The position numbers and the translations under genes were made by a program. A model generated the notes under the pieces. It searched no databases and was not told the origin of the DNA. It saw only the letters and a program-made list of their open reading frames with translations. A stretch of DNA of 64,000 nt, from the NCBI GenBank assembly GCA_963971425.1, contig OZ020516.1, positions 35,080,199 through 35,144,198 of the forward strand, in the 5' to 3' direction. The stretch is from Bryoerythrophyllum caledonicum. Lineage: Eukaryota > Streptophyta > Bryopsida > Pottiales > Pottiaceae. Of this stretch, positions 1 through 64,000 are shown in pieces (the first letter of the stretch is position 1; every line of letters starts with the position of its first letter).

Positions 1-2408
1 AACTGCACTGACCTCTTTCCATCAACACTTCGGATACGGGCATAATGAGACCCGTCATCCAACACCTTGGTCTCCATTCGTGAAGCAGTGATAAATGGTT
101 GGCCCAAAATTATCGGATAGGCGCTAACATTTTGAACAAAGAAATTTTGTTCAACCTCTACATCTCCAATCTTCGTGAGTACTGCAGGGCAAGCACCATG
201 CAACCGAGTCCGTCCACTATTAGCTGCTCTCATGACCCAACCATGATCCGTGTCGATTGGCCATTGCCCTTCTCATAGACATTTCGAGATCTTATGTTAA
301 TCTCTGAACCATGATCAACAAGGGCTAAAACGTGGTCATCGATCCCTCCGAGCTTTATCTTCGTTTCAGTAGTGGCCCTAGCCCAAAATGGTAGATCGAA
401 CTCAATCTTCTCTTCATTTTCTTTCATGTTGGGAAGATTATAAGAGAATTGAAAGGTTCGTGCTTCCTCCTTGGAAACTTCTTCTTCTTGACCTATTGGC
501 TCACCCATCATAGTAAATACCTCACCAATCTCTGTCTCTTCATCTTCGGTCATGTGAGTATCTAAAGCTCTGACCATCACAGCCTCAGCTGTCATCTGCC
601 TCTTCCTCTTGATAATGTCAATGATTAACTCATGGAAATCTTTCTTGGCTATGCCAAGTGCTTCTCTCAATGTAAATTCGATCTTGGCATCCAAGATCCT
701 TTCCTCCAATACCCCTTTCAGGTCAATAGAGGTCTCAATGTCTGACTGGAGCTTATAAGCAGGCATTTTTCCCTTCACCTTGGTAGAGTCTCCTTTTTCT
801 TCTCCTCTTTTGCTATCACTGGAATGTCTGCTTGGCCCATCCTTCTCTTTCTCTTTATTCTTCTCCCACCATTCCTTTGGTAACGGTGCATCGCTAGGGC
901 GCACAGTACTAGGGTCCGACGGCTTCGAACGTGTAGGAACCCTCTTTCTCATCTCTTTTGCAGGCTCATTCTGCACTGGAGATCTTCTCTTTGCTTCTGG
1001 CTCAACACCATCGTCAGCATCAAGTCTTACACGTTTTTCTTCAACAGAGGCCTCGTGGAGCTCATCATTATCCTTTTCTTCATACATAAATGCCCTGATG
1101 CTATTTGCATCAACTGGATCTTCCCACCCAGTTGCATTTCTGATGGCTTGAGCTCCTCTCTTCATTAATATTTGAGTTTGAACAGATAAAATTTTATCTG
1201 AATGGTGCTCAACTTGAATGTGGTAAGTATCAGCCTCATGCACTTGTACGTAGCTGGATCTTGCCATCTTCTCTTCCATGAGCTTCCTCATTCCTCCTCT
1301 TCCAAAATTGGTCCCCAATGGAGAGTTTGTTGAGGCATCGTGAATCTTTCCATCTTTGTAGTAGACATGGACATTCTTGAGTGCCTCTTCATACGATTCA
1401 CAGCCTCTGAGATTGTACTCAGTCTCTTCATCACACCAAACACACCTCCTTGAATATTTTCTCGCACCTTCAGATGGTTGAAAAGAAGAAGCTCCTGTAG
1501 CCTTCTTCAACTCAGTAAATTCCACCCTTAGCTCTCGAAAACCCTTAATAAGTTCTTCGAGGGCATTTCCTTCGGTGGTCTTAGTGGTCTTCAAGGTAGG
1601 TCCCAAAGTTGTCGAAGGTGTTGGGGCAAAAGACACTTTAAGAGACTTTGGTGTCTGAATAGGCTCCACTTCAACACCTCTTGACCTCACACGCCTTTGT
1701 TTGGCCAAGAGAATCACCGTTTCTTCAACCCTCCTCCCATCATTGGTAAAGCCCCCTTCTGTCGTACGATCTCCAAGGAGTAGAAGAAGCTTGTCTTCAA
1801 AGGCAGCATCTGTAGCTTGGAGGAAAAGCTCTGCCTTTCTAAATTCCAAAAGGCGCCTCTCTGCCATGGGTAGTTGACTGAACTTCTTCTCAAAGTCTCT
1901 CAACAGCTCGTTGGGACCCATCGAATTCCCAGGCCGTTGCTCCACCGATTCAAGAAATGACCTCTTTGTCATTCTCTCAGAGTCTTCATCAAAGTATTCA
2001 TCTCTGAGCCGCTCAGCAAAGTTTGGCCATGAAATGACCATCTCGCGGATCTCTTGCACCCGGTCGCAAATGTCAGGTACAACCGCCATACCAAAGATGT
2101 GCATCATTTGATTGTCATCAACCTGATGCACTTCCATCTCACACACGTAGGTTCGCAAGAACTTGGAGATGTTCTTGCCATCAAACCTTCCAATCTTGGA
2201 AACAACAGCTTTAAGAGCCTTAGTGGCACCTTGTCCACCTTGATTTGCTCTATGTTGTTCCATGAATAGGGCCAAAGCCCCCAAAATGTCCTCCATGGGC
2301 ATTTGGACTCCACCGGTGCCTCTTCCTCCACCACCAGCAGTCCCATCAGCGTCTCCCATAGCAAATACACGCCAGTCGCCTCAAAGCTCTCTTAGTGGAA
2401 GCACCAAT
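1..2408 (-). mobile_element. Ty3/gypsy-like LTR retrotransposon, gag to protease part, cut by the window edge
   Basis: A long minus-strand frame starts with ATG near 2,359. It carries a gag-like N-terminal half, a Cys-rich zinc-knuckle-like patch (CVWC...C), a long charged Lys/Glu linker, and then a retropepsin-like region that continues to position 1 and out of the window. The stretch at 2,391-2,408, read on the minus strand, is ATTGGTGCTTCC..., which resembles a plant gypsy primer-binding site, so an LTR should begin at about 2,409 and extend to higher coordinates. Reverse transcriptase, RNase H and integrase would lie beyond the left edge. The family assignment rests on domain order and plant-type gag composition. 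The gag part looks whole, and the state of the rest cannot be seen. Confidence 0.75.
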
Positions 2409-3790
2409 TGTCGTGTAGAGAGGGGAGCGCCTTGAGAATACACGAGGTATCTGGCTGCGACTCGTATAGTCTGCTACGGAGTTCTGTCAAATCTTGCGGT
2501 CTTCGGTCTTCGGTCTTCAGTCTTCAGTCTTCAGTCTTCAGTCTTCAAACTCCTTCCCGTTGGCCTATCCTGTGGTGGCTCTAAAGGGTTAAGGGTAAAG
2601 GTGGGTGATAAGAAACCACGGCCTCGGACGGGTAAAACGGGACGGCCAGACCACAAGCTGAAACCGTCCGAAAGATTGGCTCCTAAAATTCAAACCCACG
2701 GTGACCAGCAAACGTGCCTCACCGGTGGGAACGACATAAACACGACCGTGTGGGCAATTAACCCCACTTCGCCGCAACAGAGTTTACAAGAACAGAATTG
2801 AAATACAACTAGCCTCCAAAGCTGGCTTGGGATCACAAAAAAAGAAATCGGACCACAAGCCACAACACACTTGTCTCCATCTTCTCTTCTCTTCAAGTCA
2901 AGCCTCAAGTCTTCAATTCCTCCATCCTTCAACTCCAAAGTCTTCAAGTGTTCAAAAACACTAAGAAACTCAAAAGAAGTGTTCAAAAACACAATGGAAA
3001 AGTTTCACCAAGGCTGTAACCTTCAAACAAGTGACACAGATGACTCAAAACTTCAAATACTAAGTGTAATAGCTCTCTGGAAAGCTAATTCATACAACTA
3101 ACACTCCTCCAAATTTCAAGTCAATCTAAACTACTGTCCGAAAGTTATGGACAATCAAAGTTCTGCCTACCCCTATTCATTCAGATCTCTATAACTTCTT
3201 GCTCACAACTCCGAATTTCAATTGTGGTATCTTTCTAGAAAGCTAAGATAGAGACGCATACATCCTCCAAATCTCAAAGAAAACTAAGAACTACAACAAA
3301 AGTTATAGCTTGTCAAACCTCTGCCTCTCAATGGATGGCCTCGGGTTTTCACAGAAAAACAAACCTTCATAACTTTTGCTACATAACTCCGAATTCAATT
3401 TTTGAAACGAGTATAGAAATCTCTGAAGACAAAGAACAAACCCTCAAATTTTCAATTCCATGCGAACAAAATTCGCTGAGCTACATACAGTCAAAGTTCT
3501 GCTCCAAAACCTTGCTCTCTCACCCGCACACACACACACATTCACTAAGGAATCTCTTTTTCCAACTTTTCCACTTCAAGTGGACGTGGGCACTCCAGCC
3601 CATGTCACCTTACCCAAAGTACCCCACAAGGTACTTCATTACTTTCTTATCCTTTCCACTTTCAACCACATAAAATCCCCTAGTCTTTTATTTATTGGAA
3701 GACTAAAAACTTAGACCTTCCAACCAACAAGATAAGTAAAATAAAAAAATAACTAAATAAAAATAAAAAAATAAAACTTATCGTAAGATA
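2409..3790. other. Non-genic stretch, probable LTR of the neighbouring gypsy element
   Basis: No credible coding frame is present. The stretch lies directly outside the primer-binding-site-like sequence at 2,391-2,408, so at least its left part should be LTR. The far LTR boundary could not be placed, because the matching LTR copy is outside the window. The right end, from about 3,735, is A-rich. Confidence 0.4.
2498..2547. repeat. GTCTTCG/GTCTTCA heptamer microsatellite
   Basis: About seven tandem copies of a 7-bp unit, GGTCTTC grading into AGTCTTC, are directly visible. The array lies inside the presumed LTR. Confidence 0.85.
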
Positions 3791-3796
3791 GCTGAT

Positions 3797-4040
3797 GGTA
3801 CGGACGTATAAAGGTGTTGATTCGCACAACCTGATCGCCAAGTCGTGGACTTGGTTGGCTGGAAATGTTGTGGTCAGTGGCCGCCGCCGGTCCGGGTTCG
3901 AACCCGATCGAGTCCGTCGAGTGGTTGGGCGGCCCACGGCTTGGCTCGCTAGTGAGGCAGGAAAATACCAGTCAACCTGCTACCTACCCCCCTGAGCAGT
4001 GACAAGAACGGTGCAGCACCTACATGCTAACACTTGCCCA
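3797..4040 (+). mobile_element. tRNA-derived SINE, copy 1
   Basis: A polymerase III type promoter is visible. A box A-like GATCGCCAAGTCGTGG starts at 3,833, and a box B-like GGTTCGAACC starts at 3,895. A second copy with the same motifs at exactly the same 62-bp spacing lies at 7,440-7,690. The two also share weaker similarity downstream (a GCAGGAAAA-like stretch, a GTCAACC stretch and ATGCTARCAYTTGC). No tRNA cloverleaf can be drawn, so this is not a tRNA gene. The 3' end and target duplications were not resolved. Confidence 0.55.
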
Positions 4041-4984
4041 AATCCTCAAACCGTGGTTCTCACCACGACCAAACCTTTTTACCTCATCTAACCGCTAGCT
4101 GTAATCAAAACATATCCACACTGGTATTAATATCTACATGATGGAAGAATTTCTATTAGGACAACGCACCCTCCAGCAACTTCTCTTCCGGACCGAACCC
4201 AAACGCTTACCTTCCGGCAACCGCACCTAAATAACAAATCCCGCCGCGCAGACTTCTCACCGCGGCCCGCCGCAGCTCTTCCTTCCGAATCACTCCGTCC
4301 CTCCACAGCACGCGATACAACCGCCTGCATACGCGCACCACCGCGCGCGGATCATGACCTTCTCTCAAAACCCTAATTCATACCTCACTTCTACACGATC
4401 TCGCCACCGCAATGCTCTCTCGCGCAGCCACTCCTCAGGGTCGCCCCTACGCACACCACTTCTCGAACCTCCAGACACTCTCATGTTGAAGACACACACG
4501 AACAGTTCCCCCCTAAACTCACACACCTGACTCTCTCTAACACAACCCTCCTAGACACACGAAAACCGAACACACCCCCCGCAACAACACAACAAACCCC
4601 ACCATAGATCTCACACACCCAACGCATCCTCCACACACAATGCTCTCCTTTGCTCACAGCCCCGTTCCCCCTCTCTCGTTCGAACCCCAGCCAACACACA
4701 ACGCACGCCCCTTGGAGAGCCTGTGCGCCAACGTCCCCTCTCCGCTTGCAGCGATCCTGCGTAAAAACCGTCGTCGCCACGTTCTCCAGCTCCCCGGCCA
4801 ACCGCCTCTCGCTCCTTGCTCTCCACGATCCCTTCTGTCACGCGCGAATACGTGCAACCGCCAATCTCTTCCTTGAATTGGTACCCTTCCTTGAAACCCC
4901 ATGCACCATAACCGCCATAGCTACCCCACTATCAATCGGACATGGCTGGCCATGGCCAGCCATACCCGCCATGGCCTGCGGTCT
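4041..4984. other. Non-genic C/A-rich stretch
   Basis: Frames on both strands show no recognisable domain and only compositional bias, with CACACA and CTCTC tracts around 4,490-4,700. I see no supportable gene here. Confidence 0.4.
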
Positions 4985-5205
4985 TCGACTTTCTTCCTTC
5001 GCTTTCTTCTTTTTCCTTGTCTTCTTTTCTCCTTATCCTTTTTGTTTTGTTTTCTTCTTTTCTCTTTCCCTTCTTCTTTTTCTATGCATCTTTTCTTCTT
5101 TTTTCTTTCTCTTTGTCTACTTCTACTTCTACTTTTACTTCTTCTACTTCTAACTCTTCTTATTTTTCCTTCTATTTCTCTTTTCTGCTACTTCTAATTT
5201 TCTTG
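4985..5205. repeat. Pyrimidine-rich low-complexity tract
   Basis: The plus strand is almost wholly C and T (TTCTT/TTTCT motifs) over about 220 bp. Open frames across it code for Phe/Ser/Leu strings and are compositional artefacts. Confidence 0.85.
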
Positions 5206-6144
5206 TGAGGTCTAATCTCCTCTAAACTCTAACACCTCTCCAACCCTTTTCTTCCACTATTCTATTCTATCTCCTAAAATTTGGTCATCCACCTTCTATT
5301 AATCGCTACGTGTTCGCACCAACTATGGTGAACGACCACCTAATTAAGTAGTAAAATACTACTGAGGGACCCCTAAATCCCTATTTCTTTTCTCCTCGCA
5401 CCTAAAGTCGTCCGTAAAAACCCAAACCTCCTTCCACTAATTTGGTGAAGTATTCTGGGCTTTTAACAGTACTAACCATATGTCATGGCTAACTTCTAAC
5501 TAGTGTACTAAAAATTCAACAATTTAACCAAAAAAATTAAATGGGACCCAAAATTTGGGCTCACAGAGATGGGCATTGTCACTGGAAGCCTGGACTGGAA
5601 AAGCTTTAGAAGTATGAATTCATGCCTAACCAGGATAGGTAACAAGGCTCATGATAATTTCTTAGAGAACTAATTACAGAGTTGGACATCATATGGCAAC
5701 TGGAATCCTGTCCAAACTGTAGACATTAGGGTGGTTCAAGATTTTATCATATGTCTAGAATTTTGCGAAAGTTCTATTTTAGATATAAATGATTCTTTGG
5801 TACAAGAATGTCAAATCCAACCTAGGGTACATGTCCACCTGGCACTTGTAGGTGTCTCCTCAGAAAGCACTTGTGCTTAACCTTTAAACGTATGAAAAGA
5901 ACCGTATGTAGAATATAAAAATGTACTAAATATTAGCAAGACTTACCCTTTTGGATTGAAGATTTTTGTAAAAAGTGGGGTATCGTAGTATGCTTATGTC
6001 CGATAATTCACTTTTGATGTGAAAGTGTCCCTTATTTGAAACAAATCTATTTTAAGGGTACATAATTGAAGAGAATTACATTATTGAATTGGTGGAATGA
6101 TTGACATTGCAATTTGCTAATGGATCCTAGGGCCCAAGGGCCTT
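5206..6144. other. Intergenic stretch, nothing recognised
   Basis: AT-rich sequence with no long frame, no clear repeat and no RNA gene that I can support. Confidence 0.4.
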
Positions 6145-6870
6145 TAGGGATTAAAGAAAAAATTGTGGAGTGCAGGCAAGTCGGGCAACTCCAAAAGCTT
6201 TTGCTAAGACACTCTAGTAAATTTAACATTCTCAATAGTAGGAAGTAATAATATTTCCTTTCATATTGTCAAAAACCATTTGTTTTTTTAGTGAAAAAAT
6301 GCATTTTATCCAAAGCCTCAAAGATTTTCACACATTGCCACACATTGTGGGATAAGGAACCAAAAAAACTTCTTCTTCACCACAAAAAACTGTAGATCTT
6401 CAAAAAAAGTCCCTTTTTCTATCAAATGATGTCACGGTGTAAACCTTCTTATCCACCATTTGGATTACCATTCTAATCATGCTTTGTTCCCAATAAAATG
6501 AATGTGAATTGAGACTTTTAGAACCTCCACACCTTGCACAATTTTTATGAATATGCCCCCATGAGTTCTCTCCCTTAAAAATTGGTATACAAGGAGTCAA
6601 TATTGTGATCAGTATGATGATCTACAATTTAGACCTTGTATAGTGCAAAATTTTGAGACCAAGTGAAGTCAAAGTCTGCTTATCCACTCAACAGAGAGAT
6701 TAAAATGAACCATTTTCCTACTTCAAACACAATAATCTTTGAATCCGTGCGGTCAATATTCATGGAATTTTATGAGTATCTTATGTATAAAGCGTTAAAT
6801 GAGATCCTATAGTTAAAACTAGAAATACAATTTTTTGTTTCCTTCTTTACTCATTGCACTATAATTAATG
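6145..6870 (-). repeat. AT-rich dispersed repeat family R1, copy A
   Basis: About 725 bp that aligns by eye with the stretches at 8,525-8,990 (opposite orientation), 20,040-20,770 and 43,495-44,205. Shared landmarks are AATATGC near CTCTNCC, ACCAAGTGAAGT, AATGAACC, TTTGAATCCGTGC and a terminal TCATTGCACTA. No protein is encoded. The family could be a non-autonomous DNA transposon. Its ends are not defined well enough to assign a superfamily. Confidence 0.6.
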
Positions 6871-7439
6871 TTTTTGAAGTGTTTCTAGTACAAAATTGTC
6901 GAGGATATTTAGGGGATACATTACTGAGAATTACCACCATTTGTCCAAAAAAACATGAGATAACAAAAATGAAAAAATTAGTTAAGACTATTAGCCCTTT
7001 TATATTAAGATTAGTCAAAATTGGGATAGCCATCTTTCAAAATGAAGAAATTTAGATCTGTGGGAAAGCATAATTCCACAAAATAAGATCACAAATATTT
7101 AGGGCATTTAAAAAAAAATTTACAGCTATATCGTGAACGGTAATAACCTGCGCCACTATACAGTACTATGAATGAACGAGTGCTTTTTCTAAATTGGATC
7201 CTATGGCAAGAATAACATATTGAATTTGTTTCACCAACCACCAATAATTTCCATTCCTTAAGCAGAAATTAGGAAGTTAAAGATAGGATGTTACAAAGAC
7301 CTAAGTCCACGCGACATAGGAATAGAAGGATAGAACTACTTCCCCAATTCGAGAGTAGACACTTTTGTATCTAGTGACCAATAACAAAGACCATGAGTGG
7401 TCAGAGTCTGAATAAGGTAAGATATCGGAGTTTTGTAGT
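6871..7439. other. Intergenic AT-rich stretch
   Basis: I see no gene, RNA or repeat that I can support. Confidence 0.35.
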
Positions 7440-7690
7440 AAAATAGGGTTTTTTTTAGTTTGGTGATCGCCAAGTCACGAGCTCTTTGCTGGTTGAAGGG
7501 AGTGTTTGTCTCATATAACTGGTCCGGGTTCAAACCTTGATGGGCTTGTTTGAGCAGATGTGGGGCATGTAGTGGCTTCGTGCTGTTAAGTGAGCAATTG
7601 CAGGAAGGAAAAAGAGTTGTGTCAACCAACAGCCCACCACATGCGTGTCTTGAGACAATGCTAGCATTTGCTAACAAAAATAAAGTAGCT
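7440..7690 (+). mobile_element. tRNA-derived SINE, copy 2
   Basis: This is the same family as the copy at 3,797. The box A-like GATCGCCAAGTCACG starts at 7,465 and the box B-like GGTTCAAACC at 7,527, again 62 bp apart. It lies tail to tail with the LINE fragment that ends at about 7,719. It is more diverged and T-rich near its start. Confidence 0.55.
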
Positions 7691-7718
7691 CTAGCTACTA
7701 ACAACTTTTTATTTACAA

Positions 7719-8446
7719 TTAGGGTGGATCTTGCAATTGATGCAGGGGTTGGTGGTTTTCTAGTTTTCTTTTGTGGAGGAGGATATGCATAGCGTATTGG
7801 ATAGCAATGATATTAATGTTTTTAAAGGTATTTTGTATGGTAGTTTTAGGTATTTTAAATTTGTCTTCAAGTAGTTTCATTGATGGGATGTGCATAGCTC
7901 CTCTAGCACTAGCTATAATGACAATAAGGGGGTCAACTTTCCAGCCTCTAGCAGTGATACTTCCAGTTAATGGTCTGTATTTGTTGATTTTTGCTTCTAA
8001 GGTTTCTGGAGAGAATCTATCATTACAGTATGTGAATTCAATAAATTGTATGGTAAGATTTTGTTCAACATTTACAGGTGGTTCATTTGGATAAGGTAGT
8101 CCTTTGACACAGAGTATATCAAGTCTAAATCTGGAGTTACGGTGGCATCTTTGGGTACCACATGTACAAGGCAATAACAAATTAGGGATGGTATTTTCTT
8201 GGAGATTGTTGTTGAAAGTACCAGCATTCATGAGGATATAGCATCTGGATTTTTTGGAAGAGACTAGTAGTTTCCTAATTTCCCATACTGCTTTATTATG
8301 CCTTTTAACATGAAGTGAATGTATGTGTTGTTGTGTGCAAGTGAGTAATACGTGTAGCCATGTATCTGGGTCCAATGAGTTACAAATGGGGCAAGTGATG
8401 GAAGGATATCGGATGTTACAACTTACAAGTGTATCTTATTCTGATG
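7719..8446 (-). mobile_element. 5'-truncated LINE (non-LTR retrotransposon), C-terminal end
   Basis: An open minus-strand frame of about 240 codons encodes the tail of a non-LTR retrotransposon polyprotein. In order it has a CCHC-type finger (CPIC at about 8,410, then H..L..C and LHVKRHNKAV), and then a segment with RLDIL, VNVEQ...IEFTYC and INKYRPL. That segment matches the C-terminal nuclease-like domain found behind the reverse transcriptase in some algal and plant LINEs, where RPDIL is the usual form of the first motif. The reverse transcriptase itself is absent, because homology stops at an in-frame stop just upstream of about 8,446. Such 5' truncation is normal for LINE copies. A stop codon closes the frame at 7,719. 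I rate the family call as fairly secure and the subfamily as open. Confidence 0.65.
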
Positions 8447-8524
8447 GTATTGATCTTTGAAAACATGAACTAAGGGGGTTTGTCCTCTAACTCCTGTATT
8501 TCTTTGAGGATTTAACACAAAAAG

Positions 8525-8990
8525 CATTCCAAGACTCTTGATTCTAGTTCAATGAGTAAGCAAGGAAATTGAAACTTTCATGTCTAGTTTTAACTGTAGG
8601 ATCTCAATTGAAAATCAAAAATTAAAAATTAAAAATTGCCAATTCATATTTAAATTTTTTGTGAACTTAATATGTTTTAGATTGATAATCCAATTGGTCA
8701 ATAAGAAGGTTTACAACACTTCTAAAGATAGAAAAAAGAAAGTGAAAAAGGTGGAGATCTCAAAGTTTTTTGTAGAAAAGAAGAAGTTTTTATGCTACCT
8801 TGCGTGAAAATGTGTGACAATTAGTGAAGATATTTGACTTAAGGTAATACCCATTTTTTCACAAAAGAGAATAAATTATTCTTCACAATATGAAAGGAGA
8901 TATTATTGATTGCTAGTATTGAAAATTCCACATTCAAAAGACTCTCATAGCAAGGGCTTTTAGAATCCCGACTTGCCTCCACTCAACAAT
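8525..8990 (+). repeat. AT-rich dispersed repeat R1, copy B (partial)
   Basis: Opposite orientation to copy A. It begins with TTCAATGAGTAAGCAAGG and runs through AATATGTTTTAGATTGATAA, a GGTCAATAAGAAGGTTT stretch and CACAATATGAAAGGA to a CTTGCCTCCACTC end. It lacks the middle part seen in copies A, C and E. No coding capacity. Confidence 0.6.
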
Positions 8991-9045
8991 TTTTCCTTTA
9001 CTCAACAATTATGATGGCATAACTTCTTTCTAAACGTCCAATGAA

Positions 9046-9137
9046 AAGAAGAAGAAGAAGAAGAAGAAGAAGAAGAAGAAGAAGAAGAAGAAGAAGAAGA
9101 AGAAGAAGAAGAAGAAGAAGAAGAAGAAGAAGAAGAA
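9046..9137. repeat. (GAA)n microsatellite
   Basis: About 30 uninterrupted GAA trinucleotides. Read on the minus strand this makes a long poly-Phe frame, which is an artefact. Confidence 0.97.
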
Positions 9138-9861
9138 CTCTAATCTTTCTTTAGAGACTGGTGTGAATAGAGTGTCTATTTGTTCCACCCCTAAATCAAT
9201 GTCCACTAGAGAAAGGATCAAGAATTGGAAGTATAAATTGCAACCATGAGAACGTGCCCGAAATTTGTGAAAGCCCGCCTTTGGACCTTTTTCATTTAGG
9301 GGATATATAAGTTCCCCAACTTGTTTATAGAAGTGAGATATGAGGTACTTTTTTTCTTCCAATTGCTATTATAATTCTCTATTTATTTTTATTCTTAGTA
9401 TTTATTTATATTTATTATTATTTACTAGTTTTTATTTTATTTTTTATTTTTTATTTTTTATTTTTTATTTATTATTATTATTATTTTGCTAGCGTACAAT
9501 ATTGAGTGAATGAAGGAAAAGGATTCTTTTGCCAATCAATTGACTATGGAGTGGCAAGAGTACCAATTTGTCACCAATAGTTTACCATGATGGAACTTCT
9601 TAGAACTATATTCAAGAAACCGCTTCAGATGACTGTAAGGGATTTCAAGAAATAAATCTAGCCTTCTCTGCTTCACTAAATTCCTCTTCCCCCTACATCA
9701 GATATTACACCACCTTGTCTAGTGTAAATGTTTTTCTGGAATTATAATCTTCAAGGATTCTTCATCCTAAAAAAAAATTTGTTTCATGTCAACTCTGGAT
9801 TCCACCTCCAAAAAATATCACCTTCACAATGCCGAAACCAACTAGGGAATCATGCATAGTA
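9138..9861. other. Intergenic stretch with a T/A-rich tract
   Basis: From about 9,370 to 9,487 the sequence is a degenerate TATTTT/ATTATT low-complexity tract. The rest shows no gene that I can support. Confidence 0.4.
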
Positions 9862-10034
9862 TCATTGTGCTAGTAGTAGGGATAGTATTAGGACCCACTC
9901 TTACCTCTTGTTTCACTCTAACCACTGACCTGGCCCAGGCCTTGTCCCGGCCTCGCCGGCCCTGGCGGGGACTTGCCTTTTTTACTTCCCTTGCAGTAAA
10001 GACTTCCTTTGCTTCTGTCAAAAAAAAATAAAAA
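9862..10034 (+). mobile_element. Short retroposed insert with A-rich tail and 14-bp target duplications
   Basis: A 173-bp insert with a GC-rich centre ends in a tail of A(9)TA(n). It is flanked by perfect 14-bp direct repeats, AATCATGCATAGTA, at 9,848-9,861 and 10,035-10,048. A-tail plus target duplication of this size is the mark of LINE-mediated insertion. It is either a SINE or a short 3' end of a truncated LINE. No pol III boxes are clear, which slightly favours a LINE tail. Confidence 0.75.
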
Positions 10035-10048
10035 AATCATGCATAGTA

Positions 10049-11306
10049 ATGATGAGATGATAACAAGAAAACTTTGGTGGCCTTGATAAAGTCTTTTAGG
10101 GTTTGGATAAAGTCTCCCATGGAGTACGAGTACCAGCTGAGACACGGCCACAAAATTACGGATTTCACTATGAACATGTGAATCTCCATTCCTATTCCAA
10201 GTGATTTTCATTAAATGGAGCCACAGTATTGGCTTAGGTCAGTGCTAGCAGTAGGAATTGAGCCTCCTGGATGTTCAGCCTTGGTAGGCACTAGTACCTT
10301 GTTTGCATCCGTTACTACCCAGTAAACATAAACATAAGGAGGTTATCATACGTGTCTATCTAGTTGGTACATAATTAATTCAAAATGGAGGGTGTCCAAT
10401 TTTTTTGAGAATTTCAAGAGACTTGTCCTAAATAATTTTTTTTAATTCGTTTTCCAATTGTCCAAATAAAAAAAAATTATAGGTGCTTTTGTTTTAAATT
10501 TTAAAACTCAATTAATTGAAATAAAGAAAACAATTATAGGGTTAAAAAATCCAATGGACTTACAATACAAAGAAATGAATATAATTCAAATATGTATAAA
10601 AAAATGAAAGAGAAAATAAACATCAAAATAAACAACACTGAAGTCTATTCAAACTCAATTACCAATCATGCAACTCTTGAAGCAAATCCATCAAGGTTCA
10701 CCTAAAAATATGTGCTAGAAGTTTTTGCTCTTTTGAATTGCGGATTTTATCTCACATTCCACAAATAGGAAGAGACGAAATATCAACAGTTTGACGGCTG
10801 GAAGTACCAAAAGTGTAGAGACTTTTGGGAGTTGTTGAACCACCGCTTAATTTTTTTTATTTTACTTTGGAAGTGAAGTACAGAATTAGACCTTCACATA
10901 TGATATTGACACATGTTACTGGTAAGATATGATCAAGGCTCTAAATGGTGGCCCTTTATTGATGTGGCTAATTCAAGACTTGATGTCACCCTTTCTATTA
11001 CTGAAAAAGATTTACTTTTTTTGGGCTCCGAGCCTCCATGCACCACATGGTTGTCTCAGGGTTTTTTTAGTCTGCACAGTAGGCGGTGGCCACCACTATA
11101 GCTGGGAACCAAGGTAGGTTGGAGAGAGGGTTGAGGTTTAGGTCATTCTCTCTTGCAAGCTTTGTAGCCACTTTGGAGCCCAATAGTGAAACTTTGTCAT
11201 TTTCAAGGTTTGAGTTAATGTAGGTCACCATGATAACCATTGTACTTGTGATATCGTGGTTGTGATATGAAGTTTTAATGTTGTGTATTTCATACTCTAT
11301 ACTTGT
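10049..11306. other. Intergenic AT-rich stretch
   Basis: Only short frames without recognisable domains. I see no gene, RNA gene or repeat that I can support. Confidence 0.35.
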
Positions 11307-11999
11307 ACTCACTACATTTTAAGAAGGAGGATATGTCAAGGTCCTCAAGGTGTGAAGCTAGTGAGGTAATGCGGAAGCGGACGTAGAAGCAGTGGAGAAG
11401 ATCTTCGTACGAACATGTGGACATAATCCGGGCCTATTTTTTTGTCTTGTAGGAGGTAAGTCTAGGAAGGCGCTTGACATCGATTTCTTTCTTCAAGTAT
11501 TTGAATAGTAAGGTCATGTATAAATGGTTAGTCATCAAGTCTGATTTCATGCTCTCGATTTTATATGATGGCATCCTCAATATCTTGTAACATTACGTCA
11601 TGACTTTACACAAATGTGTATAAGGATTTATTTATTTATTTCATGTTTATAACTGTGAGTGATATCACGTGTATGGAGTTTTCTAAATAAGTATTCCTTG
11701 TGTAGTTGATCAAAAAGTAGTTGTATCTAAGGATTGACTTCATGACATTTGAAGAGACCCTTTAAAGTGTTTTGCAAAAACGGCGCCTTTCATGTGGCAG
11801 GAGTTCATGGGATCAACACAGAGGCCAAGCAAAGACCTTGTAAAGAACTAGGTAAATATGGTTCTGCTATGTCAATTGCGTACATAAAATTTTATCAGCG
11901 ATAGTTGTGTTTTTTTTTCTTTCACAGTTTGATATGAAAAATGAGTTAAGGGTACATTACAATATTTCATGTCGTATGTGATCGACTGTGTACAGGAAT

Positions 12000-14900
12000 A
12001 TGGATCACAGAGAGGGAAATGGTAATCAAAGAATCATTGCAAGCAATGACCGAGGTGCATGGCAGTTTAGTGGATCTCCAAACAGAACTGCTGCTGAGGT
12101 TTTTAAAGGTAGAAGTACTTTACAAGCCAAATCTGCTTATTTAGGTAGGGGAACTCCAAATGTTCCACCTTTTGCTTATGCGGCATTGAGCCCTGAGTTT
12201 TCATCAATGCACGCAGGAAGACTTAGACCTACTAGTGCATCCAATGAAAATCTCTTGTCCTCTACTCCAAGTGATACGGTAAGGGCATTATATAATAGCG
12301 GCGGAAATATGAACAGTGCCGTAGTCAATGGAATTGGGGAGAGGGGCTGTTTCACAGAGACATTGAACGAGGTGAACATGGGGGTGACATTCAATGAGCA
12401 TGTAAACTTGAGGGGAATGGAGAACATGGGTTGTGCTGCAACCGGTATTCCGCAAGCTTCGACACCGGTCAAAGACATGGCTGTGGTTGACTATCGACCC
12501 GTATCTCCATACACTCCACTTGTACGAGGAGGCAACATCGCAATATCGGAATCTATACGGCGTGGTCATGCATCACATGCAGCAGTTCATAGGGACCTCG
12601 CAGTGATTGACAGTATGGATCAAACAACAAGACGGGCTATGCAACGAAGAGCAGAAACTGAGTACGCGCATCATAAGAGAGTAAATGACGGCACACAATT
12701 TACAGTGTTGACTGACTCAGCCGGGAAAATTGTTACTTTGAAATTGAAGGTGACTTCCATGATCAAGAACCTAATCAAGTCGCATCTGGACGTGGGACAA
12801 GTCCACTACGATGATGATGACAAACAATTTGTTTTCATTGAGAATGTTGTCCGTTCTCACTTTCTCTTTGAACCTCCATTGAAATTTAATTGGTTCCCAG
12901 ACTATATGAGGAAGAAGTTGGAGAAGATTCGTAGTGCTTATCGTAAGCACTGGGAAGAATTTGGAACAAAGCATGATGATTGCCCAGCAAAGGCGTATCC
13001 GACATTGTTGTTCTGGTGGCAAAGCCCAGCAGGGTCAAATAAGGGACATAGGATGCGAGAGATGAACCGAGCACGTAAAGGTCACCGTAAAGGAGGAGCG
13101 CATGAAGGACACCCAGGAAGTATCCCGAATATGTTGCATGAGGCTGATTCACATGTAAGTTCTAAGTGAAAGCATACACACAATTAAAAAACATTTAGAA
13201 CATACCATGGACAGTGTGACGATGTTATTGGAGTGACCGTCATCATATACTTGATGTGGAATAATAAGCAAGGGAAACTTACAGACTTCTTTGAAAAGTA
13301 TATGATGGAGATAGTATTTATGGTGGTTCTCAGAGTAGTATGTTTTTGGGCAAAGAATTAAATTTATTTCGGTCGTAGCCAAAATATTATTACTAGTGTG
13401 GTTGCATTTGTAGTAAGTTCCGTAGGAGAATTTATGAAGGACAAATTTATTGTAGGAGCAGTTAATTATTAGTATGTGAAGGTATCAAATTGGAAACATG
13501 TATCTTTCAACTTGAATAGATAATGGGGGGGTGAAATATTGTTGGCAAATGTAACATGGGGGAAGCTTAGTAATGAATCCCAAAATGAATGTGGAAACGT
13601 AAATAAGATAATTTGCACGTGTGTTAGAGTCGTAATCTGTGAATTATCTATTTGACTCGGTAATATTTTAATGACAAAGATGGGGCTATCATGTGTTTTC
13701 TACTATTGCTTATGAGTTTGTGGACTATTTCATTGGTTTTTAACACATTGTTTATTAACGTGGAGGATGTATAGATTAATCCACCAAGCAAATCCGATGC
13801 TGGAAGGATCATGGGCAATACCATGGTCACTCATGAAGACCCTAGCCTCATCGTCATAGCAAAAGAATTAGACGAGTTAAAGCAGACCATGCAAGAGATG
13901 AGGACGAGGATGGATGCTTTACCAGTACTCATGGATGAGCTTCGGGGACTTCTCTTACAAAGGAACAATACATTGCCATTGTCGAATTCCGAGAATGCTG
14001 TTCTCACTTCTGCCAAAGTAGGATTGGAAGGACATGCATCCGTGAACAAGCATGCGCACTATATTGTGGAGGGCTCCGTACAAAAGAGAAATGTAAGAGG
14101 GAAACAAATAATCTTGGGCTTTTGACTATGTAGATAGTATAGTGGTTTTTGGACTTGAGTCATTGAAGACCGAATCTTGTTTTGTGCAGATGATGGAGAC
14201 TGTCAATCACGAAAGTGGGCAAAGATGCACGGGGATGGAAAATTTTCCATCATCAACGAGCCTTGAGTACGAAATAGGTCACGCAGCGTTCGAAGCAGAT
14301 ATTATAGAGACAACTGAAGACAAAACTGATACGGATGATGTCAATGATGTCGAAATCATAGAGGACCTACAATGTAAGGGCAGAAACATAGAAACGCCGC
14401 CGGCAGTGCTGAAACGAAAAGCATGTGAAAATATCAGTGGAGAAGATGAAAGTGAGTTAATCAATATCACTGAATGCGATGTGGATATCCCTTGAAGTAC
14501 TTCATATGCATTTGCTCACAAATTTTTCATTGATATTCAAATTTTGCTATACTCATGTGTTACGGAGAATGAGAATGTAGATGTATGTGCTAGATTATTG
14601 ACTTCAAATTCTACCTAATGCTTTGTAGAGTAAAGATATTGATAATATTGGATGGAAACTCAGGTGGTGCAAAGACAATGTTTGGGCCGGCATTGGTAAA
14701 GACTGCGAGGACGTTGGCAACAGAGGGCATGAAAAGTAACGGCACTGGTTCTACATTTCAAGTGGACGAAGCAAATTATGCGGGGTGCGAAGGCAATATT
14801 GTTCACATAGAAGAAGATCGTCTACGACGGGGGAAGAATAAGGTGACTGGAATCAGGCAAGGACAACGACGTAAAAGCAAATATGATGACTGTGTACCAC

Positions 14901-15888
14901 CCTCAACACTGAAACCAAAAAAAAATCAGGTACTCATTTGCTAATACGTCGATATTGTTGGAATCATGGATGGATAAGGAATTGGTCCAATTGGACAAGT
15001 AGAAAGTGCGCAAAATTTATAAGACTTTCTAGGAGCTATGAAATGATAACTTTGATAAAAATCTGTAGTTCGAAGCAAGAAGAAGAATGCAGAGTGTACT
15101 TATGGAATAGAGGAGGTGCTTGAAAAGTGAAGATTTATGGTAACATTATATTGTAAGAACAAACTAGATCAGGTAAACATTGTGTATTATTGAACGCGTT
15201 CACTGAGAATTAGGTATGCATGTGAAGAGCCGGAAATGCCTTCAGTACAAGGGACACCCAACAAATATTAATCTATATTTTAGACATAGTGTCTAAATTT
15301 ATATAGTATAAATGCTATAATTAAAGATTAATAATGGATATTTATGACAATAAAACAATGTACACCTTTTGTTTTATAAGATGAATGAATCCAAGGAAAT
15401 TATAATGATGCATTCTTGTAACTTCTAAGGAACTCGAGAGTATATGGAATAGGAAAATAATTTATGTGTCTCGTATATAGATGTTATAGTATTTGGAAGT
15501 TATTGGTTGAGGAAATACTAATGAGTTTTAAGCATGACAGGTTAAGTATCCATTGCCTGCCAACAAGGAAGTTTGGATCATGCATCCTGCATATGCCGAC
15601 ATTCCGGTGGCATTGGGAAAAACAAGTTACAGTTTTAAGACCACCAAAAGTACGCTACTATCATCACCTTGGCGAAGTCTGACGTGGGAAGCTGGCATGC
15701 AACTTGTAGAAATAAAGAAAGTCTATCAATGTGGTGTTAAGGTGATGCATCCTACCAATCAACCTAATAAAGGGGTGATTACTCTGGATAATGTGCAAGA
15801 CGTCAATTTCTCGGAAGAGGCCTTAGTCATGTGGGGGACGGAGTATTTAATATTGATTGCTTCACCCTTCACAAAAAAGAAGAAGTGA
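12000..15888 (+). CDS. Plant transposase-like protein (Transposase_24, Ptta/En/Spm family), five exons
   Basis: Proposed exons are 12,000-13,154, 13,775-14,092, 14,190-14,451, 14,631-14,929 and 15,541-15,888 (stop TGA). All junctions are GT..AG, phases agree, and the joined frame is about 793 residues. The start is the ATG at 12,000, just inside an acceptor (TGTACAG at 11,989-11,995), so a 5' untranslated exon is likely. Residues of about 250-380 form the recognisable domain: FxFxPPLKFNWFPDYM, YRKHWEEFG, LLFWWQSPAGSNKGHRM...NRARK and a closing GHPGSIPNMLHEAD. This is the plant Transposase_24 signature of CACTA accessory proteins. Exon 2 is helical and probably a coiled coil (KELDELKQTMQEMRTRM), and exon 3 is acidic. 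The family usually accompanies a separate catalytic transposase, which I do not find nearby. Exons 3 to 4 are the least certain join. Confidence 0.7.
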
Positions 15889-16410
15889 AATGATGAGGTA
15901 CGTATTCCACCAGTGCTTCAGCAATGGTATATTATAGTTGTGTGTAGAAGCATAAATGAACAACTTCAAAGTCGTCAGCACTATGCATGCAAAGGGAAGG
16001 TCTAGATCAAAGACGTTGATGTTATGAACTAGAGCATTCAGACATAATATAGTTATGTTATTAAGAAGTGACCTGAAATCATCGGTTTTGTTGTATTTCA
16101 GAAGTAATATTATATGTTTCACATATACTAGTGGAACGATTTGTCTTTTAATTTCCATGCATTGGTCTAGACTCTCTATGAAGTGAATATGTGTTTACAT
16201 ATAACCTAGATGTATGTTTTTTGGGAATGTAATGAATAAGATGGAAAATACAAAAGGATATGTGGTGAAATTTAGCTGTATAGATTATAATCTAGAATCA
16301 ATGATTTGAAACCGAGTTTTGGAAAAATTCATCTTCTGATATAATTATTTATATTACATCTGAAATTATATTCACCAAAAAAAAGAATGATGTAGGACGG
16401 AACACATATT

Positions 16411-17366
16411 GGAAATCATACCCCGAATCATACTTGGAATCATACCCAGAGTAATACCTAGATTCATACCTCATTTCTTACTCAGAATTATACCCGGATA
16501 CTTACTCAGAATTATATCCTTATACTTGAAATCATACCCAGAATCATATCCGGATTCCTACCGGGATTCATACCTGGAAAAATATCTGGATTCATATGAG
16601 GAATCATACCCAAAATTATACCCGGAATCATACCGAAATATTACCCGGATTCATACCCAAAATTATACCCGGAATCATACCCAAAATTATACCCGGAATC
16701 ATATCCGGAATTATACCTGGAATCATATCCGGAATCATAACCGGAATCATACCCGAAATCATATCCGGAATCATACCCGGAATCATATCCGAAATCATAC
16801 CCAGAATCATATCCGGAATCATACCCGGAATCATATCCGGAATCATACCCGGAATCATATCCGGAATCATACCCGGAATCATATCCGGAACCCTATACCC
16901 AAAATCATATCCGGAATCGTACCTCAAATCATACCCAGAATCATACCCAAAATCATACCCGGAATCATAAACCGGAATCATATCCGGAATCATACCTGTA
17001 ACTATACCCGGAATCACGCCCGGAATCATGCCCGAGATCATACCCGGAATCATACCCGGAATCATACCCGGAATCAAGTGAGGACTAATACCCGGATTCA
17101 TACCCAGAATCTTTCCCGGAATCATATCCAGATTCATACCCAAATTCGTACCTGGATACATACCAAAAATCATACCCGGGTTCTTACCCGGATTCATACG
17201 TAGCTACATACCCCAATTCATACCTTTGTTTATACCCGACATGAAACCCCGTATCATATCCAAATTCATACCTAAATTCAAACTTGGTATCATACCCGAT
17301 TTCGTACCCGATTTCATACCAGGTACCGTATTCAGTTTCATATCTAGTATCATATCCGGATACGTG
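16411..17366. repeat. Degenerate 12-bp tandem repeat array (GGAATCATAYCC)
   Basis: About 80 copies of a 12-mer, GGAATCATACCC alternating with GGAATCATATCC, so that a 24-bp double unit is clear in the core (16,700-16,900). Copies degrade toward both ends. Since 12 is divisible by 3, all frames stay open in places and give Ile-Ile-Pro-Gly or Asn-His-Thr-Arg strings, which I do not regard as proteins. The array ends about 360 bp from the CACTA-like right terminus. Confidence 0.9.
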
Positions 17367-17439
17367 TTGAGAACACACAAGAAACTACGAAGATGAGGTA
17401 ATTTTTAGAAACTGCTGTAGTACATGACATGTCTATTTC

Positions 17440-17580
17440 TCACTAGACGTTAACAATGGTGAGATGCATTAAGTTAGGTGCACGTGTTAGCACACTGGAG
17501 CTTCTCACCGGACTTTAGCAATAGGCAGGTGCATCATGCTGGCTGCACGTGTCAACATACGGGATGGAAACCTCATCTGA
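17440..17580. repeat. Two diverged direct repeats of about 70 bp
   Basis: The segments at 17,440-17,507 and 17,508-17,578 share ARGTGCATYATG/AAGTTAGGTGCACGTGT-like blocks in the same order. They lie between the 12-mer array and the right CACTA-like end. Confidence 0.5.
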
Positions 17581-17731
17581 AGTAAAATGTGGTAAACATG
17601 GAAAAGTGGAGGATAAAGTAAAATCGTCATTTTACAGTGCCGAAAGGGGACACGGAGGGGGAGAGGCTACTGGGAGCTGAGGTTCCAGCACCCCGACCAA
17701 CGCCCACAGTCCGACTTTTCTTATAGTGACT

Positions 17732-18560
17732 CCTACCAAGGGTATCCGCACGCACATCCCTGGCATTTGCTTTGAGGGAGGCTGAGGGACGAGAGAGGAA
17801 GGTTAGAGTTTCAACAACGCCTTTCTGAGGAAGCGAGGGAGGAGAGGCTGAGAGAGGGCTGCGACAAGAGAAGTTTAGTGAGGTGAGGGCTGCGAGGAGG
17901 GGAGACAACTGTGAGGAGGCTTAACGATCTGGGAGGAGAGAGAGTTGCGAAGAGGCGTTGCGATCTGCAAGGAAGGAGGGAGGTTAGAGGTGCGAGTAGG
18001 CGAAGCGAGCTGCAAGGGAGAAGACAGACTAAGCTGCGAAGGAGGAGGGAGGGGAGAGCTACGAGGGAAGAGGGAGGAGAGAGTTGTAAGGGAGGAGGGA
18101 GGAGAGAGTTGTGAGGGATGAGGGAGGAAAGAGGTGCGAGGGAGGAGAGAGTTGTGAAGATTTGTGAGGAAGGAAGGAGAGGGATGTGAGGGAGCGAGGG
18201 AGGAGAGGTGGGGAGGAACTGATCTAGGATTTGGAAGGGGGAAAGAAGGAAAAGGGCAGATCTAGGGTTTTGAGGGGAGGAGCGGATCGTGGGTTTTGGA
18301 GGGAGAGGGGATGGTGAGAGAGGAACGGATCGTGGGTTTTTGGGGGGAGAGGGGATGGTGGAAGAGGAGCGGATTGTGGATTTTGGGGGGGAGAGGGGGT
18401 GGTGGAGGAGGAGTGGATCTTGGATTTTTGGAGGAAGAGGGGATGGTGGAAGAGGAACTAGGAATAGGAGACGCGGATCTAGGATTTTGAGAGAGCTTTC
18501 CAGAGAAGAAGGTTGGAGGAGCAACACTTGGGGGTGTGCGCCCGCACACTCCTGGTCTAG
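17732..18560. repeat. GA-rich low-complexity stretch with a minisatellite
   Basis: The plus strand is strongly G/A-rich (GGGAGGAGAG motifs). Within 18,275-18,475 about four units of 45-60 bp repeat, built on GGATCGTGGGTTTT then GGGGAGAGGGGATGGTGG. Open frames on both strands are compositional. Confidence 0.75.
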
Positions 18561-19945
18561 GATCACGACATCAACGGTCTCGTAAATTCTATGGGATCGT
18601 TTTGGATTTTAGGAAAATGCGGCAGCTAGGATTTGTAATTTTAGGATTTGGATTGTGGGTTGGGGCAGCTAGAATATTGATTACGATCTAGTTTGCGGAT
18701 TTATGTGTATGGCTCTTAGAGTTTCTCTATATGGCTGCTAGCTTTGTGGGCATTGATGTGAAGAGGTTGGATAGTGCTGTACTAGTGCTGCACGCATGGA
18801 TTTAGTTTACACTGCGGATTGCACTCATTGCTTCAATACTCACTTGTTCGGAAGTCACTATTTCAGTACTTGACTGTGAGCTGCACTCACTAGTTGATGC
18901 CTTTTTCATGTGTATATACTAAAAATCTAAAGAAACAAAAGTTTTGAACATACTGAAGTTGGTGTCTTCATTCATGTGCACAAAGATTGGTATTAGCTCA
19001 CCTCATTCTATCATAACCTCTCTTTGATTAACCTCTAAACATGATAAATACAAACTTCAAGTTCTCTAGTTTTGAATCACAAATGAAACAAAGTTAAAGA
19101 AGCTTACAATGCTCAAGTGAAATGCCTTGAAGTGCCAATTGCCTCCAAGCTACACACCCCATACAAAATTAACAATAATTAACAAATGAATTGATTATCA
19201 TATATGATTTTAACGTTGTAGTTTGAAGAGAGCTCATCTATGAAAGCGGGAAGAAAAAAGACCATTTGGGGTTTGTACAAATAACTTATATTCATGTTGA
19301 AACCTTGTGCCTTAAGCAAATTAGTCCAACTCTAACTTTAGGACTTTGAAGATTTTACTTTGTTGTTCCTTTTGTTTCAGTCTTTCGAAGTTATATAAAA
19401 TTCTAGTGCTACATATGGTATGAAGATACTTGGGACTTTTCATCATGTATTTTCAACAAAGCACTATATAAATATTATCTACGTTTTGTAGGTTTCTGGC
19501 AAAAATTGAAGAACATCTCCGACAACGGTGGCAAAATTGTGATTGAATATTGAACACCATCAAACTTTGGTGCCTGTATTGCTAATACCTGCAACATACC
19601 TTGAGGTAAGCAATTACTTTTTATATATTGGCACCATTGCTTATTTGATCTAATGTATTGTGTTGTTGATAGAATGACCTTTAATTGCAAGTACAAACCC
19701 TTTCTTTTCTTGTATTATTGGTGGTTGTTCTAATCTTGAGTTGCCCTACGTGACAATAGTACGGTTGTAAATTCTTAATATCTTGCAATAGTTTTCAATA
19801 GTATTAATATTGTATACCGTGTATAATATTTCAATCTATTAAGGTGGATAGCTGTGATGGATAATTTTAGCCAACCCTCGTTAATGTTATTGAAATCCTA
19901 AATTTGTTTGACAATAACTCATCAAAAACAAATCAAATCTATTAG
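18561..19945. other. Intergenic AT-rich stretch
   Basis: No long frame with a recognisable domain, and no repeat or RNA gene that I can support. Confidence 0.35.
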
Positions 19946-21130
19946 TTCTAGCTCAATGAGTAAGAAAGGAAATCAAGACTCAAATTTCCAACTTTAACCA
20001 TAGAATCTCCATCGCAACTTATTAACTCCTAAAGGCCCAAGAGTCTCCTTGGAGGACTCTTGAAGGTTTGGGCAAATTCTATGAGGTTAATAATAATAAG
20101 TAATACTATTTCCTTTCATATTGTTAAAATGCATTTATTGTTTTTGGTGAAAAATTGCACATTAAACCAAGTCAAACAATTTCACATATTGTAATGCATT
20201 GTCAAGCAAGGTACCAAAAAACTCCTCCTTTCTACAAAAAACTCCTCCTTTCTACAAAAAACTCCTCCTTTTCTACAAAAACTTATAGATCTTTATATTT
20301 TTAACATTTTATTTTTTCTACTACAAGACGTGGTGTAAACCTTCTTATTGACCATTTGGATTCTCATTCTAAAACATGTCTAATTCAAAAAAAATAAAGC
20401 TCAAATTGATAAATTTTGAACCTCAATCCTTGCACAATTTATTTGAATATGCTACACCCCTTCTCTACCTCTAAAAGTTTGTGTACAAAAAAATAACATT
20501 ATGATTAATATGATGGTAATGAATGTAGACCATGTGTTATGCAAACTTTGAAAACCAAGTGAAGTGAAACTCTGGTGATCTACTCACCTTCGGAAAGAAA
20601 ATGAACCGTGTTATCTACTTCAAACACATTAATCTTTCAATCCGTGCACTCAAACTTCTTGAAATTTTGTGGGAAAGTTAATTAATAAGTTATAATTGAA
20701 ATCCTACGGTTAGATATAGGAATTCAAAAAATTTGTTTCTCTCTTCACTCATTGCACTAGAACAATCAGTTTTAAAGTGACTTTGATGTGAAAATGCCTT
20801 GGGTCTTTAGAGGTTAAGTAACATACTCACAAACTTTCATAAACTTTGACTCCATGGATTGAAAGATTAAAGTGTTTGAAGTAGAGAACATGGTTCATTT
20901 TCTTCTCTAGGTTAAGTGGATCACCAAAGTTTCACATGACTTGGTTCTAAGAGTTTGCATTACACATGGTCTAGAGTTGTTACCATCATGTCAAGAATGA
21001 TATTAGTTCCTTGTACACCAATGTTTAGGAGTAGAGAAGAGGTGTAGCATATTCAAAAAAATAGTGCAATGAATTAAGGCTCTACTAATTTTTGGTTATT
21101 TCATTTCAATGTGTCATTAAAAGGTTTAAA
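19946..21130. repeat. AT-rich dispersed repeat R1, composite inverted copy (C/D)
   Basis: Three pieces of the R1 family lie side by side. 19,946-20,030 is in forward orientation (TCAATGAGTAAGAAAGG), 20,040-20,770 is reversed and nearly full length, and 20,815-21,115 is forward again. The last two form a long imperfect inverted repeat around 20,770-20,815. The left arm also has a triplicated short unit ACAAAAAACTCCTCCTTTCT at 20,214-20,280. There is no coding capacity. Confidence 0.6.
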
Positions 21131-21549
21131 CTCATCATCATATTTGGAAGCATCATCCATGTGTCCACAAACATATGTTTTATTAGATGAATGGTGCGTT
21201 GGAGGTTAACAATTCATGTTTATTGACGAATTTGCAATCGTCATGTTTTTATTTTTTCAATAGCGATAATGGAGAGCCGTTCATTTTAGACTCCTTCGAT
21301 ACGTCTACACACCCAAAGAGATAATATCCTTTTCAATAGCTTTGTGGAGGCCCGATTAGTACAAGCAACACGTGCAAGGTAAATTCAAGAGAGGTCTAGT
21401 GGGGTCATGACATTTGAAATAAGAAGGGCAATAGAATTGCTCTTTGAATGATGTGATGTGGTAGGCTTGGCAACCAGGGAGCATGCATTTGAAAGTGGCA
21501 TGAAATTGAATGGGTCAAAGTTGTTTCTATTTGAGGTGGCGGTGCGTAT
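21131..21549. other. Intergenic stretch beside the copia fossil
   Basis: Nothing I can support. Part of it may be remnant retroelement sequence. Confidence 0.3.
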
Positions 21550-21915
21550 CACTAGGGTAGATGATGCATCACATTGGACCGGAGAGATAATAGGAGAACG
21601 CCTTGGCATGTGTGTGTCTTGATCACTTCTTTCAAAGGATTGCAAGAGCGTCGGATGCAAGTGGGTGTTTTGCACGAAGAAGGATGCTTCGGATCAAGTT
21701 GTGCGCCACAAGGTCGATTGGTGGCAAAAAGATACTCTCAAGTTGAAGGAGTGGACTTTCTTGTGACCTTTGCTCCCGTTGCAAAGTTCAACACCATTTG
21801 GTGCATCCTTGCCTTTGGAGCAGTGTTGGATTTGGAGATCCATCAAATGGATGTGAAGACCGCATTTTTTAATGGCGATTTAGAAGAGGACATTGTGAGC
21901 CAAATAAACCGCCCT
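21550..21915 (+). mobile_element. Ty1/copia reverse transcriptase fragment (fossil)
   Basis: The plus strand carries the start of a copia reverse transcriptase: GCKWVF, then RLVAK.YSQVEGVDF, TFAPVAKF and LEIHQMDVKTAF.NGDLEE, in the usual order and spacing. Only this part of pol is present, with no LTRs, integrase or RNase H. It is a broken fragment with more than one break. Confidence 0.85.
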
Positions 21916-22726
21916 TCAAGGGTGGCTTATCTTGAACACAAGATCCTAATATGGGGCCTGATTGCTTGTGTAACCAACCCTCAGCCCATTCATACACAAC
22001 TTATACAAGCATGGCGACACGTCTCATGTTCACTTGGGTTCCTTGTGGTTAACTAGTGAGGTGGTGACTTAATCCAGCCTTCTAATTGAACCCACCTCTT
22101 AAAACAAGTGTAACTTTTGCTCTAGGGCTCCGAATGCAACGTTGTCAACGCTCATGGGTTCAACTCAGCATTCCAAACTTGATTAGACCCTTAATGATCA
22201 GGTTCAGGCTTAGGTGTGACCCTGGAACCAGTTGGCAGCAGACAGGCTTCCCTATTTTCTACCAACTTATAATCCTAATTATCTCCTTGACTTCAACTCC
22301 GATTCTTATGTTTGTTTTTCTGATTCTTATTAGTTTTTTGTGCTTAACATGATGGCAGCATTCAATTGATCACTTGACTCGACCCTGGACCTCACAGCCA
22401 GCGACCAGCAGTGCACCTTCAACATATGATGTATCCAAGATCGTGAATCACATTCCACGCATATACCACATCCATTCACACAAGTATCCCACCTCAACCT
22501 CGTTGCGAATGAACCTCCGGCTGATTTTACTTACTAATGACCAATTATCCGGTTGTTTAGTTGAGTGTGAAGCAAACCCTAATTCTAGCAAAAAATTGGC
22601 AGCGCTTCCGCATGGTTTTAGTATTTAGAAATTTAGGGTTCCTTATTGCATAAGGAATTTACTACTAGCTGGGGGGTGAGGAGAGGCTCCCTGGTTCATT
22701 CGATTCACCCTCCTTCCTTCAGTTCC
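21916..22726. other. Non-genic stretch before the minisatellite
   Basis: Short frames only, and no recognised domain. The last bases before the minisatellite, TTCCGGCTCTC at about 22,722, recur just after the minisatellite at about 34,408, so the array may have expanded inside one original sequence. Confidence 0.35.
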
Positions 22727-25700
22727 GGCTCTCCCCCCTCGTGGTCTTGTTCGTCTTCAGCTCCAGCCCTTGTCCTTCGTGATCTTGATCGTCTCCAGCT
22801 CCAGCTCTTCCTCGTGTCCTTGCCCTTCGTGATCTTGTTCGTCTTCAGCTCCAGCTCTTGCCCTTCGTGATCCTGATCGTCTTCGTGTCTTCGTAATCTT
22901 GATCGTCTTCAGCTCCAGCTCTTGCCCTACGTGATCCTGATCGTATTCGTGTCTTCGTGATCTTATTCATCTTCAGCTCCAGCTCTTGCCCTTCATGATC
23001 TTGCCCTTCTTTGTGTCTTTGTGATCTTGTTCCTCTTCAGCTCCAGCTCTTGCCCTTCGTGATCTTGATCGTCTTCGTGTCTTCGTGATCTTGATCGTCT
23101 TCAGCTCCAGCTCTTCCTCGTGCTCTTACCCTTCGTGATCTTGTTCGTCTTCAGCTCCAGCTCTTGCCCTTCGTAATCTTGATCGTCTTCAGCTCCAGCT
23201 CTTGCCCTTCGTGATCCTGATCGTCTTCGTATCTTCGTGATCTTGTTCGTCTTCAGCTCTAGTTCTTCCTCGTGCTCTTGCCCTTCGTGTTCTTGTTCGT
23301 CTTCAGCTCCAGCTCTTGCCCTTCGTGATCTTGTTCGTCTTCAGCTCCAGCTCTTCCTCGTGCTCTTGCCCTTCGTGATCTTGTTCGTCTTCAGATCCAG
23401 CTCTTGCCCTTCGTGATCTTGTTCGCCTTCAGCTCCAGCTCTTGCCCTTCGTAATCCTGATCGTCTTCGTTTCTTCGTGATCTTGATCGTCTTCAGCTCC
23501 AGCTCTTCCTCCTGCTCTTGCCCTTCGTGATCTTGTTTGTCTTCAGCTCTAGCTCTTGCCCTTCGTGATCCTGATCGTCTTCATGTCTTCGTGATCTTGA
23601 TCGTCTTCAGCTCCAGCTCTTCCTCGTGCTCTTGCCCTTCGTGATCTTGATCGTCTTCAACTCCAGCTCTTCCTCCAGCTCTTGCCCTTCGAGAACTTGT
23701 TCGTCTTCAGCACCAACTCTTGCCCTTCGTGATCCTGATCGTCTTCGTCTCTTCGTGATCTTGATCGTCTTCAGCTCCAGCTCTTCCTCGTGCTCTTGCC
23801 CTTCGTGATCTTGTTCGTCTTCAGATCCAGCTCTTGCCCTTCGTGATCTTGTTCGTCTTCAGCTCCAGCTCTTGCCCTTCGTGATCCTGATCGTCTTTGT
23901 TTCTTCGTGATCTTGATCGTCTTCAGCTCCAGCTCTTCCTCGTGCTCTAGGCCTTCGTGATCTTGCTCGACTTCAGCTCCAGCTCTTGCCCTTCGTGATC
24001 TTGATCGTCTTCAGCTCCAGCTCTTGCCCTTCGTGATCTTTTTTGTCTTCAGCTCCAGCTCTTGCCCTTCGTGATCCTGATCGTCTTCGTCTGTTTGTGA
24101 TCTTGTTCGTATTCAGCTCCAGCTCTTCCTCGTGCTCTTGCCCTTCATGATCTTGTTTGTCTTCAGCTCCAGCTCTTGCCCTTCGTGATCTTGTTCGTCT
24201 TCAGCTCCAAGTCTTGCCCTTCGTGATCCTGATCGTCTTCATGTCTTTGTGATCTTGATCGTCTTCAGCTCCAGCTATTCCTCGTGCTCTTGCCCTTCGT
24301 GATCTTAATCGTCTTCAGCTCCAGCTCTTCCTCGTCCTCTTGCCCTTCGAGATCTTGTTCATCTTCAGCTCCAGCTCTTGCCCTTCGTGATCTTGTTCGT
24401 CTTCAGCTCCAGCTCTTCCTCGTGCTCTTGCCCTTCGTGATCTTGTTCGTCTTCAGCTCCAGCTCTTGCCCTTCGTAATCCTGATCGTCTTCATGTCTTC
24501 GTGATCTTGATCGTCTTCAGCTCCAGCTCTTCCTCGTGCTCTCGCCCTTCGTGATCTTGCTCGTCTTCAGCTCCAGCTCTTGCCCTTCGTGATCTTGTTC
24601 GTCTTCAGCTCTAGCTCTTGCCCTTCGTGATCTTGATCGTCTTCAGCTCCAGCTCTTGCCCTTCGTGATCCTAATCGTCTTCGTGTCTTTGTGATCTTCT
24701 TAGTCTTTAGCTCCAGCTCTTGCCCTTCGTGATCTTGCCCTTCTTCGTATCTTTGTGATCTTGTTGAACTTCACCTCCAGCTCTTGCCCTTCGTGATCCT
24801 CATCGTCTTCGTGTCTTCGTGATCTTGATCGTCTTCAACTCCAGCTCTTCCTGGTGCTCTTGCCCTTCGTGATCTTGTTCGTCTTCAGCTCCAGCTCTTG
24901 CCCTTCGTGATCTTGATCGTCTTCAGCTCCAGCTCTTGCCCTTCGTGATCTTTTTCGTCTTCAGCTCCAGCTCTTGCCCTTCGTGATCCTGATCGTCTTC
25001 GTCTCTTTGTGATTTTGTTCGTATTCAGCTCCAGCTCTTCCTCGTGCTCTTGCCCTTCATGATCTTGTTCGTCTTCAGCTCCAGCTCTTGCCCTTCGTGA
25101 TCTTGTTCGTCTTCAGCTCCAAGTCTTGCCCTTCGTGATCCTGATCGTCTTCATGTCTTCGTGATCTTGATCGTCTTCAGCTCCAGCTCTTGCCCTTCGT
25201 GATCCTGATCGTCTTCATGTCTTCATGATCTTGTTCGTCTTCAGCTCTAGCTCTTGCCCTTCGTAATCCTGATCGTCTTCATGTCTTCGTGATCTTGATC
25301 GTCTTCAGCTCCAGCTCTTCCTCGTGCTCTCGCCCTTCGTGATCTTGCTCGTCTTCAGCTCCAGCTCTTGCCCTTCGTGATCTTGTTCGTCTTCAGCTCT
25401 AGCTCTTGCCCTTCGTGATCTTGATCGTCTTCAGCTCCAGCTCTTGCCCTTCGTGATCCTAATCCTCTTTGTGTCTTCGTGATCTTGTTCCTCTTTAGCT
25501 CCAGCTCTTGCCCTTCGTGATCTTGCCCTTCTTCGTATCTTTGTGATCTTCTTGAACTTCACCTCCAGCTCTTGCCCTTCGTGATCCTCATCGTCTTCGT
25601 GTCTTCGTGATCTTGATCGTCTTCAGCTCCAGCTCTTCCTGGTGCTCTTGCCCTTCGTGATCTTGTTCGTCTTCAGCTCCAGCTCTTGCCCTTTGTGATC

Positions 25701-28700
25701 TTGTTCGTCTTAAGCTCCAGCTCTTGCCCTTCGTGATCCTGATCGTCTTCGTGTCTTCGTGATCTTCATCGTCTTCAGCTCCAGCTCTTCCTCGTGCTCT
25801 TGCCCTTTGTGATCTTGTTCGTCTTCAGCTCCAGCTCTTGCCCTTCGTGATCTTGTTCGTCTTCAGCTCCAGCTCTTGCCCTTCGTGATCCTGATCGTCT
25901 TCATGTCTTCGTGATCTTGATCGTCTTCAGCTCCAACTCTTCCTCGTGCTCTTGCCCTTTGTGATCTTGCTCGTCTTCAGCTCCAGCTCTTGCTCTTCGT
26001 GATCTTGTTCGTCTTCAGCTCCAGCTCTTGCCCTTTGTGATCTTGATCGTCTTCAGCTCCAGCTCTTGCCCTTCGTGATCTTGTTCGTCTTCAGCTCCAG
26101 CTCTTGCCCTTCTCGATCCTAATCGTCTTCATGTCTTCGTGATCTTGATCGTCTTCAGCTTCAGCTCGTCCTCGTGCTCTTGCCCTTCGTGATCTTGTTC
26201 GTCTTCAGCTCCAGCTCTTGCTCTTCGTGATCTTGTTCGTCTTCAGCTCCAGCTCTTGCCCTTCGTGATCCTGATCGTCTTCGTGTCTTCGTGATCCTGA
26301 TCGTCTTCAGCTCCAGCTCTTCCTCGTGATCTTGCCCTTCTTCGTATCTTTGTAATCTTGTTGAACTTCACCTCCAGCTCTTGCCCTTCGTGATCCTCAT
26401 CGTCTTTGTGTCTTCGTGATCTTGATCGTCTTCAGCTCCAGCTCTTCCTGGTGCTCTTGCCCTTCGTGATCTTATTCGTCTTCAGCTCCAGCTCTTGCCT
26501 TTCGTGATCTTGTGTCTTCAGCTCCAGCTCTTGCCCTTCGTGATCCTGATCGTCTTCGTGTCTTCGTGATCTTGATCGTCTTCAGCTTCAGCTCGTCCGT
26601 GTGCTCTTGCCCTTCGTGATCTTGTTCGTCTTCAGATCCAGCTCTTGCCCTTCGTGATCTTGTTCGACTTCAGCTCCAGCTCTTGCCCTTCGTGATCCTG
26701 ATCGTCTTCGTTTCTTCGTGATCTTGATCGTCTTCAGCTCCAGCTCTTCCTCGTGCTCTTGCCCTTCGTGATCTTGATCGTCTTCAACTCCAGCTCTTCC
26801 TCCTGCTCTTGCCCTTCGTGATCTTGTTCGTCTGCAGCTCCAGCTCTTGCCCTTCGTGATCTTGATCGTCTTCAGCTCCAGCTCTTGCCCTTCGTGATCT
26901 TGTGTCTTCAGCTCCAGCTCTTGCCCTTCGTGATCCTGATCGTCTTCGTGTCTTCGTGATCTTGATCGTCTTCAGCTTCAGCTCGTCCGTGTGCTCTTGC
27001 CCTTCGTGATCTTGTTCGTCTTCAGATCCAGCTCTTGCCCTTCGTGATCTTGTTCGTCTTCAGCTCCAGCTCTTGCCCTTCGTGATCCTGATCGTCTTCG
27101 TTTCTTCGTGATCTTGATCGTCTTTAGCTCCAGCTCTTCCTCGTGCTCTTGCCCTTCATGATCTTGTTCGTCTTCAGCTCCAGCTCTTGCCCTTCGTGAT
27201 CTTGTTCGTCTTCAGCTCCAAGTGTTGCCCTTCATGATCCTGATCGTCTTCATGTCTTCGTGATCTTGATCGTCTTCAGCTCCAGCTCTTCTTCGTCCTC
27301 TTGCCCTTCGTGATATTGTTCGTCTTCAGCTCCAGCTCTTGCCCTTCGTGATCTTGTTCGTCTTCAGCTCCAGCTCTTCCTCGTGCTCATGCCCTTCGTG
27401 ATCTTGTTCGTCTTCAGCTCCAGCTCTTGCCCTTTGTGATCCTGATCGTCTTCATGTCTTCGTGATCTTGATCGTCTTCTGCTCGAGCTCTTCCTCGTGC
27501 TCTTGCCCTTCGTGATCTTGATCGTCTTCAACTCCAGCTCTTCCTCCTGCTCTTGCCCTTCGTGATCTTGTTCGTCTGCAGCTCCAGCTCTTGCCCTTCG
27601 TGATCTTGATCGTCTTCAGCTCCAGCTCTTGCCCTTCGTGATCTTGTTCGTCTTTTGCTCCAGCTCTTGCCCTTCGTGATCCTGATCGTCTTCGTCTCTT
27701 CGTGATCTTGTTCGTATTCAGCTCCAGCTCTTCCTCGTGCTCTTGCCCTTCATGATCTTGTTCGTCTTCAGCTCCAGCTCTTGCCCTTCGTGATCTTGTT
27801 CGTCTTCAGCTCCAAGTCTTGCCCTTCGTGATCCTGATCGTCTTCATGTCTTCGTGATCTTGATCGTCTTTTGCTCCAGCACTTCCTCGTGCTCTTGCCC
27901 TTCGTGATCTTGATCGTCTTCAGCTCCGGCTCTTCTTCGTCCTCTTGCCCTTCGTGATCTTGTTCGTCTTCAGCTCCAGCTCTTGCCCTTCGTGATCTTG
28001 TTTGTCTTCAGCTCCAGCTCTTGCCCTTCGTGATCTTGTTCGTCTTCAGCTCGAGCTCTTGCCCTTCGTGATCCTGATCGTCTTCGTGTCTTCGTGATCC
28101 TGATCGTCTTCAGCTCCAGCTCTTCCTCGTGCTCTTGCCCTTTGTGATCTTGTGCGTCTTCACCTCCAGCTCTTCCTCGTGCTCTTGCCCTTCGTGATCT
28201 TGTTCGTCTTCAGCTCCAGCTCTTGCCCTTTGTAATCTTGTTCGTCTTCAGCTCCAGCTCTTGCCCTTCGTAATCCTGATCGTCTTCATGTCTTCGTGAT
28301 CTTGATCGTCTTCAGCTCCAGCTCTTCCTCGTGCTCTTGCCCTTCGTGATCTTGCTCGTCTTCAGCTCCAGCTCTTCCTCGTGCTCTTGCCCTTCGTGAT
28401 CTTGCTCGTCTTCAGCTCCAGCTCTTGCCCTTCGTGATCTTGATCGTCTCCAGCTCCAGCTCTTGCCCTTCGTGATCCTAATCCTCTTCGTGTCCTCGTG
28501 ATCTTGTTCGTCTTCAGCTCCAGCTCTTGCCCTTCGTAATCTTGCCCTTCTTCGTATCTTTATGATCTTGTTCGTCTTTACCTCCAGCTCTTGCCCTGCA
28601 TGATCCTGATCGTCTTCGTGTCTTCGTGATCTTGAACGTCTTCAGCTCCAGTTCTTCCTGGTGCTGTTGCCCTTCGTGATCTTGTTCGTCTTCAGCTCCA

Positions 28701-31700
28701 GCTCTTGCCCTTCGTGATCTTGTTCGTCTTCAGCTCCAGCTCTTGCCCTTCTCGATCCTAATCGTCTTCATGTCTTCGTGATCTTGATCGTCTTCAGCTT
28801 CAGCTCGTCCTCGTGCTCTTGCCCTTCGTGATCTTGTTCGTCTTCAGCTCCAGCTCTTGCCCTTTGTGATCTTGTTCCTCATCAGCTCCAGGTCTTGCCC
28901 TTCGTGATCCTGATCGTCTTCGTGTCTTCGTGATCCTGATCGTCTTCCGCTCGAGCTCATCTTCGTGGTCTTGCCCTTCGTGATCTTGTTCGTCTTCAGC
29001 TCCACCTCTTGCCCTTCTCGATCCTGATCGTCTTCATGTCTTCGTGATCTTGATTGTCTTCAGCTCCAGCTCTTCCTCGTGCGCTTGCCGTTCGTGATCT
29101 TGTTCGTCTTCAGCTCCAGCTCTTGCCCTTCGTGATCCTGATCGTCTTCGTGTCTTCGTGATCCTGATCGTCTTCAGCTTCAGCTCTTCTTCGTGCTCTT
29201 GCCCTTCGTGATCTTGTTCGTCTTCAGCTCCAGCTCTTCCTCGTGCTCTTGCCCTTCGTGATTTTGTTCGTCTTCAGCTCCAGCTCTTGCCCTTCGTAAT
29301 CTTGTTCATCTTCATCTCCAGCTCTTGCTCTTTGTGATCCTGATCGTCTTCATGTCTTCGTGATCTTGATCGTCTTCAGCTCCAGCTCTTCCTCGTGCTC
29401 TTGCCCTTCGTGATCTTGCTCGTCTTCAGCTCCAGCTCTTGCCCTTCGTGATCTTGTTCGTCTTCAGCTCCAGCTCTTGCCCTTCGTGATCTTGATCGTC
29501 TCCAGCTCCAGCTCTTGCCCTTCGTGATCCTAATCCTCTTCGTGTCCTCGTGATCTTGTTCGTCTTCAGCTCCAGCTCTTGCCCTTCGTAATCTTGCCCT
29601 TCTTCGTATCTTTGTGATCTTGTTCGTCTTTACCTCCAACTCTTGCCCTGCATGATCCTGATCGTCTTCGTGTCTTCGTGATCTTGATCGTCTTCAGCTC
29701 CAGTTCTTCCTGGTGCTGTTGCTCTTCGTGATCTTGTTCGTCTTCAGCTCCAGCTCTTGCCCTTCGTGATCTTGTTCGTCTTCAGCTCCACCTCTTGCCC
29801 TTCTCGATCCTGATCGTCTTCATGTCTTCGTGATCTTGATCGTCTTCAGCTCCAGCTCTTCCTCGTGCGCTTGCCCTTCGTGATCTTGTTCGTCTTCAGC
29901 TCTAGCTCTTGCCCTTCGTCATCTTGTTCGTCTTCAGCTCCAGCTCTTCCTCGTGCTCTTGCCGTTCGTGATCTTGTTCGTCTTCAGCTCCAGCTCTTGC
30001 CCTTCGTGATCTTGTTCGTCTTCAGCTCCAAGTCTTGCCCTTCGTGATCCTGATCGTCTTCATGTCTTCGTGATCTTGATCGTCTTCAGCTGCAGCTCTT
30101 CCTCGTGCTCTTGCCCTCCGTGATCTTGATCGTCTGCAGCTCCAGCTCTTCCTCGTCCTCTTGCCCTTGGTGATCTTGTTCGTCTTCAGCTCTAGCTCTT
30201 GCCCTCGTGATCTTGTTCGTCTTCAGCTCGAGCTCTTCCTCGTGCTCTTGCCCTTCGTGATCTTGTTCGTCTTGAGCTCCAGCTCTTGCCCTTCGTGATC
30301 TTGTTCGTCTTCAGCTCCAGCTCTTGCCCTTCGTGATCCTGATCGTCTTCATGTCTTCGTGATCTTGATCGTCTTCAGCTCCAACTCTTCCTCGTGCTCT
30401 TGCCCTTTGTGATCTTGCTCGTCTTCAGCTCCAGCTCTTGCTCTTCGTGATCTTGTTCGTCTTCAGCTCCAGCTCTTGCCCTTCGTGATCTTGATCGTCT
30501 TCAGCTCCAGCTCTTGCCCTTCGTGATCCTAATCGTCTTCGTGTCTTCGTGATCCTGATCGTCTTCAGCTCGAGCTCATCTTCGTGCTCTTGCCCTTCGT
30601 GATCTTGTTCGTCTTCAGCTCCACCTCTTGCCCTTCTCGATCCTGATCGTCTTCATGTCTTCGTGATCTTGATCGTCTTCAGCTCCAGCTCTTCCTCGTG
30701 CGCTTGCCGTTCGTGATCTTGTTCGTCTTCAGCTCCAGCTCTTGCCCTTCGTGATCCTGATCGTCTTCGTGTCTTCGTGATCCTGATCGTCTTCAGCTTC
30801 AGCTCTTCTTCGTGCTCTTGCCCTTCGTGATCTTGTTCGTCTTCAGCTCCAGCTCTTCCTCGTGCTCTTGCCCTTCGTGATTTTGTTCGTCTTCAGCTCC
30901 AGCTCTTGCCCTTCGTAATCTTGTTCATCTTCATCTCCAGCTCTTGCTCTTTGTGATCCTGATCGTCTTCATGTCTTCGTGATCTTGATCGTCTTCAGCT
31001 CCAGCTCTTCCTCGTGCTCTTGCCCTTCGTGATCTTGCTCGTCTTCAGCTCCAGCTCTTGCCCTTCGTGATCTTGTTCGTCTTCAGCTCCAGCTCTTGCC
31101 CTTCGTGATCTTGATCGTCTCCAGCTCCAGCTCTTGCCCTTCGTGATCCTAATCCTCTTCGTGTCCTCGTGATCTTGTTCGTCTTCAGCTCCAGCTCTTG
31201 CCCTTCGTAATCTTGCCCTTCTTCGTATCTTTGTGATCTTGTTCGTCTTTACCTCCAACTCTTGCCCTGCATGATCCTGATCGTCTTCGTGTCTTCGTGA
31301 TCTTGATCGTCTTCAGCTCCAGTTCTTCCTGGTGCTGTTGCTCTTCGTGATCTTGTTCGTCTTCAGCTCCAGCTCTTGCCCTTCGTGATCTTGTTCGTCT
31401 TCAGCTCCACCTCTTGCCCTTCTCGATCCTGATCGTCTTCATGTCTTCGTGATCTTGATCGTCTTCAGCTCCAGCTCTTCCTCGTGCGCTTGCCCTTCGT
31501 GATCTTGTTCGTCTTCAGCTCTAGCTCTTGCCCTTCGTCATCTTGTTCGTCTTCAGCTCCAGCTCTTCCTCGTGCTCTTGCCGTTCGTGATCTTGTTCGT
31601 CTTCAGCTCCAGCTCTTGCCCTTCGTGATCTTGTTCGTCTTCAGCTCCAAGTCTTGCCCTTCGTGATCCTGATCGTCTTCATGTCTTCGTGATCTTGATC

Positions 31701-34378
31701 GTCTTCAGCTGCAGCTCTTCCTCGTGCTCTTGCCCTCCGTGATCTTGATCGTCTGCAGCTCTAGCTCTTCCTCGTCCTCTTGCCCTTCGTGATCTTGTTC
31801 GTCTTCAGCTCTAGCTCTTGCCCTTCGTGATCTTGTTCGTCTTCAGCTCCAGCTCTTCCTCGTGCTCTTGCCCTTCGTGATCTTGTTCGTCTTCAGCTCC
31901 AGCTCTTGCCCTTTGTGATTTTGTTCGTCTTCAGCTCCAGCTCTTGCCCTTCGTGATCCTGATCGTCTTCATGTCTTCGTGATCTTGATCGTCTTCAGCT
32001 CCAACTCTTCCTCGTGCTCTTGCCCTTTGTGATCTTGCTCGTCTTCAGCTCCAGCTCTTGCTCTTCGTGATCTTGTTCGTCTTCAGCTCCAGCTCTTGCC
32101 CTTCGTGATCTTGATCGTCTTCAGCTCCTGCTCTTGCCCTTCGTGATCCTAATCGTCTTCGTGTCTTCGTGATCTTGTTCGTCTTTAGCTCCAGCTCTTG
32201 CCCTTTGTGATCTTGCCCTTCTTCGTATCTTTGTGATCTTGTTGAACTTCACCTCCAGCTCTTGCCCTTCGTGATCCTCATCCTCTTCGTGTCTTCCTGA
32301 TCTTGATCGTCTTTAGCTCCAGCTCTTCCTGGTGCTCTTGCCCTTCGTGATCTTGTTCGTCTTCAGCTCCAGCTCTTGCCCTTCTTGATCCTGATTGTCT
32401 TCGTGTCTTCGTGATCTTGATCATCTTCAGCTCCCGCTCTTCCTCGTCCTCTTGCCCTTCGTGATCTTGTTCGTCTTCAGATCCAGCTCTTGCCCTTCGT
32501 GATCTTGTTCGTCTTCAGCTCCAGCTCTTGCCCTTCGTGATCCTGATCGTCTTCGTTTCTTCGTGACCTTGATCGTCTTCAGCTCCAGCTCTTCCTCGTG
32601 CTCTTGCCCTTCGTGAACTTGTTCGTCTTGAGCTCCAGCTCTTGCCCTTCATGATCTTGTGTCTTCAGCTCCAGCTTTTGCCCTTCTCGATCCTGATCGT
32701 CTTCATGTCTTCGTGATCTTGATCGTCTTCAGCTCCAGCTCTTCCTCGTGCTCTTGCACTTCGTGATCTTGTTCGTCTTCAGCTCCAGCTCTTCCTCGTG
32801 CTCTTGCCCTTCGTGATTTTGTTCGTCTTCAGCTCCAGCTCTTGCCCTTCGTGATCTTGTTCGTCTTCAGCTCCAGCTCTTGCCCTTCGTGATCTTGTTC
32901 GTCTTCAGCTCCAGCTCTTGCCCTTCGTGATCCTAATCGTCTTCGTGGCTTCGTGATCTTGATCGTCTTCAGCTCCCGCTCTTTCTCGTCCTCTTGCCCT
33001 TCGTGATCTTGTTCGTCTTCAGCTCCAGCTCTTGCCCTTCGTGATCCTAATCGTCTTTGTGGCTTCGTGATCTTGATCGTCTTCAGCTCCCGCTCTTTCT
33101 CGTCCTCTTGCTCTTCGTGATCTTGTTCGTCTTCAGCTCCAGCTCTTGCCCTTCATGATCTTGTGTCTTCAGCTCCAGCTCTTGCCCTTCTCGATCCTGA
33201 TCGTCTTCATGTCTTCGTGATCTTGATCGTCTTCAGCTCCCGCTCTTCCTCGTGCTCTTGCCCTTCGTGATCTTGTTCGTCTTGAGCTCGAGCTCTTGCC
33301 CTTCGTGATCTTGTTCGTCTTCAGCTCCAGCTCTTGCCCTTCGTGATCCTGATCGTCTTCGTGGCTTCGTGATCCTGATCGTCTTCAGCTCCAGCTCTTC
33401 CTCGTGCTCTTGCACTTCGTGATCTTGTTCGTCTTCAGCTCCAGCTCTTCCTCGTGCTCTTGCCCTTCGTGATTTTGTTCGTCTTCAGCTCCAGCTCTTG
33501 CCCTTCGTGATCTTGTTCATCTTCAGCTCCAGCTCTTGCCCTTCGTGATCCTGATCGTCTTCATGTCTTCGTGATCTTGATCGTCTTCAGCTCCAGCTCT
33601 TCCTCGTGCTCTTGCCCTTCGTGATCTTGCTCGTCTTCAGCTCCAGCTCTTGCCCTTCGTGATCTTGTTCGTCTTCAGCTCCAGCTCTTGCCCTTCGTGA
33701 TCTTGATCGTCTTCAGCTCCAGCTCTTGCCCTTCGTGATCCTAATCGTCTTCGTGTCTTCGTGATCTTTTTCGTCTTCAGCTCCAGCTCTTCCTCGTGCT
33801 CTTGCCCTTCGTGATTTTGTTCGTCCTCAGCTCTATCTCTTGCCCTTCGTGATCTTGTTCGTCTTCAGCTCCAGCTCTTGCCCTTCGTGATCCTGATCGT
33901 CTTCATGTCTTCGTGATCTTGATCGTCTTCAGCTCCAGCTCTTGCTCGTGCTCTTGCCCTTCGTGATCTTGATCGTCTTCAGCTCCAGCTCTTCCTCGTG
34001 CTTTTGCCCTTCGTGATCTTGTTCGTCTTCAGCTCGAGCTGTTGCCGTTCGTGATCTTGTTCGTCTTCAGCTCCTGCTCTTGCCCTTCGTGATCTTGTTC
34101 GTCTTCAGCTCCAGCTCTTGCCCTTCGTGATCTTGTTCGGCTTTAGCTCCAGCTCTTGCCCTTCGTGATCTTCATCGTCTTTGTGTCTTCGTGATCTTGA
34201 TCGTCTTCAGCTCCAGCTCTTCCTCGTGCTCTTGCCCTTCGTGATCTTGTTCGTCTTCAGCTCCAGCTCTTCCTCGTGCTCTTGCCCTTCGTGATCTTGT
34301 TCGTCTTCAGCTCCAGCTTTTGCCCTTCCTGATCCTGATCGTCTTCGTGTCTTCGTGATCTTGATCGTCTTCAGCTCC
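22727..34378. repeat. Giant minisatellite, 38-bp basic unit with higher-order variants
   Basis: An 11.65-kb array. The basic unit is 38 bp (AGCTCTTGCC, CTTCGTGATC, TTGTTCGTCT, TCAGCTCC). Two longer forms recur: a 50-bp form with an inserted CTTCCTCGTG-type block, and a 64-bp form that includes CTGATCGTCTTCGTGTCTTCGTGATC. At an average of about 45 bp this is roughly 250 units. Because 38 and 50 are not divisible by 3, frames rotate from unit to unit and no long protein results. Frames of 60-87 codons on both strands, rich in Ser or in Glu/Lys/Asp, are by-products. Larger blocks are themselves duplicated inside the array. Confidence 0.97.
28930..32165. repeat. 1,619-bp tandem segmental duplication inside the minisatellite
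   Basis: Rare variants recur at a fixed offset of 1,619 bp. TCGAGCTCATC is at 28,951 and 30,570. The 87-codon minus frame at 29,376-29,639 recurs with the same translation at 30,995-31,258, and a 60-codon plus frame at 29,865 recurs at 31,484. The two copies, about 28,930-30,548 and 30,549-32,165, differ by only a few bases, so the event is recent. Confidence 0.9.
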
Positions 34379-35199
34379 TAACCTATTTCGCACTCTTAGT
34401 GGCCGGGACTTCCGGCTCTCATTCCCCCAGTTCTCTCCCTTCTCTCTCTCTTCCTACTCCTCTCACACCAACCGAATGAGGCTTCTCCAGGGGGTAACCC
34501 CCCAACCCTTGCTGTTCTTGCGTTCCCAAAGGTGGTTCCCTGCCGCCTTTGGCCTTCTCCCATAAATGGATCCTTCTTACAAGACCTACTTATCCTATGA
34601 CTACTAATTCCGTGCCACCCTTGCATTTAACAAGAGTGGGCGTCCCACTAACCAAGGAATATCTAAATCTAAACATTAACTCCATGCCACATGGGTGTGC
34701 ATGATCTCCAATAAGTGAGCCATTAAGTTAATTCCAAGGTTGCTAAATCAATTAATCTACCTAGGTTGAATTTCCCTTTCTTGGGGTAATTCCTAATTTT
34801 CCCTAGTGATCGACGAGGGTTTTGCCCCACCTTTTGGACTCTTCCAACCATTTTTTTAGGGGCTTTTAAACCTCCTTCTTTTTTTCCTTCCCAATTATAT
34901 ATTTTTTTGGTTAACTTAATAAAATCCGTGGTCGCCCTAGAGTGGCTCCTATTTAAGGAATTAGTGAGCGGAAAGGCCATTTAGCCATATTGATCAAAAA
35001 TCATGGGTTAATCCTATTGGATTACCCACTTCAACTACTAGTTGAACCTAACACAATTGATGTGCGGTCCATTCATCCTCGGGAGTCGTTTTGACGGCTC
35101 ACACATGGCGGCCATCTGGAACAACTCGAAGAGGCAGAGAACCCAACTCTTGCGCATGGGCACACGGTCAAGTTCCATCTTTTCGTGTCCGAATGGGCC
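34379..35199. other. Non-genic stretch, possibly the 3' end of the adjacent gypsy element
   Basis: No coding frame that I can support. A purine-rich minus-strand tract near 34,870-34,895 could be a polypurine tract, which would put the 3' LTR at lower coordinates. LTR boundaries were not identified. Confidence 0.3.
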
Positions 35200-38100
35200 G
35201 CGGTTGTAACCCTAATTTGGAGGTTCAATCGTGAAGGTTGTGAGCAATTCACACCTTGTACTCTTTGCATCGGTTGCCCGATGTTCGTGTGGGAAAATCC
35301 TCGCCGTTAAGGGTTTGGAGTTGAACGGAGTTGTTGGGGAAAACCTCCTTGACAAGATATGGTCCCAACCACAAGGCATCAAACTTGCCAGGGAAATCCA
35401 TTCTCCTTGCATCTTGGAGGAGGACTAGCATGCCCGGTTGTAGTGACCGGACTTTGTTTCGGTTGTCAAAGGCAATCTTCCTTCGACGTTGGATGGCTTC
35501 CATGTGTTGAGCACTCCATCGGCGCATCTCATCGAGCTCCTCCAATCGTTCTAACCGGAGGGCTAAGGACGTGGCCATGGACCATCGTTCGGTCACGGCC
35601 ACTCGCAAGGAGGGGATCTCGAACTCAATTGGAAAAATGGCTTCAATGCCATACACCAATGAAAAAGGGGGTAGCATGGGTGGTCACCTTGAAGGTGGTT
35701 CGGTAGGCCCATAATGCAGCGTGGAGTTTCGTGTCCCAATCCCTCTTGGAATCGGTGACCGTCTTCCTCAAGATATTCACGAGGGTTTGGTTAACTCGCT
35801 CGGTGTGCCCATTGGTTTGAGGGTGATAAGGGGTGGTCCTTGCCAGTAAGGCCCACGGGTTTGCATAAGGTGCTCCCTACAGCCATCGCAGATGCATCAC
35901 AAAAGATGTGGAAGGGCAACTCTCAATTCGGGGGCCTCAAAACCGGGTAGGTGGTTAATTCCTTTTTCAAGACTTCGAAGGCCTCTTGGCAATGGGGAGT
36001 CCATTCGAATCTTACGTTCTTTTGGATTAGTCGAATAATGGGCATGGACTTCGTGGCATAGTCATGGATAACCTCCCGATACCATCCTATGTGCCCCAGG
36101 GTTTTCTGTACCTGTTTGACGGTTGTGGGAGGGCTTAACTCGACAATGACCTTCACCTTGTTGGGGTCTGGCTCTCTACCCTCCTTGGAAACCACAAATC
36201 CTAGCAAGACTCCCTTCTCTACGGTGAGGAAAATCTTTTCGGGATTGAGAGCGATGCCGGTGCGCCTACACCGCTCGAAACTTTGCCGCACACACCTGAG
36301 GTGGTCGGCCTTTGTGGACTGGGTGCTAAAATCGTCAATGAATACCGTCATTGATTTATGCAAGAGGTCTGAGAAAGCATAGGTCATGGCCCTCTAGAAT
36401 GCGGAAGGGGCGTTACAAAGCCCAAAAGGCATGACCAAGTAGATGAACGTGCCCCACGGGGTCGTGAAGGCGGTCTTGTGATAGTCCTCGGGGGCAATGG
36501 AGATTTGGTTGTAGCCCGAGTAACCATCCATAAACGTGTAAAGCTCATGACCACCTACCTCCTCTAAAATGGTGTTGATAAAGGGCAAGGGAAAGTGGTC
36601 TTTTTGGGTGTGGTGGTTGAGTTTCCTATAGTCAATGCACACCCGTAGCTTCCCATTTTTCTTCTTAACTAACACCATGGGGGAGACCCAATCGGATATC
36701 TCCACAGGCTTGATGAACCCCGCTTGGAGTAGTTTTTCCAATTCTGCCTTGACAATGAGCTGGAGGTTAGGGTTCATGCGCCGCTCCTTCTGTCTAATGG
36801 GGGTAGTGCCTGGGAGAAGGGGGATGTGATGCTGCGTCACCGCCGGGGGAATGCCCTTGAGGTCCTTGTATGACCACACGAAGATGTCCCCAAACTCCAC
36901 CACTAGTGCTTTGTATTCCACTAACTCTTCCTCGGTCAACCCAACGCCCACCTTTATACTCTGGGTTCCTTCCGCCTCGTGAGAGACCACCATCAATTTC
37001 CAATCGTCATGATGTACGTGCGGTTGTTGGGTAGGTCCCTGGTACCAGTCGTTCGGAACTTAGGGGTATGTTGCCCCAGAACCACTAGCTAGTATACCGG
37101 TGGATGTCCTACAGAAGTGGAGGGAGGGTTTGAGAGGGCCTTCGCTTCCCAACACTTCCAACTCGTTCCCTTGTGTGCCATCAACATCCAGTCCAAATAT
37201 CGCCGCGGGTTCTAGGTCATCGAGAAGGGGGACTAGGCTAAGTCCCAATCCGGTTTCCCCGTCAATAAGCTCACTATCGATGAAATGCACGGATATGGCT
37301 TCGCCCGCGCTCGAGGTGGGGTGCTCCCTCAACCAGTCTACAAACTCCCCGGTGGGGACCCATTCATAAAGGCCCGGTCCCATGCTTTTAAATGGCATCA
37401 CATTGGCCCTCGAGGGTTGAGCTCTAACCACCTCCTTGTGTGGTGCGAACCTCACCTTCTTGGAAGATCTTTTTGTCAACACCTCTTGCGACTCATCCTC
37501 CGAAGAGCCCATACAACCATTGCAAAGTCCTAGCCTACTTGGTTGGATATGGACCGTAGTAGGATTCTCCGGAGGTCCGTAGGTGATGTTTGGTTGCGGT
37601 CTTCCCCATTCTACCGTGGCATTGGCAATTCGCAACCAAGGTCTTCCTAGTAGCAAGGGGTATGCCTCCTTGTTGGAGTGCATTCGAATGACTTGGAAGG
37701 TGAGGGAATACTCTACACCCCCTGTGGTAACTTTACAACCACTAATTTGGCCTAACGGGGCCTCCAAGCTTTGATTAGCCATGTTGATAATGTATGGTGA
37801 TGGTTCCGTGATGTCCAACCCCAATTTCTCCATAGTCGAAAGGGGCATGATGTTCAAACCACTACCACCGTCGACTAGTATATTGGGTACCACCTTATCC
37901 ACGATTGAAACCTCAATTTGGACCGCCTTGACTTCGATATTGGGGTGTGCGGATTTTACACGAGCTGCCAATCTAACTCTTGCCTTAGGCCTCCGCTTCA
38001 CCGGGGTGCCCGACCTAAGGACCTTCCTCATGGGTGGGGATACCTCCAATAGTTGGGCTATGGTGATGTCTGCCTTGAGGCGACTCAAATCCGCCCATAA

Positions 38101-40640
38101 ATCGTAAGGTCCCTCTCCTACGTGTCCCTCGACCCGTGGGAGTGTGTCCACCTCGGAACTAGGGGCCGGGGGCCCTTCCCATGGTTCTTGGGAAGCGGAC
38201 GATGGTGTTCGGGACCTAAGTGTTCTATGGGAAGACTTTAGATTGGCCCGTTTAGTGCTTTCCACCGCCTCCTTGGTGGCATCGTTTAGGTCAGAGAAGT
38301 GAGGTGAATCTTCCTCTGAGGTCTCACCCTCTTCTGGTATGGGTGGAGGGGGGCTCGAATACCTAGGCTCGCGTCGGTTAGACCGGGTCTGGACGGCCAA
38401 TGCGGGTAACTCACAAGGTTTTGCTTCCTTGGTTGTACTAATCTCGTGGAAAACGACATTGAGCTCCGTGAGGGAGGGGCCTTGTGTGGACACGATTTCG
38501 CTTGACATGGTGGCATAGCGGACATCCTGTGGTCCTTGGTTTTATTGCCCCCCATGGTTTTGTTGGCCTCCACGATTTTGCCCTTGGTTTACAGGGATGT
38601 AACCGTCCTTGGTATTAACCCCCATTGGGGGAGTTTGACTTTGGCGGTTGTTGTTGTAGTCATAGTAGAGGCTAGGTGGCCTAAGAGTATTATCACCGGT
38701 AGGGTTGCGTGCACCTCTCAAATGGTCTTGAGCTTGCTGAGGGTAGTTCCCCGGTGGGGGAGGCATGGGGATTACCTTATCCGGTCTTCGACACACTTGA
38801 GTAGGGTGATTACCCCCACAGTTACCACATACTACTCCACTTTCGACCCAACACTGCCCAGGTGCGGGTCTCTTGCCACAAGCGTGATGGGTTTCATACC
38901 GTGGTCGTGGAGGTCCTCCATAACCTGGGTTTGGTGGTGTATAGCCTTGCGGGCCATTGTTAGCTGCCACCGGTGGTTGATTCCTATGGGGAGGCACATA
39001 CGGGGGTTGAGCGATCTGGTACTGCGGTGCCGCCGCTGGGGTGGTGCAGAAGGGATTGGTGTGCCCCGGTTGGCCACATTGAGTGCACCATAGGCCCGAG
39101 GCATGTCTACCTGACTCTATGGGTGGAGGTGTGGGGTTAGGGACTTGGTTTTTAATTAACAAGGCCATTTGATCTTGCATGGCCTTGATTTGTTGAGCTA
39201 ATTGGTCCTGGAAGCCTTGTTGGCCTTGGAAGATTTCATTCTTCATTTCCTCCTTCCATGTGCCCTCTCTTCGTGATAGGTGAGTTTGGGGAGAGCTATC
39301 GGTGGCCTAACATTCAAGGGTGGAGCATAGTAGTTCCACCTGGGGGCTTGGGCAACCGGGGCTCCTGCGTTAGGTTCTGGGGTTGGTCCCTAGCCCTTGG
39401 CATGGATAGGTATAAAACTAGGGATGTGGTGCTCTTCTTTCCGCCACATACGCTCTTGGTCTCGATCGACTTGCTCTATTAGCCTAGCTTGTGCCTTGGC
39501 AGCGTCTAACGATGTGGGGCGGACCTTCAAAATCTCCCTAATGGTTCCCTCATTGTTGAACCCTTGGATAAAGAATTGGGTTAGGGTGTCATTGGTGAGG
39601 AGGTTCTCCACAAACCTTGTAACCACCAGCTCAAACCTCCAAATGTAGGTCGTGATCTCCTCCCCTGGGCCTTGGCGTAGTGCGGCTAAGGCTGTGAGGG
39701 CATTACTTTGACCTACCTCGGGTCTAAAGTGCTCCAAAAAGGCCCTCATGAGGCTATCCCAATCCTCAAAGGTACCGGGGGGGTGATTCCTGTACCACTC
39801 GTAGGCGGCGTCCTTCAAGGTACACGAGAACCACACTAGGAAATAACCGGTGTTGGTGATGAGGCACGTCGTGAGGAGCTCCAGAAAACGTTCTACGTGT
39901 GCGGAGGGGTCTTCATCTTTGGTTCCTCTAAAGGTGGGCAAATTGGGTGGCATAGGCGCCGCTTGCAAGCCCTCGGGCACTAAGATGAGTAAACCCCTTG
40001 GCTGAACCAAGGGATTAATGGGAGACCGCACCGGGGGTGGTCCCCCACAGGCCATGGTAGGGGCTGAGGGGGTGTTTCGTGGGCTAGTGGTGTTAGTGGT
40101 ATTCACCGGATTGGATGAAGTGGAAGGAAGAGATGGGGGGAAGGGAAGGAAGGGGGCGGGCAGAGCCTCTAGTTGTACCTCCAAGAACCCCTCTGCTGTG
40201 TCCTCGGTGAGTTCCCTAGACCTACTCCTTCTTTCACTCGCTGGTTCCCACGGTGGTGTGAGGGAAGGTTTTTGGGACCTTGTGGCACGGGACATCTACT
40301 CTAAGATCCAAAAAATAGGGTCTAGTGGGTCGTGGATGGTAGTCATGTCCTCCAAAAGGCTTCCCGTCGAAGTTGTGGAGGTCGTGGGTGGATGTACACG
40401 AGCACGGCCTAGTTCGATTAGAGAGTGGGTGTTTCCCACACCCTATTCCCAATTCTATCAGGAGGATGGACTGACTCAAGACCAAGACCCAATTTTAGTG
40501 GTGGAGTTTTAGCTCGATGAGGCCGCCGAAGAATCCTATTAAGGACTACCCTTCAAGGGTAACGACAAAAGGTTAACCAAACTGAGGAATGTCTCCACGA
40601 GTATCACCCCGTTGGAAAGTTGTTCCCCAATTGGCACCAC
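35200..40640 (-). mobile_element. Ty3/gypsy LTR retrotransposon, internal region (fossil)
   Basis: Minus-strand parts are in gypsy order. Gag is at about 40.3-39.4 kb, with a retrotransposon-gag fold containing YEWYRNHPPGTFEDWDSLM-like and EEITTYIWRF-like motifs. CCHC knuckles (CTQCGQPGHTNPFC and CGNCGGNHPTQVC) are at about 39.1-38.8 kb. A retropepsin (ILVDGGSGLNIM) is near 37.85 kb. Reverse transcriptase is at about 36.7-35.9 kb (LRVCIDYRKLN, FMDGYSGYNQI, FIDDF). An integrase C-terminal part is at about 35.7-35.3 kb. A primer-binding-site-like TGGTGCCAATTGGGGA on the minus strand is at 40,639-40,624. The element is broken, with several breaks, and its LTRs were not resolved. Confidence 0.85.
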
Positions 40641-41654
40641 ACGGTACAGATCCTTACTGTGGGGCTGACCTAGGCCTCAATTCGATAAAAGGTGGGGTTC
40701 CTCGGTATCTTTGATATCCCCCCTTCCACCTTTTACCACCTTGAACTAGGCATTACCCACTAGGAGGAAAACGACACCATTACGGGACGGCATGCAACAA
40801 GGTGTGAATACAATGTTATCACCGTGAAGAAGACATACCTTGATGCATCTCCAGCCACCCTGTCACCATTAGTTGAAGTCGACCGTGGACCTATTCGCTC
40901 TCTAACGATTCTAAGGCCAACCCATGAGTCGCATACAATATTTTAGAGGGGGATAACTTACCTTAAAGCAACTCCAGCCACTCCACTTGTTAGCACAAGA
41001 TTCGTTACATGCAATTTCGTGGTTGGCCAACCTAGCGGTTCTAAGGCAAGTGTTCCACACGGCTCAAGTGGGAAATCAGGGTTTTCTAACCCTAGTGTGG
41101 TCACCACATCCAAGTTGATCCTATTTACTACTCGTGGTCCTAAAAAGAGGGTATAGTGCACATACCGTACGCAACGCTCCTTCCATCAGCACCCCTACGT
41201 CTTGGATGCGTCCACGACTCCAACTCCCCTCCAAGTAGCTCATTCACACATACATAGCGTTAACTTGTGTCGTACCCCAACTTTTAATTTTTTTTTAATT
41301 AGTTGCTTAGGAAGGGTATCACCGTACCACCTTATTAAGTTTAGAAGTTAGTAGCCACCTAGTAGTGGCTCTTAGGGAGAATTAAGATAGGAAAGGAATA
41401 GGATCCTAGGGAAGTACAAAAAGGGACAAGTTGTGGATTAACACCGGATCCTAACACCCTTGTCAAACGGGTGGACCGAGAGCTCGGGGGGGGGGCTTAC
41501 CCCAAGAAAGATCCAACGGTACCGACAAGGAAGCTCAACCGGCAACGGCAAGGAAGCCCCACCGGCAACGGCAAGGAAACCCCCCACGACCCTAGTATAA
41601 GGAACCGGTCATGGGAGAACTCTATACCACACAAAGCAAGCGGCTTAGGTAGCT
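40641..41654. other. Non-genic stretch, probable LTR or leader sequence
   Basis: No credible gene. It lies outside the primer-binding-site-like sequence of the gypsy element and may contain its 5' LTR. A pair ACCTTAAAGCAACTCCAGCCAC / ACCTTGATGCATCTCCAGCCAC (about 40,838 and 40,961) shows an internal duplication of about 123 bp. Confidence 0.35.
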
Positions 41655-41900
41655 TCGAGCTGGACTAGAGAGGTAGCTCCGAGCTGGACAGGTAGCTCCG
41701 AGCTGGACAGGGGAGGTAGCTCCGAGCAGGAGGAGGCGATGATCAACACCAGCAGTATCTCACGAGGAGCAAGACCAGCCGTGGAGGAGCATCACGATTA
41801 ACAAGACGAGGAGCAAGACCAGCCGTGGAGGGGACGAAGCTATTTTGCGTGCCTTGAGCCGTGAGCCATGAGCCGTGAGCCTTCGTTCGCGAGCCTAAAG
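41655..41900. repeat. GC-rich leader-type tandem repeats
   Basis: Units of AGGTAGCTCCGAGCTGGAC repeat about four times from 41,648 to 41,727. Next come AACACCAGCAGTATCTCACG, two GAGCAAGACCAGCCGTGGAG units, and the inverted partner string GCGTGCCTTGAGCCGTGAGC. The same set of strings recurs at 60,240-60,880. Confidence 0.8.
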
Positions 41901-42399
41901 CTATATATTTGGACCCTTTTTGGAAAAGAATATCATTAAAGTGAAAGTGAAAGTAAAAAAAAAATAGTAAAAAAAAAGTGAAAGTAAAAAAAAGTAAAAA
42001 AAAATAGAAAGTTTTCCATAAAGTAACATTTCAATTGAAAGTCTTAACTATCATCTAAGGATAAGGGCCTATTATCGTGGAATTCCTTGTAAAGTATTGG
42101 TTGTAGTCCAAATAATGAATTGTCACAAAGATGATAGGTACCCTATGACCGTGTAAGGGTTACACAACATATTGTAATAGAAGACATATTGTATATAGAT
42201 TGTACTACATAAGGCATAGTCTTATGTAGTATTAAAAACTAGGCAATTGATTCTACACTTCATTAGAGCAGACGAAGAAGCCTTGAATTTAAACATGCTT
42301 TTACTCAAATATGATCTAGGTTATTTAGAAGATGTGAAGCTTCCTTGATCCTACGCCTCTTCAGTAAGGGAGGTCCCATATATCTACACGTCATGTGCA
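41901..42399. other. Intergenic stretch with an A-rich tract
   Basis: GTGAAAGTAAAAAAAA-type low-complexity sequence at 41,940-42,015. Otherwise nothing I can support. Confidence 0.35.
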
Positions 42400-42750
42400 C
42401 TAATTCAAAATGAACAGGGTGGTGTATTGGCATGTCGGATCTTTCTTTCTCTCCTTGAAGGCTTTCATTGACCAGTCAATGAAAGAATCTTTGTATTTTG
42501 AAGGAACACTATATGCAGTACTCTTCTTGAGAAGAATTGTTCCCTCATAATCTCCCTTGGGCTCTACAACGACCACTACATTGTCTTGCCTCTCCGCATT
42601 ACTCGCATAAGCCATACGTGTCACAAGTGCAGCATCCGTACAACCTTCATCTTCCCTATCAACCTCGTCTAGCAATTGCTCTACCAACCTCGTCTAACAA
42701 TTGCTCTAGACATCATCGAGGATGACAATCTCATCTCCACAAAAGTTAGC
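42400..42750 (-). CDS. Unrecognised hypothetical frame, possibly a remnant exon
   Basis: A minus-strand frame of about 95 codons (42,687-42,400) begins MVEQLLDEVDREDEG and contains VVVVVEPKGDYEGTILLKK and FIDWSMKAFKERKKD. It has a protein-like, charged composition. Just upstream, in another frame, lies MANFCGDEIVILDDV. A short direct duplication (CAACCTCGTCTARCAATTGC, 26-bp period, 42,661-42,712) lies between the two. I recognise no family. It may be a decayed exon or a chance frame. Confidence 0.25.
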
Positions 42751-43129
42751 CATTTCTACAAAACTGTTACTTAATGTTCCTCCAATACATTGTTGTAAAC
42801 CTATTCAATACCAATAAAGGGAAGGGGATGCAATCCTTATAGGTAGGAAGTCTTTGAATTTGGTGTAGACATTGACTTTAGGTCATACCAATGTAGTAAA
42901 AATTGAAGGATCCTAACACCACAAATAAGGTGGGCCAATAAAACCTTATTGATTACACCACATAAACATAAAAAAGCCTTGCAGATTAGTTAGACGTTAA
43001 AAAAGAACACAAATAAGACAGATAACTATCAAAGGTAGTTGAAAAGAAAAGCGTCGGGGGGTGGTAGAAACTCCAACATAGAGTGTCATTTTTTATCCAC
43101 ATCAGGTCCCCTAGGTGCACCTTCCTTGT

Positions 43130-43210
43130 CGGGTTTTTTTTGACCTGGACAACACCGCGAGCGGCGGTGCTATTTTCATTAAAAGCAACCGAAGAAGGAA
43201 ACAACTCAAC
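43130..43210 (-). mobile_element. Possible retroposed LINE or SINE 3' end
   Basis: On the minus strand a short GC-rich stem (CACCGCCGCTCGCGGTG) follows TTAATGAAAATAG and is itself followed by GTC and an A8 tail. This is the usual look of a plant LINE 3' end. Target duplications were not found. Confidence 0.35.
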
Positions 43211-43494
43211 ACTATCTTTCTAAACCCTGAAATCCTAAACCATGTCCACGATTCCAAGGCTTAAACTATCTCGAACACTGCCACTAGCTACCAGCTAGAA
43301 TACAATAACATGGAAATATAAGAGGGCAAAGAGAAAAATTAACCACATGGAAACTCAACCTAGGAGAATAAAAGCTGCTTGTAAAGCGGTCTGATGGGGG
43401 CGCTAATAGGCCAAGGCTATTGAGGCCTGTGAGGGAGGAAAAGTAATGACGCACAGTTTAATCCTTTAGGTACCGTGACAGTTTCGCACCAAAA

Positions 43495-44205
43495 CACTTC
43501 AGAATTGTTTAATTCTAATGCAATGATTCAAGAAGGAAAAAAAAACTATCATTTCTAGTTTTGACCAAAGGATCTCATATACGACTTAATAAGTAACATA
43601 CTCACAATATTTCACAAACTTTGAGCGCACGAAGTGAAAGATTATATTAATGTTTATATAAAAACAACTGCTTCATTATTTTTCCAGCGTTCCGTGGATT
43701 AGCAAACTTTGACTTCACTTGGTGTCAAATATTTTCACTACAGAATGTGTAAATCCATTATCCTCGTGTTGAGCATGATGTAAGTTCCTTCTTCACCAAA
43801 TTTTAGAGGTAGAGGAAAGGTGTGTAGCATATTCAAAACAACTATGGAAGGAGTGGAGGTTTGAAAATTGCCAATTTGTGTTTGCATTTTTTGTGAAATA
43901 AATATGTTTTAGATTGATAATTCAAATGGTCAATAAGAAGATTTCCACTACATATTCTTGTGCAATACAAAATTGTATATAACATGAAGATCTCTAAGCT
44001 TTATGTGGAAAAGAAGAAGTTTTTTTGGTACCGTGCCCGACAATGTGTTAAAATGTTTGACTTGGGTTAATATGCTATTTTTCACGAAAGACAATGATAT
44101 ATTTTTTCATTATGAAGGAAAAAATATGTCTTGCAAGTATTGAAAATCTCACATTCAATACAGTGTCCTAGCAAAAGTTTTTCGAGGTGCCCAAAGTGCT
44201 TGCTC
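43495..44205 (+). repeat. AT-rich dispersed repeat R1, copy E
   Basis: Orientation as copy B and close to full length. Landmarks are TTAATAAGTAACATACTCACA, TTTGACTTCACTTGG, GTGTAGCATATTCAAAA, AATATGTTTTAGATTGATAA and TATTGAAAATCTCACATTCAA. It shares the forward arm with the stretch at 20,815-21,115. Non-coding. Confidence 0.6.
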
Positions 44206-44778
44206 GGCACATTCAAAATTCGAAACCCTAAAACTGTTTCATGAAATGTCGGATTTAGGATAAAACTGATCTCCCAAAAACGTCTTAGTAATGTCCTTCT
44301 ACATTGAATGATTGGAGATGGATAAAACTCAACTCAAAATGTTGAGATTTCAATATGCGTTACACTTAAAGTATGAATGGGAGGTAGTAGAGATAAATTG
44401 TCAGTCAACTTCCTTGCTGAAATTCTGTCATAATATTTGACTTACAATGAATTGCAATTCGTCGTTCGGCATAATATATATTTCTCGACACCAGTAGAAT
44501 AGGTCATAATCTCCATAAGCCCTCAGTTATTATAGGTGTTTTTCATGAGTTGTCACAGATTTTCTTCTATAAACATATAAAAGGATAGAGATTTAAAATC
44601 GAAGTTGTATCGCCATATTCATTAAATTGAGACATTTTAGAGTCTCAAACGACTCACTTTGAACTCAACAGTAGTAAGGATGGAAGTCTTGAACTTTACC
44701 ATATTTAATTTACCAATGATAGGGCTTCAATTGAGAACCCTACAAAATGTGCAACTCAACTATCAACAATCAAGTAGA
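44206..44778. other. Intergenic AT-rich stretch downstream of the methyltransferase-like gene
   Basis: No gene that I can support. I looked here for a terminal inverted repeat matching 59.5-60.2 kb and did not see one. Confidence 0.35.
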
Positions 44779-44862
44779 GCAAAGAACATGGCAAAGAAGG
44801 GATATTGAATGAGAGTATTAGCAAAGAACATGGCAAAGAAGGGATATTGAATGAGAGTATTT
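44779..44862. repeat. 42-bp perfect tandem duplication
   Basis: Two adjacent copies starting GCAAAGAACATGGCAAAGAA, at 44,779-44,820 and 44,821-44,862. They differ only at the last base. Confidence 0.95.
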
Positions 44863-44934
44863 GCAAAGGAAACAAAATATCTACATTAGTGGTTGTAATA
44901 TTTGGCAAATATCTTGGATTGAAGAAATGTTAGT

Positions 44935-47900
44935 TTAACATGACATGTCCTCAGAGCTTTCGTACGACGTAGAAATATAATGCAGCTCTACGTCAGCCTC
45001 ATCATCAATGAATTGAAGAACACGCCGATCAAAATAACGTTCTCTACTAATTGAACACGGGGATGATGCAGCTGTCTGCCTAAGGGCCTCTTCTGCATGC
45101 CATGGAGCCATTATGTAGTCTCGAGTGGGGGAACAAACGTTGGCCATCATTCTGCAAATGCCACAACCAAATTAAGGAACATGTGAGAAGGTGCCTCTAG
45201 AGGCCATATTATTCTACACATAGGGCTACAAATTTGAACATAACAAGGTAGAGACATTTAGAGGACTTCCAAATTAAAGATGGAAATTGATTGGAAGACA
45301 GAAGGTGCTTACGTACTGAATCTATTGCGCTTAGCCACCGGTTGGATTTGGATCTCGTCGGCAAGGCGGGAACCAATGGACGAAGACGCAGTAGGCCTTG
45401 GAGTATTAGGGGTTACTGCACGCAGAGGCTTCAATAAGGCCTCAAAGACATCATTGTCTTGCTCCAAAGCCACAATGTGGCGCCCAATGTCCTTGCATGC
45501 GTGAATAGAATTTCCTGACAAAAGTGAAGTGTAGAGAATTGTTATTGTTTAATTGTGGATGCAAATTTAATGAATGAAAGTATATCAAAAGTATTACCTG
45601 TGGATGCGAACGCATCAAGGACAAGTGAGCCCGGCTTAGTAAGAGCTACAATGAGCATTCGCAGAACAACGGTATCCTTCTCGCGGGGACCCCTCCATGG
45701 GACGTTCCCATTCATAGTTTGTGACTCTAGGGAGGTGTAGTTGAAAACAACATCAGAGTCGGAGACATCGACGTTTAATTCCGACAAAGTCTCATCTGGA
45801 GCAACAATGAAGTCTTCCGGTTGAACTACCTTGGGCACAAATAACTGAACCCTGAATCGTCGGGACTGTCAAAAATAAATGATAAAAGTGAAAAGACTGT
45901 ATAGAAGTTGAGATGAATGTGTAGGAACTAAAAATTGATGAGAATGATGATAGTGTATTACCTTTACTTTTCGATCCACACTTGAATGCAACGGAAGCTC
46001 GTTTATACCCCACCACTCCCGTAACATGTAGAATCCGTACGCATCGGCGTAGCTCAAAATATCGGTTCGGACCTTGGGACATTCAGGTGCAAAGGCCAAA
46101 ATACTACCCTGACGGTGAAGAAATTCATGCCCAAACTCGAAAACAGACTCAACATCCTTTTTGTTGTAAATGTTCCACGTAGGAACGACAGTAGGCTGTA
46201 AGGAGATTGAAGGTATCGGCATCCCATCAGGGAAGTCTCCAATGATTAGATTGAAGCCACCGTGCGGGCAAGCCTCCGAACGTTCTGGGATAGTGGTCGA
46301 AGCTTGGATCTACAAGAACGTAGGATTCAAGGGTTAAACCATGCATGCATTCAAATGAACGACTATAAAACAGTAGTTGTCTTACCTCCATGCAGAACTT
46401 GTTCATGTTGGCAAGAACCGGGTGCACTTGCGGTAGAACATCCATTATCTTTGTGAGGCTTGTGTTTTCAATAAGCGTTGTGGACACAAAGTCCACGCCA
46501 GGCTGTTTGGTGGATTTTCCAGTGGCCATCTTCCTCTTCAATCTTTTGAAACCTATGGATAAGGGATTAGACGAGTCCATAAGCTGAATATGAGTAGCGG
46601 GGGAGATAGAGAGACGTTGCTGAGTCTCGGGGGGTGCCGTGAAGAAGGATGTCTCTTGAGCATCATGATCATCATCGCCATCAAAGGGCAAAGCAGCATG
46701 TAGTTGTTGCCGTCTTGGTGCTGCATCTCTTGCCGCGAGCTGTGCTTCCAAGGCTGCCGCTTTGCGTGATGCCGTTGCCTCCGCCGCATTTGCCGCTTGT
46801 AGCTTCCGCGTCACCTCTTCTTCTGCCTCCTTCAACTTCCTCGCGACCTCTTCCTCAGCAGCTTTCTTCTTCTTTGCATCTTCCTCGACTGCCTTTTTCC
46901 GTGCCCCTCTAGTCTTCTTCATGGGTTCTGTCACAACCGTGACCAACTCTGTTCCTGCTAGAGCAGGCTGAATAGAATTCCGTAGTGGAATGTCAAATAG
47001 AGGTGGTCTATTCTTTTGACAATCTAAGTACCACCCACATTTCTTCCAATGCTCCCGATCCCAGTCCTTCATAATCTCCTCAGTGAACATGCAGCTGTCA
47101 CTTGTAGGATCCAAGTAGTTTGCAAAGAAAGGGGGGATTCTTGAAACTGCCTTCCTGGGAAGCAACACGTAATGGAAGTACCTGTATAAAGTTCGATTGA
47201 CAGCCTCAGATAAAAACTTCTGCTCATCTGGAGTGTTGTTCTTAGAGACACCTTTGGTTGCCAACTCAGTGTTGAAAGCAATTTCCCAAAGTTGAATGCG
47301 CATCTGCTCAACCCAGTCAACAATACTTGGAATGGCCTCTTCATCAACCGGGTGATAGTTGACAGTCTCGTTCAGTTCAGCCAATGTACCATGAAGAAGA
47401 TCATTTGTTTCAGAAGAGATCTGAAATCACGCACAATGTATAATTAAAATTCACATGAAAGTATCAAACATGTGATAATGGGAAATGGTATCAAAATCAA
47501 CACACCTGTGCCCACCAGGTAGCCCGAGTTAGCCAAAGGGGGAAGTCGTGGTCATTGAATTTGGTCTCAGGAAATCTCACAGCTTTTCGAACAGAGGGCT
47601 TCATGTTCCACCGCTCAAGCCACTTAACCTTCATTGCTGCAGACATCGCGGATGTTGCCAAATAGAACAACTTCTCTTGTGACATCTCTCGGTCATCTTC
47701 CCGCCTCTCGTAATGGATTTTAACCTGATTGAGAAAATCAGGCGTGTGCTTTGGGTCAGCCGGAGGCAGCTGCTTCTTCACCTCAGTGACATAGTCCTTC
47801 TTCACCTTCTTCACCTTTTCCAATACTTCGTGATGCAAATCCTTCCTATTCCACTGAACTGTCTTCTCTGGATACTTCTCAATAAACATTCTGTTGGCAT

Positions 47901-50900
47901 GCGCTGCTGCTTCACCAATCTCTTGCTGAATTGAGACACAAAAATCATTAGAAAACCCTGTGTAAGAGACTAGAGAGCCACTGCAAGATCCTCCAAAATA
48001 AAGTGCCGCCAACGGTACCACCCTCAAAGGAGGTTAGAGGGAGGAACTCCTTGTCACTCTAATAGAGGCGCCGCTAGCGGCTCCCCTTTTCAGACTACCC
48101 AAAGGTACCTCGCAGCCTCTAAAAGGGAAGGGTGGCCAACGTCATTCACTCCACAGGATGCCTTGAGCAAGCCACTTGCACCTCATAAACGGTGTGGTGC
48201 TGGCATCACTCCCTCTTGACACTTCCCCAAGGAAGCCATTAACACCTCAAGAAGAGGGTGCCGCTAGCGGCACTCTCTCTAAGGGGTGCCTTGAGCAAGC
48301 CACTTGTACCTTCAACAGGATAAGCGGCTGGAAACACTCCCAGGAGAGGCTGCCTCAAGGAAGCCATCAACATCCATTAAAGAGAGTGCCGCCAACGGCA
48401 CATACTTTACTGGATACCTTGAGCAAGCCACTTGCACCTCTAAAAAGGTGAGCCGCTCAAATAACTCCCTCTACAGGCTTCCCCAAATAAACCATCAACA
48501 TCTAAAGAAGAGGGTGCCGCTAGCGGCACTCTCTCAATGGGATGTCATGTACAAGCGACTTGCCCTCCAAAAGATTGAGCTGCTGGTAATACTCGCACTA
48601 GAGGCTGCCTCCAGAAAGGTATTAGCATTATGAAAAGTGAGTGCCGTTAGCGGCACTTCCTTCAAGGGGTGTTGATGACATACAATTAACTCCACAAGGC
48701 CTTTTCACTAAGAATGATCATATATTTGACAAATATTGATTGTCAGATAAATGAAATGAAGTTGTAAAAGAAGAATAGTACCTGATATAGTACTCCAACG
48801 AGTCCTTTAACAGTAAGCGTGTACCATGTTGGAGTTCTATCACGTTTTGCAATCGCATCATCAATATCAGCCTTTGTCACTAGGTTCTCAAAATAAGAGA
48901 GGGGTTGCCCAGCAATTCGTTGAATTCTATACAGCTTGTGGACTAGATTGGATTTCACATGGCACCTCTGGTTCCGCCTGCAAAAGGAATGGATGGAGTT
49001 AAGGGACAATGTAGGCAATTTTTATAATTTAGTAAATTTCGTGAAATCAGAACTTACCAATTGACCTGGTGGAGTGCAGTCACGAGTGGTCCTGTCGAAC
49101 CTGTTGGAACATCCAAGATAATCGACTCCACTGCGTAGTGCCAATCTTTGTCATCACCGTGGTCTCTGTTGATAATCTCCAGCCAAGCTTTGAGACGATG
49201 GTTCCCATCCCAAACATAGAACATCTTACCCGAGTATTTCATCAAGTCTTCATCTGCCAGCAACTGTGCCTCAAACTCGTCATTCTTCTTCTTCCACAAT
49301 GGACTCCATCCAAGAATAATCTCCTCGCTAACATCAAGTGTCTTCCCGTGATCATTTTGCAGTGCAACATAGAATACGCCATGACCTTCCATGTATCCGG
49401 TGCTCACAAAGTGAGCCCCTAAAGAGCTGACGTCGTTTGAGAGAGGCGGCCTCACCGCCAATACTTCCTTCATTCTACACAGAGGGATATCAATCTTGGA
49501 CTTCTTTCGTGGCTTCATCCGTAACTTCTCCAGGACAAGACTCGTGTTCACTGATTCCTGTAATACAAGTGAATCCATCTCTCTCCTCAAATCCTCGGCT
49601 GACATTTCCTCCCGAAGATCATCATTGACGCTCTCATCCTCTAAATTGTTGTCATTGTCTTCATCATCATTGGAATGGACCCCTGCATCTAGAGAATGAT
49701 TAATCAAATGGAATAGAATACAATACAGAACCGCTTTTGATAATCTAGATGCATTTGCTACCTGAATTTTCACAAATTGGAGGTTGCACGTTGCCCACTT
49801 GGTCGAATTCACGTTCCACGCCCTCAAGCTCCATATCTGCAACAAAGCATTTGTGTTAACTTCAAAATTTAATGAAGACAGTCTAACAAACAGTCACGAA
49901 TTTACATCAGTGGTTTCCTGGTTTCACGAGTGAACATCACCGGTTTATCGAATAATCATCACTAGTTGCACGAATAAACGAACTGGTTTCACAATTATAC
50001 ATTCCTGGTTTCACGAGTGAACCTCACTCGTTTCCAATATACATCACACGTTTAGAAAATCCTCGCACATAATGTCGTCACTGTAGAAGTACTTAATGAA
50101 CAAATAGTACCAAATGTGAAAGTACCGAAATCCACTATGTTTGGAAGGACCCCTGTGAAGGAGGTGCCGCCAGCGGCACTTGCTTCACAGGTGTCCTCGA
50201 ACCTTGCACCTGTCCGGCCATCCTACAGTTGCTCCATTCGCGCCCAAGGTTAAATGCAGTGAGGAGTCCAAGAGACTATCGACGTTCTCATCCTTCACAA
50301 CAGTGCCCACAGTTGTCTGTACTAATATCAAATCCTTAAAAGCACTAATATCCCAGACTTCAACATCCAGGTACATGCGTAGTATTGCCTTAAGGTCATG
50401 AAAATCATCTGGTTTTGGATCAAAATATTCGAAGCTAACATTGACAACCTCCTGGACAAATCGAAATTATCACAACCACATCGTTACTTCAATACAAAAC
50501 TGTAACAAATAACTGAGACACTGACAGTCGATGAGTGAAAGAAGCTCCATTCCGCAATCAGCTCTCCCGTGAGAAATCGTCATTGCAGACAGTGAGAAAT
50601 CGTCATTGCTCCCAGTAAGAAATCGTCTTTGCAGACAACATATCAGAGGTGTGAATGGTGGGTATACTTCACGATATTTCAGCAGTAAAACTATTTGAAA
50701 CCACGCATACATATTAATGAAATCGCATTTCAATCGATTCTTCCTCTTCCCAACCCAGCTACATGTAAGGAATAACGAACATTCACTCTAAAAATCTGCA
50801 TTGCCAACATAGAATTGTATTTTGTTCGTGCCCTTATCACTTCTCAACGCTCAGACTACATTACTTTGCTTTCAGTGAACAATACACTCCAACTCTACAT

Positions 50901-53900
50901 TCGCACATGCATGTGAAGTTGGCTGAGATTAGCATCCTCAGCAGATCTCCGATAAATTAACCTCGCGAGTGACGAGGCCATCCTACAGTTGCTCCATTCC
51001 TGGTTTCACGAGTGACGAGCCTACGAACTGCTCGTGTATACGGACCAGACCGCATACACATGCGCCCTATATTCCGCGGAGAGACTCAGATTGTACTCCC
51101 TCCTCGAACAGGACTTGCAATTGTGTGTATACAAATGTGATGTGTTCATAAATAAAGGTTTAGAATTATTACAGTTGGTTTTGACAGAACTGATATTTCT
51201 GTTGCATGCATACATGCACCAAGGTATGAGAACACGACAACCAGGTACTACTAGGTCACGATGTGCACAGAATGAGTTCGTCAGAGATTTTGTGGACCTC
51301 TTCATTAAAGTCGAATTCGCACGCTGCGAATCATGTGGGGCATTGGCGATCCCCCTCTGGCGAAGTAGACTACTTCAATCGAAGCCAGACTATTTAACGT
51401 AACGATAATATAAGCTAGCGGAGTTATATTATACACATGGCCCCACCAACAGGGTCTGGCGTCTACCGTCTCTGACAGTTGAGTTCAGACTTCGAAGCTG
51501 GAGAGGTTGCAACACCGTTGAAAACGATTGGATTCATTCAATGGCAACGTGGCCAGGAAATATAAGCCAAGACTAATACGCGCGAGTCGCGAAAGGAGGC
51601 ATCGATCAGTGGGTTCACTTTTCTGATTTGGTAGAACACCTGTGAAGGAGGTGCCGCCAGCGGCACTTGCTTCACAGGTGTTCTACCACCACTCACCTGC
51701 CCGGCCATCATACCTACCCGGTATCAAGAATCGGTGGACAAGTTCTGCAGTTTCGTCGACATCTCCTAAGTTCAACAGTTCATCATTTATCTTCTGCGTC
51801 CACGTCGTCTGCTGAACTGCTAGGTATGATGGTCGGGCAGTAGTGCACTTCTAGGTATGATGGCTCACGAGTGCACTTCTATGAACAGCTAGGTATGATG
51901 GCTCACGAGTGTACTTCAACGTCTGCTGAACTGCAGAACTTAGAAGTTCTCTGAATGTGAATCGTTGGACAATTCATCAATTAACATCTGCTTCGACGTG
52001 GACGCCAACAACGTTGTTTAACTAACTGCAGCTCCGACGTGGACTCCAACAACATTGTTTAACTATCTACAGCTCCGACGTGGACGCCAACAACGTTGTT
52101 TAACTATCTACAGCTCCGACGTGGACGCCAACAACGTTGTTTAACTAACTACAGCTCCGACGTGGACTCCAACAACATTGTTTAACTATCTACAGCTCCG
52201 ACGTGGACGCCAACAACGTTGTTTAACTAACTACAGCTCCGACGTGGACGCCAACAACGTTGGTGTAACTAGCTTCTGCTTCAACGTGGACGCCAACAAC
52301 GTTGATATAACTAACTACAGCCTCGACGTGGACGCCACCAACGTTGAATTAACCAGATTCTGCTTCGACGTGGACGCCATCAATGTTGGTTAAAAAAAAC
52401 TCCAACAACGTTGTTTAACTAACTACAGCTCCGGCGTGGACACCAACACGTTGGATTATCGAGCTTCAGCTCTGATGGATGAACGTGATGCAGTCATACC
52501 AAGGCCACTACACCAGATCCCATCAGAACTCTGAAGTTAAGCTCGATGAACGTGATGCGGTCATACCATGGCCACTACACCAGATCCCATCAGAACTCTG
52601 AAGTTAAGCTCCTATGGGCCGAAATAGTACTGGTCCAGGTGACCATCCGGGAAGCCCCTATGCTGCATCCATTTTGATCTCTATAAAAAATCCAAGTCCA
52701 ACGATTCAGATTCATGTCGATTTGAAGCTGGATCGACAACTGTAATATTTAGTCAGTAACAAGTTTGTTTGGTAGATCCACGGTGAAGTAGGTGCCGCCA
52801 ACGGCACTTGCTTCACAGTGGATCTACCAAACAACCTTGGTACAAATTAAATATTACAGTTGACGATCCAGCTCCAAATCGAGCTGAATCTGAATCGTGG
52901 CTCTTGCTTAACAGGTGTCGTCATGGCATTCACAGGGCCATTTTACTTCAACTAAATAGAACGTCACTTGTTGACGTTGACCGAAATCTACAACCGCAAC
53001 TACACTAAGCATGTAAGTGCAACAAATAATGTTACTGGAACTCTACAAGTTATGTGTACGACACAATAAAATACCTCCCTGCATTGAAGGTTTCCGGTAT
53101 TTGAAGTTAAGCAGAGTTTGGTAGACGTTTAGCGGAGTTTAATTGATGTTTAGCAGATTATTGTTGACCTTTAGCGGAGTTTAATTGACGTGTAGCGGAG
53201 TATTATTGTCGGACACACAGGGATCTGTTGACATTTATTAGACATCTGTTGACGTTTACAGGGGTCCTGACTCTCTACTCTCCCTCTACCTTACTCTCCT
53301 GACTCCCTCCTCTCCCTCTCCCTACTGTCCACACTCATCCCTAAACTGCCTCCTTACTCTCCCGCTCTCTTACTGTCCCGACACGACCCTTACTGTCCCG
53401 ACTCCTTTCTCTCCCTCACCCTACTGTCCCGATCCCCTCCTGTCCCGACTCCTTACTCTCCCTCTCCCATACAGTCCCGAGACGACCCTCACTGTCCCGA
53501 CTCCTTTCTCCCCCGCACCCTACTGTCCCGACCCCTTTCTGTCCCGACTCCTTACTCACCCTCGCACGCACTGTCCCGACACGATCTTTACTGTCCCGAC
53601 TCCTTCCTCTCCCTCTCCCTACTGTCCCGACCCCATACTGTCCCGACCCCATACTGTCCCGAACCCAACTCCTTACTATCCCGACTCCTTACTGTCCCGA
53701 CTTTGGAACTAAACGAAACAAATATTCTTTACTTTTTCACAACTCCTAGTTTCGGCCTCTTGTCAGATCCATTCCAAATAGAACAATTTAGTCTAGACTT
53801 TTGCAGTTAAGATGTATGTGGATACCTTCATAATCAACATGAGTAAGTCTTGCAAATCAAATGAACTTACCTGCCAAGAGATCCCTTGCACGCGATGAGT

Positions 53901-55001
53901 TTCGCTTCCCACGTAGCTGCGTTTGAATCGCTCCTTCTTCGTCTGCGACAACAACAAGAGTTCAACAACCACCGTTTAACCTCCACACCTCTTTCTAGCA
54001 AATCAACATCAACAAATTTCAAGTTCAAAACCCTATTCCAATATCCAAGTCGAAAACCTAATTTCAGAACCCTTTTCATAATATTACCTTCTGTCAATTC
54101 TAAACTGTGACTACGTGCAACCTTCCTACTGTACTGAAAAAAACGACCAGAAACAGAACTGCGAGCATCCTTCTACTACGCTCTCAACCACGACCTCAAA
54201 CACAACTGCGACCATCCTTCTTACTCCGCTCTCAACCACGACCTCAAACACCAACAAGTGCGTTGACCAAACCCTAAATCAACCACCAAAGTCTTTAAAC
54301 TTGAGAATGAAGAATCACACAAGCTAACAACAAAGGAAAGTATTGATCCATCACTTCAACTGTAAAAAAACACGACTTACAATGTAATAGAGAGTCACCA
54401 ACATTACTCGCAAACTTCTCCAAGCTTGAAAACGACACAAAACTATAAACTAAAGTTACATCTTCAAAGCTGCAAATGAAAACTACTCAATCTATGGATT
54501 TCTTTGACTAGACTTCTAAACAAAATGAGCTAAAATTTTTAGGGTTATGTCATCAAGTAAAAGGAACAAAAACTTCTTGTTACGACTTTTGGTTCTCACG
54601 GTATAATTCAGAGAGTAAACATCTTGTTGCATTTATTGACTTTACATGTTGTAACGTCTAGAAGGTTAATAATCATGCACATTACCTGATTGTAAAGGAG
54701 GTTGTCTTGAGTATGGGTCTCCAGATGCCATGTCTGCTCCCAGTGATGTGCTGCGACTCTCGCTTCTACTTGGGGATCCATGTTCCAGTTGCCCTGGGCC
54801 CTGGACAATCGCGGGTATACTTTCAAGATCTAGATTATCCTCTTCACTCATTTTTCCAGTCTGAACAACTTGATCGGAGAACTCTAACACTTTGGCCGTC
54901 TCACCAATCTCTGCAATTCTAGCTCTCTGCTTCTTTTCTCTCATCATTTTGTTCCTCAGCATGGTCTTCCTATTGCTGAAACAAAACTTCTTCTTTGGCA
55001 T
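44935..55001 (-). CDS. ParB-like domain / amino-methyltransferase-like protein, eleven exons
   Basis: Proposed minus-strand exons are 55,001-54,686, 53,942-53,871, 49,836-49,762, 49,688-49,058, 48,977-48,782, 47,925-47,506, 47,420-46,386, 46,309-45,962, 45,865-45,598, 45,514-45,313 and 45,151-44,935. Every junction is GT..AG. Phases agree and there is no internal stop, giving 1,259 residues. If the first two exons were wrong, the ATG at 49,834 still gives 1,129. Residues of about 215-425 are ParB/sulfiredoxin-like with the core FYVWDGNHRLKAW (DGNHR about 315-319). Residues of about 735-800 are a Lys/Glu/Ala coiled coil. The C-terminal part has the circular-permuted beta-class order of N4/N6 methylases: FNLIIGDFPDG (about 935-944), then KPGSLVLDAFASTGNS (about 1,108-1,123) and ACKDIGRHIVALE. 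The catalytic motif reads DFPD where DPPY or a close form is usual, so activity is uncertain. The gene is divergent from the transposase gene. Confidence 0.75.
48003..48656. repeat. Tandem array of about 127-bp units each centred on a 16-bp palindrome
   Basis: Palindromes close to GTGCCGCYARCGGCAC start at 48,003, 48,068, 48,258, 48,386, 48,514 and 48,641, with a decayed one near 48,132. The last four are 127-128 bp apart, and each unit also carries TTGAGCAAGCCACTTGYACC. The array fills most of the intron between 48,781 and 47,926 of the minus-strand gene. Copies at 48,258 and 48,514 are perfect GTGCCGCTAGCGGCAC. Confidence 0.9.
50147..50196. repeat. Hairpin with palindromic tip, copy 1
   Basis: The arms GGACCCCTGTGAAG and CTTCACAGGTGTCC flank the palindrome GTGCCGCCAGCGGCAC (50,164-50,179). 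It lies in the 4-kb second intron of the minus-strand gene, beside the BCCIP fragment. Confidence 0.85.
50240..50451 (-). pseudogene. BCCIP: Captured exon of BCCIP (BCP1-like) host gene
   Basis: Behind a good acceptor (TTTGTCCAG), the minus frame reads EVVNVSFEYFDPKPDDFHDL, then MYLDVEVWDISAFKDLIL and QTTVGTVVKDE. This is the conserved N-terminal block of eukaryotic BCCIP/BCP1, a nuclear chaperone-like protein. Homology stops soon after GTVVKDEN, and no other BCCIP exon is visible. The piece starts in phase 0, while the surrounding gene's exons join in phase 1 without it, so it is best seen as a gene fragment sitting in an intron. MULE-type elements are known to pick up such fragments. Confidence 0.8.
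51034..51402 (+). pseudogene. Possible captured fragment of a host gene (RNA polymerase I largest-subunit-like?)
   Basis: A 122-codon plus-strand frame has protein-like composition, with AERLRLYSLLEQDLQL, NEFVRDFVDLFIKVEFARCE and SCGA. The C..CGA ending after a helical stretch recalls the zinc-binding clamp region of the RNA polymerase I largest subunit. The second cysteine pair is missing and the match is by eye only. It lies in the same intron as the BCCIP fragment, in the opposite orientation. It may be a chance frame. Confidence 0.25.
51630..51687. repeat. Hairpin with palindromic tip, copy 2
   Basis: Perfect 18-bp arms, GGTAGAACACCTGTGAAG and CTTCACAGGTGTTCTACC, flank GTGCCGCCAGCGGCAC (51,651-51,666). 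The inner arm CTTCACAGGTGT is shared with copy 1. Confidence 0.92.
51995..52475. repeat. 41-bp minisatellite, about 12 units
   Basis: The unit GACGTGGACGCCAACAACGT plus TGTTTAACTAACTACAGCTCC repeats with a 41-42 bp period and grows more diverged toward the right. It lies in the 4-kb intron. Short open frames across it are artefacts. Confidence 0.93.
52478..52544 (+). pseudogene. 5S rRNA-like 5' half (67-bp tandem duplicate)
   Basis: This segment repeats the first part of the following 5S-like sequence, from GATGAACGTGATGC through AGTTAAGCTC. It is directly adjacent to that sequence with a period of 67 bp and few mismatches. It lacks the internal box C and the 3' half. Confidence 0.8.
52553..52670 (+). 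rRNA. 5S rRNA-like sequence, full length but diverged
   Basis: The 118-bp segment lines up with plant 5S rRNA over its whole length at roughly 80% by eye. It matches at GATGCGGTCATACC, GATCCCATCAGAACTC, GAAGTTAAGC (box A), TAGTACTGG, GGTGACC..CCGGGAAG (box C) and the closing TGCATCC, which pairs with the 5' end. A TTTT terminator follows at 52,672-52,675. It sits alone in an intron rather than in a 5S array, and the differences suggest a pseudogene or a 5S-derived mobile element (5S-type SINE, or an LTR of the Cassandra kind). Confidence 0.75.
52701..52898. repeat. 198-bp imperfect hairpin with palindromic tip, copy 3
   Basis: Arms of about 90 bp pair from ACGATTCAGATTC / GAATCTGAATCGT at the base through TTTGTTTGGTAGATCCAC / GTGGATCTACCAAACAA. 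The tip is GTGCCGCCAACGGCAC (52,792-52,807). It follows the 5S-like sequence by about 30 bp. The inner stem GGTGAAGTAG/CTTGCTTCAC resembles the other two hairpins. Such a long foldback could be a miniature transposon or a small-RNA precursor. Confidence 0.88.
53090..53230. repeat. Short tandem repeats TTTAGCGGAGTTTAATTGAYG
   Basis: About five degenerate units with a period of about 22-26 bp, in the 4-kb intron. Confidence 0.7.
53270..53700. repeat. TACTGTCCCGACTCC minisatellite
   Basis: A pyrimidine-rich array built on TACTGTCCCGAC with CTCCCTCTCCC spacers. A higher-order period near 105 bp is visible between 53,400 and 53,620. A Gly/Arg/Ser frame on the minus strand is a by-product. Confidence 0.88.
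54157..54250. repeat. 47-bp tandem duplication
   Basis: Two copies starting AACTGCGASCATCCTTCT, at 54,157 and 54,204, in the first intron of the minus-strand gene. Confidence 0.85.
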
Positions 55002-55634
55002 TCTCTCACTGCTACCAATGGCTGATTAGTTTTGCATCCTAACCAGACCACTTAACCAATCCAGGCAAACGTATATGCCAATAAACCACATCACTACCAA
55101 AAGATAATTGACTCAGCTGCAATATTGATTTCCCATACTAATCTTATATTGCCACCACAGCCACCTCCTTAACGGGCTTAACTGATTAAATGATGAACCC
55201 TCGGCGAGATTTCTATTACTTTGCATCCATCACCTTTAATTGAATTAGATAACCACTGTTCCTATTCAAACATATAGCCGTCTTTACAACACTTTATTGG
55301 GCTTACGTCCAAGATGTATCGTATTTACTATAATCTCCCAAACCGTCTCGCCCGCCAAAAAGGATCTAAATTCTAAATTTTAATCAATATCTGGCGTTGT
55401 TCCCTTTTTATCCAAAATAAGAACATAGAGGGCGTGACTCAACTAAATAACCGATGGCGCCACTGAGAGCCAAATATCAATTCTCGCTCTATTGAATAGA
55501 TGCATTTTACCCCTCCGTTTCTTACCACATAATTACCTTGACCTTCAGGCTCTCGAGTGAAACCTATATAAGGCTCCACATTCTCTTGTTTCTTCCTCTT
55601 CAAACTCTGTTGTGTTAATGGTTTGGTTATCGTC
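55002..55634. promoter_or_regulatory. Bidirectional spacer between the divergent methyltransferase-like and transposase genes
   Basis: The start codons at 55,001 (minus) and 55,635 (plus) face away from each other across 633 bp with no gene inside. A good TATA box, CTATATAAGGC, at 55,564-55,573 would place transcription about 30 bp further on and leave a 5' leader of about 35 nt for the transposase. For the minus gene a weaker AATATAAG lies at 55,150-55,143. Shared control of the two genes is inference. Confidence 0.55.
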
Positions 55635-58600
55635 ATGGCTACTATTGAGGATCATCTTGTCCAGAGTGTACTCATCCGAGGAGATGTCCAGGAAGTACCC
55701 ATCTCATTCAATCTATCAGAGGATGGATACGCTGTTGTAAAGTCTAGTCGACTAGCTTCACGATTTCAGCTAGTAGAGAGAGGCTTGCACATTGATAAGG
55801 ATGTTCATTATAAGGAGAGTGGAGAGATTTCCCATACTATAGCTCAAATCTCTAGTATTTGTGACGATTGCGAAGTGTGGTTGTTGAAATCAGGAGAGTA
55901 CCGAGTGTATGGGACAAGGATTAGTGAATCTGGTACTCCATCTGTAATGTTGACGCCTAGACAACCCTCAACTGTTGCAGAGGTGACACCGCTCCTGTCT
56001 AAGGTGAAAATTGAAGCCACTGAAGATACCATCCTTATTCTCAGTGACGACTCCGACACAGAGTGCTTCCCTAGTACCCCAATTAGCATATTTCCAAAGT
56101 CGGAGCCTAGTCCACACATTCCAATTGCGAGTCCTTCTGTTTCTGCAGGCCCTTCTAAAATCAAACCACCCTTTGCACCGTCTAGACTAGCTCCTGTTAG
56201 TATAGTGGAATGCCTCCGAAGTCTCAGCACCCGTCAAAGAGCAAGGTCGGTATTGAGTAAATTAGATTATACTGCCATGACAATCGAACAGGTGAACGTT
56301 CTTCCTGTGACTTTTGACGGTGACCGGATCTTTGAACTTCCCTCACTAGGAAACTACACGCGATCGTCTAAGGCTGGTCTTTTGGAGGGGATGGACAAAG
56401 CTTATGACGGTAATGCCTGGACCCGGACAGTCACGTCCCACATTAAGTCTGAGCACGACCTCACGTTTAGAATGTCCTCTTGTTTGGGGAATCTCCTGTG
56501 CACCAACCCCACCTGCGACTACCTGAATCGAATCCATCGCACTTCTCCCAGGAATGAAACTGAATGGGAGGGCACCGCGGACTCTCCCTTTAATCCTGGT
56601 TGTGACCCCCCTCTTAACTCCACTGTCGTCTGTTCGGTCTGTCGGACCCCTCCTACTTGCTTAAGAACGTGTCCCGCTAAAATTTACTATGTCCTTGGCC
56701 AGAGCCATCAGAGTCGAGCGTGTGTCCATCTGGGATTTCACAGTCATTCGGTTAGGACGGGAGTTTGCAGGGAATCATCACACATACTGAAGACTCGCAT
56801 CGCAGAGCAGGTTGAGAGGACACCTACAGCAACAAACTCGTCTATTGTCCTCGAGGCGAGCAAGGACTATCTTGGAGAGTTACTTCTCTGCCCTGATGGT
56901 GTTACAAAGAAGACGTTGAGTTTTGTTGAACTTGTCCCACTCCTAGATAAATTCAAGCAGATGTCCTCTCCTAGTATCCGGAACGAGGTGACTACTTTTA
57001 GGCACCTCCGCCGTTACGGTGAACAAGATAGCATCACCAAGCTCAGAGGTTCCAGCAACTGGGCCTTTGTACAGGAAAACCGCTTTCCGGGGCAAGGTAA
57101 AGAAGATGACAAGGTATTCATATTCAAGATGTCAGAATTAGGACCAGCGAGTGGCGTTGACCTGGTCAATCGAATGCAGCCTGGAGGTGATTTAGAGGAG
57201 TCGTGGATGATGTTTGACCACGTCAAGCGCCACAAGACATGGACTACGATGGCATGTCATGTGTACGACTCCACGTACTGTCGAGTGATGACAATCGCTG
57301 TGTGCGACATGATGTCCGAAGACGCCAATGCCCAAGTGCTATTCTGGAAGAATCTCAACGCAGTTGTTGCTCGTCACGACGTTGAAAATCCCAATTTCAA
57401 GGGATTCATGGCTGACAGCGCCCAATCGAACTGGATTGCCGTGCGCATAGTTTATGGAAATGGCGACAAGACAGTCCCCATGCCCAACCGAGAACGCACG
57501 TGCCTTTTCCATTGGGTCCAATCTTTGGAAAAACATACACAGGCAGATATCAGGGCAGACCTACGCGATCAACACAAACGGCTGTGCAAACAATATAAGG
57601 ACTCTAAGTCGATGGAAGAGGCTGAAACGAAGTACCTTGCAATCCGCTCATGGTGGTTATCATCAGGAGCAGCAACAGAGGAGGGCCTTCCACGTCTTGA
57701 TTTATGGCTGGCGTTCTGGCATTTTCGATACCGACAATGGGGGGGCTTTATGGAACTCGTAAGTCTTCTGCACTTGTTATTCACCTTCATATATTTTTTC
57801 AGCCTTACTCTTTTCCTATGATCATGAATACCCAATGTACCCTTTTATGAAGGTGCTGCTAACGGCACCACCTCCAAGGTGGTCATTGTTAGAGAATCCG
57901 TTGACAAACCTTGAGCGGTGCAGCTGGATGAGTTTCCAAAGAATGTTCACATGTATGCCACGTCACATAATTATTATTTGGAGCCAACATGTTGTCGTCT
58001 TCGCAGAATATGTCCCTATCCGAGTTGGCGGAGATGCCTTCCTGCAATCTTGCCGAAACCATCCACAACAAGTGGTTGCAACAATCAGGCAAGAGAGGCA
58101 ATGACTTGTATGTGGCAACCGTCGATGACATGGTACGTGCCTTCATGCAAGTTGTTGGGTACTATCAATTTCTAAAGGGTGAGAAGGCTGGGACCGGACC
58201 AAGCAAGGAAGAACTTCGACTACGTACCGCCCAACGTACAGCAGAGCGGTCTGGAAATGCAAAAGTTCTCCACGCGGCCCTTGCCAACATGCCTGGCGCT
58301 GCCACCTTTTGTACTCGTGAACCTCATCTTGAAGGTGAGGAAGTCTTCCTTTCTCTAAAACGGAAGGCTGACCTTCCTCCAGGTTCAGAATTCGACTCCC
58401 ACCGACCTGATAAGATTAGTGTATCACGGCCTCGGGTGAGAATACAACAAAGTAATCGCAAAATAGTGGACCTGACCAAGGAGGACTGCCCCCAGGAGTT
58501 GGATGCAGTGCTAGAGGTTGAAGACAACGTCCCGTCCAAGACTCCACCTTCTTCGCCTCGAATTCGGCATGTCACCGCAGTTCAGGAGACCGTCTGCAAT

Positions 58601-59458
58601 GAAAGGCAGTGGCATATTGCGAGACTCCATAGCCGATCTGCAAAAAAATGTTTTGCTCAACAAGCGCAAACAAATAAGAAATGCGTTGCCATGATCATCC
58701 AAGATGGTAAGCCCACCGCCGCCCCTACATACATTGGTATCATGGATAACTTCAGGAAGGCTAGGGAAGAGATAATGCAATTCTTCTTTTGCAACGACGA
58801 CATTGAGCGATGTGTGAAGGGCACAAGACGGAGATGGGTAATGACCAGGCCACAAGTACCAGACGTGTGGCCTATCAAGATGGGAACGAACCTCACAAAG
58901 AAGGAGATTCTAGCCTTGGAGAATGCAGGTTTTTGCCTAGCTAAATACGTGGAGCTTTCCCCTCGAAAGCTTTTTGTTGACGAAGTCGCCTCCCTGGACC
59001 TCAAGGCCTATCCTACCCCTCCCAACCCTGACGAGCACCCTAAGAAGAGGTATGGTAAAAATATCCGCAGGAACGCCAATGCACCTACTACTAAGCAGCT
59101 CAACAGTTGCGCTTCTGCATTGTCTGTTGTTGGTAAGATTTGTAGGATTCGTATGGTTCCCCCTAACGCATTGGGTTGCATTGTCACCTTCGAGTCCAAA
59201 TCCATTTCACAAGTATCAAGGTATTTGGTTACCATTGGACAGTTTCCAAGTTGTGATTGTTCAGCGTTTACAGAGATGTCGAAGAAGTCACTTGGCAAAC
59301 GTGGGGCGTGGACATACTGTAAGCACTTATACTACATCCTCAACATTTTTTGTGGACTAGATCCGGAGGTAGATGTCTTCATCCACAGTCCTAGTTTTAG
59401 CTGGTACGAGATTATGCGGATTCTCCAAGTTCTGCTTCTAAAACATTATGGTCCTTAG
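55635..59458 (+). CDS. MULE-like transposase with SWIM zinc finger
   Basis: Exon 1 is 55,635-57,758 (708 codons, donor GTAAGT) and exon 2 starts at 57,924 behind GTGCAG. The N-terminal third is variable and acidic. Residues of about 255-400 are Cys/His-rich (MSSCLGNLLCTNPTCDY, CSVCRTPP, HLGFHSH), like the zinc domain before the core of MULE-type transposases. The core shows FDHVKRHKTW (D528), GFMADSAQSNW (D594), CLFHW (C623/H626) and PSCNLAETIHNKW near 58,055, whose Glu fits the third catalytic residue. The C-terminus has a SWIM finger, CDC at 59,252 and CKH at 59,318. The start of exon 2 (LDEFPKN...YYLEPT) and the long downstream frame from about 57,989 are in different frames, so a one-base shift or an unseen small intron lies near 57,985. 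The other regions read openly. The start ATG at 55,635 follows a TATA box. Confidence 0.75.
57853..57868. repeat. 16-bp palindrome in the transposase intron
   Basis: GTGCTGCTAACGGCAC is a one-step variant of the palindrome found nine times in introns of the divergent gene. It is flanked here by a short inverted CCACCT/AGGTGG element and lies in the intron 57,759-57,923. Confidence 0.8.
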
Positions 59459-60239
59459 TAATCTCAAGTGTATCAGAACTTTGTATTGTACTACTGCTCA
59501 TTTATGAAAATGTTGTGAGACTACAAGGGCCACAACCAGTGAGTTTTAAATAACATACCACACTACTCTAAACCATGCATGCACCATTTTATGTGGAAAA
59601 TACTTCCCCCCTACATTACACCTACTGCTCTCATCTATATCACTTTCTCTTGTCAATCCATGCCCTAAATCCTCAACTCTAAATCCCACCCATACCTACT
59701 TCCTATTCTAAATTCTCCTCCCTATTTATCACTATTCCAAACTCTCTATCTCTCTACTAATCTCAAAGTCTATCTCCCAGCAGTCCCTAAACCTACTTAT
59801 CCATGTCCATGAAGTCTCTTCATCGTAATTTCCCTTATCCTCATACCTCTCCATCCTGAACTTTCCGATTGTCTTATTGTCCTTATCCAGAACTCTCAAT
59901 AATTCTCCACGACCATAGAATATTCCTCTCCAAACTTGACCCTAAACTAGACAAAGGCATCTCCTTAATTGTCTCTTTCTAGACCTCTCCCCCACCATAA
60001 TCATCCACATCCGTACCTCTCCTTCTCCCTAACGATCCATAAACCTAAAACCTTTAGTTCTTTACACGCAAATGTACGGAGTGTTCCATCATAAATTTTT
60101 ACAAAAATAACTATAAGCAGTGAAACTTTTGCTATTTAATCCACGGTAATAGGTCCAAGTTATATTTTAAAATTAGAAATATCTTCATCAAAAAATATTT
60201 TCTTTTACTTTTTTTTCTAACTTTTTAGCTTTGGGCTCA
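59459..60239. other. Non-genic C/T-rich stretch downstream of the transposase
   Basis: TCTCC/CCTAA-rich sequence without coding frames (59,600-60,050). No terminal inverted repeat matching 44.2-44.9 kb was seen. Confidence 0.35.
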
Positions 60240-60880
60240 CGTCCAAAGGCTCACGGCTCACGGCTCACGGCTCAAGGCACGCAAAATAGCTTTCCCCGCC
60301 GTGGAGGAGCATCACGATTAACAAGACGAGGAGCAAGACCAGCCGTGGAGGAGCATCACGATTAACAACATGAGGACCAAGGCCAGCAGTGTAAGCATAC
60401 TCACACCCACGGGTAGGTCCGAGCACACTCACACTCCACGGATAGGCCCGAGTACACACAGCCGAGAGAGGAGGTCCACACCAGCATTGGAGGATCCCAA
60501 GAGGAGCATCACGATTAACAACACAAGGAGCAAGATTAGCTGTGGAGGAGCGTCACGATTAACAACACGAGGACCAAGGCCAGCAGTGTCAGCATACTCA
60601 CACCCACGGGTAGGTCCGAGCACACTCACACCACACGGGTAGCTCCGAGCTGGACTAGAGAGGTAGCTCCGAGCAGGAGGAGGCGAAGATCAACACCAGC
60701 AGTATCTCACGAGAAACAAGACCAGCCGTGGAGGAGCATCACGATTAACAAACACGAGGGGCAAGGCCAGCATCACGACCAAGGCCAGCAGTGTAAGCAT
60801 ACTCACACCCCACGAGTAGGTCCGAGCACACTCACACCCGACGGGTAGGCCCGAGTACACACAGCCGAGGGAGGAGGTCC
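60240..60880. repeat. GC-rich leader-type repeats shared with 41.66-41.90 kb
   Basis: GGAGGAGCATCACGATTAAC recurs at about 60,303, 60,347, 60,500, 60,545 and 60,731. A second unit, CATACTCACACCCACGGGTA with GGTCCGAGCACACTCACAC, recurs three times. At the left end GCTCACGGCTCAAGGCACGC is the reverse complement of a string at 41.85 kb, while the neighbouring GTGGAGGAGCATC strings are in the same orientation in both places. This fits rearranged leaders of related LTR elements. Confidence 0.8.
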
Positions 60881-60894
60881 ACGCCAGATTCACC

Positions 60895-62856
60895 ATGGCC
60901 TCCACCACAAGAGACATCTCACCCGTCCTTCTAAGGGATCCACTTGAACTCACGGAGTTAAAGGAGGATCTTCTTCGGATGGGTTGTCTCTCGCTCCTCG
61001 ACTTCTGTTGGAGTTTTTGTGTGGATTCCACGGTACAGGAGCTACGACAAGACCCGCTACTAGAGCCCGAGGAGAGTAGCATACGAGCTTGCCCGGACCG
61101 TTGGACCATGGGAAGATGGCAAGAGGTGTACGGTTTTCCGCGACAGGGGGCGGGTTTCACGAGTTTGAAGAAGGAGGAGTACGCAAAGGGCCTCTTTGGT
61201 ACCAAGGATGCCAAGAATGGCTATGAGGTACAAGATTGTCAAGACCCTCGGGCGAAGAGAGTATTCGCGTTCCTCGTACCCATCTTGCACCCGGAGAAGC
61301 CCACCCGAGTCACGATCACTATGGCTAACACCTTGTATGGTGCTTATTTGGGAGAGCGAATGGTGAATTGGGCTCTTATTATGAAGGAGGTAGTGATGAG
61401 GTTGACGAAGAGCGTCAATAGCACAAGGCGTTCTCCCATTTGCCCTTACCTCATCCACCTCTATCACCACTTCAAGGAGACCACTCCAGAGGAGGCCATG
61501 GCGTATGGCACACAACTGATGATGAAGAAGTTCGACGGAACGGAGTCGGAGTCCGAACCCGGATCAGAGGGAGGGAGTAGCTCGTCGCAGTCAGAGGGCG
61601 AAGCACCCCCACCCCCCAAGCGCCAACAACCGAGTCGTGGAGGAGCACCTTCCACCCGAACTCGAGCTGCTACCCGGGCAACCGCTACGGGGTTAGCTCA
61701 ACTCGGAGGGAAGTCTTACCGTGCCTCCGAGTTGGTGGAGGCTCTTCGAGTGTATGTGGATGATGTAGACAAGACCTTGGGTCAGTTGGGTAGTTTTCTC
61801 GGCAATATCCCTCACCAAGGATTGGTTGCAGTAGCCAAAGAGAAGATGGGAGGACTCGTTGACCTCCGCCTTATGGAACAGAAGGTGAACCGACTCACTT
61901 TGGAGGTGACCAAGATGAAGAGCCGAGCGTTGGAGGCCGAAAGGAGTTGCAAGAAGGCTCTCCTCCAAGCCAATGCCTCGACCTCGGCGTTACGACAAGT
62001 GGAGGAGGCGTTACACGTCCCGGCTGAGGCGGTGATGAAGGCGAAGATGTTTGATGCGAGATTGGAGAGGGACGGCCACATTTCCAGCAAGAAGGTGATT
62101 GCCTTCATGATGGAGCAAACTGTGAAGATCGAGGATGCTTATGCCAACATGAGGTTGTTGGTAAGCAACCTCACCCATATCCTACCCAAGTTTGTGGAAG
62201 ATTCGGACAAGGATGGGGACTCGGGTTCTGAAAAGGACTCGGAGAAGCAAGATTCGGGTGACCAAGGAACCCCGAAAGGGAAGGGAGTGATTGATCTCGA
62301 TAGTCCTGTTCCGCCTTCTCGAATTCCCCCTTTGGGAGTTCTCGCTCGTCCTTCCCCTTCAGATCTCACCACGCAAGTACAGAGTGGAAGGAAGGATAGC
62401 TTGGATGCCACGATGGAGCCTCCGCGCACGACTCTCCTTTGCCAGTTTTCCCTTGGAGATCCTGTCCGCGCGACACCGACGGTTACTCCTTTGCCGGATA
62501 TGTCTCCTTTTGGGAAGACCACGAGTGAGAGTTTGGCATACTTGCACCTTCCAGTACGACAAGAGGTTTTCACTGGGACTCCGAGTCTCACACCGACCCT
62601 TCCGCCCCGAACCGAGCCCCACCGAAGCACGACTTCCGTGTTACTCGCTCCGGGTGGTCCGGATGCCTCCGTGACTTCGATGGAGGCCTTGCCTCGGGCA
62701 TCCATGGCCGGATCGGCACCCTCTTCATCTGCGGATCTGTTATCACCACTTGGGACACTCGCGAAGGCTGCGGCGCACCCGACTTCCAGCAAGAGTTCGA
62801 AGAAGCGGAAGAGGAGGGAAGAGAAGAGAAGACTTGAGGAGTTGACCCGGAAGTAG
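60895..62856 (+). CDS. 653-residue frame, probable retroelement-associated protein
   Basis: One uninterrupted frame from the ATG at 60,895 to TAG. The N-terminal domain (about residues 20-205) contains MGRWQEVYGFPRQGAGFTSL, TITMANTLYGAYLGERMVNW and CPYLIHLYHHF, which recalls the extra frames carried by large plant gypsy elements. Next come an acidic Ser/Glu stretch and a Pro/Arg-rich linker (about 215-265), a coiled coil (about 270-420), a second acidic stretch, a Ser/Thr/Pro tail and a basic C-terminus (KSSKKRKRREEKRR), which is a likely nuclear localisation signal. The repeats just upstream match those beside the gypsy element at 41.7 kb, and LTR-like sequence follows. The frame looks whole. 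The exact family is not recognised, and a host gene cannot be excluded. Confidence 0.5.
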   Translation: MASTTRDISPVLLRDPLELTELKEDLLRMGCLSLLDFCWSFCVDSTVQELRQDPLLEPEESSIRACPDRWTMGRWQEVYGFPRQGAGFTSLKKEEYAKGLFGTKDAKNGYEVQDCQDPRAKRVFAFLVPILHPEKPTRVTITMANTLYGAYLGERMVNWALIMKEVVMRLTKSVNSTRRSPICPYLIHLYHHFKETTPEEAMAYGTQLMMKKFDGTESESEPGSEGGSSSSQSEGEAPPPPKRQQPSRGGAPSTRTRAATRATATGLAQLGGKSYRASELVEALRVYVDDVDKTLGQLGSFLGNIPHQGLVAVAKEKMGGLVDLRLMEQKVNRLTLEVTKMKSRALEAERSCKKALLQANASTSALRQVEEALHVPAEAVMKAKMFDARLERDGHISSKKVIAFMMEQTVKIEDAYANMRLLVSNLTHILPKFVEDSDKDGDSGSEKDSEKQDSGDQGTPKGKGVIDLDSPVPPSRIPPLGVLARPSPSDLTTQVQSGRKDSLDATMEPPRTTLLCQFSLGDPVRATPTVTPLPDMSPFGKTTSESLAYLHLPVRQEVFTGTPSLTPTLPPRTEPHRSTTSVLLAPGGPDASVTSMEALPRASMAGSAPSSSADLLSPLGTLAKAAAHPTSSKSSKKRKRREEKRRLEELTRK

Positions 62857-64000
62857 GGTCAGAATCTTAGTGGATAGGTCACTGTTCATTTGCGGACTAG
62901 GCCCCGCGTTGACTTTGGGTTTTGACTTGGTTTTGCCTTGGGTTTTGTGTAATAAGTGACCTCTGACTGTGCACGTCGTGTGGAGTGGTAGCCACCGCCG
63001 CCAAGAGTAATTAATGCGCCGCCTTTTAGTTAGAGGGTATCGTTTGAGTTTGGACTCTTGTATGAGTCCTTAGCGGTATAAGAGAGGAGTCTCGTGGCTT
63101 CCCTCTTCACTGCTTGATGTGTGTATTTGCTTTCAGTTTAATTCTAAACCTACGCTCTGAGAAGACCTTCGATGGTTGGAGAGCTCGGATTGCATACATG
63201 ATTGTGAGTGCCATTTCAAGTAGTCCACTCCTCGAGTCCATACTAACTAGCTAATCACTGTTTCCTTGTTCCATCAAAGTAGATTAGTCCGGGTGGGTGG
63301 GAATAACAGGTGAGGTGAGAAGATAGTTAGTAGGGGCGTGACTCCAACTCTAACCGTTACAGTCGTTTCCTTGTTCCATCAAGTAGATTAGTTGGGTGGA
63401 TGGGAATAACAGGTGAGATTGTACGTGTCTAGGGAAGGACGAGGGGGGAGTGACAGATGTATGAGGGTCATAAGTGAGTCTTGAGTGACCTTCCGGCGTA
63501 CCGGTTGGTGTCGGTTGTGAAGACTCATGTCACTCCCTGAAACATCCCACCTCCAGCTGCATCGGAGGTGGAGGGAGACTGGGAGGAGGACGGATAGTGG
63601 GCGGGTAGGCCCCTTGCTCACTTATATTACGCCGCTCCCAGCCTTGGAAACACGGGTCTAACACCCCTTCGGAGAGATCTCAGTGACACCATAACCATCC
63701 AAGGAGTGAGTAGGGTTAGAAGGAGAGAATGGGAGGTAGAGTAGCTGTTACTTGTGTCAACCACTAAAATCTCTACGAGTCCACGGACTACCATCCGTGG
63801 TGATATAATCTGTACCCGAGTACTTGGGTACCCCGGATGTCCATAGTGTGTATAGCTGTAAAGATGACCCCCCTAGGCCCCTTGCTCAACTCAAGCCACA
63901 AGCCTAGAAGGGGATCCTTCCAATACAAAGTGTTTTGTGGTTGGAAGGTCGGGAAAACCTCATTCCCTTCTAGACCCCCACCATTAAACACAACTTGGCA
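62857..64000. other. LTR-like non-coding stretch with a tandem duplication
   Basis: A TATA-like GGTATAAGAGAGG near 63,075 is followed by sequence with no frames. TTTCCTTGTTCCATCAARTA plus a conserved GGGAATAACAGGTGAG end recur at 63,261-63,316 and 63,367-63,418 (106-bp period). The stretch could be the LTR and leader of the element that carries the preceding frame. Boundaries were not resolved. Confidence 0.4.

Follow-up and report, generated by a model that had tools for sequence, protein, structure and literature searches.

Mutator-like transposons (MULEs) generate target-site duplications of about 8–11 bp. In MuDR of maize (mudrA/mudrB) and in the VANDAL elements of Arabidopsis, which carry VANC, terminal inverted repeats (TIRs) and target-site duplications (TSDs) of ~9–10 bp accompany a transposase and a second protein, and such second proteins serve transposition or anti-silencing. 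KDZ and other eukaryotic transposons carry DNA-modifying enzymes of the TET/JBP type, and fusions of ParB to an N6/N4 methylase are a prokaryotic and phage layout. To our knowledge, few eukaryotic transposons pair their transposase with a DNA-methylation-type gene that is under selection; we found no paper joining ParB, a methyltransferase and a plant transposon among open-licence papers, and an earlier mention is possible.

The element described here has TIRs, TSDs, a transposase-like gene and a second gene, as do MuDR and VANDAL elements, but the second gene, in divergent orientation, encodes a predicted ParB-like/methyltransferase-like fusion and the transposase has no Pfam match. Like KDZ-type elements, it combines a DNA transposon with a gene related to DNA modification, although the transposase is of another kind and the predicted fold is that of an amino-methyltransferase rather than a TET/JBP dioxygenase. 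It shares with the prokaryotic and phage fusions the order of a ParB-like N-terminal and a methylase-like C-terminal part, but differs from them in its introns, its long middle region and its altered motif IV, and its ParB part has no significant sequence relationship to theirs. An open reading frame that resembles those fusions, L096 (G001:C63:13651-13872), has 444 residues with ParB_N (DGFHR) followed by a tail that looks methyltransferase-like by eye, in which DPPY is seemingly missing when read by eye. Passages of PMC8885841 describe N4CMT of bdelloid rotifers as a bacterially derived gene of the host that encodes a chromodomain and is tied to transposon silencing; the authors knew of no eukaryotic homologues. 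N4CMT, too, is a eukaryotic instance of a permuted beta-class N6_N4_Mtase domain, whereas the gene here belongs to a transposon and has an altered motif IV. MT-A70 enzymes, treated as eukaryotic 6mA enzymes in PMC12695648, whose main text does not mention ParB, are also amino-methyltransferases of eukaryotic DNA but belong to a different family.

The window that we analysed is a 64,000-nt stretch (C3:35080199-35144198) of a genome of 437 Mb in 894 contigs. This genome has 58 matches to the chlorophyll a/b-binding family, which makes a photosynthetic host of the green lineage likely. It contains an 18,466-bp DNA transposon at 41832–60297, in which the ParB-like/methyltransferase-like gene is the second gene. 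The element is delimited by these features:

41822–41831, unstranded: left TSD of 10 bp, GCCGTGGAGG, identical to 60298–60307
41832–41918, plus strand: left TIR (GGACGAAGCTATTTTGCGTGCC...), an 85% inverted match with the right end
60216–60297, minus strand: right TIR, from the inverted match with the left end and from copy boundaries
60298–60307, unstranded: right TSD of 10 bp, GCCGTGGAGG, identical to 41822–41831

The TIRs are ~87 bp long and 85% alike between the two ends of the element. We read nine other copies alongside the window copy. The left boundary at 41832 recurred in three of them, which were all those whose read stretch included the left end, and the right boundary at 60297/60298 recurred in seven, the remaining two lying at 60302 and 59877 in the raw alignment. 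Perfect 10-bp duplications, different each time, flanked all four copies read with both ends (GCCGTGGAGG for the window copy; CCATCCATAA, TTATGGTATT and AGCTAGCGAT for three other complete copies). With the left 401 bp of the element as query, 33 of 42 listed genome matches started exactly at base 1. A 1-kb probe from exon 7 of the second gene had 22 near-full-length genomic places at identities of at least 90%, and one of 1.5 kb, taken from the divergent gene, had 22 full-length places at identities of at least 91%, the window being included in both counts; the two sets of places adjoin each other in nearly all cases. We conclude that the two genes are mobile together as one 18.5-kb unit with inverted repeats and 10-bp duplications, and that the ParB-like/methyltransferase-like gene is almost certainly part of a DNA transposon unit. 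The first-pass annotation of this DNA had raised transposon cargo as one option, and the copies, inverted repeats, 10-bp duplications and pairing with a transposase-like gene bear it out; to that annotation we add the divergently oriented partner gene, which is transposase-like, and both the TIRs and the TSDs.

LTR retroelement repeats, with Ty3-like open reading frames read by eye, lie on both sides of the 18,466-bp element, which was apparently inserted within an LTR retroelement. We considered whether the gene is part of an LTR retrotransposon and rejected this, since the retroelement-like sequence stops at ~41.8 kb and resumes at ~60.3 kb, with the element in between. Elsewhere in the genome, at C6:18099090-18099853, a copy of the element's left end stands ~760 bp from a short inverted end, a possible non-autonomous deletion derivative.

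The second gene lies on the minus strand. Combining canonical splice sites near the expected junctions gave 1,152 open chains, from which the exon model was picked by score. The best-scoring chain, 44935–55001, has eleven exons, GT–AG boundaries at all introns and a single open frame that encodes 1,259 residues and ends in a stop, so that the eleven canonical exons and ~1,259 residues without an internal stop proposed earlier hold in the predicted model. The four peptides quoted at that time are all found in the joined protein in the stated order: FYVWDGNHRLKAW, FNLIIGDFPDG, KPGSLVLDAFASTG and ACKDIGRHIVALE. The exons, each placed by the best-scoring splice chain, are listed below with any additional basis in brackets:

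54686–55001, minus strand: exon 1, with the start codon at 55001
53871–53942, minus strand: exon 2
49762–49836, minus strand: exon 3
49058–49688, minus strand: exon 4, candidate ParB/sulfiredoxin-like domain with a DGNHR motif (all 19 aligned exon 4 sequences have DGNHR)
48782–48977, minus strand: exon 5
47506–47925, minus strand: exon 6, without an assigned domain, under the strongest constraint (pN/pS 0.133, per-exon counts)
46386–47420, minus strand: exon 7, linker with an Ala/Glu/Lys-rich coiled-coil-like stretch (coiled coil by eye)
45962–46309, minus strand: exon 8, the motif IV position, with GDFPDG where DPPY is expected (diverged loci; hhalign)
45598–45865, minus strand: exon 9, family form NFTS..SQSMNG.VPWRGPREKD and the start of motif I, VLDAFAST (relatives of the methyltransferase exons)
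45313–45514, minus strand: exon 10, remainder of the motif I region, GNSIHACKDIGRHIVALE (alignment)
44935–45151, minus strand: exon 11, including the stop of the ParB-like/methyltransferase-like gene

Two of the nine other genomic copies keep the eleven-exon frame open together with every splice site, and the same exon order is found again in diverged paralogs. We consider the open frame to be more than chance because of these two intact copies, the lower divergence of coding stretches (see below) and the recurrence of the exon order in paralogs; we rejected a chance open frame in view of the constraint and of the splice sites common to copies. At the level of sequence, the predicted eleven-exon gene is thereby confirmed as real. 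Its long intron 2 contains a 5S rRNA-like sequence at 52553–52671 (Rfam RF00001, 69.2 bits). A 67-bp piece of this region occurs twice at 52478–52611, with more repeats in several other element copies, and the sequence may be an expanded 5S-derived insert.

Divergent from the second gene is the transposase-like gene, which we read in two parts:

55635–57757, plus strand: exon 1 of the transposase-like gene, from the conserved region of its relatives, with a donor GTAAGT at 57758 by eye
57989–59458, plus strand: in-frame second part with an approximate acceptor, from open frames and comparison of copies

Twelve relatives of this gene were fetched, eleven at 69–71% DNA identity and one at 86%, and the region FDHVKR...VYDSTYC...GFMADSAQ.NW...ERTC.FHW is common to them. 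A SWIM-like CxC...CxH pattern (CDC...CKH in the window) was read by eye at ~59252–59328. Read by eye, the gene has a putative likeness to MULE transposases with a SWIM finger, and the 10-bp target-site duplication falls in the MULE range. Neither part was matched in a Pfam search, which gave one sub-threshold hit at E 0.29 and no MULE or SWIM profile.

The pairing of the two genes extends across a large family. In protein searches of the genome, the best 150 of 1,644 candidates for the methyltransferase exons all had E <1e-22, and the best 150 of 1,763 candidates for the ParB-like exon all had E <1e-69. A ParB-like exon lay upstream on the same strand, at a distance of up to 20 kb, for 96 of the 150 listed methyltransferase-exon matches; in the corresponding controls it lay on the opposite strand for three and downstream for none. 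Likewise, 36 of 40 listed transposase matches had a divergent ParB-like or methyltransferase partner within 20 kb (41 rows gave 40 positions once two pieces of one place were merged), and the four without a partner may stem from the ParB-like and methyltransferase lists being limited to the best 150. Subfamilies whose methyltransferase exons are ~50–70% identical keep the gene pairing and order. Among the matches listed, seven ParB-like places on seven chromosomes have a common score of 269.9 bits, which fits recent bursts.

We compared the coding sequences of the ten copies, with indels and stops treated as gaps or skipped codons. Pooled over 45 pairs, pN/pS was 0.286 for the ParB-like/methyltransferase-like gene and 0.273 and 0.280 for the two transposase-like parts. 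A neutral simulation with the observed transition/transversion ratio, estimated at the gene's own third codon positions and applied to one pair at 6% divergence, gave 0.69 (range 0.51–0.88; 60 runs). Exon 6 had the lowest value (0.133) and exon 3 the highest (0.668), with 0.228 for exon 4. Divergence from the window was 3.2–4.8% in five coding stretches (exons 4, 6 and 7 and the two transposase parts) and 6.6–11.5% in five non-coding stretches. We conclude that the second gene and the transposase-like gene were under similar purifying selection in the past. The first-pass annotation had supposed that the gene is or recently was functional and had proposed an estimate of selection between copies; the estimate falls well below the neutral value, and this purifying selection, together with the open frame, supports recent function.

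In seven of the nine other copies, the second gene is damaged by one or more stops, frameshifts or splice changes, and therefore most of the copies that we read are decaying. Such damage would be expected of a captured gene that decays as a passive passenger, useless to the element. We consider this reading very unlikely, given a pN/pS far below neutral, the conservation of pairing and gene order across subfamilies that are only ~50–70% identical in their methyltransferase exons, and a relative of the same layout in another organism (described below). The eleven-exon open frame and the constraint could also reflect a domesticated host gene of prokaryotic origin. However, there are ~22 near-identical dispersed copies, precise TIR/TSD units are found wherever both ends were read, and the constraint equals that of the transposase, so that we give this possibility next to no weight. 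The domestication proposed earlier is unsupported because the gene sits within mobile multi-copy units; for the window copy, a lone domesticated gene is contradicted by the copies, TIRs and TSDs, and neither a low copy number nor lost ends were found. We conclude that the gene probably helps the transposon rather than the host.

The C-terminal part of the protein very probably has a permuted beta-class N6/N4 methyltransferase fold, judging from three kinds of profile comparison that agree with the amino-methyltransferase-type domain first proposed. The Pfam profile N6_N4_Mtase (PF01555) scored 26.4 bits with the whole window protein, just below the cut-off of 26.7, and 28.9 bits with the isolated domain. 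It was found in eight of nine family members at E values up to 1 (best 1.4e-6), the nine being the window and eight of 20 fetched loci, with loci that had stops, or were partial or redundant, left out of the alignment. A PDB profile search returned DpnA (5hek; E 0.0016), RsrI and CcrM at E 0.0016 to 0.14, with an unrelated TetR regulator ranking among them. Both sets of matches are confined to the motif I part, and motif IV is spanned by hhalign only, which against five phage methyltransferases gave a probability of 95.7% and an E value of 9.4e-9 over 205 columns, with motif IV preceding motif I in the permuted order.

In the hhalign comparison, DPPY of the five phage enzymes stands opposite DFPD within GDFPDG; the window thus reads DFPDG in place of the catalytic motif IV, [DNS]PP[YFW]. 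Of 20 diverged loci fetched, exon 8 could be read in 19, and all of these have D-x-x-D-G. The predicted SAM-binding motif I is retained in the family alignment, strongly conserved along with the acidic region that follows it, and motif IV is rewritten. A distant multi-copy methyltransferase clade (L087–L090; for example C3:25317), with eight places in the PF01555 genome search, reads DQPF at motif IV in the three loci that were readable among four fetched. Since DQPF is near canonical, activity may yet be retained somewhere in the family as a whole.

We weighed the possibility that the element encodes an active DNA amino-methyltransferase that would place 6mA or 4mC through D-x-x-D-G and so mark or protect the element or block its silencing by the host. 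The strong conservation of motif I and the next acidic region, the retained first Asp of motif IV, the constraint on the methyltransferase exons (pN/pS 0.215 for exon 9 and 0.224 for exon 10) and the DQPF of the one diverged clade would all accord with activity, but the aromatic residue and first Pro of DPPY are absent from all 19 diverged loci and equally from two related contigs (L091 and L092, below) that read DVPE, and exon 8, which carries motif IV, is less constrained (0.415). The altered catalytic motif would thus count against a standard 6mA/4mC writer, and we regard an active enzyme as doubtful. A modified, possibly non-methylating module appears likelier than a writer because a conserved D-x-x-D-G stands in the place of DPPY, and we lean towards a pseudo-enzyme.

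The assignment of the N-terminal part, which the first-pass annotation had called ParB/sulfiredoxin type, is less firm. All 19 exon 4 sequences, and also L091, contain DGNHR, which has the form of the Box II-type motif (G-x-x-R) of the ParB/sulfiredoxin fold. An alignment of the window with 13 of 18 fetched exon loci was used for profile comparison. The Pfam profile ParB_N (PF02195) matched none of these 14 family members, nor L091, and a PHROGs search gave phrog_1033 at E 0.3 for a single member. Against five ParB/sulfiredoxin sequences, taken from PF02195 matches in G001, hhalign gave probabilities of 2–3% over 13–18 residues around the motif, with 0.1–0.4% for two unrelated controls. An AlphaFold2 model from 14 sequences is of low confidence (pLDDT 58.8, pTM 0.61); its order of strands and helices would suit the ParB/sulfiredoxin fold. 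Thus, of the two profile matches anticipated, N6_N4_Mtase was obtained and ParB_N was not, and the ParB-like assignment stands on the DGNHR motif and on the compatible order of elements in the low-confidence model, without agreement from profiles or hhalign. On this footing we slightly favour a ParB-like fold.

Profile scans with the ParB-like part returned no relative among viral and GTDB contigs. The methyltransferase profile returned one phage enzyme at 26% identity from viral contigs and, from GTDB, two contigs (L091 and L092) of a single bin, Synechococcales AVDCRST_MAG81, which we take from its name to originate from desert crust. Further searches for close prokaryotic or viral relatives gave weak phage methylase matches and one match at E 3. 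The two GTDB contigs are 90.6% alike over their overlap. Besides the middle region, L091 contains a ParB-like exon at 38% identity and a methyltransferase region with DVPED, and its reading frame is broken where the window has the exon 9/10 junction; L092 begins later and contains the middle and methyltransferase regions, also with DVPED. Those of their open reading frames that end before the last methyltransferase exon had no Pfam methyltransferase match. Their introns, and the fact that there are two copies, suggest that the contigs come from a transposon of a crust-dwelling eukaryote, moss or alga, and were mis-binned; they are probably contamination of a cyanobacterial reference bin. The prokaryotic origin proposed earlier therefore finds no support in these scans: the ParB part has no relative, and the methyltransferase part has one phage relative at 26% identity and two eukaryotic-looking GTDB contigs.

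We propose that the element is an autonomous TIR transposon of the Mutator-like kind and that the second gene is its accessory gene. The transposase-like protein would cut and insert the element, and the second protein would act as a helper, its ParB-like N-terminal and middle parts holding it on element DNA and its C-terminal methyltransferase-fold domain binding SAM and DNA. As a modified, possibly non-methylating module for DNA binding or sensing, this domain might serve anti-silencing or the licensing of transposition; VANC and mudrB proteins have such roles in other MULEs. A helper role of some kind is likely, and an accessory protein that binds or marks the DNA of a Mutator-like transposon is, as a whole explanation, the reading that we moderately favour. 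A large and recently mobile family with the motif series DQPF, DVPE and D-x-x-D-G could show how a DNA methyltransferase fold comes to serve as an accessory DNA-binding protein, and could reveal whether green-plant transposons manipulate host epigenetic silencing with adenine- or cytosine-type enzymes of their own.

We also considered short palindromes as possible sites within the element:

48003–57868, unstranded: ten 16-bp near-palindromes like GTGCCGCYAGCGGCAC (at most 3 mismatches), all non-coding and within the element

Each of the nine other copies has 7–10 such palindromes at up to 2 mismatches. Exact matches number 397 forward and 410 reverse genome-wide, with 0 and 0 for the reversed control, and are often clustered at spacings of 64, 75 and 139 bp. 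Among the matches listed, 16–18 of 100 places, all on C1, are in or beside known element copies. All ten in the window lie inside the element, yet hundreds lie elsewhere in the genome, and we therefore rejected the palindrome as an element-specific site: on present evidence it is not specific, because it is abundant outside known element copies. A role as cis-sites is possible but speculative. Our fullest proposal is a tentative one, which we think rather unlikely: an ancient and large family of plant-lineage DNA transposons would encode its own ParB-like/methyltransferase-like DNA-binding protein, whose rebuilt catalytic centre would let it recognise the element's DNA and mark or shield it, with the clustered 16-bp palindromes as possible sites. 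If true, modules of the partition and DNA-modification types would be combined in one transposon system of eukaryotes.

Two tandem arrays lie elsewhere in the window. An 11-kb array at 22717–34271 has a period of ~38, higher-order periods of 50, 64, 88 and 114, and extreme strand asymmetry, with an AT skew of about -0.63. A 12/24-bp array of AATCATACCCGG occupies 16414–17199 and is overlapped by two open frames on opposite strands, 270 and 191 codons long.
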